This document shows, piece by piece, positions 1 to 64,000 of a DNA stretch of 64,000 bases. How positions within the stretch are numbered: the first letter of the stretch is position 1; the number at the start of each line of letters is the position of its first letter. The DNA is from Bacteroidaceae bacterium (GTDB lineage: Bacteria > Bacteroidota > Bacteroidia > Bacteroidales > Bacteroidaceae): the NCBI GenBank assembly GCA_017622815.1, contig JAGAQH010000029.1:1-64000 (forward strand), read 5' to 3'. The notes under the pieces are model-generated. The model ran no database searches, was not told where the DNA came from, and worked only from the letters and a program-made list of their open reading frames with translations. A program made the position numbers and the translations under genes.

Positions 1-346
1 CGGAGGTGCCCATGCCGGTTAAATCCAGAAAAGCCTCGTCGATGGAGTAGACATCGATTTGCGGAGTGTATTTGGAAAGTAAGGACATGACACGTCGCGA
101 CATATCGCCGTATAGATTATAGTTGGATGAGAATACGGCTACTTCGTTTTGTTCGAGTTTGTCCTTTATCTGATAGAACACTTCGCCCATCTGAATACCC
201 AGGGCCTTGCTTTCTTCACTACGTGCAATTACACATCCGTCGTTATTGGATAACACTACGACAGGCTTGCCTATGAGGTCGGGATGAAACACCCTTTCAC
301 AGGAGCAATAGAAGTTATTGCAATCAGCAAGGCCGAAGAGTTGCAT
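1..346 (-). CDS. umuC: Y-family DNA polymerase (UmuC), 5' part, cut by window edge
   Basis: Catalytic subunit of a translesion DNA polymerase of the UmuC/DinB Y family, which copies damaged DNA during the SOS response. About 115 N-terminal residues are visible. They begin MQLFGLADCNNFYCSCERVF, carrying the first catalytic aspartate, and reach YSIDEAFLDL, the second catalytic Asp-Glu pair; between them lies the nucleotide-binding segment LSNNDGCVIARS. The ATG is at 344-346, five bases after the umuD stop, so the two form a umuDC operon on the minus strand. The rest of the gene lies beyond base 1. The family assignment is firm; UmuC is preferred over DinB because of the umuD partner. Confidence 0.93.
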   Translation of the reverse strand, partial: MQLFGLADCNNFYCSCERVFHPDLIGKPVVVLSNNDGCVIARSEESKALGIQMGEVFYQIKDKLEQNEVAVFSSNYNLYGDMSRRVMSLLSKYTPQIDVYSIDEAFLDLTGMGTS

Positions 347-351
347 AGGTA

Positions 352-801
352 TTAGAATTTATGGAAACGCTTGATGGCCGAGGTGATGACGCCCCATATC
401 ATGAAGTCGTTGTCTTCCGTTACTTTGATGGGTTGGTATTTCTTGTTGGCAGGTATCAACCAGGCGCAATGGTTGGCCTCATCCAACTTGAATTGTTTCA
501 ACGTGAACTCGCCATCAATATAGGCCGCCACATAATCGCCGTTTGTTGCTTCCAAAGACTTGTCGATAATTACCAAATCTCCGTCCGAAATGCCGATGTC
601 ATTCAGTGAATCACCGCTCACTCTGGCATAAAAAGTAGTCTCTGTATGCTTGATGAGGGTCTTGTTCAAGTCTATGGATTCGGTAAGATAGTCTTGGGCA
701 GGAGAGGGGAATCCCGCCTTTATGCCGCCATCTACAAAGGGAAGGTTCAGTTCCATCGAGAGGTCGGCCGAGTATATATGTAGCTTTACTTCATCTTTCA
801 T
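352..801 (-). CDS. umuD: UmuD-like S24 peptidase, polymerase V accessory subunit
   Basis: LexA-like self-cleaving serine peptidase (S24) of 149 residues, whose processed form activates the UmuC polymerase. The likely cleavage site is the Ala-Gly pair in GIKAGFPSPA, near residue 29. The catalytic serine lies in ARVSGDSLNDIGI and the catalytic lysine in EFTLKQF. The length fits UmuD; there is no N-terminal DNA-binding domain, which rules out LexA itself. It is the first gene of the umuDC pair. A -7-like TATCTTTG (minus strand, 807-814) precedes the start, but I see no clear -33 element, and no SOS operator could be recognised by eye. Confidence 0.93.
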   Translation of the reverse strand: MKDEVKLHIYSADLSMELNLPFVDGGIKAGFPSPAQDYLTESIDLNKTLIKHTETTFYARVSGDSLNDIGISDGDLVIIDKSLEATNGDYVAAYIDGEFTLKQFKLDEANHCAWLIPANKKYQPIKVTEDNDFMIWGVITSAIKRFHKF

Positions 802-845
802 GATTGCAAAGATAGCGAAAGTTTTTGGAATGTATAAAAGAAAAA

Positions 846-874
846 AGGCAATTAGTAAATCTTACTAACTGCCT
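846..874 (-). terminator. Hairpin terminator downstream of tRNA-Arg
   Basis: Thirteen-base stem (AGGCAATTAGTAA at 846-858 with its partner at 862-874, one G-U position) and a 3-base loop. On the minus strand it is followed by TTTTTTCTTTTAT, so it should end transcription of the tRNA before umuD begins. Confidence 0.8.
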
Positions 875-893
875 GATTTTCTTAACTTAAAAG

Positions 894-967
<74 letters not shown>

Positions 968-1047
968 ATCCTTTATTGCGGTGCAAAGGTAAGGAGTTTT
1001 GCCGAAACATGCAAGAAATTGATTGTTTTTTTTGAGTATCTGATTGT

Positions 1048-2424
1048 CTATGGCTTGATTTTTTGCCGATAGACTTCGGTACGGTCCAATATTTCTTTTA
1101 CAAAATTATAGGTTTCTCGTCCACGGAAGTATCCGTTTTTGCAAACAGGGTCGTTGAAGTATTCCTCGTTGCTCTTCAAAAGAATATAGTCGGCTACATT
1201 ATTGTCCCATACATATTTGTTCTTGCCGTATTTTTCTGCAAGTGCCATGGCGTCGAATATGTGTCCTACACCACCATTATAAGCTGCCAATACAAATTTG
1301 ATGCGTTCGTTTGGATCTTCAATTTTAGTGAATGAGCGGGCTGTAAGTGCCAAATATTTGGTGGCGGCCTTTATACTTTCTTCCGGATTCTGTTCTTTGC
1401 CTTCGGGTACACCCATGGCTTTGGCTGTTCGTGGCATAAGTTGCATCAATCCTTTGGCACCTGCCCATGAAACGGCAGTGGTGTCGAAGTTGGATTCGGT
1501 AAAGGCAAGGGAGGCCAACATGCGCCAATCCCAACCAATTTCCGCAGCATACTTTTTGAACAAATCGTCGAAATGGGATATCTTTCCGTCCTTCAGTGAA
1601 AGGATAGAACCCTGTGGAGTGCGTTTGCTTATTTCGAAATATCGTTTGGTGCTTGCACGATAGGCAGGAGAGGTTTGGTTCTCTTTGTGCCATTGGTCGA
1701 TTGCTTGTGCCAATACCGGAGATGTCTTTCTGACTGCCCATGATGCCCGCTGGTCGAAACTGATGGCCAGGGAGATATTCAGATTGGGGTAATAAGTCTT
1801 GTTCAAACGGGCCAAATCGTTGTCGCATACGGCATAATCAATATCTCCGCTTGCTACTTGGGCTATCAAGTCTTCGGTGCTGATGCTATCGTTGGTTACT
1901 TCATGAATCAGAATGCCTCCTCCCAATTCCTTGTCCAAGTTGTTGAGACGGTTAAGATATTTCCCCGGTTTGGCATATACATCCTTCCCAATCAGTTGGG
2001 TAACATTGGTAAGAGGTGGATTCTTTCTCCCATTTCTTTGTACCAATACTTGATGAGTAATAATGTCTTCGCCACAAAACTGAATGCTGTCCTTGAATTC
2101 CTTTAGGTTTGGAAGGGGATATGCGATGAAATCGCCTTCGCCTTGTAGCAATTTGTTTACCAAATCTATCGTGCTTGTGGCGGTTTTGATTGACAGTTTC
2201 AAACCTTGCGATTCAGCAAATTGTTTGGCCAGTTCGTATTGAAATCCCATGGGTTCACCTCGGTAGTCAAAGTAAGAAATGGAGCTGTTCAGGGTAAGTG
2301 CTACTATCACTCCACTGTCTTGCATTTGCGGGAGGTCGTAGAGTAATGCATCTTGTGATTGTTGTCGATGTCCACAAGATAACAGGCAGATGCAGGCAAG
2401 TATCAAAAAACAGATTTGTTTCAT
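1048..2424 (-). CDS. mltF: MltF-like membrane-bound lytic transglycosylase (lipoprotein)
   Basis: Predicted outer-membrane-anchored lytic murein transglycosylase, which cleaves the glycan strands of peptidoglycan to 1,6-anhydromuropeptides. The first 20 residues form a lipoprotein signal with lipobox LLSC. Residues about 35-270 resemble a periplasmic solute-binding domain (SBP_bac_3), the regulatory half of MltF. Residues about 285-455 are an SLT domain, with catalytic Glu in LAFTESNFD and the family motif GLMQLMPRTAK. The 458-residue length fits MltF. It is transcribed alone and divergently from the Dabb gene. Domain calls are firm; which MltF-like paralogue this is remains open. Confidence 0.9.
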   Translation of the reverse strand: MKQICFLILACICLLSCGHRQQSQDALLYDLPQMQDSGVIVALTLNSSISYFDYRGEPMGFQYELAKQFAESQGLKLSIKTATSTIDLVNKLLQGEGDFIAYPLPNLKEFKDSIQFCGEDIITHQVLVQRNGRKNPPLTNVTQLIGKDVYAKPGKYLNRLNNLDKELGGGILIHEVTNDSISTEDLIAQVASGDIDYAVCDNDLARLNKTYYPNLNISLAISFDQRASWAVRKTSPVLAQAIDQWHKENQTSPAYRASTKRYFEISKRTPQGSILSLKDGKISHFDDLFKKYAAEIGWDWRMLASLAFTESNFDTTAVSWAGAKGLMQLMPRTAKAMGVPEGKEQNPEESIKAATKYLALTARSFTKIEDPNERIKFVLAAYNGGVGHIFDAMALAEKYGKNKYVWDNNVADYILLKSNEEYFNDPVCKNGYFRGRETYNFVKEILDRTEVYRQKIKP

Positions 2425-2446
2425 TGCGACGAATTAATTACTTTTG
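2415..2446 (+). promoter_or_regulatory. Bacteroidetes-type promoter for the Dabb gene
   Basis: TTTG at 2415-2418 and TACTTTTG at 2439-2446, 20 bases apart, match the Bacteroidetes sigma consensus. It lies about 40 bases before the ATG at 2485. Confidence 0.65.
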
Positions 2447-2484
2447 CATTCAAAAGTAGAACAAAATTATTAAATATCAAACTT

Positions 2485-2784
2485 ATGGTGAAGCATATTG
2501 TTTTATTTAAACTGAAAGATACACTTTCTAAGGAAGAAAAGTGTGAGGTTATGAATCGTTTTAAGGCTGCTATCGAAGCCTTGCCGGCAAAGATAGATGT
2601 AATTAGAAAGGTGTTTGTAGGATTGAACATGAACGAAGCCGAACAATGGGATATCTGTTTGGAAAGTGAATTTGATTCGTTGGATGATGTAAAGGTATAT
2701 GCTGCTCATCCCGATCATGTAGCTGCTGCCGGCATTCTGAAAGATGCGAAAGACGGACGCGCCTGTGTAGATTATGAATGCTGA
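2485..2784 (+). CDS. Dabb (stress-responsive A/B barrel) protein
   Basis: Small cytoplasmic protein of 99 residues from the Dabb family, dimeric alpha/beta barrels related to antibiotic-biosynthesis monooxygenases and without an assigned reaction in most bacteria. The family opening MVKHIVLFKLKD and the later AAHPDHVAAAGILK are typical. I take the ATG at 2485 because the open frame upstream overlaps the promoter and the mltF start. It is monocistronic. No substrate or partner can be inferred. Confidence 0.82.
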   Translation: MVKHIVLFKLKDTLSKEEKCEVMNRFKAAIEALPAKIDVIRKVFVGLNMNEAEQWDICLESEFDSLDDVKVYAAHPDHVAAAGILKDAKDGRACVDYEC

Positions 2785-2859
2785 TAATTTGTTCGATATA
2801 TAAAAGGATTAAGCAAATCCGTTAAAATGAAAGAAAAAATGAAGTTTTTCTATTAATTA

Positions 2860-2891
2860 TTTGTATATATAGAATTATTGCTTTACTTTTG
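2860..2891 (+). promoter_or_regulatory. Promoter of the his operon
   Basis: TTTG at 2860-2863 and TACTTTTG at 2884-2891, with a 20-base spacer, match the Bacteroidetes consensus. Initiation a few bases later would place the leader peptide ATG (2914) close to the mRNA 5' end, as expected for attenuation. Confidence 0.7.
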
Positions 2892-2913
2892 TCGCAAATT
2901 AAAAGAAATAATT

Positions 2914-2973
2914 ATGCAGATAACAACTACACATCATCACCATCATTACCTGACGAATTGTTCGGTGGGCTGA
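2914..2973 (+). CDS. hisL: Histidine operon leader peptide
   Basis: A 19-codon open frame, MQITTTHHHHHYLTNCSVG, with five consecutive histidine codons (2932-2946). It sits between a good promoter and a rho-independent terminator just ahead of hisG. This is the classic layout of histidine attenuation: scarce charged tRNA-His would stall the ribosome at the His run and change downstream RNA folding so that transcription reads into hisGDCB. The peptide itself is not expected to have a function. The regulatory inference rests on position and codon content; I did not model the alternative antiterminator fold. Confidence 0.88.
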   Translation: MQITTTHHHHHYLTNCSVG

Positions 2974-3002
2974 AATGTTGTTTGTAGCAAATGATATTGG
3001 TT

Positions 3003-3031
3003 AAGGCTTACCGATAAGGTAGGCCTTTTTT
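3003..3031 (+). terminator. Attenuator terminator of the his leader
   Basis: A ten-base stem, AAGGCTTACC at 3003-3012 paired with GGTAGGCCTT at 3018-3027 (one G-U), followed by a run of T. It lies about 30 bases after the leader stop codon and 35 before hisG. Confidence 0.85.
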
Positions 3032-3065
3032 ATTTAAGATAATAAATTAGAAAGAATATATAGTT

Positions 3066-3917
3066 ATGCTTAGAATTGCAGTACAATCAAAGGGTCGTTT
3101 GTTCGAAGAAACAATGACCTTATTACAAGAAGCGGATATTAAAATTTCACCTAAGAAGAGAATCTTGTTGGAACAGGCTTCTAATTTCCCCATCGAAGTG
3201 TTGTTCCTTCGCGATGATGATATTCCTCAGTCGGTAGCCAATGGAGTGGCCGACCTGGGTATTGTGGGTGAGAATGAATATGTAGAACGTAAAGAAGATG
3301 CCGAAATCATCCGCCGTTTGGGATTCAGCAAATGTCGCCTTTCATTGGCTATACCTAAAGAGGTGGATTATCCGGGATTGTCATGGTTCGAAGGTCGCAA
3401 AGTGGCCACTTCGTATCCGGGTATCTTAAAGGAATTTATGGATAAGAATGGTGTAAAGACCGATATTCATGTCATTACCGGATCTGTTGAGATTGCACCG
3501 GGCATCAACTTGGCAGATGCCATCTTCGATATTGTCAGTTCCGGTTCTACTTTGGTAAGCAATAGCTTGAAGGAAGTAGAAGTGGTTATGAAGAGTGAGG
3601 CATTGCTTATTGGAAACAAGAACTTGTCGGAAGAGAAGAAAGCAATTCTCGAGGAATTGTTGTTCCGTATAGAAGCTGTAAAAGCTGCCGAGGACAAGAA
3701 GTACGTATTGATGAATGCGCCGACAGACAAGTTGAAGGAAATAATTGATGTGCTTCCCGGGATGAAGAGTCCTACCATTATGCCGCTTGCTCAAGAAGGA
3801 TGGAGCTCTGTTCATACAGTGCTCGATCAGAAGTGTTTTTGGGATATTATTGGTAAACTGAAATCGTTAGGTGCTGAAGGTATTTTGGTGCTTCCTATCG
3901 AAAAAATGATTTTGTAA
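3066..3917 (+). CDS. hisG: ATP phosphoribosyltransferase, long form (HisG)
   Basis: First committed step of histidine biosynthesis: condenses ATP with PRPP to phosphoribosyl-ATP. The 283-residue length matches the long form, with two catalytic lobes (about 1-210) and a C-terminal ACT-like domain for histidine feedback (about 215-283). Visible motifs are MLRIAVQSKGRL at the start, the GVADLGIVGENE segment, and the PRPP loop DIVSSGSTLVSN near residue 155. It is the first structural gene behind the leader/attenuator and is followed two bases later by hisD. Confidence 0.97.
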   Translation: MLRIAVQSKGRLFEETMTLLQEADIKISPKKRILLEQASNFPIEVLFLRDDDIPQSVANGVADLGIVGENEYVERKEDAEIIRRLGFSKCRLSLAIPKEVDYPGLSWFEGRKVATSYPGILKEFMDKNGVKTDIHVITGSVEIAPGINLADAIFDIVSSGSTLVSNSLKEVEVVMKSEALLIGNKNLSEEKKAILEELLFRIEAVKAAEDKKYVLMNAPTDKLKEIIDVLPGMKSPTIMPLAQEGWSSVHTVLDQKCFWDIIGKLKSLGAEGILVLPIEKMIL

Positions 3918-3919
3918 TT

Positions 3920-5203
3920 ATGAAGAAAATACAATACCCACAACCCAACGAATGGGCCGAAATATTGAAACGCCCGGTCTTGGATATGGAAACGCTTCGT
4001 GGTACAGTCAATGAAGTGTTGATGTGCGTAAAGGCAGAAGGAGACAAAGCTGTACTAAAATACGAAGAACGTTTTGATAAAGTAAAGTTGGAATCCTTGG
4101 CAGTTACAGAAGCAGAAATAAAAGAGGCTGAGGATAAAGTACCGGTTCAACTCAAAGATGCTATCTTGTTGGCACAAAAGAATATACATAAGTTCCATTC
4201 GACACAGAAATTTGTGGGTAATAAAGTAGAAACGGTATCGGGTGTTACCTGTTGGCAGAAAGCTGTAGCTATCGAGAAAGTGGGACTATATATCCCAGGT
4301 GGAACGGCACCTTTGTTTTCTACTGTATTGATGTTGGCAACTCCTGCTCAGATTGCCGGGTGCAAAGAGATTGTTCTTTGTACACCTCCCAATAAGGAAG
4401 GAAAAGTAAATCCTGCCATTCTTTATGCTGCTAAGGTAGCCGGTGTGAACAAGATATTCAAGGCTGGTGGTGTACAAGCGATTGGTGCGATGGCTTATGG
4501 TACGGAAAGTGTACCTAAGGTATATAAAATATTTGGCCCAGGCAATCAATATGTAATGGCAGCCAAGCAACAGGTTTCGCTACATGATGTAGCAATAGAT
4601 ATGCCTGCAGGTCCTTCTGAAGTCGAAGTGTTGGCGGATGAAACTGCTAATCCTTCGTTTGTGGCTGCCGACTTGTTGTCGCAAGCTGAACATGGAGTGG
4701 ATAGCCAAGTGCTTTTGATTACCACTTCAGAAAAACTCATTGCGGATGTAGAACGCGAAGTTGAACTTCAGTTGGCTCGCTTGCCACGTAAGGAAATTGC
4801 CGAAAAGTCATTGCAGAACAGTAAATTGGTATTGGTGAAGAATATGGATGAAGCCATTGCCATGACCAATGAATATGCACCCGAACATCTGATTGTAGAA
4901 ACAAACAATTACATGGATATTGCCGAGAAGGTGGTAAATGCCGGATCGGTATTCTTAGGATCGCTCACTCCGGAAAGTGCGGGTGATTATGCATCGGGCA
5001 CCAATCATACTTTGCCAACCAATGGTTATGCAAAGGCATATAGTGGGGTGAGCCTGGATAGCTTTATCCGTAAGATTACATTTCAGGAGATTACCCGCGA
5101 AGGCATTCAAACCATTGGTCCAGCCATTGAGCTGATGGCTAGTAACGAACAATTGGATGCTCATAAGAATGCAGTAACAGTCCGATTAAATGCCATTAAA
5201 TAA
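3920..5203 (+). CDS. hisD: Histidinol dehydrogenase (HisD)
   Basis: Last two steps of histidine synthesis: zinc- and NAD-dependent four-electron oxidation of histidinol to histidine. At 427 residues it has the usual length. Diagnostic stretches include [33 protein letters not shown], the SQAEHG zinc/base motif, the EYAPEHL motif and [15 protein letters not shown]. The start is two bases after the hisG stop, implying coupled translation, and hisC follows after one base. Confidence 0.98.
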
Positions 5204-5204
5204 T

Positions 5205-6242
5205 ATGAAAACATTACAAGAACTGACACGTCCCAATGTATGGGCTTTGAAACCTTATTCATCGGCTCGTGATGAATATAGTGGGGTAGAGGCATCGGTA
5301 TTTTTGGATGCGAATGAAAACCCATATCATGCTCCATACAATCGATATCCTGATCCGTTACAGAAGAAAGTGAAAGCTTTGATTGCTCCTCAAAAGCATG
5401 TTCGCGAAGAGCAGATTTTCTTAGGTAACGGTAGCGACGAAGCCATTGATTTGGTATTTCGAGCTTTCTGCCGACCGGGAATTGACAATGTGGTTGCCAT
5501 CGATCCTACTTATGGAATGTATCAGGTGTGCGCGGAAGTAAATGATGTAGAATATCGTAAGGTATTGCTTGATGAAAATTATCAATTCACGGCAAAAGGA
5601 TTGTTGAGTGCTTCTGATGAACATACAAAGGTCATCTTCCTTTGTTCACCCAATAATCCCACCGGTAATAATCTATGTCGTAAGGAAATAGAAGCCTTAC
5701 TTCAACAATTTGAAGGATTGGTGGTAGTGGATGAAGCCTATGCTGATTTTTCGGATGCTCGTTCATTCTTGCTTGATTTGGATAGTTATCCGAATTTGAT
5801 TGTGTTGCAAACATTCTCGAAGGCATGGGGATGTGCAGCCATTCGACTGGGTATGGCTTTTGCTTCACCGGAGATTATCGCTCTGTTCAATAAGATTAAA
5901 TATCCATATAATGTGAATGTATTGACACAACAAGAGGCCATCGTTCTTTTACAAACCCCTGATAAGGTAAAGTCATGGGTAAATGTCTTGCTGGAAGAAC
6001 GTTCTCGTTTAATGGAGGAATTCTCCAAACTGACTTGTTGTGAGAAGATTTATCCTACCGACGCCAATTTCTTTTTGACTAAGGTTACGGATGCAATGAA
6101 GATATATGGTTATTTGGTAAATAAAGGCATTATTGTTCGTAATCGTACACACGTGGCACTTTGTGGCAATTGCCTACGCATAACAATTGGTACACCGGAA
6201 GAAAACGATACATTGTTGGACGCTTTAAGAGAAATGAAATGA
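5205..6242 (+). CDS. hisC: Histidinol-phosphate aminotransferase (HisC)
   Basis: PLP-dependent class I/II aminotransferase that converts imidazole acetol phosphate to histidinol phosphate. It is 345 residues from the ATG at 5205, chosen because it sits one base after the hisD stop. Motifs seen: LDANENPYH near the N terminus, the [12 protein letters not shown] phosphate-binding turn, [15 protein letters not shown], and the PLP lysine in FSKAWG with the following IRLG. Its stop overlaps the hisB start (ATGA). Confidence 0.97.
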
Positions 6243-7360
6243 AGAAAGTATTGTTTATAGATCGTGACGGAACATTGGTGGTAGAACCTCCTATTGATTA
6301 TCAACTCGATTCATTCGAGAAACTGGAGTTTGTCCCTAAAGTCATGCGTAATCTTGGATTCATCCGTAATAAACTTGATTTTGAGTTTGCTATGGTGACG
6401 AATCAGGACGGTTTGGGAACATTTTCATTTCCCGAAGAAACATTCTGGCCTGTACATAATCTGGTAATGAATACCTTAAAAAACGAAGGCATTACATTTG
6501 ATGAAGTGTTTATTGACCGTAGCTTCCCCGAAGATAATGCACCTACACGCAAACCAAGAACAGGAATGTTGGGAAAGTATATCAATAATCCTACCTATGA
6601 TTTGGAGGGCAGCTTTGTAATTGGCGATCGATATACGGATGTAGAATTGGCCAAAAACTTAGGATGTAAAGCTATTCTTTTACAAGATGACAAGGAGTCG
6701 CTTGTAGAAAAGGGGTTGGAAGAATATTGTGTACTGGCAACAAAAGATTGGGATAAGATAGCCGAATTCTTGTTTGCCGGTGAACGTATAGCTGAAGTAA
6801 GAAGAACTACCAAAGAAACCGATATATATATAAAGGTAGATTTGGATGGTAGCGGTAAATGTAATATTGCTACCGGGTTAGGCTTCTTTGATCATATGTT
6901 GGAACAGATTGGCAAACATGGTAATCTGGATTTGACTATCCAAGTGAAAGGTGATTTGGAAGTGGATGAGCATCATACCATTGAAGATACAGCCATTGCA
7001 TTAGGAGAATGCATAGGTAAAGCTTTGGGAGACAAGCGAGGAATTGAACGTTATGGCTATTGTTTGCCAATGGATGATTGTTTATGCCAAGTGGCTATGG
7101 ATTTTGGTGGTCGTCCCTGGTTGGTATGGGATGCTGAATTCAAGCGTGAGAAGATAGGAGAGATGCCTACTGAAATGTTCCTGCATTTCTTCAAGTCACT
7201 TAGTGATGCAGCCCGTATGAATTTGAATGTTAAGGCTGAAGGACAGAACGAACATCATAAGATAGAAGGAATATTCAAAGCCTTGGCGCGAGCCATTAAG
7301 ATGGCCGTGCGTAGGGATATCTATCATTTTGAGGTGCCTTCGAGCAAAGGTAGTTTATAA
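6239..7360 (+). CDS. hisB: Bifunctional histidinol-phosphatase / imidazoleglycerol-phosphate dehydratase (HisB)
   Basis: Two enzymes in one chain of 373 residues. Residues 1 to about 165 are a HAD-type histidinol-phosphatase, with nucleophile motif FIDRDGTL, the TNQDG motif and the [10 protein letters not shown] metal site. Residues about 180-373 are imidazoleglycerol-phosphate dehydratase, with [27 protein letters not shown] and [16 protein letters not shown] manganese-binding motifs. The start [12 protein letters not shown] is used because its ATG overlaps the hisC stop; the longer frame upstream is within hisC. hisH, hisA, hisF and hisI are not in this operon. Confidence 0.98.
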
Positions 7361-7367
7361 TAAATAG

Positions 7368-7398
7368 AAAATGGATGTGAATACACATCCATTTTTAT
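7368..7398. terminator. Bidirectional terminator between hisB and nadE
   Basis: Stem AAATGGATGTG / CACATCCATTT with loop AATA (7368-7394) and T-rich flanks on both strands. It separates the convergent hisB and nadE genes. Confidence 0.85.
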
Positions 7399-7401
7399 TT
7401 A

Positions 7402-9327
7402 TTAGAGTTCTTCACATTCCTTCAACCATAGTGAAGCCGTTGCATCGCTAGGCATTTTCCAATCACCACGTGGGCTCAATCCTACAGAACCTACTTTAGG
7501 CCCGTCGGGTAAACAAGAACGTTTGAATTGCTGTTGGAAGAAACGTCGACAGAAAGTAGTCAGCCATTTCTTGATTGTTTCTTCGTCATATACTCCTCGG
7601 AAAGCGATCCCTGCTAAATAGAATATCTTGGATGGGCGGAATCCGAAACGTAAGAAATGATAAATGAAGAAATCGTGCAATTCGTATGGTCCCACCAAAT
7701 CTTCGGTTTTCTGTTTGATATTACCTTGTTCATCGGCTGGTATCAATTCGGGGCTGATAGGTGTATCTACAATATCGAGCAGAGTGTTGCGAGATTCGTA
7801 ATCTACTCCGTTCAGTGCTACCCAATTAACCAAATACTTTACCAATGTTTTGGGAATACTTCCGTTTACTCCATACATAGACATGTGGTCGCCATTGTAT
7901 GTAGCCCATCCTAATGCCAATTCTGATAAGTCGCCTGTACCTATTACCAATGCACCAACTTTGTTGGCATAATCCATCAAGATTTGAGTGCGTTCGCGTG
8001 CTTGACTGTTTTCGTAAGTCACATCGTGTATAGTCATGTCATGCTCAATATCTTTAAAATGCTGTATACATGCTTCTTTGATGCTGATTTCCTTGATAGT
8101 TATGCCCAATGAAGACATCAAGTGCAAAGCATTGTTATAGGTGCGGTCGGTTGTACCGAATCCTGGCATAGTGATACCTATGATGCCTTTTCTTGACAAG
8201 CCCAATTTGTCGAATGTTTTTGTACATACCAATAAGGCGAGGGTAGAATCCAATCCACCAGATATACCAATGACCACTGTTTTAGAATTGGTGTGTACCA
8301 ATCGTTTGGCCAGTCCGGCTACTTGAATGGCAAATATTTCTTCGCAACGCTTGTTCAGTTCTTCGCCTTTGGGTACAAACGGATGTGCTTCGATGTTTCG
8401 TGTCAACATCGTTTCACGCGGATTGACAAGTTCTGTGGCGACATGTATAGCTTCTTTATTAGGATTGTGAGCTATGTTTGCAGCAAAGGAGGTGTTCGTT
8501 CTTCGTTCGTTACGGATGCGTTCTATGTCTATTTCGCTAATAATCAGCTGTTCCTTTAAAGAAAAACGTTCGCTTTCGGCCAATAGTGTACCATTCTCAT
8601 AAATAAGTCCCTTACCGTCAAATACTACATCGGTTGTTGATTCACCGAATCCGCAAGAACTGAATACATATCCGGCTATGCAACGTGCAGACTGTTGTTG
8701 GAGTAATGAACGCAAATAGGAATATTTGCCGATACTTTCATTGTCTGCAGATAAGTTGAAGATGATCTCAGCTCCTTTCAGAACTAAAAATGAGCTGGGA
8801 GGAATAGGTGTCCATACATCTTCGCATATTTCTATACCAAAACAAGTGTCTGATGTATCGAACAACAAGTTTGAACCACAAGGAATGGTTTGCCCGCAAA
8901 GATGTATGGTAGTATCCGTCAGATTCTGGGAAGATGCAAACCAACGTTGCTCATAAAATTCCTTATAGTTTGGCAAATAGGTTTTGGGTACTACTCCAAG
9001 AATCTTTCCCCTTTGGATGGCGACGGCGCAATTCATTAACATGGAATGGATGCTTATTGGCATACCGATAATGGAGATGATGTCCATTTGGCGGGTATTA
9101 TTCAATATTTGCATAAGTGCCATTTCGGCTTCTTCCAAAAGGAGAGAATGGCCAAATAAGTCGGCACATGTATATCCAGTGATACAAAGTTCAGGGAAAA
9201 CAACCATTTGAACTCCCTTGCCATCGGCAATAGCAATCAAGGTATCTATTTGCTGGGCATTGAATTTACAATCGGCTACCTTAACTTGAGGTATAGCAGC
9301 AGCCACTTTTACAAAACCATGTTTCAT
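7402..9327 (-). CDS. nadE: Glutamine-dependent NAD+ synthetase (NadE)
   Basis: Final step of NAD synthesis: amidates nicotinic acid adenine dinucleotide with ammonia drawn from glutamine. It has 641 residues. The N-terminal nitrilase-type glutaminase (about 1-290) shows the Glu of VFPELCITGY, the Lys of VPKTYLPNY and the nucleophile Cys of FGIEICEDVW. The C-terminal synthetase (about 320-641) shows the ATP loop GISGGLDSTLALLV and the GTGDLSELALGW motif. I choose the ATG at 9325-9327 over a TTG three codons earlier, since MKHGFVKVAAAIP matches the family start. It is convergent with hisB. Confidence 0.96.
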   Translation of the reverse strand: MKHGFVKVAAAIPQVKVADCKFNAQQIDTLIAIADGKGVQMVVFPELCITGYTCADLFGHSLLLEEAEMALMQILNNTRQMDIISIIGMPISIHSMLMNCAVAIQRGKILGVVPKTYLPNYKEFYEQRWFASSQNLTDTTIHLCGQTIPCGSNLLFDTSDTCFGIEICEDVWTPIPPSSFLVLKGAEIIFNLSADNESIGKYSYLRSLLQQQSARCIAGYVFSSCGFGESTTDVVFDGKGLIYENGTLLAESERFSLKEQLIISEIDIERIRNERRTNTSFAANIAHNPNKEAIHVATELVNPRETMLTRNIEAHPFVPKGEELNKRCEEIFAIQVAGLAKRLVHTNSKTVVIGISGGLDSTLALLVCTKTFDKLGLSRKGIIGITMPGFGTTDRTYNNALHLMSSLGITIKEISIKEACIQHFKDIEHDMTIHDVTYENSQARERTQILMDYANKVGALVIGTGDLSELALGWATYNGDHMSMYGVNGSIPKTLVKYLVNWVALNGVDYESRNTLLDIVDTPISPELIPADEQGNIKQKTEDLVGPYELHDFFIYHFLRFGFRPSKIFYLAGIAFRGVYDEETIKKWLTTFCRRFFQQQFKRSCLPDGPKVGSVGLSPRGDWKMPSDATASLWLKECEEL

Positions 9328-9431
9328 ATCTTCCAATTATATATAGGTATATAATAATGGTGCAAAAATAATCATTCCTTCGCTTACTATTGGGATGTTC
9401 GAAGAAAAAAATGAAAAAAAGAGGTGAAATA

Positions 9432-9462
9432 TTTGTCAGTTTCTAAAAAGTATTTATCTTTG
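9432..9462 (+). promoter_or_regulatory. Promoter for the Fur-family regulator
   Basis: TTTG at 9432-9435 and TATCTTTG at 9455-9462, 19 bases apart, lie 49 bases upstream of the regulator's ATG. The match to the Bacteroidetes consensus is complete. Confidence 0.7.
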
Positions 9463-9511
9463 CAAATGAAAAGAAATTGTAATAGTTACAAATTTAAAAA
9501 GGAAGAAACTA

Positions 9512-9934
9512 ATGAAGACATATGACTATTTATTGAGCTATGGTGTTAAACCGTCTGTCCAACGTATAGCCATTATGGATTATTTGTTGGAGCATCGTAC
9601 ACATCCTTCCATAGAAGAAATTTATCTGGCCTTGTGCGATGATATTCCTACACTTTCTAAAACCACCGTTTATAATACATTGAAGTTGTTTGTAGAACAT
9701 GGTGCTGCACAGATGCTCACTATTGACGAACGGAATGTAAATTACGATGGCGATGTAAGTCTTCATGCACATTTCCTTTGTAAGAAATGCAATAAGATTT
9801 ATGATTTGCCTGCTGCTCATGAGGAAGATCGTATGGAGCAATTCAATATGAATGGATTTGCCGTACAAGAAATTCATCAGTATTATAAAGGAATATGTCC
9901 AATGTGTGCAGCTTCAAAAGAAGAATTGTCGTAA
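9512..9934 (+). CDS. Fur-family metalloregulator, PerR-like
   Basis: DNA-binding metal-dependent repressor of the Fur superfamily, 140 residues. The winged-helix half covers about 1-80, with recognition region TLSKTTVYNTLKLFVEHG. The dimerization half contains the structural zinc site: CKKCNKIYD plus CPMC near the C terminus. HAHFLCKKC fits the regulatory metal site. The gene directly downstream is rubrerythrin, a peroxide-reducing protein, so a PerR role (peroxide sensing) is the best guess over Fur or Zur. That subtype is inferred from context only. Confidence 0.9.
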   Translation: MKTYDYLLSYGVKPSVQRIAIMDYLLEHRTHPSIEEIYLALCDDIPTLSKTTVYNTLKLFVEHGAAQMLTIDERNVNYDGDVSLHAHFLCKKCNKIYDLPAAHEEDRMEQFNMNGFAVQEIHQYYKGICPMCAASKEELS

Positions 9935-9982
9935 AACGAATAAAATATAATTTCTAACTAATAACTATTAAAGATTAAGATT

Positions 9983-10537
9983 ATGGCTAAAAAGTTTATT
10001 TGTACAGTTTGTGGTTACATTCATGAAGGTGATGCAGCTCCTGAAAAGTGTCCGTTGTGTAAGGTTCCTGCCAGCAAGTTCAAGGAAATGGAAGAAACAG
10101 AAGGCGGTTTGCAATTTGCTGATGAACACGTAATTGGTGTTGCCAAGGGTTGTGATGATGAAATGATCAAGGATTTGAACAACCACTTTATGGGTGAATG
10201 TACAGAAGTAGGTATGTATCTGGCTATGAGTCGTCAGGCCGATCGTGAAGGTTATCCTGAAATAGCTGAAGCATTCAAGCGTTATGCTTGGGAAGAAGCA
10301 GAACATGCTGCTAAGTTTGCTGAACTTTTAGGTGACGTAGTTTGGGATACCAAGACTAATGTTGAAAAGCGTATGAATGCTGAATGTGGTGCATGCGAAG
10401 ACAAGAAACGTATTGCTACTCGCGCTAAGCAACTGAACTTGGACGCTATTCATGACACTGTTCATGAAATGGCTAAGGACGAAGCCCGTCATGGTAAGGG
10501 ATTCGAAGGCTTGTACAACCGTTATTTCAAGAAATAA
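9983..10537 (+). CDS. rbr: Reverse-type rubrerythrin
   Basis: Non-heme diiron peroxidase that reduces hydrogen peroxide in the cytoplasm of anaerobes. The 184-residue protein starts with a rubredoxin-like iron site ([12 protein letters not shown] and KCPLCK, residues about 5-35), followed by a four-helix ferritin-like domain with [27 protein letters not shown] and [13 protein letters not shown] supplying diiron ligands. Rubredoxin placed N-terminally defines the reverse domain order. It follows the PerR-like gene by 48 bases, and both probably belong to one oxidative-stress unit. Confidence 0.95.
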
Positions 10538-10559
10538 TAAGTATATAAGTACATATGAT

Positions 10560-10596
10560 AAAGGGGCATGATTCGAATTATGCCCCTTTATTTTGT
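10560..10596 (+). terminator. Terminator after rubrerythrin
   Basis: Near-perfect palindrome, AAAGGGGCAT paired with ATGCCCCTTT around a central ATTCGAAT (10560-10589), followed by ATTTTGTTTT. Confidence 0.85.
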
Positions 10597-10606
10597 TTTG
10601 GAAAAA

Positions 10607-10663
10607 CATCGTGTTCCGTACTATAAACCATCGTTTTCTTACTGATAAAACGTCGTTTTTTTA
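10607..10663. repeat. 22-bp-period tandem repeat (CATCGTTTTCTT family), about 2.6 copies
   Basis: Units start at 10607, 10629 and 10651 (the last partial), each built on CRTCGTTTTC followed by an A-rich tail. The same family with the same 22-base period recurs at 20039-20126. It starts right after a terminator and its last bases overlap the 3' end of the next, convergent gene. Confidence 0.75.
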
Positions 10664-11104
10664 TTCGTTGCTCAACAATACTTCTTTGATGGCCCGACGA
10701 AAGGTGTTCTTATCTGCAGCACCAATAATTACTTGCGGCTGACCTTTTTGAGGAATAAATACAATGGTAGGCATGGATTGAATACCCATGGCAGCTGCCA
10801 ATTCCTTTTCTTTATCTACATCCACTTTATATACATATATACTGTCCTTATATTCTTTGGCCAATTCTTTCAATGAAGGGGCTATCATTCTACAAGGAGC
10901 ACACCAGGTGGCATAGAAATCGATGATGCACGGTTTATCACCCTTGTACTTCCATTCTTGTGCATCGTTGTTCTTATAATCGAATACACGAGTTCGGAAC
11001 ATCAATTCGTCCATAACAATGACAGGCTCTTCTTGCTTGTTTTCTTGTGCAAAAAGAGGGAAGGCGAGGAGGGTGGTCAGTAATATGACTATTGTTCTTT
11101 TCAT
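10661..11104 (-). CDS. Exported thioredoxin-fold protein
   Basis: Thioredoxin-like oxidoreductase of 147 residues with an N-terminal signal peptide (MKRTIVILLTTLLAFPLFAQ). The active-site motif is WCAPC in IDFYATWCAPCRMIAPSL, and the cis-proline is in QSMPTIVFI. It should act on disulfides outside the cytoplasm. I start it at the ATG 11102-11104, directly after the upstream trxA stop (two-base gap); the longer frame runs into trxA and lacks a signal sequence at its start. It forms a two-gene operon with trxA. Confidence 0.9.
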   Translation of the reverse strand: MKRTIVILLTTLLAFPLFAQENKQEEPVIVMDELMFRTRVFDYKNNDAQEWKYKGDKPCIIDFYATWCAPCRMIAPSLKELAKEYKDSIYVYKVDVDKEKELAAAMGIQSMPTIVFIPQKGQPQVIIGAADKNTFRRAIKEVLLSNE

Positions 11105-11106
11105 GA

Positions 11107-11406
11107 TTATTTGAATTGTTGCAATAGCTGTGTGAGTTGGTTGGTGCGCATTACACCGCTTTGTCTCCATAGCATCTTGCCGTTCTTGAATACCATTAAT
11201 GTGGGCACCGACTGAATTTGGAAGCTGTTTGCTAACGATTCATGCTTGTCAACATCGATGGTAACTATCTGTATTGAATCGCCCATTATTTTCTTTACTT
11301 CTTCGAGTATGGGTTTCATCATTTTGCATGGGCCGCACCATTCGGCATAGAAATCCACTAACACTGGGTGTGGTGAATTGATTGTTTCATTAAAATTGTC
11401 CTTCAT
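11107..11406 (-). CDS. trxA: Thioredoxin (TrxA-like)
   Basis: Cytoplasmic dithiol-disulfide oxidoreductase of 99 residues. It has the classic WCGPC active site in VDFYAEWCGPCKMMKPIL, the TIDVDKHE strand and cis-proline QSVPTLMVFKNG. The ATG at 11404-11406 is preferred because AAGGA lies just before it; an in-frame ATG seven codons earlier (11427) is the alternative. It is followed by the exported thioredoxin in the same operon. Confidence 0.93.
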   Translation of the reverse strand: MKDNFNETINSPHPVLVDFYAEWCGPCKMMKPILEEVKKIMGDSIQIVTIDVDKHESLANSFQIQSVPTLMVFKNGKMLWRQSGVMRTNQLTQLLQQFK

Positions 11407-11476
11407 AATCCTTGGGTTTGTTTTCATTCATAACACGGGATAGATGGATTTTGTTTTAGTGTCGTGTGGAGATAAA

Positions 11477-11508
11477 ATAAGTGCCATGCTTTTCAGTATG
11501 GCACTTAC
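11477..11508 (-). terminator. Terminator downstream of ompH
   Basis: Stem AAGTGCCAT / ATGGCACTT (11479-11506) around a 10-base loop. On the minus strand it is followed by ATTTTATC, 20 bases after the ompH stop. Confidence 0.8.
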
Positions 11509-11529
11509 TTGTTTTGTATTAGGATGATA

Positions 11530-12132
11530 TTACTTTACAGACGGAGTATAGCGCTTGTTCAAGCCTTCAACGATTTCGTCTGTAATGTTATATGCAGGGT
11601 TGCCATACAACAGATTGTCAAAACCAGAGTTGCTGATAATCAAGTCATATCCCTTGTCCTTGTTATAGATTTGAAGGAATGAGTTGATGGAGTCGCGCAA
11701 CTGAAGGATGTTCTTTTGGTTTTCAGCAGCCAATTCTCCTGAAAGTTTCTGTTGCAGGTCTTGCAAATCTTGCATTTGCTTCTGAATACGTTGATATTCT
11801 TGTTGAGCGCGTTCAGGGCTTGCGAAACCATTGTTTTCATACTTGCGTTGGAATTCTTGTTGCTCTTTTTCCAACTTCTTGCCCTTTTCGTTCAATGTTG
11901 TGCGGATGTTTTCTTCCTTCTTTATAATCTGTTCGTTCAGGTCGTTTGAAAAGTTGTACTTGGTAAGCAACGAATCAATTTCCACGAATGCAATCTTCAT
12001 ACCAGAAGAACCGTTTGCGTTAGCGGCAGGAGCCGACTGAACAGCTGCATTGTTATTGTTTGCGCATTGTGTAAAACCGAATACAATAGCCAATGCCATT
12101 AATCCATTAAGGATAAAATTTGTTTTTTTCAT
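11530..12132 (-). CDS. OmpH/Skp-family periplasmic chaperone (lipoprotein)
   Basis: Member of the OmpH/Skp family, trimeric tentacle-shaped chaperones that hold unfolded outer-membrane proteins in the periplasm. It is 200 residues. The N terminus is a lipoprotein signal with the cysteine in FTQCANNN (residue 23). The opening strand MKIAFVEIDSLLTKYNF is typical, then about 90 residues of charged, Gln- and Glu-rich coiled coil form the helical arms, and the C terminus ends GYDLIISNSGFDNLLYGNPAYNIT before the last helix. Lipidation would tether it to a membrane, unlike E. coli Skp. It is probably cotranscribed with the small membrane protein upstream. Confidence 0.88.
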   Translation of the reverse strand: MKKTNFILNGLMALAIVFGFTQCANNNNAAVQSAPAANANGSSGMKIAFVEIDSLLTKYNFSNDLNEQIIKKEENIRTTLNEKGKKLEKEQQEFQRKYENNGFASPERAQQEYQRIQKQMQDLQDLQQKLSGELAAENQKNILQLRDSINSFLQIYNKDKGYDLIISNSGFDNLLYGNPAYNITDEIVEGLNKRYTPSVK

Positions 12133-12154
12133 AATTTGTATGTTATTACTTTTG

Positions 12155-12382
12155 TTAATTATTTGCTGTATTATCTTGTTTTTCTCTTTCGGCTATGCGA
12201 TGAGGATTTTCTTTTCGTGCTTCCCGGTCTTGCGATTGTACACATCCTATTCCTCTCTTACGCATTTCTTTGTTGCCGCTTACGTGTGTATTGGGAAATT
12301 TCCTTTTGAAAAGGATGCCTATGCACAATAAAACCATGCAAATTGCAACAATTATTGCCGTTAAGTAGATAGTTTCAAGCAT
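12155..12382 (-). CDS. Small single-pass membrane protein, Bacteroidales-conserved type
   Basis: Seventy-five residues from the ATG at 12380-12382. One hydrophobic helix (about 4-23, IYLTAIIVAICMVLLCIGIL) is followed by a basic cytoplasmic tail with FPNTHVSGNKEMRKRGIGC, a stretch I recognise from small conserved membrane proteins of Bacteroidales, and then a charged C terminus. Function unknown. It ends 22 bases before ompH on the same strand. Confidence 0.75.
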   Translation of the reverse strand: MLETIYLTAIIVAICMVLLCIGILFKRKFPNTHVSGNKEMRKRGIGCVQSQDREARKENPHRIAEREKQDNTANN

Positions 12383-12484
12383 TCTTATTAAATTTGTGGT
12401 GCAAATATAGAGTATTTTTTGCATACTACAACAAGTAAATAACTAAAAACGTCTTTACGTTTTATAAAAATGTTAATTAATTAT

Positions 12485-13939
12485 ATGGAAAACATCAATT
12501 TGAATCCTGCATCGGTATTTCATTATTTTGCAGAAGTGTGTAAAGTGCCCCGCCCTTCGAAGAAAGAAGAGAAAATCATTGCTTATCTCTTAGCGTTTGC
12601 CAAACAACATCAGTTGGAAGTAAAAACAGATAAAGCCGGTAATGTGTTGATTAAAAAACCGGCTACACCGGGTAAGGAAAATCTGAAAACAGTTATTCTT
12701 CAATCGCATATTGATATGGTATGCGAAAAGAATAGTGATGTAGAACATGATTTCATGAACGACCCGATAGAAACTTACATCGATGGCGATTGGCTTAAAG
12801 CTAAAGGAACTACGTTGGGTGCAGATAATGGCATAGGTATAGCCACACAGTTGGCTGTATTGGCTTCTGATGATATTGAACATGGTCCTATCGAGTGCTT
12901 GTTTACCGTAGACGAAGAAACTGGTCTTACAGGTGCTTTTGCTTTGGAAGAAGGATTTATGGATGGTGATATTCTTATCAACCTTGATTCGGAAGACGAA
13001 GGCGAACTCTTTATTGGTTGTGCCGGTGGTGCTAATACTACTGCCGAATTTGCATATCAACTGATAGATGCTCCACAGAATTATTTCTATTTTAGTGTAA
13101 CGATTAAAGGTCTTACCGGTGGTCATTCCGGTGATGACATTAACAAGAACAGAGCCAATGCCAATAAATTACTTAATCGTTTCTTGAGCCAATTGGCATC
13201 CAAGTATGACCTGTACTTGTGCCAGATTGATGGAGGAAACTTGCATAATGCCATTCCGCGTGAGGCTCATGCTATCTGTGCCGTGCCCATGAAACATAAG
13301 GAAGATGTACGTATTGATATGAACATCTATACTGCTGAGATAGAAAATGAATTCAGCGTGACTGAGCCTAATTTGCGTACTGAATTGTCGTCAGAATCTC
13401 CTTGTTCTCAAGCAATTGATAGAGAAACAGTAAAGAATTTGTTGAAGTCCGTTTATGCTGTTCATAATGGTGTCTATGCATGGAGTCAGGATATTGAAGG
13501 CTTGGTTGAGACATCCTCCAATTTGGCGTCAATAAAGATGGTGGATAATAAAATCAAGATAGTAACCAGTCAACGTAGCTCTATTCTTTCGTCACGTCAA
13601 GACATGTCAGAAATGATACGTTCGGCATTCGAGTTGGGCGGAGCCGTTGTTACCACCGGCGATGGATATCCCGGTTGGAAACCCAATCCATCATCACCGA
13701 TTCTTAAAGTATCTATTGAAAGTTATCAACGTTTGTTTGGGGTAGAGCCTAAGGTAAAGGCCATTCATGCAGGATTGGAATGCGGACTTTTCCTTGAAAA
13801 GTATCCTCATTTGGATATGTTCTCTACAGGCCCAACCTTGCGTGGTGTTCACTCTCCAGATGAACGTATGCTGATACCTACCGTAGATAAGTTCTGGAAA
13901 CATTTGCTTGATGTTTTGGTTAATGTGCCAACCAAGTAA
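12485..13939 (+). CDS. pepD: Aminoacyl-histidine dipeptidase (PepD)
   Basis: Cytosolic zinc dipeptidase of the M20 family, which cleaves Xaa-His and other dipeptides. It has 484 residues. Metal and catalytic motifs visible: LQSHIDMVCEKN, GADNGIGIATQLAVL, the DEETGLTGA motif, LDSEDEGELFIGCAGG, GGHSGDDINKNRANA in the lid domain, and HAGLECGLF near the C terminus. The ATG at 12485 (MENINLNPASVFHYF) is favoured over one five codons upstream. It overlaps the next gene's start by 17 bases. Confidence 0.95.
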   Translation: MENINLNPASVFHYFAEVCKVPRPSKKEEKIIAYLLAFAKQHQLEVKTDKAGNVLIKKPATPGKENLKTVILQSHIDMVCEKNSDVEHDFMNDPIETYIDGDWLKAKGTTLGADNGIGIATQLAVLASDDIEHGPIECLFTVDEETGLTGAFALEEGFMDGDILINLDSEDEGELFIGCAGGANTTAEFAYQLIDAPQNYFYFSVTIKGLTGGHSGDDINKNRANANKLLNRFLSQLASKYDLYLCQIDGGNLHNAIPREAHAICAVPMKHKEDVRIDMNIYTAEIENEFSVTEPNLRTELSSESPCSQAIDRETVKNLLKSVYAVHNGVYAWSQDIEGLVETSSNLASIKMVDNKIKIVTSQRSSILSSRQDMSEMIRSAFELGGAVVTTGDGYPGWKPNPSSPILKVSIESYQRLFGVEPKVKAIHAGLECGLFLEKYPHLDMFSTGPTLRGVHSPDERMLIPTVDKFWKHLLDVLVNVPTK

Positions 13940-14933
13940 AATCATAATTCTGTTGCTCTTGTGCCTATGGTCTTCTACGACATGGGCACAAGAGTCTTTT
14001 CGGGTAATGTTCTATAATGTAGAAAACCTTTTTGATACGAAGGATGATACATTAAAGAATGATCATGAATTCCTACCCGAAGCTACCAGAAAATGGAATT
14101 ATTTCCGATATAAGGATAAAATCAATAAGATAGCCCGTGTTATCATTTCTACCTCGAAAGATAATATTCCCGATTTGGTGGGCCTGTGCGAAGTGGAGAA
14201 CGATAGTTGTTTACTTGATTTGATAAAGTATTCTCCTTTACGCGAAGCCGGATACAGATATGTAATGACCCATTCGCCCGATGAAAGAGGGATTGATGTT
14301 GCATTGTTGTATCAACGAGGAACCTTCAAATTGCTTGAAAAGCAGATAATTCCTGTTCCTTTAGAGAGACTAAGAAAATCTCCAACCAGAGATATACTCC
14401 ATGTAGCCGGTCAAGTTATATCAGGCGATACTCTTGATGTTTTTGTTTGCCATATGCCCTCCCGTTCAGAAGGCGAGAAAAGGACAGAACCCTATCGATT
14501 GTTCGCTTCACACATCCTTAAATCATCTGTCGATTCGTTGATGAAAATTCGTCAACATCCCTATCTTTTAGTGATGGGCGATTTTAATGATCCCCCCCAT
14601 AAACCTTCCGTTTCACAATTGAATGACGTTGGATTGATAAATATGATGGATGATAAGTCGGGCGGTACCTATCAATATCGAGGTAAATGGGAAATTCTCG
14701 ATCAGTTTTTAGTATCAGAGAGCTTATTGAATAATAACGGACGAATACATACCGTCAAAGACCAATCATTCATCATTCGATATCCATTTCTATTGGAGGA
14801 AGACGATAAGTATGGTGGCGAAAAGCCATACCGCACATATCATGGAATGAAATACCAAGGTGGGTATAGCGATCATCTGCCTATTGCTATTGATTTGATT
14901 ATTCGTGATGATAAGGATTATTACTCAGAATAG
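13923..14933 (+). CDS. Secreted endonuclease/exonuclease/phosphatase-fold protein
   Basis: Member of the Mg-dependent EEP superfamily (DNase I, sphingomyelinase, inositol phosphatase folds), 336 residues. A signal peptide (MCQPSKIIILLLLCLWSSTTWAQ) directs export. Fold motifs: FYNVENLFDT (metal Asn), LCEVENDSC (metal Glu), MTHSPDERGIDVALLY (catalytic region), LVMGDFNDPP (Asp/Asn pair) and GYSDHLPIAI (terminal Asp-His). Substrate is not predictable. The start inside the pepD 3' end gives a clean signal peptide. Its 3' end overlaps the convergent rlmH by 35 bases. Confidence 0.9.
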   Translation: MCQPSKIIILLLLCLWSSTTWAQESFRVMFYNVENLFDTKDDTLKNDHEFLPEATRKWNYFRYKDKINKIARVIISTSKDNIPDLVGLCEVENDSCLLDLIKYSPLREAGYRYVMTHSPDERGIDVALLYQRGTFKLLEKQIIPVPLERLRKSPTRDILHVAGQVISGDTLDVFVCHMPSRSEGEKRTEPYRLFASHILKSSVDSLMKIRQHPYLLVMGDFNDPPHKPSVSQLNDVGLINMMDDKSGGTYQYRGKWEILDQFLVSESLLNNNGRIHTVKDQSFIIRYPFLLEEDDKYGGEKPYRTYHGMKYQGGYSDHLPIAIDLIIRDDKDYYSE

Positions 14934-15372
14934 TCATCGCTCTATATAGTTGTTCAACGAATATCAACCGTATCATTTGATGGGAAAACGTCATTTTCGA
15001 TAAGGATAACTTCTCTTGTGCTATATCGTATATCTTGGGTGAGAATCCGTAGGGGCCACCTATTATAAATACTAATCGTTTGTTTACAGTATGCATTTTC
15101 CGTTCTACCCAATCGGCAAATTCAATGGAACGGAACTCTTTTCCATGCTCATCCAGTAGCACTACTACATCACCGGGTTGAATGGTTTTAAGAATCATTT
15201 CCGCTTCTTTTTCTTTTTGTTGCTCCATACTTAGGCTTTTGGTATTTTTCAATTCAGGAATCACTTCCATATCGAATGATATAAAGTGTTTGGTACGAGC
15301 TATATAATCATCAATAGCAGTGATGTAATGCTTCTCTACGGTTTTGCCAACAACTAATAATACGAATTTCAT
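14899..15372 (-). CDS. rlmH: 23S rRNA pseudouridine-1915 N3-methyltransferase (RlmH)
   Basis: SPOUT methyltransferase that modifies pseudouridine 1915 in helix 69 of 23S rRNA, 157 residues (family norm about 155). Motifs: LLVVGKT at the start, the trefoil-knot SAM site LDEHGKEFRSIEFADW and FIIGGPYGFSP, then the C-terminal LSLSKMTFSHQMIRLIFVEQLYRA. It is convergent with the upstream endonuclease-fold gene and divergent from nadC. Confidence 0.97.
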   Translation of the reverse strand: MKFVLLVVGKTVEKHYITAIDDYIARTKHFISFDMEVIPELKNTKSLSMEQQKEKEAEMILKTIQPGDVVVLLDEHGKEFRSIEFADWVERKMHTVNKRLVFIIGGPYGFSPKIYDIAQEKLSLSKMTFSHQMIRLIFVEQLYRAMTILSNNPYHHE

Positions 15373-15391
15373 AACCTTGTCATTGATTTTC

Positions 15392-15422
15392 TTTGCAAAA
15401 ATACAGAAAAAAACTACCTTTG
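15392..15422 (+). promoter_or_regulatory. Promoter for nadC
   Basis: TTTG at 15392-15395 and TACCTTTG at 15415-15422, separated by 19 bases, 28 bases before the nadC ATG. Confidence 0.65.
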
Positions 15423-15450
15423 CCTATCTAAAATATAAAAAACGACGATT

Positions 15451-16302
15451 ATGGATGAAAAGATTGTAAAAGAATTGATTGATAGATTGATTGATTTGTC
15501 TTTTGCCGAAGATATAGGCGATGGTGACCATACTACCTTGTCGAGCATACCGGCCGATGCTATGGGTAAAAGCAAACTACTCATCAAGGAAGAAGGAATA
15601 TTGGCAGGTATCGAGATTGCCAAAATGGTTTTCCATCGATTTGACCCAACAATGAAGGTGGAAGTATTTATTGAAGATGGTACACATGTGGTGCCAGGTG
15701 ATGTGGCGATGGTTGTTGAGGGTAAGATTCAGTCTTTGTTACAAACAGAACGTCTGATGCTCAACATTATGCAACGTATGAGTGGTATTGCAACCATGAC
15801 CAGCCGATATGTGAAGAAGTTGGAAGGAACCCACACTCGTGTTCTTGATACCCGTAAGACAACTCCAGGTATGCGTATCCTTGAAAAGATGGCGGTTAAG
15901 ATCGGAGGAGGAGAGAATCATCGCATCGGTTTGTTTGACATGATCCTTTTGAAGGATAACCATGTGGATTTCTCAGGTGGTATTCATAATGCCGTAACCC
16001 GTGCTAAAGAATATTGCAAAGCAAAGGGAAAGAATCTGAAGATTGAATTGGAAGTTCGCAACTTTGACGAATTGCAACAGGCGCTAAACGAAGGTGTTGA
16101 TCGTATTATGTTCGACAATTTTACACCCGAAGATACCAAAAAGGCTGTCGAAATTGTTGCAGGCCGTTGTGAAACGGAATCTTCTGGTGGTATTACATAC
16201 GAAACCATGTTACCCTATGCACAAGCCGGTGTAGACTTCATTTCATTCGGAGCCCTTACTCATTCTGTAAAAGGCTTGGATATGAGTTTCAAGGCGTGTT
16301 AA
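15451..16302 (+). CDS. nadC: Nicotinate-nucleotide pyrophosphorylase, carboxylating (NadC)
   Basis: Quinolinate phosphoribosyltransferase: makes nicotinate mononucleotide from quinolinate and PRPP in de novo NAD synthesis. It has 283 residues. Motifs: EDIGDGDHTTLSSIP, QTERLMLNIMQRMSGIATMT, LDTRKTTPGMRILEKMAV, GGGENHRIGLFDMILLKDNH, and the phosphate-binding SSGGITYETMLPYAQAGVDFISFGALTHS. Together with nadE in this arm it covers two steps of NAD synthesis, though not in one operon. Confidence 0.97.
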   Translation: MDEKIVKELIDRLIDLSFAEDIGDGDHTTLSSIPADAMGKSKLLIKEEGILAGIEIAKMVFHRFDPTMKVEVFIEDGTHVVPGDVAMVVEGKIQSLLQTERLMLNIMQRMSGIATMTSRYVKKLEGTHTRVLDTRKTTPGMRILEKMAVKIGGGENHRIGLFDMILLKDNHVDFSGGIHNAVTRAKEYCKAKGKNLKIELEVRNFDELQQALNEGVDRIMFDNFTPEDTKKAVEIVAGRCETESSGGITYETMLPYAQAGVDFISFGALTHSVKGLDMSFKAC

Positions 16303-16337
16303 TTCTTAAACAATTGATTTTATAAGACAAAAGAAAG

Positions 16338-16928
16338 ATGAAAAAAATTATTTGTATCCTTACATTACTTTGTGCAATATCGGTGAATGTTGATGCCCAA
16401 GATTTGAAATCCATCTTATCAGGGATTGCTCAAAAAGTTGTAGGTGATAAAACCACTACTGCTGCTTCTATTGTTGGCACATGGAAATATGTTGGCCCGG
16501 ATTGTCAATTTAAAAGTGATAACTTATTGGCGAATGCCGGTGGGGAAGTTGCTTCGGCAAAAGTAGAAGAGAAATTGAAGAGTGTACTTGAAAAGGTAGG
16601 TATTAATACCATTGTCTATACATTTAACGAAGATGGTACTTTTTCCTATAAAATAAAAGGTAAGACAACAAGTGGAACTTATGTTTTCGACACCGAAGCA
16701 AAGACTATTACCATTAAAACAGGTAAGTTAGGTATATCCACTACTGCGTATGTGGTTACTTTGGGAAGCAACATGAGTTTTGTTTACGATGCTGATAAGC
16801 TGATGTCCGTACTGAAAACAATATCAAGTGCGGTGTCTAAAGTAAATTCTACAGCATCTACTATCAATAGTCTTGCTTCTTCGTTTGATGGTATGAAGTT
16901 AGGTTTTGAATTACAGAAACAACAATAA
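16338..16928 (+). CDS. DUF4923-like exported lipocalin-type protein
   Basis: Exported protein of 196 residues with signal peptide MKKIICILTLLCAISVNVDAQ. The body contains SIVGTWKYVGPDCQFKS and a run of short beta strands (YTFNEDGTFSYKIKGKTTSG, TITIKTG), a pattern of lipocalin-like DUF4923 proteins common in Bacteroidales. A conserved helix follows, rich in Ser and Val. No ligand or activity is known to me. It lies 35 bases after nadC and may be cotranscribed with it. The family label comes from the GTWKY-type opening and is moderately sure. Confidence 0.7.
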   Translation: MKKIICILTLLCAISVNVDAQDLKSILSGIAQKVVGDKTTTAASIVGTWKYVGPDCQFKSDNLLANAGGEVASAKVEEKLKSVLEKVGINTIVYTFNEDGTFSYKIKGKTTSGTYVFDTEAKTITIKTGKLGISTTAYVVTLGSNMSFVYDADKLMSVLKTISSAVSKVNSTASTINSLASSFDGMKLGFELQKQQ

Positions 16929-16942
16929 TTAATTGGTATAAA

Positions 16943-16981
16943 AAGAAAGGTGGATGCAAACATACATCCACCTTTCTTTTT
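16943..16981. terminator. Bidirectional terminator between the DUF4923-like gene and recA
   Basis: Stem AAGAAAGGTGGATG paired with CATCCACCTTTCTT around a seven-base loop, with A/T runs on both sides. It serves the convergent gene at 16338 and recA. Confidence 0.88.
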
Positions 16982-17001
16982 ATATTCAATTCAAATTATG
17001 A

Positions 17002-18036
17002 TTATTCTTTTTCTTTCATGGCTTGAGAAATCAGTGCTTCCAATTCTTCGGCCAATTCAGGATTGTCTTGAATCATTTGTTTGGCGGCATCTCTACCTTG
17101 TCCCAATTTCGTATCATTGTAACTATACCACGAACCGCTTTTCTTGATAATACCATATTGGGTTCCCAAGTCAATGATTTCACCCGAACGAGAAATACCT
17201 TCACCGAACATGATGTCGAATTCTGCACGACGGAATGGAGGTGCAACCTTGTTCTTTACAATCTTTACTTTGGTTTGCTTGCCTAATACTACATCGCCAT
17301 CCTTGATAGGTTGTCCCGGACGGATGTCAATTCGTACAGTTGCATAGAACTTTAGTGCATTACCACCTGTTGTAGTTTCAGGATTACCAAACATTACACC
17401 AATCTTTTCTCTTAACTGATTGATGAAGATACATGTGGTATTTGTCTTGCTGATTGCAGAAGTAAGTTTACGCAAGGCTTGTGACATCAAGCGTGCTTGT
17501 AGACCTACCTTGTTTTCTCCCATATCACCTTCTATTTCAGCTTTAGGGGTAAGGGCAGCAACAGAGTCGATGACAATGATGTCGATTGCCGATGAACGGA
17601 TGAGTTGTTCGGCTATCTCAAGAGCTTCTTCACCGTTGTTGGGTTGCGATATCCAAAGATTGTCAACGTCTACACCTAATTTAGAGGCGTAGAATCTATC
17701 GAATGCATGTTCAGCATCGATGATAGCAGCAATACCTCCTGCCTTTTGTGCTTCAGCTATCGCATGGATAGCCAATGTTGTTTTACCTGATGATTCAGGG
17801 CCATAGATTTCGATAATTCTACCTTTGGGATAACCACCAACACCTAATGCGGCATTCAGAGTAACCGAGCCGGTGGGAATCACTTCAACATCTTGGATGT
17901 TGTCATCACCCAACTTCATGATAGAACCTTTGCCGAACGATTTTTCAATCTTGTCCATCGCGGCTTGTAAAGCTTTGAGCTTTTCATTATTGCCTGCACC
18001 TGGAGTCAATTCCTGTTCATTTTCTTTTTTAGCCAT
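17002..18036 (-). CDS. recA: Recombinase A, copy 1 (AT-rich arm)
   Basis: RecA strand-exchange ATPase and SOS coprotease, 344 residues. Walker [10 protein letters not shown], the IDAEHAFD motif, Walker [16 protein letters not shown], loop L1 [21 protein letters not shown], and loop L2 [17 protein letters not shown] are all intact. A second complete recA lies at 41661-42689, clearly homologous but different in sequence and codon use. RecA is single-copy in Bacteroidales as far as I know, so the duplicate matters for how the window is read (see findings). Confidence 0.98.
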
Positions 18037-18099
18037 ATGATTTATATTTTAGAATCTATAATAGGATTATTCGACAAAGATAATGAATTATTTTTTGTA

Positions 18100-19359
18100 T
18101 TAATGTATGCGGACAAGTTTCTTATTGGTAAAATCCAAACATTTTTTCTGATAGTACCAGCTTTCGTCGTTCGCTATACGATGTATTCGGATGGGATCTC
18201 CAAGTGAGAGTCGACATTCGTCCGTAGTCATTCCTTTGCGTACTTCACCTTGACTGATTGTTTGCCACAATTCATTGCTGATGTCCGGATATTGTGCTTT
18301 CAGGTTTCCTGTACCGAACATGTCGTGGAAATAATTGTCAGATTGCAGAATGATATTGGCCGTATTGGTAGATTTGAAAGTGGTCTTGAATGTGAATATT
18401 TCACCAGTTTCATTCGTAAGTTCCAATGTGCTGATAGGACTGTTTACATCCGATTTGATTTCTCTGATTTTGAAGTGTGTATAACGGTTCTGACGTACTT
18501 TTTGTCCGGCAGAAGAAGTGAAGACGGCGCTTTTCTTCAGATAAATGCTACGGTTCCCGTATTTATCCATCAGCGAGTTGGATGTTTTTGCATTTGCATC
18601 TGTGAAACTGAAGGCATTAGGAAAGAATTTATTCTTATTATCCATAATGAAATCGTTGTCTATCATTCCGCAATTCGTTTTTGATATGCTTACAGGCAGA
18701 TAGTACGAATGTCCCTTGCTATCCTCGAATACAATTTTTACCGGGAATGCACGCGTGCCAACACCAATGGCAGTCACTTTCACCTTTTCATTTAATTTAA
18801 TGGAAACTTCGCGATATCCGGATGTACTGTTGGGGTCATCCACACGAACTTTGGTTGTTCGCATATAGAGTGTTTCACCTTCCAGCAATTTTTTGGCCGC
18901 ATCTACATCATCAAGAAACGCCAAGGTAGGGATGCCTGCCTTGGGTTTGGCGCAATAATCATCAATGGTTGTGTTCTTTACCTCGTGATAATAACTCTTA
19001 CCTTCGCAATGAAAATCAAAATGAATGTATCCGCGATCGGTAATTTCGTAGCCCAAATATTCAAAAATCTGATATTTCAGATCACCGCTGCTGACTTCCT
19101 TGTTAGTAGATGCATCTTTGAAAGTAGGAATGATTAAATCTTTTCGTTCGGGGATAACCATAAATCTCATTCCTGGAACCCATTCGCATAATTTGTAATT
19201 CCTGAAATAAGTGTTGATGAACTCATGCTCCGGTGTGTCTGCATTGCTTCCACTACTTTTTTGAGTAGCTTTGGTGCTAACCATGTAGTTTGTTTGCGCA
19301 GTTGTAAAACTGATGCTTCCTAAAGCCAATAATATGGCAACGATTCTCCTTCTTGTCAT
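18100..19359 (-). CDS. Exported protein with BamE/SmpA-like C-terminal motif
   Basis: Unrecognised exported protein of 419 residues. The signal peptide is MTRRRIVAILLALGSISFTT. The middle is beta-rich without a motif I can name. Near the C terminus, EVRKGMTTDECRLSLGDPIRIH followed by WYYQKKCLDF resembles the short SmpA/OmlA-BamE repeat (GMTxxxVxxxLGxPxxI... W.Y), which is found in outer-membrane assembly lipoproteins and other envelope proteins. There is no lipobox. It is upstream of recA on the same strand with a 63-base gap. Function unknown; an envelope role is only suggested. Confidence 0.7.
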   Translation of the reverse strand: MTRRRIVAILLALGSISFTTAQTNYMVSTKATQKSSGSNADTPEHEFINTYFRNYKLCEWVPGMRFMVIPERKDLIIPTFKDASTNKEVSSGDLKYQIFEYLGYEITDRGYIHFDFHCEGKSYYHEVKNTTIDDYCAKPKAGIPTLAFLDDVDAAKKLLEGETLYMRTTKVRVDDPNSTSGYREVSIKLNEKVKVTAIGVGTRAFPVKIVFEDSKGHSYYLPVSISKTNCGMIDNDFIMDNKNKFFPNAFSFTDANAKTSNSLMDKYGNRSIYLKKSAVFTSSAGQKVRQNRYTHFKIREIKSDVNSPISTLELTNETGEIFTFKTTFKSTNTANIILQSDNYFHDMFGTGNLKAQYPDISNELWQTISQGEVRKGMTTDECRLSLGDPIRIHRIANDESWYYQKKCLDFTNKKLVRIH

Positions 19360-19550
19360 TTTATTATTAATGTTATTAAATTTGCGTCACAAATTTAGTT
19401 GATTTTAGTGGATTGTGCAAATTGTGATGCTAATATTTGGAATTTTAAATAATTTTATCACTATCAGCTTCGGGCGTTTGTTAATGTATCATACTTAAGC
19501 GGAGTGAATATAGTTGTTTTTACCTCTTATTACATAAAGAAAGCGATTTT

Positions 19551-19880
19551 CCCTTCCACTCCTTCCACCGGTGGTTTATCTTGTTGAATATCAGAACGTA
19601 ATAGGTGGAAGGAGGGCTGTTTTTTCCTTCCACCTCCTTCCACCAAGTCTCGTCCTGATTTGGGTTGACGATTTAAATGTTAACAAAACTTATACATAGT
19701 TTTACGCCTCATAAAACATAGTTCTGCGATGCAGAAAACATAGTTTTATGCTATATGGAACATCTGTTTCGAAAAACTATATTTGGGTGGAAGGGGTGGA
19801 AGCAAGAAAATGAGTTTCCTTCCACCCCTTATCTTTTGAATTATAGTCAGTTAACTCGATGTTGGAAGGAGTGGAAGCAG
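19551..19880. repeat. Clustered CCTTCCACC / GGTGGAAGG inverted motifs
   Basis: Blocks at 19551-19574, 19603-19616 (inverted), 19626-19644, 19785-19802 (inverted), 19818-19830 and 19862-19880 (inverted). Adjacent opposite blocks (19603/19626 and 19785/19818) can pair as hairpins. Several blocks hold the motif twice in tandem. Confidence 0.7.
19694..19781. repeat. Four-copy 22-bp tandem array (ACATAGTTTT family)
   Basis: Units start at 19694, 19716, 19738 and 19760, exactly 22 bases apart. Each begins ACATAGTTYT or a variant (the fourth ACATCTGTTT), and the second halves differ. No open frame runs through it. Confidence 0.75.
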
Positions 19881-19961
19881 TTTTCCCTATTTTCTGTAGT
19901 ATAAGGTGTAAATCCCATTTTTGATTTGTTAATAAATCTAATAAGGCTTATTACGAATGAT

Positions 19962-19999
19962 AAAGAGGCTTTCTGAAGATTGTAAAAAGCCTCTTTCAT
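19962..19999 (+). terminator. Hairpin terminator in the gap
   Basis: Stem AAAGAGGCTTT (19962-19972) pairs with AAAGCCTCTTT (19985-19995). T- and A-rich flanks lie on both sides. No gene is clearly associated with it. Confidence 0.6.
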
Positions 20000-20038
20000 T
20001 TGCATAGTTAGCCTATTGTTTTACTTGAAAATATAACA

Positions 20039-20126
20039 CGTCGTTTTCCTTATCACAACTCGCCGTTTTCCTTATCGTAAACCGCCGTTTTCTTCATCGT
20101 AAACCGCCGTTTTCTTCATCGGAATA
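20039..20126. repeat. Four-copy 22-bp tandem array (CGCCGTTTTCTT family)
   Basis: Four contiguous units start at 20039, 20061, 20083 and 20105 with no spacers. The consensus starts CGCCGTTTTCTTCATC and ends GTAAAC. The same family and period occur at 10607-10663. It is not a CRISPR because there are no unique spacers. Confidence 0.85.
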
Positions 20127-20359
20127 CGGCGAGTTGTAGTCAAAGCTGCTGCAACGATACATGGACTTTAACAACCGTCCATTATTGACTGATGCAGACC
20201 GCGTGTGACTCATGAACAAGCAGAAGTAAAGTCACTCACAGAATATAAAATGTTCAGGGTTATACAAGACAGAGAAATAATGGAGTGATTTTGAACGTCA
20301 ATTATAAATGTTATTTAAAGGTGATAATTCAACTTTATAATTTATTGGATTAACAAAGG

Positions 20360-20392
20360 AATAGCGTGCAACCATATAGTTACACGCTATTT
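20360..20392 (-). terminator. Terminator of the displaced dnaK tail
   Basis: Stem AATAGCGTGCAAC (20360-20372) pairs with GTTACACGCTATT (20379-20391). It lies 25 bases beyond the leftover dnaK stop codon and closely resembles the hairpin at 39502-39536 after the intact dnaK. Confidence 0.75.
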
Positions 20393-20416
20393 TCATATCT
20401 ATCAAGTTATTTACAA

Positions 20417-20440
20417 TTACTTGACTTCCTCGAAAACGAC
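20417..20440 (-). pseudogene. dnaK: Displaced 3' tail of a dnaK gene, left attachment site (attL)
   Basis: Read on the minus strand this encodes FEEVK followed by a stop (20417-20434), the conserved DnaK C terminus. The codons before it (V-V) no longer match DnaK. A similar terminator lies just downstream. Core TTGACTTCCTCGAA (20421-20434) repeats, with one mismatch, at 39574-39587 inside the end of the intact dnaK. The simplest reading is that an element integrated into the 3' end of dnaK, rebuilt the gene end on its integrase side and left this original tail at the far side. Confidence 0.75.
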
Positions 20441-20723
20441 TTTAACTGACTATCAATGCGTTAGCACTGGATGTTGCACACATGTCGCAAAATGGAAATA
20501 ACCATTGATAATCAACATGTTACAAAATCACAGCAAAGGTATATATTTCTCCCCGAATAACCAAAAGAAAACATAGAAAAAAAACATAAACTTGCCACAT
20601 TTTTTCTATTTGGATTGGTCGTACATGGAATAGGGAAGGCATCTATCCCATAATTATAGTGTCTTTATTGATGACCATCATGAGTTTCTCATTTACTTAG
20701 AATTGTACACGCTTATATTAAAA
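20441..20723. other. Non-coding left end of the element
   Basis: No gene is recognisable. It contains one inverted copy of the GTGGCAA motif (as TTGCCAC, 20592-20598) that is repeated in the integrase-proximal region 37040-37300, so it may hold a recombinase or excisionase arm site. Confidence 0.4.
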
Positions 20724-20753
20724 GTGCCTCGTTGATTCACATCAGCGAGACAC
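20724..20753 (-). terminator. Terminator of the defence operon
   Basis: Thirteen-base stem GTGCCTCGTTGAT / ATCAGCGAGACAC (G-U pairs at two positions) with a TCAC loop. On the minus strand it is followed by TTTTAATAT. It lies 10 bases past the 56-aa gene and so marks the end of the operon. Confidence 0.8.
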
Positions 20754-20762
20754 ATTCTAAAA

Positions 20763-20933
20763 TCACTTTTCTTTTCTAACGCCTTTGAATGGAGTTCCGT
20801 CTTGTTTTCCATCCATAAACCGTCCATTAGGACCACGTTTGGTCCAAATTCCAGTCTTGGGATTAAAAACTTGGCTTCTCTGGCGTACCATTCCGTTTCT
20901 GTGACCATCGCCACTTGGAGGATTTGTTGCCAT
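20763..20933 (-). CDS. 56-aa glycine/lysine-rich small protein, last gene of the defence operon
   Basis: Short open frame of 56 residues starting MATNPPSGDGHRNGMVRQRS and ending PFKGVRKEK. It is basic and Gly-rich and looks largely unstructured. Segments such as GDGHRNG, QVFNPKTG, GRFMDGKQDG and PFKGVRKE recall a small conserved protein I have seen in other bacteria without an assigned function; I cannot name the family. Support for expression: it lies 71 bases after the TIR gene on the same strand and is followed directly by a strong terminator. A competing 73-residue frame over the same bases has no such resemblance. It might be a modulator or partner of the TIR protein, but that is inference. 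Confidence 0.72.
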   Translation of the reverse strand: MATNPPSGDGHRNGMVRQRSQVFNPKTGIWTKRGPNGRFMDGKQDGTPFKGVRKEK

Positions 20934-21004
20934 ATACAATTTTTACCCGTCCTTTTCGGGAATATTAAGTGACTGCATGTTTCAGGCAGCCGTAATTATT
21001 TTCT

Positions 21005-21775
21005 CTATCCATTTATTAATTCTGCAATTTCTTCTGCAATTTCTTCAACCGTATACGAAGCTGTATTACGGGCTACTTTGTCGGCGAGTGATGGCGAGTA
21101 GTCTAATACCTCTTGCTTGGTAATGCCATGCCAAACAGGAAGGAGTACCTGCTCTCCTGTGATGGCTTTAGAAATAATTCCATCTAGTTCATAGTTAGTC
21201 CAGCCCTTTTTTATGAAAGACTGAGACAGTACTACGATACCAAATTTGCTCTTAGCTAAACCTCTGTCTATCTTTCTTCGAAGACTGTCGCCAATCTTTA
21301 GCTCAAACTCGTCATACCAAACCTTCATCCCTTTGGTCACTAGTGCTTGAGCTAATGGGCGTACCACACTATCTTTGTCTTCAGAGGCATGTGAGATAAA
21401 CACATCATATTCCATATAATTGTCTTCAGAGTCACCAATAATAATAGGCTCTTTATGCAACAATGAGGGAACAGAAGATAAAGGAGGCTCTCTGTATTCA
21501 GGTAGAGGGCTGGGCAGTTTACGTACAGAAGATCTTACAGAACCTCTTAAACCTCCAAGGTCAATGGTCACATACCAATGACCTGAACGAGGAATCGTTA
21601 GTACAGACGGTGAACGCCTCATGAGTCCGCCATAATAACTATGGCGGCGCCCATGTTTGTAGTTGTTATAGTTGGAACTGTCCATCAGTCTCACGTTGGC
21701 AGCATTGCCACTGAGTGTTACTTGAACTTGTTCTCCTTTACTACACTGATGTAGGTCATAAACTTGATACTGCAT
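21005..21775 (-). CDS. DUF1883-TIR domain protein
   Basis: Two-domain protein of 256 residues. Residues 1 to about 90 match DUF1883, a small beta domain (MQYQVYDLHQCSKGEQVQVTLSG, later SGHWYVTIDLGG). Residues about 123-256 are a TIR domain: YDVFISHASEDKDSVVRPLA (box 1), VWYDEFELKIGDSLRRKIDRGL (box 2 region), IVVLSQSFIKKGWTNYELDG, with Glu in NYELD as the likely NADase residue. Bacterial TIR proteins in defence islands cut NAD+ or make cyclic ADP-ribose signals upon infection. DUF1883 may be the sensor; its ligand is unknown. It lies five bases after the GIY-YIG-like gene. Confidence 0.88.
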   Translation of the reverse strand: MQYQVYDLHQCSKGEQVQVTLSGNAANVRLMDSSNYNNYKHGRRHSYYGGLMRRSPSVLTIPRSGHWYVTIDLGGLRGSVRSSVRKLPSPLPEYREPPLSSVPSLLHKEPIIIGDSEDNYMEYDVFISHASEDKDSVVRPLAQALVTKGMKVWYDEFELKIGDSLRRKIDRGLAKSKFGIVVLSQSFIKKGWTNYELDGIISKAITGEQVLLPVWHGITKQEVLDYSPSLADKVARNTASYTVEEIAEEIAELING

Positions 21776-21780
21776 GGTTT

Positions 21781-22083
21781 TTACTCTTTAGTGGTGTTAG
21801 TAATTTCATAGCAGTACACATACACACTGTCATCAGAGCCTCCGCCAGTGTCACCTTCCATGCCTTTAGCCAGATAGTACTCCTCCACCTTTTGGGCTGT
21901 AGCCTTGTCTGTAGCAGTACGATATATCCACCAGGCATTTTCCTTACTTACATTGTGTTCAACAAATAGCCTGCGCTCAATGTTATTAGTTATTCCAACA
22001 TAAAAGTTAGAATAATACTGTTTCGAACTCTTCTGAAGATGAGCATCGAAATCTGCAATAATTTCTTTTGCGGTCAATCTCAT
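21781..22083 (-). CDS. GIY-YIG-like small protein
   Basis: One hundred residues. The segment NFYVGITNNIERRLFVEHNV fits the opening strand and helix of the GIY-YIG nuclease fold (YVG-IT replacing GIY...YIG, with Arg in the helix), and KVEEYYLAKGMEGDTGGG supplies a conserved Glu plus a Gly-rich turn. Whether it is an active nuclease is uncertain, because the first tyrosine motif is divergent. It is separated from the TIR gene by five bases, so the two are almost certainly cotranscribed and may act together. Confidence 0.6.
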   Translation of the reverse strand: MRLTAKEIIADFDAHLQKSSKQYYSNFYVGITNNIERRLFVEHNVSKENAWWIYRTATDKATAQKVEEYYLAKGMEGDTGGGSDDSVYVYCYEITNTTKE

Positions 22084-22164
22084 AATTCAATCTATTAAAA
22101 TTGTTACTAATTCAAATTTACACCGCAAAAATAGGCTCTAACATTGCAGCCTTACTTCATTGTT

Positions 22165-23193
22165 TCAGAAAGCATTTCTTTGTTTACAATTTTTAACTAT
22201 TATTTTAGCTCTTTTCTCTATTTTGTTGCGTAGACTATTTGGCTCTATTATCTGGCAGTTGTTCATAAATCCGAGAATAGCTGTCTCAAACTCATAGTTA
22301 AAGATTAGGTTCATCTCTATCAAAACATAGTTCTCATTCTGCTCAATTATCTTTTGACTGCTATGCAGCGGTTTAGAAATCATGTACTCAGCATCAGGAT
22401 ATCCCACCTTTAATACAACTTTTTCCTTTTTCGCTTTGATATTGACAGATACACCAACCACCTGACTAAAGTACTCGTCTAAGTTCATACCTTGATAAGT
22501 TTGGTATACCACATCTTTTGCTAACTCAAACTTATCTATACGGTCAAGAGGCAAGTTCACTAATGGCAGTTTACCTGCCATGTCTGGTTCCATTCCTACC
22601 AAAAACCATCTGTTGTTGAATTGCCTTAATTGGTAGGGATGTATTTTTCTTTTTTTGGTGCTCTTTCTATACTTATAGTAATATACGTATAGTACCTTTT
22701 GATTTATAATAGCATCCATCAGTGGCTCAAAGTGCTTCATGCCTCTTAAATAAGGATTGTGGTCGAAAGCAACAATGCCATCAGGTCTTTCGCCTAGATG
22801 GAACGTATCTTCCAATCTAGCCAGTGTTTCTTCTATCCAAAGATAGTTGGGTAAACCTTTTAGCCTGCCTAGCATCCTTATCATTTCCTCCAGTCTCCCC
22901 ATATCCTCTTGGGTTAAGGGCATATTCATTATAGAAAAAGTAGGGTCAGCATAGTAATAATAGGCTTTATGCCCCACCATGCCTTTCTTGATAGGGGCAG
23001 AATAACCCTCACTATCCATCATATAGCTGATGTCTTTTCTAATGGTTCTATCTGAGACTTCAGTCCCATAATAATAGTAAATATCCTTATTGACAATCTC
23101 TATCAGATCATCCATAAAATACCTTTTGCTTCGGTCTCTGAAGCATCTGTCTAATACTTTATGCCTCTCAAAGGCATTCTTTGTTGCTGGCAT
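22165..23193 (-). CDS. WYL-domain transcriptional regulator
   Basis: A 342-residue protein with an N-terminal winged-helix region (about 1-75, including EVSDRTIRKDISYMMDSEGY) and a WYL ligand-binding domain (about 135-225: LYVYYYKYRKSTKKRKIHPYQLRQFNNRWFLVG is its core; quoted here in full only as positions near 170-200), then a WCX-like C-terminal extension. WYL proteins are frequent repressors of phage-defence operons such as BREX and CBASS (BrxR, CapW), sensing nucleic acid or nucleotides. The gene starts three bases after the anticodon-nuclease-like gene, so it is inside the operon and may autoregulate it. Confidence 0.88.
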   Translation of the reverse strand: MPATKNAFERHKVLDRCFRDRSKRYFMDDLIEIVNKDIYYYYGTEVSDRTIRKDISYMMDSEGYSAPIKKGMVGHKAYYYYADPTFSIMNMPLTQEDMGRLEEMIRMLGRLKGLPNYLWIEETLARLEDTFHLGERPDGIVAFDHNPYLRGMKHFEPLMDAIINQKVLYVYYYKYRKSTKKRKIHPYQLRQFNNRWFLVGMEPDMAGKLPLVNLPLDRIDKFELAKDVVYQTYQGMNLDEYFSQVVGVSVNIKAKKEKVVLKVGYPDAEYMISKPLHSSQKIIEQNENYVLIEMNLIFNYEFETAILGFMNNCQIIEPNSLRNKIEKRAKIIVKNCKQRNAF

Positions 23194-23196
23194 ACT

Positions 23197-25434
23197 CTAA
23201 TTCTCTTCAGTACTAACACTACTTTCACCTTCTTTAGTAGCTGGTCGCATCATCATTTCGTAATGCTCCTTCTGATTCATCTTCTCAAATATTTTTTTGA
23301 ACACAGCTTTATGACGTTCAAGTTGCCCTTCAGACAATTCAACGAAGATGTCATCAGGAAAGGAATGAGAACCATCATTAACCCAACTTAGCAATGATCT
23401 GCATATTTTTCTTTCTTCTGGAACATCGAATCTCTCAAGGATATATTCTGGACTAAATCCACCTAATATCTGGAAGTAGTTCTCAACAATCCTACGCATG
23501 ATATTCTGTATTACCACATGCGACTTAACATCATTAGAGTTTTTGTATTCATGCCATAGCAGGTCATATGAACTCTTGATAGGGTTATCCTTCATAAAGG
23601 GCTGTATTGAGGATATATTGTCATTCTTTCTTAATATCCAGAAATAAACATCATCTCTCCATTTGCAATATCTATCAATAAAAGAAACTTCTTTGTGGAA
23701 GTAAACATTGTGGGTAAGCAGTATAACCTGTTTAATATTGGTATTTTCCTCATGAATAGTTGTGAATACCTCCCTAATTAACGTGCTTACAACAAAAAGA
23801 ACACTACTATCCAAACTTGAAACAGGGTCATCTATAACCAACACCCTGCTACTGGTAATACCACTATTGCTAAAACTACCTTTCACTAACTGCATATAAT
23901 ATAAGAAGGTCAGGAAAGTGATTTCACCCTCACTTAGTGTTTTATATGCTAATTCTCCATTTTCTCTTACAACGTGGTATTGATTATGGCCTTCAATAGT
24001 TTCTTCGATGTGAAAACCAGTGAAGCCAAATCCAGACAGCATTTTATTCATTTCTATGACAGTAGGCTTTATGCTAGTCATATTTGTTTCAAGTGTTCTG
24101 ATTTCATGCCTTAATTCCAAATACCTTTTTCTTGCATCTTTAATCTTTGCGTTTAAAGCAGATACGCCCTTAACAGTGTTCTTACACAATTTATCGTAGG
24201 CTTCTAGTTTTGCATGTTCAGATTTCACGAAAAACTGCCATATACTCTTTATCAGATTATCCCTCTCGCTATTAAAGTTATTTACAAGATTATTATGCTT
24301 AACAATTTCATCATTTGTACTTTTGATAAGAGCATTCATTTCCTCAATTATATCTTTGGTAGAAGGTAAAACAACCTGCCTGCTTGGCTCCTTTGCTTTC
24401 TGAATCATAATCCCAGATATTTCTGAAATCGTCGCATTAAAAGCTTTAATCAAAGATTCTATCTGAATTATATCAAGAAAGCTCTTAGGCATACCTTTTT
24501 GCCCCTCCACCATAATTTTTAGCCTATAAACAATATCGTCGCAATATGCTTTATAGTTGGCTTGCATGTTATTTATTTCAGCAACATCCTTCTTATATCC
24601 CTCATCAAAGAAATTATTCAGTTTATTCCTGAAATCTCCATTAATAGTATGTTGCTGGCAGAAAGGACAGACGTCACTTCCATCTTCCACGAACTGCTGG
24701 CCTTGGCTAACCCAATCAGACATTCCCAATTTCTTAATCAGAGCAGCAATATCTACATCTTGTTTACCCACTACTACCTTTCTCCACAATTCAGATTCCT
24801 CAATACCGAATAAGACAGAAGCATCTACAGTTTCAATATGAGTTTGTGAGATTGGAGGTTCACCAAAAAGCAGCTTTGCCTTTCCCCGTAGGACTTCAAC
24901 ATCTTGCACATTATCTTCAAATAAATCAAAGCATTCTACCAGCCTATCTTTAAATGTTTTTTTGTACTTAAATCCTTTACAAGCATCTGAAAACTCTGGA
25001 TATTTCTTATAAACATTATCCCATAGGTACAATATTAAATTATTTTCTTCTGCGTTTTTCTTTTCATTCAATTTATCGATATTCTTCTGATAATTTTTCC
25101 CTTCTTCCTCTATTTGGTTGAGTTGCTCATTTTTTTCCTTTATAATATTCTCTTCTTCAATAGTTGCTTCACCAAGAGTAAAGATTCCAGGCATATTTTC
25201 AACAAAGTTCCGATCCCGGAAATCCTTGTTGTATGCTAAGACATCAAGCGGAGTATTATCAGCCCAATCGATAAAACACTCAGGATATTTACCCTCTGTA
25301 TCACTCAGCACTTTGCTAATAGTACTTTTCCCAGTTCCATTAGCACCATAGATAATGTTCACCTTTTGTAGGTTCTCAATCATAACCTCTTCATTAAACG
25401 AGGCTTCATTCAAGATTTTTATAGACTTAATCAT
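23197..25434 (-). CDS. RloC/PrrC-like anticodon-nuclease ATPase (AAA_13)
   Basis: A 745-residue ABC-type ATPase. Walker A IIYGANGTGKST (about 27-38), signature LSEGE near residue 515, Walker B VLVIDDPVSSLDSS and H-switch ILLTHN define the head. Long coiled coils flank CPFC at 256-259, a candidate zinc hook as in RloC. The C-terminal region has Arg647/Arg648, Glu651 and His690 in RRIVENYF...NDGSHS. This spacing recalls the Arg-x3-Glu...His catalytic triad of PrrC/RloC anticodon nucleases, which cut tRNA on phage infection. The start overlaps the RloB-like stop (ATGA). Family membership is firm; tRNA cleavage is predicted, and the tRNA target cannot be told. Confidence 0.82.
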   Translation of the reverse strand: MIKSIKILNEASFNEEVMIENLQKVNIIYGANGTGKSTISKVLSDTEGKYPECFIDWADNTPLDVLAYNKDFRDRNFVENMPGIFTLGEATIEEENIIKEKNEQLNQIEEEGKNYQKNIDKLNEKKNAEENNLILYLWDNVYKKYPEFSDACKGFKYKKTFKDRLVECFDLFEDNVQDVEVLRGKAKLLFGEPPISQTHIETVDASVLFGIEESELWRKVVVGKQDVDIAALIKKLGMSDWVSQGQQFVEDGSDVCPFCQQHTINGDFRNKLNNFFDEGYKKDVAEINNMQANYKAYCDDIVYRLKIMVEGQKGMPKSFLDIIQIESLIKAFNATISEISGIMIQKAKEPSRQVVLPSTKDIIEEMNALIKSTNDEIVKHNNLVNNFNSERDNLIKSIWQFFVKSEHAKLEAYDKLCKNTVKGVSALNAKIKDARKRYLELRHEIRTLETNMTSIKPTVIEMNKMLSGFGFTGFHIEETIEGHNQYHVVRENGELAYKTLSEGEITFLTFLYYMQLVKGSFSNSGITSSRVLVIDDPVSSLDSSVLFVVSTLIREVFTTIHEENTNIKQVILLTHNVYFHKEVSFIDRYCKWRDDVYFWILRKNDNISSIQPFMKDNPIKSSYDLLWHEYKNSNDVKSHVVIQNIMRRIVENYFQILGGFSPEYILERFDVPEERKICRSLLSWVNDGSHSFPDDIFVELSEGQLERHKAVFKKIFEKMNQKEHYEMMMRPATKEGESSVSTEEN

Positions 25435-26009
25435 ATTTCAGCACTCCTTTTACTTCCTACCTCTTTCAGAAATTCAATCAATTTGTAGATGCCTGTTGAT
25501 GGATTTTGGAACTCACACAATTTCTTTGCTCTTGCAACTGCTACATCTGTATTGTTATTCAAGAAAGTCTTTTGAGTATCGGTAAAGGCAGACTTGGAAT
25601 AATTTTTCCATACAGGTGCACTTCTCTTCAATTCTTTGATAAGTGCATCTGTATCAATAGCAGCCTTTTGGTCTTTTGCATGTAGCAACAGCCATATTTC
25701 AAAACAAGGATTGCTTAATAGCATTTCCGCTTTACACTTAAGCAACTTCTCGTTGATGGCTTGTACATCCATATCGTACATGAGAAATGTGTGTACCTTG
25801 TCCCATTGTGAGATTTTGAGTTCTTTTGTACGCTTCTCAACCAAGGATGGTGTTATCTTTGTACCCTCTATGTGTGAAACAATTCTAATGGGTGACTTGT
25901 ACCACGTCTTCAAAAGATTGATATAGCCGACCTCTGTTTCGCCCTCACAGATAACAAGGGCGATTTTCCGCATCCGCATGGATCGTGCAGGTTCTCTTTT
26001 GCTTGCCAT
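25431..26009 (-). CDS. rloB: RloB-like protein (AbiLii type)
   Basis: A 192-residue RloB-family protein. A Toprim-like core is suggested by IALVICEGETEVGYIN (acidic Glu) and FLMYDMDVQ (Asp-x-Asp), followed by the family hallmark NPCFEIWLLLH. RloB genes occur in restriction loci and, beside an AAA ATPase, as the second gene of AbiL-type abortive-infection pairs. Here the ATPase is directly upstream (four-base gap) and the anticodon-nuclease-like gene overlaps downstream. A nuclease role is plausible from the fold but not shown. Confidence 0.87.
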   Translation of the reverse strand: MASKREPARSMRMRKIALVICEGETEVGYINLLKTWYKSPIRIVSHIEGTKITPSLVEKRTKELKISQWDKVHTFLMYDMDVQAINEKLLKCKAEMLLSNPCFEIWLLLHAKDQKAAIDTDALIKELKRSAPVWKNYSKSAFTDTQKTFLNNNTDVAVARAKKLCEFQNPSTGIYKLIEFLKEVGSKRSAEI

Positions 26010-26013
26010 AGAG

Positions 26014-27243
26014 TCAATCTTCTAACAATTGTTTGATACTTGATACGGATGAGTCAACATATGGAACGGCATCGAATCGTCCTTGTATATAACCTTTTTC
26101 GGCATCCATGTTTTCACGGAAATCCTTGAAGTCATAGAGAGAATAGACATCTGTTGCGCCATCCTCGGACTTATTAACAAATACTATCTGGTCTCTTCTC
26201 AATCTTTTAACGTCAATAAGATTTGTATTATGGGATGAGAACAGCAACTGGCTTCCTTCTGACGCATGGATTAAGTCGAGTATGAAGTCTGCTAATCTAG
26301 TATGAAGTCCCATGTCGAACTCATCCATCATTATACCTTTTCTGTTTTTGACAACATCAAGCAAGCGAATCAAAATTTGGAAGAGTTTTCTAGTTCCATT
26401 GGATTCCTCCATATCCATATCAAACATTACGTCAGTTTGATTGCGATGATATGTCTTGAATTTCAAAACATCAATAAGTTTGAAGGACAATTCAGATTGA
26501 CCAGGAATAGCAACAGGTGCAGGAATCTGTTCTTTTCTGGCTTCAATATCCGTAATGTCAGTATCACATATCTCAAGAGCCTTTAGGATTACTTTCTTGT
26601 ATGTATTAAAACTATCAAGTACCATCATTTCATTGACATTTACAAGACCCAATAGGAACTGATTCATGAAATAACGATAAAGTCTTTGCGCAAACTCTCT
26701 GTTCATGGAGCTTGCTCTACTTAAAAACAGGTTTTTATCGCTTGTATTCAAGACAACATCGGATGGCTTTGTGATAATTCCCGTACCAAAACTATATTCC
26801 CCGTCAGGTTGTCTTACAAAAACCTTTGCACGTCTTCCAACAGGGTAATGATATAAACTTTCTGAAATGATACGATCCTTGGTCAGCTCAAACGAATATT
26901 CATATTCAACATTCTCGCAAACAAAATCTATCAGGAATTTACTTGGTTTGTTCTGCCATCCTTCAAATTTGAATGGTTCGAAGTTAAAGATTGTACCTTC
27001 ATTATAAAGGTGTGAATCCAAAATCATTCTACAACAGAAATTGATAGCTTTAAGAATGTTTGATTTTCCTGATGCATTAGGTCCAAACAGACCAACAGAT
27101 TTTAGAATAGGTATACCGTTCCACTCCAATATATTGTGTCTTAATTCACGAGCTAATGTCGTATTGATATTGGCTGCACGAAAGTCAATTCTGATTCTAT
27201 CTCTAATTGAGAAGAAATTTTCAAATTCGATTTTTAATATCAT
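26014..27243 (-). CDS. rloA: RloA-like AAA ATPase (AbiLi type)
   Basis: A 409-residue ATPase of the AAA_15/AAA_21 (OLD-like) group. It begins MILKIEFENFFSIRDRIRID, the typical N-terminal strand pair. Walker A is GLFGPNASGKSN, Walker B is GIMMDEFDMGLH, and LLFSSHNTNLID is the H-switch. The ATG at 27241-27243 is preferred to a longer frame because it gives the standard start and leaves room for a -7 element at 27271-27278. It is the first gene of the minus-strand defence operon and pairs with RloB as in AbiL systems; it probably senses infection and licenses RloB. Confidence 0.87.
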   Translation of the reverse strand: MILKIEFENFFSIRDRIRIDFRAANINTTLARELRHNILEWNGIPILKSVGLFGPNASGKSNILKAINFCCRMILDSHLYNEGTIFNFEPFKFEGWQNKPSKFLIDFVCENVEYEYSFELTKDRIISESLYHYPVGRRAKVFVRQPDGEYSFGTGIITKPSDVVLNTSDKNLFLSRASSMNREFAQRLYRYFMNQFLLGLVNVNEMMVLDSFNTYKKVILKALEICDTDITDIEARKEQIPAPVAIPGQSELSFKLIDVLKFKTYHRNQTDVMFDMDMEESNGTRKLFQILIRLLDVVKNRKGIMMDEFDMGLHTRLADFILDLIHASEGSQLLFSSHNTNLIDVKRLRRDQIVFVNKSEDGATDVYSLYDFKDFRENMDAEKGYIQGRFDAVPYVDSSVSSIKQLLED

Positions 27244-27270
27244 CTTATATGGGTATTTGTAGAATTTCTG

Positions 27271-27278
27271 CAAATATA
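27271..27278 (-). promoter_or_regulatory. Possible -7 element of the defence operon
   Basis: TATATTTG on the minus strand, 28 bases upstream of the RloA ATG, matches TAnnTTTG. No TTTG -33 box is seen at the usual distance, so the promoter may depend on an activator or be weak. Confidence 0.4.
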
Positions 27279-27432
27279 ACAACTAAATTTTATTTTTAGA
27301 TGCTTTTGAGTAAGAAATGTGCTTTAAAAATGTTTTTTTAACTATATAACCTGTTTTTGTAGTGGTTATCGTCATGCGCAGTAGTTCAAGTGGCAGATTT
27401 CAAAGATATTGTTATGTTCAGTATCAAGACAT

Positions 27433-27741
27433 GTTCAATACCATTGAACAAACAGTATTTATTGAACAAAATCAATGTCTGTAAATAAAGAAAATGGAAT
27501 ATTATTGAGCTATAAGTCTAAAAAATATCGAGTTATAGCTCAATAGTTTAAATCTTCTTAAAGTTCAAGATTTTGATTTGCAAGCTTTTGACGCTAATCG
27601 CTGATGTCTATTCTATGCCGAAAATATGAAATTACTGAAACGGCCTGTTTCAGTAATTTCAAATTGATTCTCAATTCTTCGTAATTCTGCATCAGCTTGG
27701 TGCAGAATTGGTAGATTCAAAACTCCAATAAGCTGTTGGAG
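27433..27741. other. Series of five stem-loops in the gap beside the defence operon
   Basis: Inverted repeats: 27433-27449 (7-base arms), 27503-27515 with 27533-27545 (13, perfect), 27628-27641 with 27647-27660 (14, perfect, 5-base loop), 27683-27691 with 27701-27709 (9, perfect), and 27723-27728 with 27736-27741 (6). No gene covers the first three. They could be a structured RNA, terminators of lost genes, or protein sites. Confidence 0.6.
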
Positions 27742-27976
27742 AATTGCAGATTGTGTTAACCATGGCATAATTTACCCAACCAAGAACTATAGACAGAGCG
27801 AGTGTCTTCTTGTAAAAAGAGTGCAAGAAACAAAACGAATGATGAGCAACATGAATCAGAAATTCAGATACATTAAGTCCATCCACACGTTGAAGTCCGA
27901 TAGCGATTGCCCAATTATTGGCTCTTTCCCTAACAGATTCATCTGGATGGTTCTTATATTCCTCAAATAATGTCAT
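27692..27976 (-). pseudogene. Truncated VbhA-type antitoxin
   Basis: From the ATG at 27974-27976 the protein reads MTLFEEYKNHPDESVRERAN, then NWAIAIGLQRVDGLNVSEFLIHVA. This matches the start of Bacteroidales VbhA-family antitoxins, which normally continue for about 50 more residues and precede a Fic toxin. Here, after about 45 residues, the sequence turns into unrelated hydrophobic residues and ends, and no Fic gene is near. I read it as the 5' remnant of a Fic-linked antitoxin with its 3' part and toxin lost by deletion, the junction lying near 27850. Confidence 0.6.
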
Positions 27977-28091
27977 GTTTTTTCTTTTAGAGGAACAAAA
28001 AAGCACGAGATGGGCAAATCCTGACCATAGAATTCTTTATTATGGAATATATTTAATACTTTTGCGTTAGGATTAAATATATTGGGGAATA

Positions 28092-28292
28092 ATGACAAAT
28101 CTAAATCGGATAAAAGTAGTACTTGTTGAACAACAGAAGACAGGTAAATGGTTGGCAGAACAAATGGGAAAATCCGCTTGCACAGTCAGCAAATGGTGTA
28201 GTAACTCCAGTCAACCTGATTTGGCAACATTAGATAAAATCGCTACATTATTAAATGTAGATAGACGAGAACTGATAGCACCTTCGAAATAA
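28092..28292 (+). CDS. XRE-family helix-turn-helix regulator
   Basis: Cro/C1-type DNA-binding protein of 66 residues, essentially one helix-turn-helix domain (WLAEQMGKSACTVSKWCSNS is the turn and recognition helix, then PDLATLDKIATLLNVDRREL). It is a common first gene of Bacteroidales defence or restriction cassettes. A -7-like TACTTTTG lies at 28057-28064, 27 bases upstream, with no good -33 box. The HNH gene follows 32 bases after its stop, so it probably controls the genes downstream. Confidence 0.88.
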   Translation: MTNLNRIKVVLVEQQKTGKWLAEQMGKSACTVSKWCSNSSQPDLATLDKIATLLNVDRRELIAPSK

Positions 28293-28324
28293 CAGTTCCT
28301 TAGTTGTTAAAGAATAAAAATGCA

Positions 28325-29398
28325 ATGATACAAATCCCTCAATCCAATACACTGACCACCCGCCACCTCAATAGAGTATTTGACAAAACCGTGGCCACCT
28401 ACAAATATTATTGGTTCCTCGGGATCCTTGACTTGTACGTGAAGCAAGGGAAGACAAGAATGGATGTATGGGAAATTATGATTTCCATGGTGGCTAATGC
28501 ATGGTTTCCTGTTAACTATTTCCGACTCTCATTCGGCAAGTCTGAATCGCTCTATGAGACAATCTTGGCATTACAAAAGGAGAATGATATTCCAATCAAT
28601 ATTGGAGTAAGGGATTTGACGAATTTGCTTCAAGTTTTGACTCAACGTCAAGATATTCGAAAGCAACTAAATTTTCTGCAATTGAATGTTCCTTTCCGTT
28701 TCCTTCGTCCATGGATTGATACTTCGGATGACAGAGAAATGGTTAAACGTTCACAAACATTTGAAAATGGTTGTTTGTATAAACTCGAAAAAGAAAATGG
28801 AACGTTGTGGGTAGAGTTAAACCCCATATGGCTAATTTATTTGCAAGAGAATTACGATATACTTAGTTCTTTTGCCTATTGGGGATTGACCAATTTCTTA
28901 CAAGTTCGTAACCCGAATGTTCCTAATATTCCAAGTAAATTGATAAAAAAAGAGGAGAGAAACTCCTTGTCAGCTCAAAGGAAGTTTTGGAACACTGCTA
29001 TAAATGGCGGATTGAAGGTAAGATGTCTCTATACGGACAAATTGTTGGAAGAACGTGAATACGACCTTGATCATTTTATCCCATGGAGTTTCGTCTCACA
29101 CGATTTGCTTTGGAATCTTATGCCTGCTGATTCAAGTATCAATAGTTCAAAAAGTAATAAATTGCCAGACTTGAATTTGTATCTTCCAAAGTTGGCAGAA
29201 GCTCATCAAGCTGCATTACGAATAAACCTTGAAAAGGGAAAGCAAGATAAATTGTTGGAAGATTATTTGTCACTAGGGCATACTCCGCAAGACATAGCAT
29301 TAATGGATAGAGAGCATCTACTTGATTGCTTTTTTCAGACATTTACTCCAATGAATCAAATTGCGCTCAATATGGGATTTGAATTATGGAAATATTAA
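28325..29398 (+). CDS. HNH endonuclease domain protein
   Basis: A 357-residue protein with an HNH nuclease motif in its C-terminal half: CLYTDKLLEEREYDLDHFIP, then WNLMPADSSINSSKSNKLPD. The Asp-His pair, central Asn and final Asn/Lys are present. The N-terminal 200 residues, helical and aromatic-rich, match nothing I can name and may recognise DNA. I use the ATG at 28325; a TTG seven codons earlier is possible. It lies six bases before the methyltransferase-HIT gene, so the two are an operon behind the XRE regulator. Confidence 0.8.
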   Translation: MIQIPQSNTLTTRHLNRVFDKTVATYKYYWFLGILDLYVKQGKTRMDVWEIMISMVANAWFPVNYFRLSFGKSESLYETILALQKENDIPINIGVRDLTNLLQVLTQRQDIRKQLNFLQLNVPFRFLRPWIDTSDDREMVKRSQTFENGCLYKLEKENGTLWVELNPIWLIYLQENYDILSSFAYWGLTNFLQVRNPNVPNIPSKLIKKEERNSLSAQRKFWNTAINGGLKVRCLYTDKLLEEREYDLDHFIPWSFVSHDLLWNLMPADSSINSSKSNKLPDLNLYLPKLAEAHQAALRINLEKGKQDKLLEDYLSLGHTPQDIALMDREHLLDCFFQTFTPMNQIALNMGFELWKY

Positions 29399-29404
29399 AG
29401 GCCT

Positions 29405-30523
29405 ATGCAAACAGAAAAAATAAATCATCCATACCTTACGGCAATCAAACGGACAGATTTGTCAGTGCCCACTCGATACCTTTTACAACACAACTTGTTG
29501 AAGGGACGTATTCTTGACTTCGGTTGCGGATTCGGGTATGATACGGATGAGTTGAAAAAAAGGGGGTATGATATCATAGGTTATGACTATTATTACCGCC
29601 CTGATTATCCCGAAGGGAAATTCGATACGATTATTTGTAACTATGTGCTGAATGTATTGGAACCATACGCCCAAGCCGAAGTGCTGATGAATGTCACTAA
29701 CTTGCTTTCACCTAAGGGTACGGCCTATTTTGCCGTGCGCCGTGACTTAACAGAAGAAGGTTTCCGACTTCATGCCATTCACAAGCAGTACACTTATCAA
29801 TGTAATGTGAAACTACCCTTCCAAAGTTTGACACATAACGGTAGCTATGAATTGTATCAATACAATCATTTTAATAAATTGCCACGTAAGGAAGGTGAAA
29901 CTTGCCCTTTCTGTAAATTGTCTCGGAGAGTTGAAATAATCTGTGAAACGGCTACTTGCGTCGCTTTCTATGATGGCTATCCCGTTTCACCTGGCCATGC
30001 TTTGGTTATACCTAAACGCCATGTTGCAAATTACTTCGAACTCACGAATCATGAGCGAGAGGCCATGAATGTAATGCTACAATATGTAAAGCGAAAGATT
30101 GATGAGCGCTTTCATCCTGACGGATATAATGTCGGTATCAATGTGAACGAAGCAGCAGGTCAGTCGGTATTCCATGTACACATGCATCTCATTCCTCGCT
30201 ATATAGGTGATGTAAAGAATCCTAAAGGTGGTGTGCGTGGGGTGATACCGAGTAAACAAAAGTATTCTACAGAAGAAAAACCATATAGTAAAAATGAATC
30301 CACAACCCTTGCACGAAGAGGGCAAAAATGGGATAAAAATGATGATGAGAGGTTATGGGATTTACTTATGCGTAAGGTGTCAATAAATGAACTTGCACTA
30401 ATTTTCCAACGTTCAAAAAAATCCATTATTTATCGTTTAAGGAAGTTGCAAAAAGAAAAACCTATGCAAGAGGATATCTTCACTGAATATTATAAAGTTT
30501 TTGGGGAGCGAATAAGTGAATAA
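29405..30523 (+). CDS. Methyltransferase-HIT hydrolase fusion with C-terminal DNA-binding-like tail
   Basis: Three-part protein of 372 residues. Residues about 30-150 are a class I SAM-dependent methyltransferase (ILDFGCGFGYDTDELKKRGY motif I, FDTIICNYVLNVL). Residues about 165-285 are a HIT domain (CPFCKL start, VSPGHALVIPKRH, catalytic HVHMHLIPR), which hydrolyses or transfers nucleotidyl groups. Residues about 305-355 (GQKWDKNDDERLWDLLMRKV, later RSKKSIIYRLRKL) resemble a Myb/SANT-like helix-turn-helix. The substrate of the methyltransferase is unknown; no DNA-methylase target motif (DPPY type) is visible, so a small-molecule or RNA target is as likely as DNA. Confidence 0.85.
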   Translation: MQTEKINHPYLTAIKRTDLSVPTRYLLQHNLLKGRILDFGCGFGYDTDELKKRGYDIIGYDYYYRPDYPEGKFDTIICNYVLNVLEPYAQAEVLMNVTNLLSPKGTAYFAVRRDLTEEGFRLHAIHKQYTYQCNVKLPFQSLTHNGSYELYQYNHFNKLPRKEGETCPFCKLSRRVEIICETATCVAFYDGYPVSPGHALVIPKRHVANYFELTNHEREAMNVMLQYVKRKIDERFHPDGYNVGINVNEAAGQSVFHVHMHLIPRYIGDVKNPKGGVRGVIPSKQKYSTEEKPYSKNESTTLARRGQKWDKNDDERLWDLLMRKVSINELALIFQRSKKSIIYRLRKLQKEKPMQEDIFTEYYKVFGERISE

Positions 30524-30587
30524 TTAGTTCTAGAAGAAGGCAATCAAACGGTGACAAATCACCACTAGTTAAAAACGAAAACAACTT

Positions 30588-31622
30588 ATGGCAAATCGTA
30601 AAGAAATAAGAAATAGCACAGCAGAGTTCCTAATCTTTCAAATTGAAGGGAAGGAACAAGGTGTTGAAGTCTATTATAAGGATAAGACAGTTTGGTGTAC
30701 CCAGAAAGCTATGGGTATGCTGTTTGATTGCTCTACAGATAACATCAGTCTTCATTTGAAAAATATTTATGATAGTGGAGAACTGGAAGAAAAAGCAACT
30801 ACCGAGAAAATCTCGGTAGTTCGCCAAGAAGGAACCAGAGAGGTAAACCGCTCGCTCCATTTTTACAATCTCGATGCAGTCATTAGTGTTGGTTATCGTG
30901 TAAATAGCATTCGTGCAACTCAATTCCGTCAGTGGGCAACAAGCGTATTGCGAGAGTTTGCTATACGTGGATATGTTTTGGATAAGAAGAGAATGGAGAA
31001 CGGTTCGTTCCTTGGCGAAGATTATTTTGAGCATCTGTTAGCAGAAATACGAGAGATTCGACTATCGGAACGTCGATTCTACCAAAAACTGACAGATATC
31101 TATGCCACTGCCGTTGACTACAATCGGGATGCACCGACCACACGATTATTCTTCAAGATGATGCAAAACAAGATGCATTATGCTGTTCACGGACGTACAG
31201 CCGCAGAACTGATTGTAGAACGAGCTGATGCAGAACAAGAACACATGGGGTTGACTTCGTGGGTGAATGCTCCAGATGGTAAAATCGTAAAGACAGACGT
31301 GGTGGTAGCCAAAAACTATCTTAAAGAGGTTGAACTGGCAGATATGGGACAGTTGGTGAACGGTGTACTTGAATTGGCTGAAAGAATGGCAAAACGTCAT
31401 ATTCCAATGACAATGGAGGATTGGGCCAAGCAGATAGACACCATTTTGGCTGCTGGTGGAAACGAAGTTCTACAAACGACAGGACAAGTGTCTGCTGAAC
31501 AAGCAAAAGAACATGCAGAAACGGAGTTTGAAAAGTATCGTATCATACAAGACCGCCTATTCCAAAGTGACTTCGATAGGTATATGGATGCTCTTCCTTT
31601 TGAAGAAGAGCCTAAAGAATAA
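30588..31622 (+). CDS. RhuM-family protein
   Basis: Virulence-protein RhuM family, 344 residues. Recognisable parts: VWCTQKAMGMLFDCSTDNISLHLKNI (winged-helix-like start), then the RhuM signature HFYNLDAVISVGYRVNSIRATQFRQWA and LREFAIRGYVLDKKRM, and a C-terminal helical region conserved in longer members. The family is common on mobile elements of gut bacteria; its biochemical role is unknown, and a link with Fic or toxin-antitoxin modules has been noted for some relatives. It is 64 bases after the HIT fusion on the same strand. Confidence 0.9.
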   Translation: MANRKEIRNSTAEFLIFQIEGKEQGVEVYYKDKTVWCTQKAMGMLFDCSTDNISLHLKNIYDSGELEEKATTEKISVVRQEGTREVNRSLHFYNLDAVISVGYRVNSIRATQFRQWATSVLREFAIRGYVLDKKRMENGSFLGEDYFEHLLAEIREIRLSERRFYQKLTDIYATAVDYNRDAPTTRLFFKMMQNKMHYAVHGRTAAELIVERADAEQEHMGLTSWVNAPDGKIVKTDVVVAKNYLKEVELADMGQLVNGVLELAERMAKRHIPMTMEDWAKQIDTILAAGGNEVLQTTGQVSAEQAKEHAETEFEKYRIIQDRLFQSDFDRYMDALPFEEEPKE

Positions 31623-31628
31623 AATAAA

Positions 31629-31683
31629 TGACCATTTGCCCGATATAATTAGAAAAATTCTAATACCTTCGGACAAATGGTCT
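31629..31683. terminator. Large nested hairpin between cargo and mobilization genes
   Basis: Outer arms GACCATTTGCCCGA (from 31630) and TCGGACAAATGGTC pair over 14 bases with one G-U; inside them ATTAGAA/TTCTAAT pair. It separates the convergent RhuM and mobilization genes. A terminator is likely, though T tracts are weak. Confidence 0.5.
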
Positions 31684-31717
31684 AACAAAGTGGATGTGTT
31701 TTGTTGACACACCACAT

Positions 31718-32368
31718 TTATTTCCTCCATTGCAATTCTATCAGCTGCATCCGTTCATGAAGTGCAACATTGTCTCGAATAATAAATCCAGTTAACCCCA
31801 TGAAAATTGTCCATAGACATATTAGGATAATGAGTAGCAGATTTCTGATATGCTTACTATGCCAAATTCGTTTGACACAATAGCAGGGTATATCAACCAG
31901 AATATATGAGATCAAGCCTTTGGGAGTATGAGGCATCACAGGAAATTCATAGGAATGCTGTAGGCTGTTTTGGATATGGTCATTAATAGCAGTCAATTGC
32001 ACCTCAATTTTCTCAATGGCAGTCTTTTCTTTTTCTCGTTCCTTGTTCGCCAGATAGAAGTTATGGTAGACTTTATCCCAATAAATAGAAATTTTCTTTA
32101 ACTTATTGATTTGCTCTTCATAGATTTCGGATATGGAATTTTCATATTCCTCCGTTTCCGCGTTTCTTTTCTCTTCTTCCTCTTTAAATTTCTGTTGGCG
32201 TTTCTCCAACAAGATTCTGACCTCATTGGCTGCAGCCTGGGCTATTTTATTTTCTAATTCACTCCAATTAGGAACGTTTTTGGATGATTGCGAAGTATTA
32301 TTCTTTTTGAGTTCCTCAATGCTCTGCCGTATGCTACTGAGATTGGCAGCTATTATATCTTCTTTCAT
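31718..32368 (-). CDS. Mobilization-linked coiled-coil membrane protein
   Basis: A 216-residue protein without a recognised domain. Residues about 1-125 are charged helices with coiled-coil character (KRQQKFKEEEEKRNAETEEY). Residues about 175-197 form one membrane helix (LLLIILICLWTIFMGLTGFI). It overlaps the relaxase stop by one base, so it is the last gene of the mobC-relaxase operon. Similar membrane proteins accompany Bacteroides mobilization genes and may present the relaxosome to the helper's secretion channel; that role is inferred from position. Confidence 0.7.
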   Translation of the reverse strand: MKEDIIAANLSSIRQSIEELKKNNTSQSSKNVPNWSELENKIAQAAANEVRILLEKRQQKFKEEEEKRNAETEEYENSISEIYEEQINKLKKISIYWDKVYHNFYLANKEREKEKTAIEKIEVQLTAINDHIQNSLQHSYEFPVMPHTPKGLISYILVDIPCYCVKRIWHSKHIRNLLLIILICLWTIFMGLTGFIIRDNVALHERMQLIELQWRK

Positions 32369-33420
32369 TATCTTCTTCTTTTATAGGTCCGATTATTATT
32401 GTTATCCTTATCTTTGTCATCATCGCGCCATCCACGATTGTCACTACCGCCACCTCCACCAGTTTCTACTTGATGGGGCTGAAGCAAGAACTCAATCATA
32501 GCTTCACCAACGGCTGACGAGGATGTACTGTCTGTACTTCCGCTTTCCGTCAAATTGGAATCAGTGGTTATGGTATGCCCATTGGAATGGTTAACAGGAA
32601 CCTCATTTTTTACAAAAGAAGAAAAAGTCTTCTCTTCATATGGATTTGAACTTTCCTGAATTCTTCTTTCGCCCAATTTAAGACATAGTTGGCCATAGGT
32701 TAATACCTTTGATTCCAATTTGGATCCAGATATACTTATTTGATGGTTCGCAAATGAAATACCTCTGATTGTATTTGTTTGGCTGCTTGTGAAGAAGCGG
32801 CTGCTGATTCCTGCTTCTTTCAGTAGTCTGCAAAATTCTTCCCAATTGGATGACTTGTCCAGAATATTGTTGATGTCCATTCTCAGTTTATGTTTCTTGG
32901 CCTCATACCCACGTAATCTGTCTTCATGGATTTTCTTGCTTTTGGATGGAGCCACATACAATCCATATTTCTTGTTGAGTAGTTTGCATACCGCCATATT
33001 CCGTATTCGTTCACGACTATCAGAAATGACATTGCCATCGTTATCTATTCGATTAAAGACAAGATGACAATGGGGGTGCTCGGTGTCAAGATGTCTGGCG
33101 ATGATGTATTGCGTATTGCCGATACCCATTTCTTTCATCCAATCTTTAGCAATCCTTACCATGAGTTCATCACCCTCTTTATCGTCAGTGAAAAGATGGG
33201 CATCGTTGGGAGAGAACCCTAACGAAATATGCTTGACAGGTTTCGCAATCTTCGTATGCATGGATGCTTGGATTGTGAAAGAATCGGCTATCGATTTGTT
33301 GCTGATGATACATACATCCTTAAAATCGATGAGTCGTGCTTTCTTCTTGTCATTGTCGTAATCATGGGCATAATCCACGATACCTGTAAATGATTCTCTT
33401 GTCTTTATCTTTGCTATCAT
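32368..33420 (-). CDS. Relaxase / mobilization nuclease
   Basis: A 350-residue MOB relaxase (PF03432 type) that would nick oriT and pilot the strand into a recipient. It begins MIAKIKTRESFTGIVDYAHD, a usual relaxase start. The metal-binding three-histidine motif is HLDTEHPHCHLVFNRI, about residues 108-123. The likely tyrosine nucleophile lies in the N-terminal 20 residues (VDYAHDY). The C-terminal part is low-complexity, Ser/Thr- and Gly-rich, ending in basic residues. It begins three bases after the mobC stop. Confidence 0.93.
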   Translation of the reverse strand: MIAKIKTRESFTGIVDYAHDYDNDKKKARLIDFKDVCIISNKSIADSFTIQASMHTKIAKPVKHISLGFSPNDAHLFTDDKEGDELMVRIAKDWMKEMGIGNTQYIIARHLDTEHPHCHLVFNRIDNDGNVISDSRERIRNMAVCKLLNKKYGLYVAPSKSKKIHEDRLRGYEAKKHKLRMDINNILDKSSNWEEFCRLLKEAGISSRFFTSSQTNTIRGISFANHQISISGSKLESKVLTYGQLCLKLGERRIQESSNPYEEKTFSSFVKNEVPVNHSNGHTITTDSNLTESGSTDSTSSSAVGEAMIEFLLQPHQVETGGGGGSDNRGWRDDDKDKDNNNNRTYKRRR

Positions 33421-33423
33421 ATA

Positions 33424-33771
33424 TTACTTGGATTCGTTGATGAGATTGAGTAATACGTTTATGATTTCCTGACAGGAATGGTAGGTTTCTTCCAGTCCGA
33501 ACGCATGCATCTTATGTGCAATCTGATTGACATTGTTGGCTACACCTGCAATGTCTCTGATGAGTGCTGCCTGTTCAGGTTGGATGTGTTCCTTGACTGC
33601 TCCATTCATGGCCGCCTGATGGCAATATTCGCTGATTGTCAATCCGCATCTTTGGGCTTTATCCATGATATAGATATAGTCGGATTCGGTGAACATGACT
33701 TGGCAACTTTTGGTTCTCTTCTGATATTCGGCTAGCTTGGGACGACCACCTGCTTTTTTCTTTGTTGTCAT
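33424..33771 (-). CDS. mobC: MobC-family relaxosome accessory protein
   Basis: A 115-residue basic protein, ribbon-helix-helix type, that binds at oriT and helps the relaxase. Its sequence RTKSCQVMFTESDYIYIMDKAQRCGLTISEYCHQAA matches the MobC pattern (shown here by its ends near residues 19 and 54), followed by IAGVANNVNQIAHKMHA, the conserved helix of the family. It is first in the mob operon, next to the oriT-like repeat. Confidence 0.9.
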   Translation of the reverse strand: MTTKKKAGGRPKLAEYQKRTKSCQVMFTESDYIYIMDKAQRCGLTISEYCHQAAMNGAVKEHIQPEQAALIRDIAGVANNVNQIAHKMHAFGLEETYHSCQEIINVLLNLINESK

Positions 33772-33790
33772 ACTCGTGATTTTAGAAAAA

Positions 33791-33878
33791 GATTTTAGAA
33801 GGCAAGTTCAATGGCAAACCTATAGAGTTGGCCAATAGTTTTAGTCGGACTAAAACACAAACTTGCCCTTCTAAAATC
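33791..33878. other. Candidate origin of transfer (oriT)
   Basis: Nested inverted repeats immediately upstream of mobC. Outer arms GATTTTAGAAGGCAAGTT (33791-33808) and the complementary stretch at 33860-33878 match over 18 bases with one bulge. Inside lies the near-perfect palindrome GTTTTAGTCGGACTAAAAC (33838-33856). The position between mobC and the replication genes, and the structure, fit an oriT; the nick site cannot be assigned. Confidence 0.5.
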
Positions 33879-33889
33879 GTTACCATTAC

Positions 33890-34198
33890 TTAGTGTACAT
33901 TACAATGCAGTGTAATACTACGTTTCGGAATATGTCTGACATGGATATGTCTTGTAATTCCATCGTTAAATACCAAGTGTTTATGCGAGAAACATTCTGA
34001 AGCAATTGCTTCTTCGATTAGATTATAATCAATTACTTTATGCACCGCATGATTTTTAACCATATAGGTGAGCGTATTATTCTTGAATGGATGTCTCATT
34101 CTCTGTAATGTCAAATTTTGTTTTTCTTGTTTTCTATACTTCTTCATATTCGTAAAATTTATGGTCGTTTGACCAGTTATGTAAATTGATATGTTCAT
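33890..34198 (-). CDS. Small hypothetical protein of the element
   Basis: A 102-residue basic open frame whose ATG overlaps the DUF3987 gene's stop (ATGA, 34195-34198), which supports translation. An internal ATG at 34145-34147 would give 85 residues. No domain is recognised; the sequence is His- and Lys-rich (HSH, RHIHVRHIPKRSI). It lies between the replication genes and the candidate oriT. Function unknown. Confidence 0.5.
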   Translation of the reverse strand: MNISIYITGQTTINFTNMKKYRKQEKQNLTLQRMRHPFKNNTLTYMVKNHAVHKVIDYNLIEEAIASECFSHKHLVFNDGITRHIHVRHIPKRSITLHCNVH

Positions 34199-35973
34199 TT
34201 TCTTTCGGTCTTCTCATAATTACCTTGTGAGGCTCTGATGAGCTTTCCTTCTTTGATGTATTTGCCAATCCACTTGATGGCCGTATTCGGATTTTCATTG
34301 TATTGTTCAACCAATGAATCGAATGTATTCTTACTGAATGTATCAGGTAACAAGTCAAAGAAACGTTCGCTTCTTTTTAGAGATTTGGATTCACGATTTA
34401 CTCCAAAACATGGAGTTAGTTTTTTATACCAATAAACTGAATGCTCAATGAGCGAATCACATATAGTCATTACAGTTTGGTAATCTACCTTCTGGCATAC
34501 AAGTGGGAATATATAATCTGGTGCTCTAATTGTAGGCAAGTGGGTCATTCTTCTAAGTGTAGTCAATAACATCATCATGCGAAATGCAATCAAACCCATT
34601 CTGCGAATAACTCCTTGAATGCGATCATCTACTTCATCGCAATACTTGTTGTTGGCATCAATCAAGTGTTCAACAAAATCAGTTTGCAAATGAGACGGTA
34701 GGGAAAAAGAATATTGTCCACTCCGTATAAACTCCTCTTGATAGTGATAAAGTTCTTCTCCAAGGTTCTTGAAGATTATATTCTTCGATTTGGAAATGTC
34801 ATCCGTGGCAAACACATTCCTGATGTAACGTTTATACGGAAGCATATTAAAGATGAAACGACTCATCAAACCGTTTTCCGTATCAGGAATAAGTCTGCGT
34901 ACCTGTTCGGGAGTACCTGCTAGAACAACAGACAATCTCGGATTTTTAACCTCAAGGTATTCTCTGTCCTTTCTTCTACTCAAACTGATTGTTTCATGAT
35001 GATATGCTTTTCGGAGCGTGTCAGAGTAATTGCCAAAATCAGATTTAAGAGTTTGGCTTAAAGTGTCACCTTCCGTTTCAAACAATAATCCTATACCATC
35101 ATTGTCTGCAAGAATTTTCACTAAGGAACTGGCACTGCTATTAGCAGGAATAATAAACATTCTCATGGGTGGTTCTGATGGAACTGGTCCTTCTGATTTC
35201 TTGCTTTTGTTGTATGCCATTGCTTCTTTATATTGTTTCTCAGCCTCTTTCGTTAATTCATGCAGTCTTTGGTTGATGGGTGTAACCAGTTCTCGGCAAA
35301 GAGAAAGACTGCCTTTACCCATCCCTGCATCTGCTATAACATATAAATATAGATTGGCATATACGATTCGTTCATCATAAACACCACATACATTATAGAA
35401 GCAAGCAGACAGGCATGCAATGCTACCTAGAAGGATAGTATCTCTATCTTCTTTTGATAAGGCATTGTCAACAACCTTGGCCAGAAATGGTGGGAGATTA
35501 TCAAATACCTCATCTGGCAGTACGGGTAAATCGGTCTCCTCATTTTTCCATTTTACCGTTTTACCATTTTGGTTATTTGGTAAAATGGTAAAATCATGTT
35601 TGCTAACCGTAATACCAGAGTTCATTGCCAAATGGAAGAATGATTTGATGGTTATCCCATGTCCCTTGCCATTCAGACAATTGGTGTATTGCTTGTCCGT
35701 ATTCGTATAGTTATAACTCGGATGGAGTTGACTAATACGATGATAATAGTTTCTTCCCATTTCTCCCAATCCATCGGCAAGTGCAAAACCAAGGTCTACC
35801 CATTGTTTGTAGTCAGGCGCAATGTCTATTCCTTGCTTTTCGATTTCATGTACAATGCGCTCCACATCTTCTTCTACATTACTATATGCAGAAACAGGAT
35901 GCATGGGTGTTGTAACCAAATGATTAGAAGGGGCAATCTCCCATTCTTGGGGTAAAAATATTTTCTTGGACAT
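34195..35973 (-). CDS. DUF3987 helicase/primase-like replication protein
   Basis: A 592-residue protein of the DUF3987 type, found on plasmids and integrative elements of Bacteroidales. The N-terminal part (about 30-115) has the primase C-terminal-like repeat (KQWVDLGFALADGLGEMGRN, later KSFFHLAMNSGI). A P-loop ATPase domain follows, with Walker A ADAGMGKGSLSLC. It probably works with the BT4734-like protein as a split primase-helicase to replicate the excised circle. Its start overlaps that gene by 50 bases in another frame. Confidence 0.88.
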   Translation of the reverse strand: MSKKIFLPQEWEIAPSNHLVTTPMHPVSAYSNVEEDVERIVHEIEKQGIDIAPDYKQWVDLGFALADGLGEMGRNYYHRISQLHPSYNYTNTDKQYTNCLNGKGHGITIKSFFHLAMNSGITVSKHDFTILPNNQNGKTVKWKNEETDLPVLPDEVFDNLPPFLAKVVDNALSKEDRDTILLGSIACLSACFYNVCGVYDERIVYANLYLYVIADAGMGKGSLSLCRELVTPINQRLHELTKEAEKQYKEAMAYNKSKKSEGPVPSEPPMRMFIIPANSSASSLVKILADNDGIGLLFETEGDTLSQTLKSDFGNYSDTLRKAYHHETISLSRRKDREYLEVKNPRLSVVLAGTPEQVRRLIPDTENGLMSRFIFNMLPYKRYIRNVFATDDISKSKNIIFKNLGEELYHYQEEFIRSGQYSFSLPSHLQTDFVEHLIDANNKYCDEVDDRIQGVIRRMGLIAFRMMMLLTTLRRMTHLPTIRAPDYIFPLVCQKVDYQTVMTICDSLIEHSVYWYKKLTPCFGVNRESKSLKRSERFFDLLPDTFSKNTFDSLVEQYNENPNTAIKWIGKYIKEGKLIRASQGNYEKTERK

Positions 35974-36559
35974 ATTCTTCGTATTTAGGGTTTATGTATG
36001 CTTGTGGGTCATACGGTAAAAAACATGAGCGTGCAACATCACTTCCAGAACTATCGACAGGCGGCAATCCTGTAGCATGAATGCAATTGGCAACCGACTT
36101 GAAGTATCTTGAATGTTCCCAGTTTTTCAGGTCGATGGAGATTATCCATTTTACTCCATCACCTGAAGGACTCGTAAACATCAACTCCGTATCAAAATAT
36201 TCATGATTAATGAGTTTTTGTTTGAGAGCTTCGGGTTCCGTTACATGGTCAAAGTCAAGACACATCAACCCTGAATGTGTTATTATTTCCCTTTCGTTCC
36301 TCTTTCTGAAAATTCCAGAGAAGGTACAATAGTCAAAGTGTGTAGCTTTGTATTGTTTCGCTTCTTTGGAGGATTCAATAGAACGTAAAGTCAAGGTTTG
36401 TTTCTTGGCATAAAGACCTGTAACATATCGATAGACATCTACCACAGTGATTGCACGATATGGCTCAATGTTGTGGATTGGTTTCAGGAAGAAGGAGAAT
36501 GCTGTAAGATTCTCCAATCCTTCCCAGTAATCATTGGTTCCGTTCGTTTCTCTAATCAT
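35924..36559 (-). CDS. BT4734/BF3469-family (VirE_N) primase-like protein
   Basis: A 211-residue protein. HSGLMCLDFDHVTEPEALKQ and GDGVKWIISIDLKNWEH carry the conserved Asp residues of this primase-polymerase-like (archaeo-eukaryotic primase) N-terminal domain, and SGSDVARSCFLPYDPQAYINP is the family's C-terminal hallmark. In many elements it is fused to the DUF3987 part; here the two are separate overlapping genes. Its ATG overlaps the upstream HTH gene's stop (ATGA). Confidence 0.88.
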   Translation of the reverse strand: MIRETNGTNDYWEGLENLTAFSFFLKPIHNIEPYRAITVVDVYRYVTGLYAKKQTLTLRSIESSKEAKQYKATHFDYCTFSGIFRKRNEREIITHSGLMCLDFDHVTEPEALKQKLINHEYFDTELMFTSPSGDGVKWIISIDLKNWEHSRYFKSVANCIHATGLPPVDSSGSDVARSCFLPYDPQAYINPKYEEYVQENIFTPRMGDCPF

Positions 36560-36912
36560 CGTGTCTTTTTGGATAATATGAATTCCTGAGCTTCACGTAT
36601 CAAATCCGCTTCCGTTTTCTGATAACCACCTTTCAGCCATTCATCAATTTCTGACTTTAGGAACATAAGGCCCTTGGTCATCTTATGAAATGGAATGGTC
36701 TTCTTTGATACCCATTCATACACTGTTTGTTTTTTAGGATGACTGGGATGATAAGCACAAAGCTCATCTACATTCATCCATTGTGGTGATTCACTATCCT
36801 TCTGCTTTGAGCGAAGAATATTTACCGTTTGTTGCAAGTTCTCAACTTTGCCAATCAGGTAAGAGATTGCTTTAGGCATCTCCTCCAAAGAATTCACTTT
36901 GTAATCTGTCAT
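36556..36912 (-). CDS. Excisionase-type helix-turn-helix protein
   Basis: A 118-residue protein: N-terminal helix, then a MerR/excisionase-type winged helix (WMNVDELCAYHPSHPKKQTVYEWVSKKTIPFHKMTKGLMFLK; that is, about residues 45-88). Proteins of this sort act as recombination directionality factors or as regulators of the primase operon in Bacteroidales elements. It is first in the replication operon and faces the GTGGCAAA repeat cluster, a plausible binding region. Confidence 0.82.
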   Translation of the reverse strand: MTDYKVNSLEEMPKAISYLIGKVENLQQTVNILRSKQKDSESPQWMNVDELCAYHPSHPKKQTVYEWVSKKTIPFHKMTKGLMFLKSEIDEWLKGGYQKTEADLIREAQEFILSKKTR

Positions 36913-37039
36913 TTTTATATCGTTTTAAGTTTGAATATTCCGCATTTACTATCGGATTGCTGATGCAAAGTTAGCGCATTATTTTCGACATCTCAAAATT
37001 GCAAAATATTGTAAAACAGCGATTTATCTGACTATTTAT

Positions 37040-37300
37040 GTGGCAAAAAGTATTTGTAAGAAGTGGCAAATGAAGTGGAATTTATGTGGCAAAATACAAG
37101 AAAGTGTAGGTGTACAAAACCTGATGCTTAAAGTGGCAAAAAATGTGGCAGATTTTAAAATTTGGGCTGTAAACAATCTGTTCATCCTAAATATTTTAGG
37201 AGTGGTAAAAAGTGGCAAATTATCTGGCACAACATGTGAAATCCATGTGAACAGCAAACATGGAAGTTATGTGGCAGAAATCTGTTATTAGAAGTGGCAA
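37040..37300 (+). repeat. Iteron-like cluster of GTGGCAAA direct repeats
   Basis: Exact GTGGCAAA at 37040, 37063, 37086, 37133, 37212 and 37293. Near copies: GTGGCAGA at 37145 and 37271, GTGGTAAA at 37202. All are in one orientation. The first three start exactly 23 bases apart. The gap 36913-37507 has no gene. It could be an origin of replication with iterons, or arm sites for integrase/excisionase. Confidence 0.75.
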
Positions 37301-37507
37301 AATTTAGTTTTATCATCTGTACAATGATATGGAAGACTTTGCTAAAAATGCCTTATTATCAGCAAAATAACATTTAACATTGTTTATAAGAATAGTATGA
37401 TAAAATCGCAATAAACATACTATAACTCGATGAATAAAACAACAAAACACCCTCGAAACCAACTGAGATTCCGAGAGTGAAACGTTACAGAAGAGAGAGA
37501 TTTTATG

Positions 37508-38785
37508 TTATGGTTTATCCGTAATACTAAGACTATTTAATCCATCGATATAGATAGCTTCTGCTGCCTTACGCTTGCTTGGGTCCACGATATGACCATA
37601 AATCTGAGTGGTTCTAACATTGGTATGGCCTAACATATCTTTAACTGTGTAGATATCGGTTCCATGTTCCAACTGTAAAGTAGCAAACGTATGGCGTGAG
37701 CAGTGGAATGTAATATTCTTAGTTATACCTGCGTCAGCCATCCACTTTTTCAATGGTCGTGAAATCCATGAAGAGCCAGTCAATCCCTCAAAGACTCGTC
37801 TTTCCTGTTCCTTCGGTTCGCCACAAAGGGCATAAGCCTGGTCTGAGATAGGAAGATAATCCACAACTTTTGTCTTTCGTTGGGTGAAGTCAACTCTCCA
37901 TCCATTGTCTGTCTGGATTATTTCACTCCATTTCATATCTTGAATATCGCATAGACGTATGCCTGTCAAAAGAGCGAAGAAGAAGGCGCGTTTCAGAACT
38001 TCATTTTCACATGGAGTCATAGCAAGTCTCTCTGTTTCCTCCAATGTCAAGGTTTCTCGCTTTACTTTTTGATCTGGAATACCTTTGATTTTTGCAGCTA
38101 TATCAACTGTAAGATATTCATCTATAAAAGCACGATGTAAGCCAGCTTTTACAATGGAGAAATATGTGGCAGCTGAATTCTGTGATAAAGTACCTGATTT
38201 ACCACCACCTCTTGGGGCACGAAGCATGAACAACTTTAAATCTTCAAGGAGACTGACGTTTATCTTTTTGAATGGAATAGGTTTGCCTTTTGAATATATA
38301 CTGAGCAATTCGCCTACACGTGTCCAATTGACTATAATGGAATTGGAGCTGTTGGGATGGCATTTATAGATGATATTCTTGAAGTATTCAATGAAATCCT
38401 GTTCGGACCGTTCGTTTTGAGCTATGATTTCTTCCTCTCGGTCAGAATAGATAACCGCTGTGTCGTATTCCTGTTGTCGCATTGCTCTGACCTTATCAGC
38501 ATATATGCATGATTCCTTGTCCAATTGTGAAGTACATTGGATAACTCCGTTGGCATCACGTTTGGGCTTATAGCAGAAGTTTCCGTTGGCATCAATTTTG
38601 GTTACTGATGAGTAATCCCATATAGGAGTTTTGATGATACGGTTTACTGCCTCAATGATTCTTCCTGGTTTATCACTTCCTGGTTTACGTACTGGGTACG
38701 ACTCGATGACGAGGTACCATTCTTCACGGTACTCCGACTTACGGAGTTTAACCGTCACTTTAGTGTGCAATAAAGGTTTTCTCAT
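37508..38785 (-). CDS. int: Tyrosine recombinase (integrase)
   Basis: Site-specific integrase of 425 residues that would insert the element at the dnaK 3' end. The catalytic domain (about 235-415) holds Arg in LLTGIRLCDIQDMKW, Lys in TQRKTKVVDYLP, the HxxR motif HCSRHTFATLQLEHG, then DMLGHTNVRTTQIYGHI with His and the nucleophile Tyr. The N-terminal SAM-like core-binding domain covers about 125-230. Its start overlaps the stop of the helix-turn-helix gene by one base. It lies about 0.8 kb from the right attachment core, as usual for this class. Confidence 0.96.
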   Translation of the reverse strand: MRKPLLHTKVTVKLRKSEYREEWYLVIESYPVRKPGSDKPGRIIEAVNRIIKTPIWDYSSVTKIDANGNFCYKPKRDANGVIQCTSQLDKESCIYADKVRAMRQQEYDTAVIYSDREEEIIAQNERSEQDFIEYFKNIIYKCHPNSSNSIIVNWTRVGELLSIYSKGKPIPFKKINVSLLEDLKLFMLRAPRGGGKSGTLSQNSAATYFSIVKAGLHRAFIDEYLTVDIAAKIKGIPDQKVKRETLTLEETERLAMTPCENEVLKRAFFFALLTGIRLCDIQDMKWSEIIQTDNGWRVDFTQRKTKVVDYLPISDQAYALCGEPKEQERRVFEGLTGSSWISRPLKKWMADAGITKNITFHCSRHTFATLQLEHGTDIYTVKDMLGHTNVRTTQIYGHIVDPSKRKAAEAIYIDGLNSLSITDKP

Positions 38786-39345
38786 TATTCTTCTGATTTA
38801 TATAAATTATCAATTTCTTCTTTTGGAACATAAACATAGTTACCGATTTGACGGGAGGGAATGGAATATTTCCTAACGTGTGCCCATACGGAGCTATCAT
38901 CCAATTGGTACTTTTCACAAATTTCTCCTATAGTATAACAGTCCTCGGGTTCTAGGCTGTACAATTTCTTTCCTTTGACCACTGGCGCGTTTTTCAAATC
39001 TCTTCTGTAATGGAAGAGCAGGTCAAGTTCCGAACGTTTGAATCTAGTCAGACGCACCCCTAAATTAATGCAGGGGATTTTTCCTAATCTAGCAAGGCGA
39101 TACAATGTACTTCGCTCAATGCCATATAAAGCAATGACTTGCTTGGCTGTTAGATACTCACGGATATCAGGCACATTTTGAGCGTATGCAACAAATAAAG
39201 CCTCTTTTTTCTCCGCATCCTTCTTTCTCTTGTAAGCTACCTTGCTACACTTTGTTGAGCAATAAATACTATCAAGAGTCTTGATAATAAACACTTTGCC
39301 ACAAATCGGGCACTTTCTTTTAATTTCAATTCCTAATGCTGGCAT
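38785..39345 (-). CDS. Zinc-ribbon protein with two helix-turn-helix domains, integrase partner
   Basis: A 186-residue protein. Residues about 10-35 contain KRKCPICGKVFIIKT and YCSTKCSK, a four-cysteine zinc ribbon. Two excisionase-like helix-turn-helix units follow: YLTAKQVIALYGIERSTLYR (about 60-105) and YTIGEICEKYQLDDSSVWAH (about 135-180). It is translated just ahead of the integrase and probably controls integration or excision. The tandem arrangement would let one protein bridge two DNA sites. Confidence 0.85.
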   Translation of the reverse strand: MPALGIEIKRKCPICGKVFIIKTLDSIYCSTKCSKVAYKRKKDAEKKEALFVAYAQNVPDIREYLTAKQVIALYGIERSTLYRLARLGKIPCINLGVRLTRFKRSELDLLFHYRRDLKNAPVVKGKKLYSLEPEDCYTIGEICEKYQLDDSSVWAHVRKYSIPSRQIGNYVYVPKEEIDNLYKSEE

Positions 39346-39501
39346 GTTTTCTACTTTTAAGTTTTACTGAGTCTTTTTTAGATGAATAAGTATGTTTATG
39401 TTCAACCTTATCTACCATTTTGTCTTGTGTAACGATATGTAACAAAAAAGCCGTAAAAAAAGGCAGAATAAGCACATAGAAAACATGAGCCTATAAAAAG
39501 C

Positions 39502-39536
39502 AAATAGCGTGTAACTCATTGAGCTACACGCTATTT
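39502..39536 (-). terminator. Terminator of intact dnaK, at the element's right end
   Basis: Stem AAATAGCGTGTA / TACACGCTATTT with an inner CTC/GAG pair, 33 bases after the dnaK stop. It resembles the hairpin at 20360-20392; this copy would have been brought by the element. Confidence 0.85.
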
Positions 39537-39569
39537 GATAGTGTTTTAGTATGTCTTTACTTACATGCC

Positions 39570-41474
39570 TCATTTGACTTCTTCGAAGTCGGCATCCTGG
39601 ATGTCGTCCTTGCCGGACTGCTGGGAACCGGTGTTGCAGTTACCGTTGCAACCGCCGTTCATGTCGGGACCGGGACCAGCCTGCTGCTGTGCCTGATAGA
39701 GCTTGGCGGCAGCGTTCTGGAGTTCAGTCATTGCTGCGTCGATGGCAGGAATGTCCTGTGCCTTGTGTGCTGTGCGCATCTTCTCGAGAGCAGCCTCTAC
39801 CTCGGCCTTAACGTCGGCAGGAATCTTGTCGCCAGAGTCCTTGAGCATGTTCTCGGTCTGGAAGATCATTGAGTCGGCCTGGTTGAGCTTGTCAATCTTC
39901 TCGCGCTCCTTCTTGTCGGCATCGGCATTTGCCTCGGCCTCGGCCTTCATGCGCTCGATCTCCTCCTTAGACAGACCGGAAGATGCGGTAATGGTGATGT
40001 GCTGCTCCTTGCCGGTAGCCTTGTCCTTGGCAGAAACATTGAGGATACCGTTGGCATCAATATCGAAAGTAACCTCAATCTGAGGAACACCGCGACGTGC
40101 AGGAGCAATACCGTCCAGGTTGAACTGGCCTACGCTCTTGTTCTGGCTGGCCATGGGGCGCTCGCCCTGAAGAACGTGGATGGTAACGGCAGTCTGGTTG
40201 TCGGCTGCGGTAGAGAATACCTCGCTCTTCTTGCAGGGGATGGTAGAGTTGGCATCGATGAGCTTGGTCATAACACCGCCCATGGTTTCTATACCCATAG
40301 AGAGGGGAGTTACGTCGAGCAGAACGATGTCGCTCTTCTCGCCAGAGAGAGAAGCACCCTGGATGGCAGCACCGAGAGCCACAACCTCGTCGGGGTTAAC
40401 ACCCTTTGAAGGCTCCTTGCCGAAGAAGTCGGCAACCATCTTCTGCACGGCGGGGATACGGGTAGAACCGCCCACGAGGATTACCTCGTTGATGTCGCTG
40501 TTTGACAAACCTGCGTCGCGCATAGCGTTCTGGCAGGGAACCTTACAAGCCTGGATGAGGCTATCAGCAAGACGCTCGAACTCGCTGCGGCTCAGTGTCT
40601 TAACCAAGTGCTTGGGCACACCGCCGTCGGCAGTGATATAGGGGAGGTTGATTTCGGTAGATGTTGTGCTTGACAACTCTATCTTAGCCTTCTCGGCAGC
40701 CTCCTTGAGGCGCTGCAGTGCCATGGGGTCCTTAGAAAGGTCGATACCCTCCTCGGCCTTGAAACCGCTTACCAGCCAGTCGATGATAACCTGGTCGAAG
40801 TCGTCACCACCCAGGTGGGTGTCACCGTTGGTAGAGAGAACCTCGAACACACCGCTACCGAACTCGAGGATGGAGATATCGAAAGTACCGCCACCGAGGT
40901 CGAACACGGCAATCTTCATGTCCTTGTCGCCCTTGTCCACACCATAAGCCAGAGCGGCTGCTGTGGGCTCGTTGACGATACGCTTTACCTCGAGACCTGC
41001 AATCTGGCCGGCCTCCTTGGTGGCCTGACGCTGAGAGTCGGAGAAGTAGGCGGGCACGGTGATAACGGCCTCTGTAACCTCCTGACCGAGATAGTCCTCG
41101 GCGGTCTTCTTCATCTTCTGCAGAATCATGGCGCTGATCTCCTGAGGAGTGTACTGACGGCCGTCGATGTCAACACGGGGAGTGTTGTTGTCGCCCTTAA
41201 CCACGCTGTAAGGTACGCGACCGATTTCCTTGCTTACCTGGTCGTAGGTCTCACCCATAAAGCGCTTGATAGAGAAGATGGTCTTCTTGGGGTTGGTGAT
41301 AGCCTGACGCTTGGCAGGGTCGCCCACCTTGCGCTCGCCACCATCCACGAATGCAACGATAGAGGGAGTGGTGCGCTTGCCCTCGCTGTTGGTAATAACA
41401 ACGGGCTCGTTGCCCTCAAATACGGATACACAAGAGTTTGTTGTACCCAAGTCAATTCCAATAATCTTTCCCAT
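39570..41474 (-). CDS. dnaK: Chaperone DnaK (Hsp70)
   Basis: Hsp70 chaperone of 634 residues, which binds unfolded peptides under ATP control with DnaJ and GrpE. The nucleotide-binding domain shows [13 protein letters not shown], the [12 protein letters not shown] phosphate loop and [13 protein letters not shown]. The substrate-binding domain begins near residue 390 ([13 protein letters not shown]) with the IPCKKSEVF strand. The lid is followed by a Gly/Gln/Asn-rich tail and the terminal DADFEEVK. The last codons form the element's attachment site. Codon use is GC-rich, unlike the genes to its left. Confidence 0.98.
39574..39587. other. Right attachment core (attR) within the dnaK end
   Basis: TTGACTTCTTCGAA encodes the FEEVK end of DnaK and matches 20421-20434 at 13 of 14 bases. 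Base composition changes visibly from AT-rich to GC-rich at this point. Confidence 0.65.
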
Positions 41475-41595
41475 AGTTGTATGTATTTTTATTTATATTC
41501 CTTATTATATATGAACGATGACTTGCGAAGCTTGATGAGCTTGCGAATAACGTTTAATGTTGAACGATTAACGATTAGCGTTCGCTATATAATAC

Positions 41596-41629
41596 GCAAG
41601 GCCCGTGCCATGGAGTGCACGAGCCTTGC
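41596..41629 (-). terminator. Terminator of recA copy 2
   Basis: Thirteen-base stem GCAAGGCCCGTGC / GCACGAGCCTTGC (one G-U) with an 8-base loop, 32 bases after the recA stop on the minus strand. The following tract is only moderately T-rich. Confidence 0.7.
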
Positions 41630-41660
41630 ATTATGCAGTTAATATGTCAGTTTGTCAGTA

Positions 41661-42689
41661 TCAGTCCTTTTTCTCTGCCAGTCTTTCAGTCACCTTGGCA
41701 GTAATTTCCTCCATAAGTTCCGGATTGTCGCGAACTATGCCCTTGACGGCCTCGGCGCCCTGTCCGAGTTTGCTGTCATTGTAACTGAACCAGCTGCCGC
41801 TCTTCTTTATGATGCCCATATCCACGGCAAGATTGAAGATTTCGGACACACGGCTGATGCCTTCGCCAAAGATTACCTCGAACTCTGCCTTGCGGAATGG
41901 AGGAGCCACCTTGTTCTTTACTACCTTCACCTTGGTAAGATGACCGAGAATCTCTTCGCCCTCCTTGACGGGAGTGGACTTGCGGATGTCCAGTCGTACG
42001 CTAGCATAGAACTTGAGGGCGTTACCACCGGTAGTGGTTTCGGGATTGCCGAACATCACACCTATCTTCTCGCGCAACTGGTTGATGAAGATGCAGGTGG
42101 TGTTTGTCTTGGATATGGTGGAAGTGAGTTTGCGCAGGGCCTGGCTCATGAGGCGAGCCTGCAGACCCACCTTGTTCTCGCCCATATCACCTTCTATCTC
42201 GGCCTTGGGTGTGAGGGCCGCCACGGAGTCAACCACCACAATGTCCACCGCTGCCGAACGGATAAGTTGCTCTGCAATCTCCAGAGCCTGCTCGCCATTG
42301 TCGGGCTGTGAAATAAGCAGGTTGTCCACGTCCACGCCCAGTTTCTCTGCATAGAAGCGGTCGAAAGCATGCTCGGCATCTATGAATGCTGCTATGCCAC
42401 CCATCTTCTGTGCCTCGGCTATAGCATGTATGGCCAGTGTGGTCTTGCCCGAACTTTCGGGACCGTATATCTCTATGATTCTTCCTTTGGGATAACCACC
42501 CACACCAAGAGCGTGGTTCAGGGTGATGGAGCCTGTGGGAATCACCTCCAGTTCCTCCACCTTCTGTTCACCCATTCTCATTATGCTGCCTTTACCGAAG
42601 TCTTTCTCTATCTTGCCGAGTGCGGCTTCCAGAGCCTTCAGTTTCGCTGCTTTCTCGTCTATTTCTACAGGTTGCTTTTCCTTTGCCAT
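41661..42689 (-). CDS. recA: Recombinase A, copy 2 (GC-richer arm)
   Basis: Complete RecA of 342 residues. Walker [10 protein letters not shown], Walker [15 protein letters not shown], loop L1 [17 protein letters not shown] and loop L2 [17 protein letters not shown] are intact. Compared with the copy at 17002-18036, the core is nearly identical, but the N terminus ([16 protein letters not shown]), many surface positions (for example [13 protein letters not shown] versus [13 protein letters not shown]) and the C terminus differ, as between species rather than recent duplicates. It is upstream of dnaK on the same strand. Confidence 0.98.
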
Positions 42690-42846
42690 ATAATTATACG
42701 TTCGTAATTGCTTATGGAAGTGCCACTTAGGTGAATTTCACCCCTGCTGAGATTTTGATATTCGTCCGTTCACGGGGGAATGGTCACAAATACGCAATTC
42801 TCACGAGGGTTGTCTCATGCCGTCCGACACCCCGGATTTTGTGGGA

Positions 42847-44082
42847 TTAGAGTTCCAGGTCGCCGTCGTGAATCTCGTGCCAGGGCAGACCGTGCTTGTT
42901 GAGTTCGTCCATGAATGGATCGGGATCGAACTCCTCCACGTTGTGCACACCGGGCTTGCTCCAGATGCCCTTGAGGAACATCATGGCGCCAATCATGGCC
43001 GGAACGCCGGTGGTGTAACTTACACCCTGCATGCCAGTCTCTTCGTAGGCAGCCTGATGAGAGCAGTTGTTGTAGACGTAGTATGTATGCTCCCTGCCAT
43101 CGTTGCCTATACCACGGATGCGACAACCTATTGAAGTCTCGCCGTCGTAGTTCTGGCCGAGGTCCTGAGGATTGGGCAGAACAGCCTTGAGGAACTGCAG
43201 GGGAACAATCTTCACCACCTCTTCGCCTGTGCCGTCGGCCTTGGGAGCCTTGTACTCCACCTCGTCGATACGTGCCATGCCGATGTTCTGGATTACGTCC
43301 AGATAATTGAGGTACTGCTGGCCGAAGGTCATCCAGAAGCGTGCACGCTTGATGGTGGGGAAGTTGATCACCAAAGACTCTATCTCCTCGTGGTGCAGCA
43401 GATAACTCTCCTTGGGACCTATGCCGGGATATGTCAGTGGCTGATGAATCTCCATAGGTTCTGTCTCTATGTACTTGCCGTTCTCATAGTAGAGACCCTT
43501 CTGGGTAATCTCGCGGATGTTGATTTCGGGGTTGAAGTTGGTGGCAAAAGCCTTGTGATGGTTGCCTGCATTGCAGTCCACGATGTCCAGATAGTGCATC
43601 TCCTTGAAATGGTGCTTGGCGGCATAAGCGGTGTATATGCTTGTCACGCCGGGGTCGAAACCGCAACCCAGGATGGCACAGAGTCCGGCCTGTTCGAAGC
43701 GCTCGCGATAAGCCCACTGCCAGGAATATTCGAAGTGAGCCTCATCCTTGGGCTCATAGTTGGCAGTGTCCAGATAGTTGCAACCCGTCTGCAGACAAGC
43801 CTCCATGATGGTGAGGTCCTGATAAGGGAGAGCCAGGTTCATCACTATCTCGGGCTTGTACTCGGAGAGCAGTGCAACGAGTTCCTCCACGCTGTCGGCA
43901 TCCACCTGGGCGGTAGTAACGTTGGTACCGTATTTCTTATTGAGCACATCTGCCAGCGCATCGCACTTTGCCTTTGTACGGCTGGCAATCTTTATCTCAG
44001 TGAACACATCCTTGTTCTGGCATACCTTGTGAGCGGCAACTGTAGCAACGCCACCGGCGCCGATGATAAGAACTTTTCCCAT
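42847..44082 (-). CDS. Carboxynorspermidine synthase (saccharopine dehydrogenase family)
   Basis: NAD(P)-dependent reductase of 411 residues. In Bacteroidetes this family (LYS9/saccharopine dehydrogenase-like) condenses putrescine or diaminopropane with aspartate semialdehyde to carboxy(nor)spermidine on the way to spermidine. It starts MGKVLIIGAGGVATVAAHKV, the Rossmann motif; DTANYEPKDEA and CGFDPGVTSIYTAYAAKHHF are typical. The ATG at 44080-44082 begins that motif directly. True saccharopine (lysine) metabolism is the less likely alternative. Confidence 0.88.
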   Translation of the reverse strand: MGKVLIIGAGGVATVAAHKVCQNKDVFTEIKIASRTKAKCDALADVLNKKYGTNVTTAQVDADSVEELVALLSEYKPEIVMNLALPYQDLTIMEACLQTGCNYLDTANYEPKDEAHFEYSWQWAYRERFEQAGLCAILGCGFDPGVTSIYTAYAAKHHFKEMHYLDIVDCNAGNHHKAFATNFNPEINIREITQKGLYYENGKYIETEPMEIHQPLTYPGIGPKESYLLHHEEIESLVINFPTIKRARFWMTFGQQYLNYLDVIQNIGMARIDEVEYKAPKADGTGEEVVKIVPLQFLKAVLPNPQDLGQNYDGETSIGCRIRGIGNDGREHTYYVYNNCSHQAAYEETGMQGVSYTTGVPAMIGAMMFLKGIWSKPGVHNVEEFDPDPFMDELNKHGLPWHEIHDGDLEL

Positions 44083-44270
44083 ATTGTATTTCTGTTTATT
44101 TCCGACTACAAAACTACAAAAAAAAGAGCAAATCCACAAAGATTCACCCTCATATTTGCCATAGACAAGGCATAATCACTCCGGAATATACCTGTCTATT
44201 ATTATATATAATGTATAGCAATGTCTATGTGCCTGAACAGACAATCATAATTGCGTCCTTGCAAAACGCT

Positions 44271-44786
44271 TCATTCCTCCAGTTCTTTCTGCAGTGTCTC
44301 CCACCCTGCCCTATCCTGCCACCACACATACAAGGTCTTGTAGCGATGCTCCGGGAGGCGCCTTGTACCCAGGGATATACGTGCGTAGGGCGATGACCAT
44401 TCGTCCAAGGCCTTCTCGCGACGGTAGTCCCATTTAGAGTATTTGCGCTTCAGTTGCTTCTTTATCTGCCGGTACTTTAGCATGCGTGCGATCTCGTTTT
44501 CCATAAATTCGGAGAAGGAGACGCTTACCTGATGTACAGTATGGCTCTTTGGTGTGGCATGCACCTCTATGATACATTGCACCCCGTCGAACATACCGGT
44601 TAGGGAGGCTGTCGTTTCCGACATAGTCTGCACCTCATAACCTTTGTCCTCCAGGCTGTCCACGAAGGTTTCAAGGTCGCCCCCAAGTGGCAGGCCGAGG
44701 AAGAGGGCATGCTCCCCGCTTTGAGAATAAAGCGGCAACATGGAATACAGCGAGATGCATAGGAATAATGTCAGTATTCGGTTCAT
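44271..44786 (-). CDS. Hypothetical exported protein
   Basis: A 171-residue protein with a signal peptide (MNRILTLFLCISLYSMLPLYS). The mature part is mixed alpha/beta, with FLGLPLGGDLETFVDSLEDKGYEV near the start, reminiscent of small Bacteroidales envelope proteins that open with a FxGIPI-type strand-helix. The C terminus is basic and aromatic (YKTLYVWWQDRAGWETL). No family I can name. It stands alone between the polyamine gene and the GH95 gene. Confidence 0.65.
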   Translation of the reverse strand: MNRILTLFLCISLYSMLPLYSQSGEHALFLGLPLGGDLETFVDSLEDKGYEVQTMSETTASLTGMFDGVQCIIEVHATPKSHTVHQVSVSFSEFMENEIARMLKYRQIKKQLKRKYSKWDYRREKALDEWSSPYARISLGTRRLPEHRYKTLYVWWQDRAGWETLQKELEE

Positions 44787-44923
44787 TGCTTATAGTAACA
44801 AAAAGTCATTCATACCCCTCCGTCGCTATGCGACACCTCCCCTGTCTCAGGGGAGGAAAGCAGCCAAGCAATCCACGATACAGTAATGTCTTTCATGCCA
44901 GGAGTATGTCTTGTTATCAAAAA

Positions 44924-44960
44924 CATTCCGTCCGAAGTTGATGATGCTTCGGACGGAATG
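44924..44960 (-). terminator. Terminator downstream of the GH95 gene
   Basis: Perfect 14-base stem CATTCCGTCCGAAG / CTTCGGACGGAATG with a 9-base loop. On the minus strand it is followed by TTTTTGAT. It closes the sialidase-fucosidase operon. Confidence 0.9.
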
Positions 44961-44999
44961 GTTATCTTCAGGGTTCACACCCTTGTTGCAATCATGTCA

Positions 45000-47900
45000 T
45001 TACTTAGACACCTTCTTCTGTCCGTTCTGGATATAGACCTGACCGGCAGGAGTATCGGGCAGACGACGGCCGCTGAGGTCATAGATGGGAGCCTCACCGT
45101 TTTCTGTACCTGCACCGCCAACAGAAGAAATGCCTGTGGCTGTGGTGAAGTCAATCTCCACTACGTCATCCTTTTCGCAAGGTATCTCGGCAACGCCGTT
45201 CTCGTCGAGTGTTACATACACTTCCACGCCATTAACCTTCACACTTGCCTCGTTCAGTGCCATAGCACCCTTAGCGCAACGTACCTTCAAGGGAGCGCCG
45301 GCATGACTCTGGATGCGTACAGCCTGACACTTGCCTGCAGACCAGTTGAAGTCTACGGTAAAGTTGCCGATGGCCTTCATACCCTTCACGTTGCCCTGCT
45401 TGTTCCATACGGTGGGCACGGCAGGCATGATGTTGATGTAACCGTGTGCACTCTGCATGAGCATCTCGGCAATACCTGAGCAAACGCCGAAGTTACCGTC
45501 AATCTGGAAGGGAGCGTGGCTGTCGAACAGGTTGTAGTAGATACCGCCTGCACCGGCATTTGTACCATAGTCGGTAGAGTGCTTCAGAGCGTTCTTGATG
45601 ATGATGTGTGCGTGGTCACCATCCTGGGCACGTGCCCACAGGTTAACCTTCCAGCCCATTGACCAACCTGTAGCGGCATCGCCACGGAGTTTCAGAGAGT
45701 TGACTGCAGGAGTGAAGTATTCGCTCTCGGGAGTAATCTGGTCCATGGGGAAGAGAGCCATCATGTGAGACATGTGGCGGTGACCACGGTCGTTACTGAT
45801 GTCGAACGGACTGTACTTCCACTCGCGGAGCAACTTCTCGCCGGTCTTCACACCATTATAGGTTGCACCCCAACTGCCGGTATAGGTCTCTGTATGCAGA
45901 CCCTTGTCGGTCTTTTCGAGGTAGAGGTTCAGTTTAGCAACGTCCTCGGTGGTAAGACCAGTGTTCTCCACGCCAAGGATACCGATAGCTTCGCTCAGGT
46001 TCTGGAACAGATAGTAAATCATCTGCTGGGCATGAGCGGTACCGTCCTCGGTCTGGTTGTCGTGCTGCTCAGCACTGAACTCGTTTGGAGCAACGAATGT
46101 GCCATCGGGATCGAACTTGTATGCGGGAGTGTAGTTGCGTACACGGTCCTGTTCGTCCTGAGTGCTGTCGAAACCACGGTCCTCAATCAAGCGGTGGAAC
46201 CAGAACTGTGCGCAATCCCACATTACGGGGAAGGCCTTGGCCAGGAACTCCTTGTCCTGAGTGTAACGCCAGTGGGTCCACAGGTGGCTGGTGTACCATA
46301 CGTTGGCAACGAGGTAGTTGTCGCCCCATGTGCTCATGCTATTGTAGAGAGATGTCTCTGTAAGTACGCTCCAACCATAACCATCGTTATAGCGGGTGCC
46401 CACTTCCTTCCAACCGGCACTGTTTGCACCACGAATGATGAAGTTGACGAAAGGCTTGTGCAGGTCAGAGAGGTTGGTAATCTCTGTGGGCCAGTAGTTC
46501 ATCTGGATGTTGATGTTGGTGTGGATGTCGGAGTTCCAGGGAGAGTTGGCACCGCGATCGTTCCAGATACCCTGCAGGTTGTTGGGGGCAGCAATGGGCT
46601 TGCGGTTTGAACTGATAGCCAGGTAACGTCCATAGTGGAAGTACAACTGCTCCAAGAACAGGTGGTCGTTGGCTGTGCTTGTACCATTGGTATTCTTGGG
46701 ATAGTAGTTGTCAACAAGAGTCTTGGTGTCAACGCTGGGAGTCTGCAGACCGAGGTCGAAGGTCATACGCTTGGTAATGGCGGTGAAGTCTTCAACATGA
46801 TCCTTCTCAACAGCCGCAAAACCCTTGGCAACAGCGGCCTCGATTGCAGTCTTAACCTCCTCGCTAACGGTTTCTGGTGTAACGGCGCGGAAGTATGACT
46901 TTGAATCTACATCGCCGATAAAGTTTGTTGCACCCTTGAGGTAGAAGGTAACCTCGGTTGCATTCTGCACACTGATGCCCTTGCTTGAAGATTCCACGAT
47001 AGCACCCTCGTCGGCAACGACATGCAGACGTGCAGCATACTTGACAGTCATCTTGCCGGTGAAGTATGCCATACCGTTTTCATAAGTAACACCGCCTGCG
47101 CTTATATCCGAACCCGGTTCGATAGTAAAGTTCAGGTTCATCTTGTCCTCGCCCTCTGCCTTATACTGGGCAGCGATTACCTGGTCAGGAGCAGAACTGA
47201 AATATTTGCGTGTAAACAGAGAACCGTTGCCGTTCTTGAACTGGACACCGGCAATGCCCTCTTCAATATCAAGATAGCGCACATAGTCTGTAACGCCTTC
47301 ATTTATGCTCTTGTCCTTGTTCTCCACGAAAACAGAACCGAAGTCCATGAATGTACGCTGTCCGCTATTGGCACCGACAACATTGGCAGCACCGCTCCAG
47401 AGAGTCTTTTCGTTGAACTGGATTTCCTCGTTGTGCACGCCACCGAATATCATACATCCCAGTTCGCCGTTACCCAAAGGCAGGGCATACTCCATCCAGG
47501 GATAACTTACACCACTTGCTTCGGCTGAAGTCTTGTACCACAGAGTGTTGGGATTCTTGGGAGCATACTCCGTTACGCCGGTGATGTTCTGCACCTCATA
47601 GTAGTATGTGTCGGGATAATCCTCAGGATTAACCTCGGTGAAGAAGAACTTACTGCCGGTATCACCTGTCACACTGCCAGTGTTCCACAAAGCCAGGAAG
47701 TCTCCTCTTTTGTTCCACCAATGGGTACCGCCGTCTATCTTGACATAGGAAGGCGTACTATTGAAATTGAAAGTACCAGAGAATAGTGTGCTGTAGCCTG
47801 TGGTGCCGTCTTTAACCATCGTGGCACGTGCATTGGCCTCGGTACCAGTGATACCCAACACCTTAGACAGACCTGTAGAATAGTTGTAAACCTTGTACTT

Positions 47901-48749
47901 ACCTGTACCCTGGCTTACAAAAGCCCACAGGCCCTTGTTGTCACGAGGCTTGGCACTATTGGTCAGCAGCAAGTTTCCGCCACTGGTATAGTCGGTATTC
48001 ATGCTTACGAAACCGCCATGTCCACCCTGAATGGTGTAGAACTTGGTGTCGGCACTGAAATAGCTGACATAGATAGTCAAGCCGTCCACATTTACAACTG
48101 CCATAGTACCGTCCACAGATATTGCCTGCACGTCGGATGCCTTGATGACATCATTGGTCTCTATGGTAGCACTGTTCTTGTATTCCTGACCGTCATAGAT
48201 GAAACCGGCAGCCGGGTCTTCTGTTCCAAGTACAACAACAGTATATACCTTGTCCTCGGGGATGGCCTCCTCAATGTAGTAGCAGTTACCTGCATCGGGG
48301 GTATCCCAGTTACTTACGGTTATACCGGCATCCATCTGGCCAGAGTTCTGTGAATTCAACTCATTGCCATTCAGACTAAGTTTCCAGGGATAAGAAGCAT
48401 TGTTCACCTGCTGGATAGTCAGTGGGGTTGATGCATTTGCTTCGTAGCTACCGTTGCTGCTGACATACTTCTGTGCACCAACGCTGAAAAGATAGTAGTT
48501 GTCACCGTTCTTCTCAATACGGAACTGCTGGGTAGGATCCGTAAGGCTGGCAGTAACGCTACCTATCACCTTACCTGTGCTTGAGCACAATTGCGCAGGC
48601 AACTTGTCACTGTACAACAGGAAGGCGCGTTCACTACGGAGCACATAGACCTTGTCGTTGTCTAACTGCGACAGGTCTGTTACCTTATCTGCCCATCCTG
48701 GCACTATGGAGGCAAGGATGACAAACATTAAAAGAAAAACCTTCTTCAT
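45000..48749 (-). CDS. Large GH95-family alpha-L-fucosidase with N-terminal extension
   Basis: Exported glycoside hydrolase of 1249 residues. The signal peptide is MKKVFLLMFVILASIVPGWA. Residues about 20-375 are two beta-rich accessory regions (carbohydrate-binding or ricin-like in appearance, VYVLRSERAFLLYSDK and FYTIQGGHGGFVSM). The GH95 catalytic part starts near residue 405 (MEYALPLGNGELGCMIFGGV) and includes NIQMNYWPTEITNL and the acidic SHAPFQIDGNFG. GH95 enzymes are inverting fucosidases acting on alpha-1,2-linked fucose of host glycans, although some act on galactose. The C terminus PIYDLSGRRLPDTPAGQVYI resembles a Bacteroidetes sorting or cell-surface tail. Usual GH95 length is about 800. 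Confidence 0.9.
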   Translation of the reverse strand: MKKVFLLMFVILASIVPGWADKVTDLSQLDNDKVYVLRSERAFLLYSDKLPAQLCSSTGKVIGSVTASLTDPTQQFRIEKNGDNYYLFSVGAQKYVSSNGSYEANASTPLTIQQVNNASYPWKLSLNGNELNSQNSGQMDAGITVSNWDTPDAGNCYYIEEAIPEDKVYTVVVLGTEDPAAGFIYDGQEYKNSATIETNDVIKASDVQAISVDGTMAVVNVDGLTIYVSYFSADTKFYTIQGGHGGFVSMNTDYTSGGNLLLTNSAKPRDNKGLWAFVSQGTGKYKVYNYSTGLSKVLGITGTEANARATMVKDGTTGYSTLFSGTFNFNSTPSYVKIDGGTHWWNKRGDFLALWNTGSVTGDTGSKFFFTEVNPEDYPDTYYYEVQNITGVTEYAPKNPNTLWYKTSAEASGVSYPWMEYALPLGNGELGCMIFGGVHNEEIQFNEKTLWSGAANVVGANSGQRTFMDFGSVFVENKDKSINEGVTDYVRYLDIEEGIAGVQFKNGNGSLFTRKYFSSAPDQVIAAQYKAEGEDKMNLNFTIEPGSDISAGGVTYENGMAYFTGKMTVKYAARLHVVADEGAIVESSSKGISVQNATEVTFYLKGATNFIGDVDSKSYFRAVTPETVSEEVKTAIEAAVAKGFAAVEKDHVEDFTAITKRMTFDLGLQTPSVDTKTLVDNYYPKNTNGTSTANDHLFLEQLYFHYGRYLAISSNRKPIAAPNNLQGIWNDRGANSPWNSDIHTNINIQMNYWPTEITNLSDLHKPFVNFIIRGANSAGWKEVGTRYNDGYGWSVLTETSLYNSMSTWGDNYLVANVWYTSHLWTHWRYTQDKEFLAKAFPVMWDCAQFWFHRLIEDRGFDSTQDEQDRVRNYTPAYKFDPDGTFVAPNEFSAEQHDNQTEDGTAHAQQMIYYLFQNLSEAIGILGVENTGLTTEDVAKLNLYLEKTDKGLHTETYTGSWGATYNGVKTGEKLLREWKYSPFDISNDRGHRHMSHMMALFPMDQITPESEYFTPAVNSLKLRGDAATGWSMGWKVNLWARAQDGDHAHIIIKNALKHSTDYGTNAGAGGIYYNLFDSHAPFQIDGNFGVCSGIAEMLMQSAHGYINIMPAVPTVWNKQGNVKGMKAIGNFTVDFNWSAGKCQAVRIQSHAGAPLKVRCAKGAMALNEASVKVNGVEVYVTLDENGVAEIPCEKDDVVEIDFTTATGISSVGGAGTENGEAPIYDLSGRRLPDTPAGQVYIQNGQKKVSK

Positions 48750-48784
48750 GTGTGGTTAATTTATTTAGGTTAATAGTTAATATC

Positions 48785-50359
48785 TCACTTTACACCGTAA
48801 AGTCCATTAGTTATCGCCTCTAAGGATATGGGCACATACACCATGGAATACCATCCCGGTTCTTCCTCATAGAAGAAACCTATACGACCGTCCTTCTGCA
48901 AGGTCATGGTACTGTATGCACTGCCGGTATGGCTGACGTGGTATGGCTGTTGGTTCCAATCCTCGGCAAATGCCTTGGGTGAGGCGTATGATGCGGCCTC
49001 GGTAATGTCTTTCCAGTAAATCTTCACGTCCGAACGTCCGTCGCCGGTTGGCAAAGACTGCAGGGCAAGGGTACGCTGTGCCCCGTCTGACTTTCTTCGT
49101 GCCTGAAGGATGAGTATCTCACCGTTGGTACTGTTGCGTCCCACCTTTATGCCGCCACGTTGCTGGTCGCTGGCAACTACGTCGCCCCATGCTCCGTCCA
49201 CCTTTTTCGGGTCATCGGAATACTTGTAGATATTGAAGAAACGTCCGGCTCCCTTGCGGCTGCTCAGCACCACACTGCCGTCGGGCAGTTCTTCGCACTT
49301 GGGTTCGTCTCCACGGGGACAGGGCAATGCAGTCTTACCTCCAAGGGCATGCCATGTCTGGCCGAAGTCATCGGTATAGAGTACACGGTTGCCATAGTTC
49401 TTTGTCCACACTGGAGCATAAACACGATAGTGCGTTCCCACCTTTATGGTCTTGCTCTGTGTCAGTTTGCCGCTACCTACAAAAAGGCTCTGCACACGAT
49501 ACTTGTCGAAGCCTTCCTCGCCACGCTGCATGAAAGCGCTGTAGAACACGTTGGTAATGTCCGACCACGAGCACATCGCCCCCTTGGGAGCAGGAGAGTG
49601 CTTGCCGTACAGCGCATCGCCCCAGGTTTTGCCATTGTCGGTGCTGTACAGGCGTGCCACGGGATTCGGCTCGCCGTCGGGCCAGTTGCCGTGCCAGCAT
49701 ACAGTATGTCCGCAGACGTCTATGAGCAGGATGGCACCGGTCTCACGGTCTACCACCATGGCAGGATCGCCGAAACCGTCATCGCGTACTCCCTCGTCGC
49801 TGTAACTGCCTTGGATAACGTATTTCCCATCGCTCCACTTGCTTCCGTCCTTGGAACCAATGCGCATCACCTGGTCTACACGTCCGTAACCAATGTCATT
49901 GCCACAAGGGCGTGCATCGTTTATGGCCAGAAGTTTGCCGTTCTTCATGGTCACGATGCTGGGTATGCGGAAAGGTTCCTTGTCGTTGTGGAACCACAGA
50001 TACTGGTACTCGCTCTCTGCATCGGCATCATAAACAACATTCCACGCATCGGGATGCTGTTCTATGCAACGCAGTGTATAGCCATGCAGTTTGTGCGCTC
50101 CTCTCAGGGCAAAGAACGCTCCGTCGGGTACATCAAAAGTTATGGTCTTGCCTGCCTCTTCGGCCTTTACCGTATAGAGGCTTGCCTTGTCTGCGATGCG
50201 GACTTCCAGCACGCCCATCCACAGATTGGTCTTGGGCGAACGTGTCTTGCCGTTCAACTGCACGTTCACCTTTACCGTCTCTGCCGTCATAGGCAATGCC
50301 ATCAGCATCAACGCCACAAGCGAGAATAATTGCTTAAGACTCTTGTTCTTCATCATCAA
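48785..50359 (-). CDS. Exo-alpha-sialidase (GH33)
   Basis: Exported sialidase of about 524 residues that removes terminal sialic acid from mucin or other glycans. After the signal peptide (LFSLVALMLMALPMTAE) comes an N-terminal beta domain (to about 120), then the six-bladed propeller: FRIP in PFRIPSIVTMKNGK with the catalytic arginine, aspartates in NDARPC and GVRDDGFGDPA, and Asp-boxes STDNGKTWG and YTDDFGQTW. Several adjacent Met codons leave the exact start open. It is 35 bases upstream of the GH95 gene on the same strand, forming a host-glycan trimming pair. Confidence 0.93.
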   Translation of the reverse strand: MMMKNKSLKQLFSLVALMLMALPMTAETVKVNVQLNGKTRSPKTNLWMGVLEVRIADKASLYTVKAEEAGKTITFDVPDGAFFALRGAHKLHGYTLRCIEQHPDAWNVVYDADAESEYQYLWFHNDKEPFRIPSIVTMKNGKLLAINDARPCGNDIGYGRVDQVMRIGSKDGSKWSDGKYVIQGSYSDEGVRDDGFGDPAMVVDRETGAILLIDVCGHTVCWHGNWPDGEPNPVARLYSTDNGKTWGDALYGKHSPAPKGAMCSWSDITNVFYSAFMQRGEEGFDKYRVQSLFVGSGKLTQSKTIKVGTHYRVYAPVWTKNYGNRVLYTDDFGQTWHALGGKTALPCPRGDEPKCEELPDGSVVLSSRKGAGRFFNIYKYSDDPKKVDGAWGDVVASDQQRGGIKVGRNSTNGEILILQARRKSDGAQRTLALQSLPTGDGRSDVKIYWKDITEAASYASPKAFAEDWNQQPYHVSHTGSAYSTMTLQKDGRIGFFYEEEPGWYSMVYVPISLEAITNGLYGVK

Positions 50360-50508
50360 GTATTAGGTTTTGGTTGTGTATTTTCATAATTGAGCACATG
50401 CGCCCGTATGCTACGGACACATGCGCGTCACGCACTACATTGCGAAGCAAAGATAGTGTTTTTTCCTAAAACAGAAAAGGGAAATGTCGGATATTGTTAC
50501 GACTGACG

Positions 50509-51252
50509 TTATTTTTCCGCCAGATACATGGTGCAGATACCAAAGGTAAATCGTTTCCATTGCACGGAGCGGAAGCCGGCTTTCTGCAGGATTCCCTGCA
50601 TCACCTCCCCCTGGGGGAATGCCTCCATTGTGGCAGGAAGATACGAATAGGCCTTGCTGTCCCTGCTTACAATCCAGCCCACCAGAGGCATGACCACATG
50701 GGAATAAAGCCAGAAAAGTTGGCGCATGGGGAAATGCGGCGGTGTGGCAAGTTCCACAATGAGCAGATGAGCGCCAGGACGAAGCACGCGGTACATTTCA
50801 CCCAGACCGGCGTCAAGGTCTTGAAAATTCCTTACACCATAGGCTACGGTCACGGCATCAAAAGAACTATCGTCAAAGGTAAGGTGCAGACAGTCCTCCT
50901 TCTGGAAAACAATCTCGGTGCTCTGCAGTTCCGAGGCAAGGGCGCCCACTTTGCGACGCGCCACTTCCATCATGCCCTCGCTGATATCTGCGCCGACAAT
51001 CTGCTGGGGTTTGAGCAACCGTCCTACCAGAATTGCAAAGTCGCCCGTACCAGTGGCTATGTCCAAGACACGTTTTGGGGCATACTTGCCCAAGGCCTCC
51101 ACAGCCTTGCGCCTCCAGCCCTTGTCCACACCCATACTGAGGGCATGGTTAAGAAAATCGTAAGTGGGGGCAATGCCGTCAAACATTGCCTCCACCTGCT
51201 CTACCTTCTCTCCCTGCTGGGAGTATGGCTTTATCTGCTCTTGATTGTACAT
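50509..51252 (-). CDS. ubiE: Demethylmenaquinone methyltransferase (UbiE/MenG)
   Basis: SAM-dependent C-methyltransferase of 247 residues, last step of menaquinone synthesis in anaerobes of this group. Motifs: MFDGIAPTYDFLNHALSMGVDKGWRR at the start (about residues 28-53), DIATGTGDFAILV (SAM loop), GADISEGMMEVA, and VAYGVRNFQDLDAGL, the UbiE signature. It lies 47 bases after purC on the same strand. Confidence 0.95.
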   Translation of the reverse strand: MYNQEQIKPYSQQGEKVEQVEAMFDGIAPTYDFLNHALSMGVDKGWRRKAVEALGKYAPKRVLDIATGTGDFAILVGRLLKPQQIVGADISEGMMEVARRKVGALASELQSTEIVFQKEDCLHLTFDDSSFDAVTVAYGVRNFQDLDAGLGEMYRVLRPGAHLLIVELATPPHFPMRQLFWLYSHVVMPLVGWIVSRDSKAYSYLPATMEAFPQGEVMQGILQKAGFRSVQWKRFTFGICTMYLAEK

Positions 51253-51299
51253 TACAGATCCCCTCCCTCGCTGGGAGGGCCGGGGTATATGTTTTTCTT

Positions 51300-52250
51300 C
51301 TACTTCCTACTCTCCAGCCACTTCGTCACGTTGCGCTCGATACGCTGCTGTATATCGCCTTCGCTATCGGCAGGAACAAACTTAGTGCCCGTAATGTGCT
51401 CGTACAGCTCGATATAACGGTCGCTCACGCTCTGTGCATACTCGTCTGTTATCTCGGGCATAACGTCACCGGGGCGGTTCATGAAGTCGTGTTCAATGAG
51501 CCACTGGCGCACGAACTCCTTGGAGAGTTGCTTCTGGGGTTCGCCCTTCTCGAACTTCTCCTCGTAGCCCTCGGCATAGAAGTAGCGTGAACTGTCTGGG
51601 GTATGTATCTCGTCAATCAGGATAACCTTACCGTCGCGCTTGCCGAACTCATACTTGGTGTCCACGAGGATAAGGCCCATCTTGGCGGCTATTTCAGAAC
51701 CGCGCTGGAAAAGAGCGCGTGTGTACTGTTCCATCTGCTCGTAGTCTTCCTTGCTTACTATACCCTGAGCAATGATTTCCTCCTTGCTTATGTTCTCGTC
51801 ATGACCCTCATCTGCCTTGGTGGTGGGAGTGATGATGGGTTCGGGGAAACGTTCGTTCTCGCGCATACCCTCGGGCAGACGCACGCCGCATATCTCACGG
51901 CATCCGTTCTTGTACTCGCGCCATGCAGAACCGGTCAGATAACCGCGGATAATCATTTCCACGCGGAAGCCCTCGGCACGAAGGCCCACTGTTACCATGG
52001 GATCGGGAGTGGCCAGTTTCCAGTTGGGAACGATGTCAGCTGTAGCATCCAGGAACGAAGCTGCTATCTGGTTCAGACACTGGCCCTTGAAAGGAATTCC
52101 TTTAGGCAGGATTACGTCGAATGCAGAAATACGGTCGGTGGCTACCATAACGAGAAGGTCACCATCAATGTCATAAACGTCACGAACCTTGCCGTGATAT
52201 ACACTCACCTGACCTGGCAGGTTAAAGTCTGTACGTGTTAATGCTTTCAT
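51300..52250 (-). CDS. purC: SAICAR synthetase (PurC)
   Basis: Phosphoribosylaminoimidazole-succinocarboxamide synthase, 316 residues: joins CAIR with aspartate in purine synthesis. The longer form is usual in Bacteroidales. Motifs: [28 protein letters not shown] near the N terminus, [24 protein letters not shown] and [13 protein letters not shown] 240-base gap follows to phoH. Confidence 0.97.
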
Positions 52251-52489
52251 ATCTATATAATTTATATTTTACCTATTATACACTCCCGGCTTTCCATTTG
52301 TCATGGGGCACAGACAACACTGATGCGACTGATTTACACAGATTCCGATTTCCGTTTTCCCATTCTTATACCCTCCCCCTTCGGGTTGCCCCCCTGGGTC
52401 AAAGGGAGAAAGTGAGGACCGGTACACTCCGTTTTCCACCCTATCTACTCCCTCCCATTCAGGGGCGAACGAGGTCTTTAGAAGATGGA

Positions 52490-53500
52490 CTAAATGTCCA
52501 TCTGTGCCTTGTGAGGGGAGCAATCCCCATTGCGACGCGCGGACTGGCCGGGGAGGGGTCCGCTTTCACCTTTCCGTTTATCATACGCCTCCACTATCCT
52601 TGACACCAGACGGTGGCGCACTATATCTTTGCGGTTCATGTGCACGAATCCTATGCCGCTTACTCCGTCCAGGATTTCCAAGGCCTCGGAAAGTCCGCTT
52701 CTGACGCCACGGGGCAGGTCCACCTGCGATGTGTCTCCAGTGATTATCATCTTGGTGTTCATGCCCATTCGTGTCAGGAACATCTTTATCTGTGCCGAAG
52801 TGGTGTTCTGCGCCTCATCAAGGATAACAACGGCATCGTTCAGCGTGCGTCCTCGCATGAAAGCCAAGGGAGCGATCTGCACGATGTTCTGTTCCATCAT
52901 CTCGCGCAACTTCTGTGCCGGAATCATATCCTCCAGAGCATCGTAGAGGGGTTGCAGATAAGGGTCTATCTTGTCCCTCATGTCACCTGGTAGGAAACCA
53001 AGTTTCTCGCCTGCCTCCACTGCCGGGCGCGAAAGGATTATCTTGCGTATTTCCTTGTTCTTCAGCGAGCGCACGGCCAGCGCTATGCTCATGTATGTCT
53101 TGCCGCTACCGGCAGGTCCGGTGGCGAATATCATATCGTTCTCCTGATAAAGGCGCACCAGTTTCTGCTGGTTCTCGCTTCTGGCGGAAATAGGTTTGCC
53201 CGTTACGCTGTACACCACCACGCCTTCCACGCCCTCCTTGCTGACACGTTCGCCACGCAGAACATGCAGGATATCCTCCTCAGTCAGGCTGTTGTACTTC
53301 AGGCAGTGTTTCTGGAGTTTCTCTACATTCTCCTCCAGAGCGCACATTTCCAATTCATCGCCCATCACATGGAGCACGTTGCCACGTGCCACAATGCGCA
53401 ACTTGGGATAGAGGGCCTTCACCATCTGGATATTGGCATTATTGACCCCATAGAACACTACGGGGTCCACATCTTCCAGTATGATATGCTTTTCTATCAT
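52490..53500 (-). CDS. phoH: PhoH-like ATPase
   Basis: Cytoplasmic RNA-linked ATPase of 336 residues, PhoH family. The N-terminal KH-like or PIN-adjacent part is about 1-110; the P-loop is FATGPAGSGKTYMSIALAV, the second motif VILDEAQNTTSAQIKMFLTR, and GDTSQVDLPRGVRSGL follows. The last 20 residues (GESGPLPGQSARRNGDCSPH and on) look like read-through into intergenic sequence, so the ancestral stop may have been lost. PhoH partners with the rRNA-processing nuclease YbeY in many bacteria. Confidence 0.93.
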   Translation of the reverse strand: MIEKHIILEDVDPVVFYGVNNANIQMVKALYPKLRIVARGNVLHVMGDELEMCALEENVEKLQKHCLKYNSLTEEDILHVLRGERVSKEGVEGVVVYSVTGKPISARSENQQKLVRLYQENDMIFATGPAGSGKTYMSIALAVRSLKNKEIRKIILSRPAVEAGEKLGFLPGDMRDKIDPYLQPLYDALEDMIPAQKLREMMEQNIVQIAPLAFMRGRTLNDAVVILDEAQNTTSAQIKMFLTRMGMNTKMIITGDTSQVDLPRGVRSGLSEALEILDGVSGIGFVHMNRKDIVRHRLVSRIVEAYDKRKGESGPLPGQSARRNGDCSPHKAQMDI

Positions 53501-53537
53501 CTATTGAATGGTTTCGTGTACAAAGTTACATAATATA

Positions 53538-53569
53538 TTTGGATTATACGTCATTTTATAATAACTTTG
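53538..53569 (+). promoter_or_regulatory. Promoter for the DUF5715-like gene and aroE
   Basis: TTTG at 53538-53541 and TAACTTTG at 53562-53569, 20 bases apart, just 11 bases before the ATG at 53581. Confidence 0.6.
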
Positions 53570-53580
53570 TCACGAAAATC

Positions 53581-54279
53581 ATGAGACGACTAAAGAAAAA
53601 CTATTACCTGGCACTGTTTTGCTGCACGGTTGGCATACTGGGAATTGTGAGGATGGCGAATGGCGAAAGCCCCGCCACAGCCAAACAGCCCCTACCCCAA
53701 CCCGCACACCGCCATCCCATATACTCTGTCCCTTCTTTCAGTGGTACGTTCCCCGATCTTCAGGAGACGCACGCCGAGAGTGCAAGGCAGTGGGGTGTAA
53801 AACCTGTAAGAAACCGCATAGAGGCAGAAAAGAGGAAAAGCGAACTGGTATTCATAGGTTCCAACCCCTTCTACAAGATGGACCCTGGCATGAACAGCAG
53901 CATCCCCTATCTCGTGCCACGCGCCGCATCGGCACTGGAAACCATAGCACGTAACTATCTGGACTCTCTCCACGTGAAGGGCATTCCCTTGCATAAGATT
54001 CTGGTAAGCAGTGTCCTGCGAACCGAGGAGGACGTGGAAAGACTACGGCGCACCAACATCAACGCATCCCCCGAATCATGCCACCGCTATGGCACAACCT
54101 TCGACATCCCATACAACAGATACCACACCGTTGAGCCACCCCACGAGAATCGCCGTGCAGTGCAGAACGACACCCTCAAATGGATACTTGCAGAGGTATT
54201 AAGGGATGTACGCGAAAATGGCCTGTGTCATATCAAGTATGAAGTAAAACAGGGATGCTTCCACATTACAGCAAGATGA
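53581..54279 (+). CDS. DUF5715-like, M15-peptidase-like exported protein
   Basis: A 232-residue protein with an N-terminal membrane or signal segment (YYLALFCCTVGILGIVRMANG). SCHRYGTTFDIPYNRY fits the SxHxxGxxxD zinc motif of M15 D-Ala-D-Ala peptidases, and CFHITAR at the C terminus could supply the third ligand, so a peptidoglycan carboxypeptidase-like role is possible. The Bacteroidales family is labelled DUF5715, as I recall. The ATG at 53581 is chosen as it follows the promoter and begins the signal. Its stop overlaps aroE (ATGA). Confidence 0.75.
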   Translation: MRRLKKNYYLALFCCTVGILGIVRMANGESPATAKQPLPQPAHRHPIYSVPSFSGTFPDLQETHAESARQWGVKPVRNRIEAEKRKSELVFIGSNPFYKMDPGMNSSIPYLVPRAASALETIARNYLDSLHVKGIPLHKILVSSVLRTEEDVERLRRTNINASPESCHRYGTTFDIPYNRYHTVEPPHENRRAVQNDTLKWILAEVLRDVRENGLCHIKYEVKQGCFHITAR

Positions 54280-55049
54280 AGGAATACGGACTCATAGGAT
54301 TGACACTGGGACACAGCTTTAGCAGAAATTTCTTTACAGAGAAATTCCAGCAAGAGGGCATTGACGCCCAATATCTCAACTTCGAGATACCCGACATAGG
54401 GTGTCTTGCAGACATTCTTCGCAAGCATCCGAATCTGGAGGGGCTGAACTGCACCATCCCCTACAAGGAGTCCATACTGCCGTATCTTGACGACATCACG
54501 TCGGAGGCCCGGGAAATAGGTGCCGTGAACGTGGTGAAGATCCAACGTGACGAAAACTACACCGGCGGCAGGTGCATGGACGGCATCCGGCTGACTGGCC
54601 ACAACAGCGACATCATAGGTTTTACCAACAGTATATCCCCTCTGCTGAAGCCGCACCACAGGAAAGCCTTGATTTTAGGTACCGGAGGAGCGGCAAAAGC
54701 CATTAGGACAGGACTGGAGAAACTGGGCATAAACTGCACCTATGTCAGCAGAAAAGTGGGCGGAAACCGCCTCACCTACAAGGAAGTCAGCCCCGACACC
54801 TTGCAGGAATACCATGTAATCGTGAACTGCAGCCCCGTAGGAATGTTCCCCCACACCGACGAGGCACCGGACCTGCCATACGGCGCCCTTTCTCCCGACC
54901 ACCTCCTGTACGACCTCATCTATAATCCCGAAATGACCATGTTCCTGCAATATGGAGCACAGCACGGCGCCGTAGTGAAGAACGGCCAGGAGATGCTGGA
55001 ACTGCAGGCTGTTGCCAGTTGGGACATCTGGACTTCCGACAAGAGGTAA
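54276..55049 (+). CDS. aroE: Shikimate dehydrogenase (AroE)
   Basis: NADPH-dependent reduction of 3-dehydroshikimate to shikimate, in aromatic amino-acid synthesis. It has 257 residues from the ATG overlapping the previous stop. Motifs: LIGLTLGHSFSRNFF (substrate SxS), GLNCTIPYKESILPYLD with catalytic Lys, GAVNVVK, the Rossmann loop LILGTGGAAKAI and NCSPVGMFP, then NGQEMLELQA at the C terminus. Confidence 0.96.
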   Translation: MKEYGLIGLTLGHSFSRNFFTEKFQQEGIDAQYLNFEIPDIGCLADILRKHPNLEGLNCTIPYKESILPYLDDITSEAREIGAVNVVKIQRDENYTGGRCMDGIRLTGHNSDIIGFTNSISPLLKPHHRKALILGTGGAAKAIRTGLEKLGINCTYVSRKVGGNRLTYKEVSPDTLQEYHVIVNCSPVGMFPHTDEAPDLPYGALSPDHLLYDLIYNPEMTMFLQYGAQHGAVVKNGQEMLELQAVASWDIWTSDKR

Positions 55050-55238
55050 GCCGTTTAACGGACGCCCGCAAAACCAAACGGGGAACACAAAAGCAAGAGA
55101 CGTCAAAGAACCAAAGGCAACAGGACTCTATCTGACAAAACAGTCAACATTTCCATAGCGCTTACCGCAACTTACTTCATTTTTTAGTGCCCCTGCCCCT
55201 CGTCCTTAGGCGCTACGGTTCGAAAAACCTCAAATATA

Positions 55239-55270
55239 TTTGATATTTTACTCACTTCTTCGTATCTTTG
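55239..55270 (+). promoter_or_regulatory. Promoter for purM-prfA
   Basis: TTTG at 55239-55242 and TATCTTTG at 55263-55270, separated by 20 bases, 27 bases before purM. The gap 55050-55238 shows no other feature. Confidence 0.7.
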
Positions 55271-55297
55271 TGCCCATAAATATAATACATTATCATT

Positions 55298-56464
55298 ATG
55301 AGCAACCAAAGATACATGATGCGCGGTGTATCCGCTGCAAAGGAGGACGTACACAACGCCATCAAGAACATAGACAAGGGACTTTTCCCCCAAGCCTTCT
55401 GCAAGATAATCCCCGACATACTGGGAGGCGACCCCGAGTACTGCAACATCATGCATGCCGACGGTGCCGGAACAAAGTCTTCTCTGGCATACATGTACTG
55501 GAAGGAGACCGGCGATCTGGGCGTATGGAAAGGCATTGCCCAGGATGCGCTTATCATGAACACCGACGACCTCCTGTGTGTGGGCGCTGTGGGCAACATC
55601 CTGGTAAGTTCCACCATCGGACGCAACAAGATGCTCATCCCGGGCGAAGTCATCTCTGCCATCATCAACGGCACTGACGAACTGATGGCCGAGATGCGCG
55701 AAATGGGAGTAGGCATCTACGGCACAGGGGGCGAGACCGCCGATGTGGGCGACCTGGTACGCACCATCATCGTGGACAGCACCGTCACCTGCCGCATGAA
55801 GCGCAGCGATGTCATTGACAATGCCAACATCCGCCCCGGAGATGTCATCGTGGGTCTTTCAAGCACAGGACAGGCCACCTACGAGAAGGAGTACAACGGC
55901 GGCATGGGCAGCAACGGTCTGACCTCTGCACGCCACGACGTTTTCAACAAGTACCTGGCCGAAAAGTATCCCGAGAGTTATGACCACCAGGTGCCTGAAG
56001 AACTGGTATATAGCGGCAAGTACAAACTTACCGACGAGGTGGAGGGTGCACCCCTCACCGCCGGCAAACTGGTTCTCTCCCCCACCCGCACTTATGCTCC
56101 TGTGGTAAAGAGATTGCTTGACGAGATGCGTGCCGACATACACGGCATGGTGCACTGCACCGGTGGCGCACAGACCAAGGTGCTGCACTTCGTCAGCGAC
56201 AACTGCCGCGTCATCAAGGACAACATGTTCCCCGTGCCACCTCTGTTCCGTGCCATACAGGAAGAGAGCCAGACAGACTGGAGCGAGATGTACAAGGTGT
56301 TCAACATGGGCCACCGCCTGGAGGTCTATGTTGCTCCCGAAATGGCAGAGAAGGTAATAGCCATTTCCAAGTCATTCAACATCGACGCACAGATTGTGGG
56401 ACACATAGAGGAGGGCAAGAAGAGCCTGACCATAAAGAGCGAGTTCGGCGAGTTCAACTACTAA
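55298..56464 (+). CDS. purM: Phosphoribosylformylglycinamidine cyclo-ligase (PurM)
   Basis: AIR synthetase of 388 residues: ATP-dependent ring closure of FGAM in purine synthesis. The longer length fits the Bacteroidales form. Features: HADGAGTKSSLAYMYW (substrate and metal loop), DDLLCVGAVG, GIYGTGGETADVGDLVRT, GLSSTGQATYEKEYNGGMGSNGL (shortened here to its ends near 188 and 210), and MVHCTGGAQTKVLHF. It is followed after 18 bases by prfA. Confidence 0.95.
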   Translation: MSNQRYMMRGVSAAKEDVHNAIKNIDKGLFPQAFCKIIPDILGGDPEYCNIMHADGAGTKSSLAYMYWKETGDLGVWKGIAQDALIMNTDDLLCVGAVGNILVSSTIGRNKMLIPGEVISAIINGTDELMAEMREMGVGIYGTGGETADVGDLVRTIIVDSTVTCRMKRSDVIDNANIRPGDVIVGLSSTGQATYEKEYNGGMGSNGLTSARHDVFNKYLAEKYPESYDHQVPEELVYSGKYKLTDEVEGAPLTAGKLVLSPTRTYAPVVKRLLDEMRADIHGMVHCTGGAQTKVLHFVSDNCRVIKDNMFPVPPLFRAIQEESQTDWSEMYKVFNMGHRLEVYVAPEMAEKVIAISKSFNIDAQIVGHIEEGKKSLTIKSEFGEFNY

Positions 56465-56482
56465 TCCCTGAGACTTACAGAA

Positions 56483-57589
56483 ATGGCAAACAACTTGCTT
56501 GAACGACTGGAAGGCCTGGTGTCGCGCTTTGAGGAGGTGTCCACCCTCATTACAGACCCCGGCGTCATAGCCGACCAGAAGAGATACGTGAAACTGACCA
56601 AGGAGTACAAGGACCTCGGCCGCATAGTGGATGCCCGCAAGGAATATGTGGGATGCCTGCAGAACATTGCCGACGCAAAGGAAATGCTGGCCATGGAGGA
56701 GGATGCCGAAACAAAGGAGATGCTGCGCGAAGAACTCTCCGAGAGCGAAAAGCGCATCCCCGAACTCGAGGACGAGATAAAACTGCTCCTCGTACCTGCC
56801 GACCCCGAGGACGACAAGAACGTCATCATGGAAATCCGTGGCGGTACGGGTGGCGACGAGGCGGCCCTCTTTGCCGGCGACCTGTTCCGCATGTACAGCA
56901 AATACATTGAGACTAAGGGATGGAAGATGGCCGTGTCCAGTTTCAGCGAGGGTTCCTCAGGCGGATACAAGGAAATCATCTTCAGCGTCACCGGCGAAGG
57001 CGTGTACGGCATCATGAAGTACGAGAGCGGTGTGCACCGCGTACAGCGTGTACCTGCCACAGAGACACAGGGACGTGTACACACCAGCGCCGCCACAGTG
57101 GCAGTACTTCCCGAAGCCGAGGAGTTCGATGTGGAAATCAACGAGGGTGCCATCAAGTGGGATACCTTCCGCTCAAGTGGTGCCGGCGGACAGAACGTAA
57201 ACAAGGTGGAGTCCGGCGTGCGTGCCCGCTACATGTGGCGCAACCCATTCACCAACGAGGACGAAGAAATTCTGGTGGAGTGTACCGAGACACGCGACCA
57301 GCCCAAGAACAAGGAGCGTGCCCTGGCTCGCCTGCGCACATTCATCTACGACAAGGAGCACCAGAAGTATCTGGACGACATCGCCTCAAAGAGAAAGACC
57401 ATGGTATCCACCGGCGACCGCTCTGCCAAGATACGCACCTACAACTATCCGCAGGGACGCATCACCGACCACCGCATCGGCTACACCATCTACAACCTCA
57501 GCGCTTTCATGGACGGCAGCATACAGGACTGCATAGACCACCTCATCGTGGCAGAAAACGCAGAACGCCTGAAAGAAGCCGAACTGTAA
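56483..57589 (+). CDS. prfA: Peptide chain release factor 1 (RF1)
   Basis: Class I release factor that reads UAA and UAG stop codons, 368 residues. Domain 1 is coiled coil, the GTGGDEAALFAGDLFRMY segment is conserved, the codon-recognition motif region reads VQRVPATETQGRVHTS (PAT type, so RF1 rather than RF2), and the GGQ motif lies in SSGAGGQNVNKVESGVR. It ends with IGYTIYNLSAFMDG. Its place between purM and pyrF is conserved in Bacteroidales. Confidence 0.98.
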   Translation: MANNLLERLEGLVSRFEEVSTLITDPGVIADQKRYVKLTKEYKDLGRIVDARKEYVGCLQNIADAKEMLAMEEDAETKEMLREELSESEKRIPELEDEIKLLLVPADPEDDKNVIMEIRGGTGGDEAALFAGDLFRMYSKYIETKGWKMAVSSFSEGSSGGYKEIIFSVTGEGVYGIMKYESGVHRVQRVPATETQGRVHTSAATVAVLPEAEEFDVEINEGAIKWDTFRSSGAGGQNVNKVESGVRARYMWRNPFTNEDEEILVECTETRDQPKNKERALARLRTFIYDKEHQKYLDDIASKRKTMVSTGDRSAKIRTYNYPQGRITDHRIGYTIYNLSAFMDGSIQDCIDHLIVAENAERLKEAEL

Positions 57590-57610
57590 AGCAATACCAA
57601 CAAAAACTAT

Positions 57611-57649
57611 AGTCACTATAAAATCTATAGAATCTATAGGATCTATAAC
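57611..57649. repeat. Short tandem repeat (AATCTATAG)
   Basis: About three 10-base units built on AATCTATAGG between prfA and pyrF, at 57620-57649, preceded by a related ACTATAGTCACTATA. Confidence 0.6.
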
Positions 57650-57677
57650 CCAAGTCTAACCCTTAACCCCAAATACT

Positions 57678-58505
57678 ATGACCAGACAAGAACTTATCCG
57701 TAATATCAAGACAAAGCGCAGTTTCCTCTGCGTAGGCCTTGACACCGACCTGAAGAAAGTACCTGCCCACCTCCTGAACGAGGAAGACCCCATCTTCGCG
57801 TTCAACAAGGCCATCATAGATGCCACCGCCGCATACTGCGTGGCATACAAGCCCAACCTTGCCTTCTACGAGGCTTTTGGCGTGAAAGGTCTCATGGCTT
57901 TCGAGAAGACGGTAAAGTACATCCAGGAGAACTACCCCGACCAGTTCATCATCGCTGATGCCAAGCGTGGCGATATCGGCAACACTTCTGCCATGTACGC
58001 ACGGACGTTCTTCGAGGAATACAATCTCGACTCCGTTACCGTAGCGCCCTACATGGGCGAGGATAGCGTAACCCCCTTCTTGGGCTATGACGGCAAGTGG
58101 GTCATCCTCCTTGCACTTACCAGCAACAAGGGCAGCCACGACTTCCAGTTGACAGAGAGCACCGACGGCGAGAAACTCTTCCAGAAGGTTCTGCGCAAGA
58201 GCCAGGAGTGGGCCGGCAACGACCAGATGATGTACGTGGTGGGCGCCACACAGGGACAGGCCTTCGAGGAAATACGCAAGATAGTGCCCGACCACTTCCT
58301 TCTCGTGCCTGGCGTAGGTGCCCAGGGCGGTTCACTTAGCGAGGTGTGCAAATACGGCATGACACAGGACTGCTGCCTGCTGGTAAACAGTTCACGCGCC
58401 ATCATCTATGCCGACAACACAGAGAACTTTGCCAATGCTGCTGCCGAGGCGGCAAAGGCCGTACAGGAGGAAATGGCAGCAGAACTGGACAGCAGAGGCA
58501 TCTAA
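57678..58505 (+). CDS. pyrF: Orotidine 5'-phosphate decarboxylase (PyrF)
   Basis: Final step of UMP synthesis, 275 residues; this is the longer type 2 OMP decarboxylase. Motifs: [38 protein letters not shown], the catalytic Asp-Lys pair in [14 protein letters not shown], and [14 protein letters not shown]. It lies 88 bases after prfA. Confidence 0.97.
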
Positions 58506-58511
58506 CACTCC

Positions 58512-58556
58512 CCAAAGACCCCAAAGACCCTAAAGACCTTAAAGACCCTAAAGACC
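58512..58556. repeat. Five-copy 9-bp tandem repeat (YYAAAGACC)
   Basis: Units at 58512, 58521, 58530, 58539 and 58548: CCAAAGACC twice, then CTAAAGACC, TTAAAGACC and CTAAAGACC. It lies in the pyrF-lpxD gap; its codon-multiple unit gives an open frame but no start codon suits it. Confidence 0.85.
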
Positions 58557-58579
58557 CGTCATAAACCCAAAATAATAAC

Positions 58580-59638
58580 ATGGAATTCAGCGCACAAATG
58601 ATAGCCGGACTTGTTGGGGGAACCGTAGTAGGCGACCCGCAAGCCACCGTATCCGATTTCGCGAAGATAGAGGAAGGCCGCCCCGGCTGCATCAGTTTCC
58701 TTGCCAACGACAAATACGAGCATCACATATACACTACCGAAAGCAGCATCGTGCTTGTCAATGACTCCTTCGAGCCAAAACAGGAAATCAAGGCCACACT
58801 GATAAAGGTGGCAAACTCCCGCGAGGCCGTAGCCAACCTCATCAACATATACGACAGCATGAAGCCCAAACCCAAGGGCATAGACCCCACGGCTTCCATA
58901 GACCCCACCGCCACCATCGGCAAGGATGTCTACATTGGCCCCTTTGTGGCCATTGGTCCTAAGGCGGTGATCGGAGACGGCTGCATCCTGCATCCGCATG
59001 TCACCATAGGGGAAAAGGCCACCATTGGCGACAACACCGAGATGTATGCCGGCAGTGTGGTGTACCACGACTGCAAGGTGGGGGCAAGGTGCATACTCCA
59101 TGCCAACGCTGTCATAGGTGCCGACGGGTTCGGCTTTGAACCTACAGCAGAGGGTTACAAGAAGATTGCGCAGATCGGCATAGCCGTACTGGAGGACGAT
59201 GTGGAAATCGGAGCCAACTCCTGTGTGGACCGTGCCGTAATGGGCGAAACCGTCATACATCGCGGCACAAAGATAGACAACCTCGTGCAGATAGGCCACA
59301 ACTGCGAAGTGGGTAGCCATACTGTAATGTCGGCCCAGGTTGGAGTGGCGGGTTCCACAAAGATAGGCGAATGGTGCATGTTCGGCGGACAAGTGGGAAT
59401 AGCAGGCCATGCCACCATAGCAGACAGGACCCAGGCCGGTGCGCAGTCAGGCATACCCAACAGCGTCAAGAAGCCCGACCAGCAACTCATGGGTTCTCCT
59501 GCCATTGAGCCGCGCACATGGTGGAAGGCTCAGGCCGTAGTAAAACAACTCCCCGACATGTGGACCTCCATGAACCGCATGAAAAAGGAGATAGAGGAAC
59601 TGAAAGCACAACTACAGGAACAGAAAAAGCAGGATTAG
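58580..59638 (+). CDS. lpxD: UDP-3-O-acylglucosamine N-acyltransferase (LpxD)
   Basis: Third step of lipid A synthesis: transfers a 3-hydroxyacyl chain to the 2-amino group of UDP-3-O-acylglucosamine. It has 352 residues. The N-terminal uridine-binding domain (about 1-100) includes CISFLANDKYEHHIY. The left-handed beta helix (about 100-320) is made of hexapeptide repeats, including VYIGPFVAIG and catalytic His in LVQIGHNCEVG. A C-terminal helix follows. It begins the lpxD-lpxC-lpxA series. Confidence 0.97.
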   Translation: MEFSAQMIAGLVGGTVVGDPQATVSDFAKIEEGRPGCISFLANDKYEHHIYTTESSIVLVNDSFEPKQEIKATLIKVANSREAVANLINIYDSMKPKPKGIDPTASIDPTATIGKDVYIGPFVAIGPKAVIGDGCILHPHVTIGEKATIGDNTEMYAGSVVYHDCKVGARCILHANAVIGADGFGFEPTAEGYKKIAQIGIAVLEDDVEIGANSCVDRAVMGETVIHRGTKIDNLVQIGHNCEVGSHTVMSAQVGVAGSTKIGEWCMFGGQVGIAGHATIADRTQAGAQSGIPNSVKKPDQQLMGSPAIEPRTWWKAQAVVKQLPDMWTSMNRMKKEIEELKAQLQEQKKQD

Positions 59639-59674
59639 TCCCTCTCCACAACAGAACATACACATTATATATAT

Positions 59675-60571
59675 ATGAAACAACGCACACTGACATCACC
59701 TTTCACACTACATGGCAAAGGACTTCACACCGGCATGGACCTTACTGTCACATTCTGTCCGGCCCCGGAAAACCACGGGTACAAGATCCGACGCGTAGAC
59801 ATGGAAGGACAACCAACAATAGATGCCGTTGCCGAAAATGTAATAGAAACAACCAGAGGTACTGTACTCGGTATCGGGGATGCACGTTGCAGTACCATCG
59901 AGCATGGCCTCAGTGCCTTGTATGCCTTTGGCATTGACAATGTATTGATACAGGTGGACGGACCGGAATTCCCCATCCTTGACGGCAGTGCGGCTCCATA
60001 CGTACAGAAAATACATGAGGCCGGCATATCTGAGCAGAATGCCGACAAGAACTGGCTCATCATTACGGAACCGGTAGAGATAATGGACGACAGTACCGGT
60101 TCGCACATAACCATACTGCCTGCCGACGACTTCGCCGTTTCCGTAACCATAGACTTCAACTCCAAGATGATGCCCATCCAGACTGCAACGCTGAGGGACA
60201 TCAACGACTTTGAAAAAGAGTTCTCTGCGGCACGTACCTTTGTCTTCGTCAGGGAAATAGAGCAGCTGCTGGCTTTGGGATTGATAAAGGGCGGCGACCT
60301 GGACAATGCCATAGTCATCTACGAAAGACAGACCACACAGGAGAGCATGGACAAACTCTGCCAACTGACCAAGGCGGAATGGCACGATGCCACCAAACTG
60401 GGTTACATACAGCACAAACCTCTCGTGTGGGACAATGAGCCTGCCAGACACAAACTGCTGGACATCATCGGCGACATTGCTCTCGTGGGCAGACCCATAA
60501 AAGGACATATCGTTGCCACCAAACCCGGACATACCATCAACAATAGGTTCGCCCGGTTGCTGAGGGGATAA
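59675..60571 (+). CDS. lpxC: LpxC deacetylase lacking the usual FabZ fusion domain
   Basis: UDP-3-O-acyl-N-acetylglucosamine deacetylase, the committed lipid A step, 298 residues. Zinc ligands are in STIEHGLSALYA and in KLLDIIGDIAL with the preceding ARH; FVFVREIEQLLALGLIKGGD is conserved, and KGHIVATKPGHTINNRFARL is the normal end of the LpxC half. In Bacteroidetes this protein usually continues into a FabZ dehydratase (about 460 residues total). Here a stop follows LLRG, and two 170-base repeats fill the space before lpxA. The deacetylase looks complete; where FabZ is encoded is not shown. Confidence 0.95.
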   Translation: MKQRTLTSPFTLHGKGLHTGMDLTVTFCPAPENHGYKIRRVDMEGQPTIDAVAENVIETTRGTVLGIGDARCSTIEHGLSALYAFGIDNVLIQVDGPEFPILDGSAAPYVQKIHEAGISEQNADKNWLIITEPVEIMDDSTGSHITILPADDFAVSVTIDFNSKMMPIQTATLRDINDFEKEFSAARTFVFVREIEQLLALGLIKGGDLDNAIVIYERQTTQESMDKLCQLTKAEWHDATKLGYIQHKPLVWDNEPARHKLLDIIGDIALVGRPIKGHIVATKPGHTINNRFARLLRG

Positions 60572-60589
60572 GGAGAAGAAGACCCCTCC

Positions 60590-60759
60590 CCAACCTCTGC
60601 GCTCTCTGTCGTAGCGAAGCTTGCGACCCCTCCAGCGCCAGCGTGAATACAAAAAACTCTGCGTTCTTTGCGTAATCTGCGTGAGAACAAAAATGCGTGA
60701 GAGCAAAAACATACCAATAATAAACGGACGCGGCATGCCGCGTCCCTACTGCAAGACAA
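60590..60759 (+). repeat. 170-bp tandem repeat, copy 1
   Basis: Begins CCAACCTCTGCG and ends CTGCAAGACAA. It includes the perfect palindrome GGACGCGGCATGCCGCGTCC at 60726-60745 and two TGCGTGAGAGCAAAAA-type blocks. Non-coding, directly after lpxC. It matches copy 2 at all but two positions by eye. Confidence 0.9.
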
Positions 60760-60781
60760 CACACATATAGTTACACCATCA

Positions 60782-60951
60782 CCAACCTCTGCGCCCTCTG
60801 TCGTAGCGAAGCTTGCGACCCCTCCAGCGCCAGCGTGAATACAAAAAACTCTGCGTTCTTTGCGTAATCTGCGTGAGAGCAAAAATGCGTGAGAGCAAAA
60901 ACATACCAATAATAAACGGACGCGGCATGCCGCGTCCCTACTGCAAGACAA
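60782..60951 (+). repeat. 170-bp tandem repeat, copy 2
   Basis: Starts 192 bases after copy 1 and ends 40 bases before lpxA. The same palindrome lies at 60918-60937. The two observed differences are a T/C in the CTCTG block and an A/G in GAGARC. Confidence 0.9.
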
Positions 60952-60990
60952 TACAAAAAATACCGACAAACCAATAACTATTAACATACT

Positions 60991-61758
60991 ATGATCAGCC
61001 CCTTAGCATTCATCCATCCCGAAGCACAAATCGGAGAGAATTGTGAGATTGGCCCTTTCTGCTATATCGACAAGAATGTAGTAATCGGCGACAATAACGT
61101 ACTGATGAACAGTGTCACCGTACTTTACGGCGCAAGAATAGGAAACGGCAACAAGTTCTTCCCCGGTGCCGTCATAGGAGCCGTTCCACAGGACCTGAAG
61201 TTCCATGGCGAGGAGACAACTGCGGAAATTGGAGACAACAACACCTTCCGCGAGAATGTCACCATAAACCGTGGCACTGCTGCCAAGAACAAGACCGTGG
61301 TAGGCAGCGGCAACCTGTTCATGGAGGGGGTACACATCGCCCACGACGACATCATTGGCAATGAATGCATCATTGGCAACGGCACAAAACTGGCCGGCGA
61401 AGTGACTATAGACGACCGCGCCATCCTTTCTGCCAACGTGCTCGTACACCAGTTCTGCCGCATCGGCAGCTACTGCATGGTTGGCGGCGGCACACGCAGC
61501 GCACAGGACATCCTGCCATACGCCATGATAGCACGCGACCCTGCCGCATACTGCGGCCTGAACACCGTGGGACTGCGCAGACGTGGTTTCAACCGCGACA
61601 TCATAGATAACATCCACCGCACCTACCAGATCATACTGCAAGGCACAGGACTGCTGAAAGACCTGCTCGCCAAGGTGGAGGAAGAGATACCCAACTCTCC
61701 CGAAATAGACTACATACTGGACTTCATACGTACAAGCAAGAGAGGCTTTATAAGATAG
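60991..61758 (+). CDS. lpxA: UDP-N-acetylglucosamine acyltransferase (LpxA)
   Basis: First step of lipid A synthesis: O-acylation of UDP-GlcNAc, 255 residues. Hexapeptide-repeat beta helix from ISPLAFIHPEAQIGENCEIG onward, with catalytic His in EGVHIAHDDIIGN and IGAVPQDLKF. The C-terminal helical part contains GLNTVGLRRRGFNRDII. It is separated from lpxC by the tandem repeats but keeps the usual order. Confidence 0.97.
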   Translation: MISPLAFIHPEAQIGENCEIGPFCYIDKNVVIGDNNVLMNSVTVLYGARIGNGNKFFPGAVIGAVPQDLKFHGEETTAEIGDNNTFRENVTINRGTAAKNKTVVGSGNLFMEGVHIAHDDIIGNECIIGNGTKLAGEVTIDDRAILSANVLVHQFCRIGSYCMVGGGTRSAQDILPYAMIARDPAAYCGLNTVGLRRRGFNRDIIDNIHRTYQIILQGTGLLKDLLAKVEEEIPNSPEIDYILDFIRTSKRGFIR

Positions 61759-61765
61759 AATTATC

Positions 61766-62317
61766 ATGACACACCGTTTCTTATTGTTTTGCGAGGAAGA
61801 GCCAAACTTCGTCATGGAAATAATGGCGTCGCCGTCCACATCCTTCCACGAACTGCACACACTGATACACAAGACCTGCGGTTATGAGGAGAACGGAGAC
61901 CACCTTTTCCTTATATGCAACGAGGACTGGAAAGTAAAGGAGAAGATACACCTGCACGACACGGCCTCCATTGGTTATGACGAGGATTTCTTCCTAATGG
62001 AGAACTCCATTTTAGAAGATTTCATCGAGGAAGAAGGCCAGCACATGGCTTATATCTACGAAACAAGCGCCAGAAAGAAGTTCTTGATAGAATTAGTGGA
62101 GAATATCTTCGGTGAAATGACAGAAAAAGCCTTCGTCCGCCGCCAAAAAGGCATTGCGCCGGCACAAATCGACGAAACCGACTTTTCACAGGCAGCAGCA
62201 GCCACTGCCGTCACGCCTCCAAGCGCAGACGAGCAGTCAGAAGAGGACATAGACACTGACAACTCCTTCGCCGAGGACGAAATCGACATGGAGGGTTTTG
62301 AAGTGACAGAGATGTAG
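61766..62317 (+). CDS. pRiA4b ORF-3-like protein
   Basis: A 183-residue protein of the plasmid pRiA4b ORF-3-like family (PF07929), unknown function. Family-like features are the TSFHELHTLIHKTCGYEENG helix and HLFLICNEDWKVKEKIHL strands. The C-terminal 60 residues are acidic and low-complexity (DEQSEEDIDTDNSFAEDEID). It sits seven bases after lpxA and 24 before miaA, so it is cotranscribed with both. Confidence 0.8.
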   Translation: MTHRFLLFCEEEPNFVMEIMASPSTSFHELHTLIHKTCGYEENGDHLFLICNEDWKVKEKIHLHDTASIGYDEDFFLMENSILEDFIEEEGQHMAYIYETSARKKFLIELVENIFGEMTEKAFVRRQKGIAPAQIDETDFSQAAAATAVTPPSADEQSEEDIDTDNSFAEDEIDMEGFEVTEM

Positions 62318-62341
62318 AGCATCACCGCACACACAAAAATA

Positions 62342-63283
62342 ATGACACCTCTTCTTATCGTCATATTGGGACCAACGGCAGTAGGAAAGACCGAACTTAC
62401 CCTATCGTTGGCAGAACATTACGCTTGCCCTATCCTCAACTGCGACTCCAGACAAATCTACCGCGACATGAGGATAGGCACTGCTGCGCCCACACAGGAA
62501 CAACTGGACAGAGTCAGGCATTATTTTGTCGGGCAACTGGCTCTGAACGACTACTACAGTGCGGCGAGATACGAGCAGGAGGTTTTGCAACTCACATCAC
62601 AACTTTTCAAGACACACGACACCCTTATCCTGTCAGGGGGCAGCATGATGTACGTGGATGCCGTATGCAATGGCATTGACGACATCCCCACCGTAGACAA
62701 GGAGGTAAGGGCAACGCTCGCCGAAAGACTGAAGAACGAGGGAGTGGACACACTCCTGGCCGAACTGAAACTGGTGGACCCGGAACATTACGACACGGTC
62801 GACCGAAGGAACGCCAAGCGTGTTGTCCATGCTTTGGAAATATATTACACAACGGGCAAACCGTATTCCACATTCCTGACAAGAAAGACATTGCGATGCG
62901 GCGACAACTCCGCACAAACGGCAGACAGACCGTTCAGGATCCTGAAGATAGGGCTTGAGCGTCCGCGCGAAGAGTTGTTTGCACGCATAAACGCCAGAGT
63001 GGACGAAATGGTCAACTCAGGCCTCTTGCACGAAGCCATGACCCTCCTGCCCCACCGGCAAGAAAACGCACTGAACACGGTAGGTTACAAGGAGATGTTC
63101 AACGTCCTCGACGGCACATGGGAACTCCCCATGGCAATAGAGCGCATAAAGAAAAACACACGCGTCTATGCCAAAAAGCAGATGACGTGGTTCAAGCACG
63201 ACACCGGCATCACATGGTTCCATCCGGACGACAGGGACAATATCATCAAACACATTAACAAAATCCTTACAACCGGGGAGTAG
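62342..63283 (+). CDS. miaA: tRNA dimethylallyltransferase (MiaA)
   Basis: Adds a dimethylallyl group to A37 of tRNAs reading UNN codons, 313 residues. P-loop VILGPTAVGKTELTLSLA, CDSRQIYRDMRIGTAAPT, GGSMMYVDAV, DRRNAKRVVHALEIYYTTG and the C-terminal VGYKEMFNVLDG plus KKNTRVYAKKQMTWFKHD are all present. Its stop codon lies within the terminator stem. Confidence 0.97.
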   Translation: MTPLLIVILGPTAVGKTELTLSLAEHYACPILNCDSRQIYRDMRIGTAAPTQEQLDRVRHYFVGQLALNDYYSAARYEQEVLQLTSQLFKTHDTLILSGGSMMYVDAVCNGIDDIPTVDKEVRATLAERLKNEGVDTLLAELKLVDPEHYDTVDRRNAKRVVHALEIYYTTGKPYSTFLTRKTLRCGDNSAQTADRPFRILKIGLERPREELFARINARVDEMVNSGLLHEAMTLLPHRQENALNTVGYKEMFNVLDGTWELPMAIERIKKNTRVYAKKQMTWFKHDTGITWFHPDDRDNIIKHINKILTTGE

Positions 63284-63312
63284 CAGAAAGACCTGCCTAC
63301 TCCCCTTTTTTA
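63275..63312 (+). terminator. Terminator of the lpx-miaA operon
   Basis: Stem GGGGAGTAG (63275-63283, including the miaA stop) pairs with CTACTCCCC (63297-63305), followed by TTTTTTATT. Confidence 0.9.
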
Positions 63313-63322
63313 TTCTCCCCGA

Positions 63323-63414
63323 GAACAAGGGCGAGTCACCGAGGGTGACAGGGGCGAGTCACCGAGGACAACAAGGGCGAGTCACCCGGGACAACAAGGG
63401 CGAATCACCCGGGA
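63323..63414. repeat. Four-copy 23-bp tandem repeat (GGGCGAGTCACC)
   Basis: The GGGCGARTCACC core begins at 63329, 63352, 63375 and 63398, exactly 23 bases apart. Connecting bases vary around ACAA. It lies directly after the miaA terminator. Confidence 0.85.
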
Positions 63415-63422
63415 GGACAAGG

Positions 63423-64000
63423 ATGCGTTGTCAAGAGAACAAGAAATCGACGTACTCACCACTCACTTTTTCACCCTGAGGCAGGTGGAGGGAGGGGCAT
63501 ATTAAGCACCTATGCACCAACGGTGCCACATCCTAAGCCTCACTATAACAGACAGTTCTGCCACACCCCTCCCCACCTTGTGGCACTCTCCCTTGGCTCA
63601 GGGGAAGGAAGCAGACGAATACACCACACGACACACGCCCGAACCAACGGGACAAGCACCAGGCCACACCTCCACTGAATGTTCTGCCTCACACCGAGCA
63701 CAAAGGATTCACGGAAAAATTTCTTGACAAACGAAAAGACAGGCAGTTACATGAGCAGAAGTGGGAATCTGCGAATTCCGTGAATTCCTTTAGATTTGCG
63801 AAGTAAAAGAAAGGTAAGCAAATCTAAAGGAATCCGCAGAATTCACGGAAAACATCCTTGAATAAAAAGTGAGAAGTCAAGCATTCACACGAACCGCAAT
63901 CCACAGAATCTGCCGCAGACTTCGTTATGACGTGCGTGCGCCGCCACGACCGAATGAGTGTAGATAAGACACATCCGTTTCCCGGCCTCTTTTTAACATT
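63423..64000. other. Gene-free right end of the window
   Basis: No credible gene. It holds a CTCAGGGGAAGGAAGCAG block (63597-63614) that resembles 44854-44874, and an imperfect long inverted repeat at 63776-63850. Confidence 0.6.
63776..63850. repeat. Long inverted repeat with a 7-base bulge
   Basis: TTCCGTGAATTCCTTTAGAT (from 63776) continues to TTGC and pairs with its complement at 63818-63850; only a 7-base CCGCAGA insert in the right arm interrupts it. Confidence 0.7.

Follow-up and report, generated by a model that had tools for sequence, protein, structure and literature searches.

A seven-gene RloAB, RloC, WYL and TIR cassette on a probable mobile element of gut and rumen bacteria, and its reading as a putative layered abortive-infection locus

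The DNA analyzed here, referred to as the window, is a stretch of 64,000 nucleotides from a draft Bacteroidaceae genome (42 contigs, 88% complete). A run of seven open reading frames on its minus strand, all recovered at the positions listed in Table 1, occupies positions 27243 to 20763 and makes up a cassette of ~6.6 kb. Calculated from the coordinates, the successive junctions from rloA to p56 are a gap of 4 bases, an overlap of 4, and gaps of 3, 81, 5 and 71 bases, and the run is divided by its 81- and 71-base gaps, on which a preliminary description of this DNA had laid no emphasis. The terminator hairpin gave folding z values of -3.26 in the window, -3.58 in copy L018 and -3.53 in copy L020. 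The coordinates and the hairpin with its T run agreed with the preliminary description, which had proposed seven minus-strand genes with tight junctions among the first four and one terminator.

Table 1. Features of the cassette and of the element that probably carries it, with positions in the window.
Feature	Positions	Strand	Details
rloA	27243-26014	minus	409 aa counted from ATG; the listed ORF begins further upstream at TTG
rloB	26009-25431	minus	192 aa
rloC-like	25434-23197	minus	745 aa
WYL regulator	23193-22165	minus	342 aa
GIY-like	22083-21781	minus	100 aa
DUF1883-TIR	21775-21005	minus	256 aa
p56	20933-20763	minus	56 aa
Candidate first promoter	27271..27278	minus	TAnnTTTG box 5' of rloA; retained in L019 and L020, where only free positions vary
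Candidate second promoter	22084..22164	minus	81-base gap between WYL and GIY; two TAnnTTTG boxes, 22126-22133 and 22113-22120
Intrinsic terminator of the cassette	20700..20765	minus	hairpin and T run inside the stretch, 3' of p56
Distal hairpin repeat, probable attachment site	20356..20393	minus	same orientation as the dnaK terminator hairpin and similar in sequence
dnaK terminator hairpin, probable attachment site	39499..39537	minus	repeat counterpart of the distal hairpin
HTH_17/AlpA-type protein adjoining the integrase	38785..39345	minus	HTH_17, E 6.2e-17
Tyrosine integrase	37508..38785	minus	Phage_integrase, E 1e-20
Replication-type genes (DUF3987/PriCT_2 and BT4734-like)	34195..36559	minus	genes of the element
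Relaxase	32368..33420	minus	Relaxase, E 1.3e-31

The first two products are an RloA/AbiLi-type ABC ATPase and an RloB/AbiLii TOPRIM-type nuclease, with activities predicted from conserved residues. RloA matched the PADLOC AbiLi model (E 2.2e-79) and, above cut-off, Pfam AAA_21, and its Walker A segment (G54-K60) and the pair D307-E308 were invariant in an alignment of seven sequences. RloB matched PADLOC AbiLii (E 1.7e-23) and the Pfam RloB domain (E 6.6e-26, above cut-off), with the TOPRIM-type residues E22, D79 and D81 invariant among eight aligned sequences. Neither protein found a match among solved structures.

The third product is an RloC-like ATPase of the Rad50 type with a zinc hook and a predicted anticodon-nuclease triad. 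It matched Pfam AAA_13 above cut-off (E 2.2e-162), and residue alignments showed an invariant zinc-hook motif, CPFC, and invariant ABC ATPase motifs. Positions C256, C259, R647, E651 and H690 did not vary among seven sequences, and in a second set position 651 was Glu in ten of 13 and Asp in three. The Arg-Glu-His triad is spaced by 4 and 39 positions, compared with 4 and 41 in Geobacillus RloC, for which excerpts of the published study report that the corresponding hook and triad residues are required (PMC2610378). Matches to solved structures covered only ~45 N-terminal positions of the RloC-like protein, and no relative of it was found in viral contigs. The PADLOC candidate model PDC-S06 was also matched among the cassette proteins (E 8.1e-251).

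The fourth gene encodes a WYL regulator, with Pfam WYL (44.5 bits) and WCX (29.6 bits) both exceeding their cut-offs and no Pfam DNA-binding domain matched in its N-terminal part. The two TAnnTTTG boxes in the gap that follows it were present in all five close copies of the cassette, with variation at free positions only. At both candidate promoters, 5' of rloA and 5' of the GIY gene, a TTTG box is missing from the usual -33 position. A short inverted repeat hinted at a terminator after the WYL gene and ahead of GIY, but z values of -0.12, 0.03 and -0.78 ruled it out. Since this terminator is missing and the -33 boxes are too, a single long transcript is still conceivable. The single operon of the preliminary description is therefore no more than a candidate reading, because TAnnTTTG boxes occupy the 81-base gap before the GIY gene in all five copies.

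The GIY-like protein scored 18.8 bits against Pfam GIY-YIG, below the cut-off of 22.6, with the profile matched from position 14 on; Y28, G30 and H43 were invariant, and the Arg and Glu were retained in four of five relatives. No relative was found in viral contigs and no match in plasmids or phages, and a weak hit of its profile to a solved structure (E 0.012) was taken as chance. The sixth product matched Pfam DUF1883 (E 2.7e-30) and TIR_2 (E 3.4e-20), both above cut-off, and its TIR part alone matched PADLOC PDC-S66 (E 1.9e-72). This part is similar along its length to the structure of the AbTIR NAD+ hydrolase (8g83, E 5.7e-55), and its alignment to 8g83 and 7uwg includes the motif WTNYEL, whose Glu we take to be the catalytic glutamate. 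The DUF1883 part matched structure 2b1y (E 3.3e-12). By fold and glutamate motif the protein is a predicted TIR NADase of the AbTIR type, with a putative activity on NAD+.

The last product, p56, matched PADLOC PDC-S38 (E 3.1e-31) and had 15 invariant columns among 15 sequences but no Pfam match; its short beta-trefoil matches to solved structures (E 2.9e-5), none of which passed as a single stretch, were taken as chance. Genes for p56 and DUF1883 adjoin each other in G344 (L086) and on two plasmids, one of 5.5 kb from Klebsiella and the other from Yersinia ruckeri. A strict functional pairing of the two was downgraded, as DUF1883 was found at none of 80 viral p56 loci (81 found, 80 kept, flanks of up to 4 kb). 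The tested partners were present at two of these loci, one being WYL-like and one DUF2188, and five viral DUF1883 loci were found. p56 was also seen to adjoin a multiubiquitin-E1 pair, with Panacea- and DndB-domain genes nearby. Altogether, PADLOC, Pfam and residue evidence bore out the kinds of parts named in the preliminary description (RloA/RloB, RloC, WYL, TIR), with the GIY-YIG assignment qualified as above.

In gut and rumen bacteria, the seven genes are carried as a set by what is probably a mobile element, a vehicle that the preliminary description had not noticed. In the window, the cassette is probably cargo at the far end of an integrative mobilizable element that lies in the dnaK terminator and has hairpin repeats at its limits. 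Copies were located behind dnaK in the window, in G524 and in L020 from Prevotella sp. P2-180, where two identical 40-base copies of the hairpin enclose the cassette. In G598 and G592 the dnaK terminator hairpin is present, with no match to the element integrase in the 16-18 kb examined behind it; the sequence beyond the distal hairpin of the window had no counterpart in these regions. Comparison of the cassette edges (20300-20760 against 27240-27700) gave no common repeat of 11 bases or more. The attachment-type repeats are visible only when the whole element is considered, rather than the edges of the cassette.

The gene order that had been treated as one locus in the preliminary description recurs in other genomes. 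Five close copies (the window, L018 with L126, L019, L020 and L021) were collected by a close-peptide scan whose reach leaves out copies at 40-80% identity, and the order is the same in all five as far as the contigs reach. Three copies are complete and contiguous, one extends over two contigs and one begins within a broken rloA. Flanking content varies among the copies, and DNA similarity of the window to L019 and L020 starts just 5' of rloA and stops at the terminator or slightly beyond; except for L019, where it extends ~300 bases outside, it is confined to the cassette at this place. No copy has lost a whole gene, but because all five represent one recent family, their agreement is weak evidence for selection on the whole set.

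Among the more distant relatives examined, RloAB, RloC and DUF1883-TIR are each found in loci that lack the remaining cassette genes. For example, leaving the G524 copy aside, rloA is accompanied by rloB and by no other cassette gene in 11 of 15 regions. A 73% identical DUF1883-TIR adjoins AbiTii and HsdS, RloC relatives adjoin type I restriction-modification (R-M) genes or a methylase, and TIR matches in the gene-order sample were mostly of the TIR domain only. This separate occurrence, together with the second candidate promoter and the uneven divergence described below, would be expected if RloAB, RloC and DUF1883-TIR were separate defense systems sharing an element, with the WYL protein regulating one of them or none jointly. 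We regard such plain co-travel as rather unlikely, in view of the tight junctions inside each half (an overlap of 4 and gaps of 3-5 bases), the single terminator behind seven genes and the absence of whole-gene loss among the close copies. The preliminary description had also raised the splitting of homologous loci into two modules, which held only in part: the close copies stay whole, whereas the more distant relatives examined split and the history of rloA/rloB differs from that of most of the rest.

Synonymous divergence is unequal along the cassette. Between the window and both L019 and L020, dS was not computable for rloA (saturated), whereas it was 0.23 and 0.38 for rloC and 0.20 and 0.13 for tir, respectively; the rloA genes of the window and G524 are of one type (dS 0.09). 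The divergence of rloA/rloB is thus far older than that of most back-end genes, which indicates that segments have been exchanged. This contrast, and the rloA type common to the window and G524, could reflect one integrated system in which an exchangeable RloA/RloB sensor front end activates a constant RloC-WYL-GIY-TIR-p56 back end, and a Phocaeicola plasmid with a similar layout and other effectors points the same way. Such a system seems improbable to us, however, since in the regions read RloAB occurs more often on its own than with the other genes, and hence needs no partner. Exchange also reached beyond the front end, with a dS of 1.05 for p56 between L019 and L020 (from 56 codons), and plain recombination can account for such mosaics too. 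A swappable-sensor immune machine, in which RloA/RloB alleles would each perhaps have their own phage trigger and a constant back end of RloC, a WYL switch, and DUF1883-TIR with GIY and p56 as its small partners would act in sequence, is likewise doubtful.

The candidate second promoter, the relatives standing apart and the mosaic of divergence lead us to a composite reading: on balance, the locus is somewhat likely to be a layered cassette for abortive infection, compact and co-mobile, whose modules also occur apart and are probably under the one WYL regulator. The enzymatic activities, the WYL regulation, the promoters, the order of action and protection are predictions from sequence throughout what follows. 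RloA, RloB, RloC and WYL would likely form a first transcription unit, and the GIY-YIG-like protein, the DUF1883-TIR NADase and p56 a second, each from a putative promoter. WYL may keep one or both promoters low until infection or DNA damage relieves the repression. RloA, the probable sensor, would act with the TOPRIM nuclease RloB, and the zinc hook of RloC would keep its anticodon nuclease in check as long as the DNA is neither damaged nor altered; after relief, RloAB and RloC could cleave nucleic acid or halt translation. If the infection persists, DUF1883-TIR may use up NAD+ or form a cADPR isomer.

The cassette joins genes for three kinds of cell shutdown (a predicted ABC-TOPRIM nuclease, anticodon nuclease and TIR NADase) with one putative WYL switch. 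If the modules cooperate, it would be a small natural system in which to ask how bacteria stack and order suicidal defenses, and whether a fixed effector set can work with different ABC ATPase sensors. Additionally, the GIY-like protein and the PADLOC candidates known from the catalogue only (PDC-S06, PDC-S38 and PDC-S66) gain one testable context.

The kinds of components are already known, and it is their assembly that seems undescribed: no description of the seven-gene combination was found in the open-licence literature searched, in line with the preliminary description, which did not know it as one system. A similar layout is a run on the Phocaeicola plasmid pPvulCL10_1 (RloAB-TIR-SIR2-TIR-p56), which likewise opens with RloA and RloB, includes TIR genes and closes with p56, all on a single strand, but has SIR2 instead, with no annotated RloC, WYL or GIY gene. 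AbiL, a system for abortive infection of phage-infected cells, shares the ABC ATPase followed by an RloB/TOPRIM gene, with PADLOC matches for both; it is known as this pair and nothing more, which is also what the 11 regions above show, whereas here five further genes follow. RloC, an enzyme that cleaves tRNA anticodons with excision of the wobble nucleotide, shares the Rad50-like ATPase, the CxxC zinc hook and the Arg-Glu-His triad, and is found here in one cassette with RloAB and WYL; according to the excerpted text of PMC2610378, linkage of RloC to type I R-M is rare, and RloA and RloB are not named there. PrrC with type Ic R-M was ruled out, as no R-M match was obtained in the cassette genes or in the neighboring proteins scanned (part of the window ORFs).

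PARIS (AriA/AriB) and other ABC-TOPRIM systems are described in excerpts of PMC12409363 as an ABC ATPase plus a separate TOPRIM nuclease. The cassette shares this arrangement, but its TOPRIM protein is of the RloB type; PARIS was ruled out because this protein matches AbiLii and no AriB model at E 0.1. The TIR part matches the ThsB1 profile of Thoeris (E 1.2e-46), and Thoeris was ruled out, none of the seven proteins having a ThsA model among the matches listed; the cassette differs from Thoeris and AbTIR-type TIR NADases by the DUF1883 domain fused in front of TIR. Finally, published abstracts place CBASS and BREX under the control of WYL regulators. The cassette shares with these BrxR/CapW cases, as far as the abstracts describe them, a WYL protein inside a defense locus, and differs in that its WYL gene is the fourth of the run and immediately precedes the candidate second promoter.

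Seven open reading frames follow one another in a single run on the minus strand of the window, separated, from rloA to p56, by a gap of 4 bases, an overlap of 4, and gaps of 3, 81, 5 and 71 bases. Profile matches assigned the first two products to AbiLi/RloA and AbiLii/RloB, the fourth to a WYL-WCX regulator and the sixth to a DUF1883-TIR fusion. The third, RloC-like product matched AAA_13 and PDC-S06, a PADLOC candidate, with a weaker match to PrrC (E 2.6e-12); the fifth is GIY-YIG-like with a score under the Pfam cut-off, and the 56-aa protein p56, whose gene is followed 3' by a strong hairpin and a T run, matched the PADLOC candidate PDC-S38. Smaller structures are listed in the table.

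Positions of the cassette and of features within and around it
Feature	Locus	Position	Remark
Seven-gene cassette	window	27243-20763	minus strand
p56	window	20763-20933
p56, other loci	L098, L097, L099, L086, L092, L104, L106-L111
tir-p56 gap	window	20934-21004	two small hairpins possible, z -1.58, no T run
Inverted repeat upstream of rloA	window	27627-27661	long, 15-16 pairs, terminator-like form on both strands
DNA similarity to L019	window	20417-27307
DNA similarity to L020	window	20712-27316
DNA shared with L126	window	25765-28289 and further	in pieces, more upstream DNA in common
HNH gene	window	28304-29398	beside the fusion gene
Methyltransferase-HIT domain fusion	window	29405-30523	adjoins cassette
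Mobile element	window	20.4-39.5 kb
Hairpin behind dnaK	window	39499-39537
Imperfect hairpin copy	window	20356-20393	same orientation, beyond cassette
Presumed dnaK	window	39570-41474	abuts integrase end of element
Presumed recA genes	window	17002-18036; 41661-42689	proteins 78% identical
40-base hairpin copies	L020	7299-7338; 15876-15915	identical; first behind dnaK
rloB	L124 (G434)	902-1477	mosaic in appearance

The preliminary description had proposed a search for the whole gene order in other genomes, and the order does recur. Contigs from 84,980 species were scanned with close peptides of the RloC-like protein as seeds. Of the 13 loci obtained, four (L018-L021, 88-95% identical) share the gene set and its order. 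The cassette is complete and contiguous in L019 and L020; L018 begins within rloB, with rloA and the start of rloB at the end of contig L126, apparently from the same genome (G524), and L021 begins within rloA, the frame of which is broken in that assembly. The six remaining genes were not found in the flanks, some short on one side, of the other nine loci (27-33%). When 201 family genomes were compared, the window's own and G524 alone had WYL relatives exceeding 40% identity. The seven-gene cassette is a unit.

Its parts are also found apart. The order was sampled at 393 genomes, own genome included and apparently the same set for each protein; the RloC-like protein was detected in 4 genomes (threshold 1e-20), TIR/DUF1883 in 11 (1e-15), and the GIY-like protein and p56 in 8 each (both 1e-4). 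The ten TIR/DUF1883 matches in other genomes comprised eight to the TIR domain only, one to DUF1883 only (G344) and one to the whole protein (G300). Two other genomes carry two of these four genes, adjoining in both: p56 and the GIY-like gene in G186, and p56 and DUF1883 in G344, where a weak GIY-YIG match also lies nearby. Besides the own genome, none in the sample combined the RloC-like protein with TIR/DUF1883, GIY or p56. An rloA match occurred in 64 of 201 family genomes, from which sixteen rloA regions were fetched, one of them the G524 copy. Of the remaining 15, 11 have a recognisable rloB beside rloA, none has WYL, GIY, TIR or p56, and one (L138) has a separate, weakly RloC-like protein (E 8e-5).

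Other settings vary likewise. DUF1883-TIR matched 391 plasmid records, 114 covering at least 80% of the query, and two records read in context (one scanned, one by annotation only) had a TIR gene in divergent orientation and lacked GIY, p56 and rlo genes. The G300 relative (73% identical) adjoins AbiTii and HsdS. Two enterobacterial plasmids have p56, DUF1883 and another small gene transcribed divergently from a WYL or weakly WYL-like gene, and a Phocaeicola plasmid carries the run RloA, RloB, TIR, SIR2, TIR, p56. The GIY-like protein had no matches amongst plasmids and phages; a relative in G202 belongs to a type I R-M locus, flanked there by HsdS and a SAVED-HNH gene, and a Schlafen/AlbA gene lies behind. 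p56 is widely spread with changing neighbours (multiubiquitin-E1, Panacea, DndB, DUF1883, GIY-like, RloAB-TIR-SIR2), and also occurs in early regions of Staphylococcus and Streptococcus prophages. We regard one integrated machine as improbable.

Divergence differs along the cassette. Between the window and L019 / L020, dS was 0.96 / 1.11 for rloB and saturated, hence not computable, for rloA (nucleotide identity 76.7 / 76.8%), whereas it was 0.23 / 0.38 for rloC, 0.26 / 0.13 for giy, 0.20 / 0.13 for tir and 0.23 / 0.50 for p56; the middle and back end are therefore younger than the two old rloA types joined to them. For rloA, rloC and tir, dS was 0.09, 0.15 and 0.16 between window and G524, and 0.22, 0.24 and 0.19 between L019 and L020. 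Sliding windows placed the change-point around rloB to early rloC. The p56 dS of 1.05 between L019 and L020, on 56 codons, shows a further break. For WYL, dS between the window and L021 was 0.13, and an in-frame stop ends the frame earlier in L019 and L020 than in the window. The rloB of L124 aligns as a mosaic, its second half near the window's (DNA match limited to 253 bases) and its first half like that of L125.

TAnnTTTG is the Bacteroidales -7 box consensus. One such box precedes rloA in each of the window, L019 and L020. All five copies have two in the 81 bases ahead of the GIY gene, variation being confined to free positions in both places; the cassette strand holds 44 in 64 kb, or about 0.06 expected per 81 bases. 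A TTTG box 18-22 bases further upstream is absent at both sites. No terminator was found before the GIY gene. A second transcription start there is likely; readthrough from the upstream genes is possible.

The cassette's carrier includes tyrosine integrase, AlpA/HTH_17, BT4734-like, DUF3987/PriCT_2, relaxase, RhuM and HNH genes and abuts a gene that we take, from its sequence, to be dnaK. The hairpin behind dnaK recurs beyond the cassette; it is present behind dnaK in L126, and L021 has one past the cassette. In L020 the two copies flank the cassette plus a single additional ORF, and the interval contains no integrase. Three cassette copies (window, G524 and L020) thus lie behind dnaK; a pattern search for the hairpin in L018 and L019 gave no match. 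Amongst 15 genomes of the genus, own included, 12 had a dnaK match. Near dnaK, G594 and G599 have relatives of the integrase and AlpA-type protein at 50-58% identity, and none was found in the dnaK regions of G598, G592 and G591; in G590, a 117-base stretch matching the element end at 96% identity precedes the contig's stop. Judged from gene content and repeats, the carrier is probably an integrative mobilizable element using the dnaK terminator, and we read the L020 copy as a putative element segment without its own integrase. One presumed recA lies beside dnaK, as in L020; the additional copy follows immediately after the element's distal hairpin. Plain co-travel of modules on such a carrier is a possible, minority reading. 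We lean towards a layered cassette whose modules move together and share one WYL switch.

The CPFC hook, R647, E651 and H690 of the RloC-like protein do not vary among seven sequences, of which those besides the window's share 27-40% identity with it. In another set, of 13, ten have Glu at position 651 and three have Asp. In Geobacillus RloC, R692, E696 and H737 are required for activity and the hook regulates it (PMC2610378); the nuclease domain is a HEPN superfamily member (PMC3710099). RloB, described as AbiLii and OLD-TOPRIM related (PMC10440598), keeps E22, D79 and D81. The TIR part matches AbTIR structures along its length, and cADPR isomers are a frequent product of prokaryotic TIRs (PMC10022894). 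The GIY-like protein lacks a clear first motif, with Arg and Glu in four of five relatives. None of the papers listed in searches of open-licence literature described the seven-gene combination; what is new is the combination of modules.
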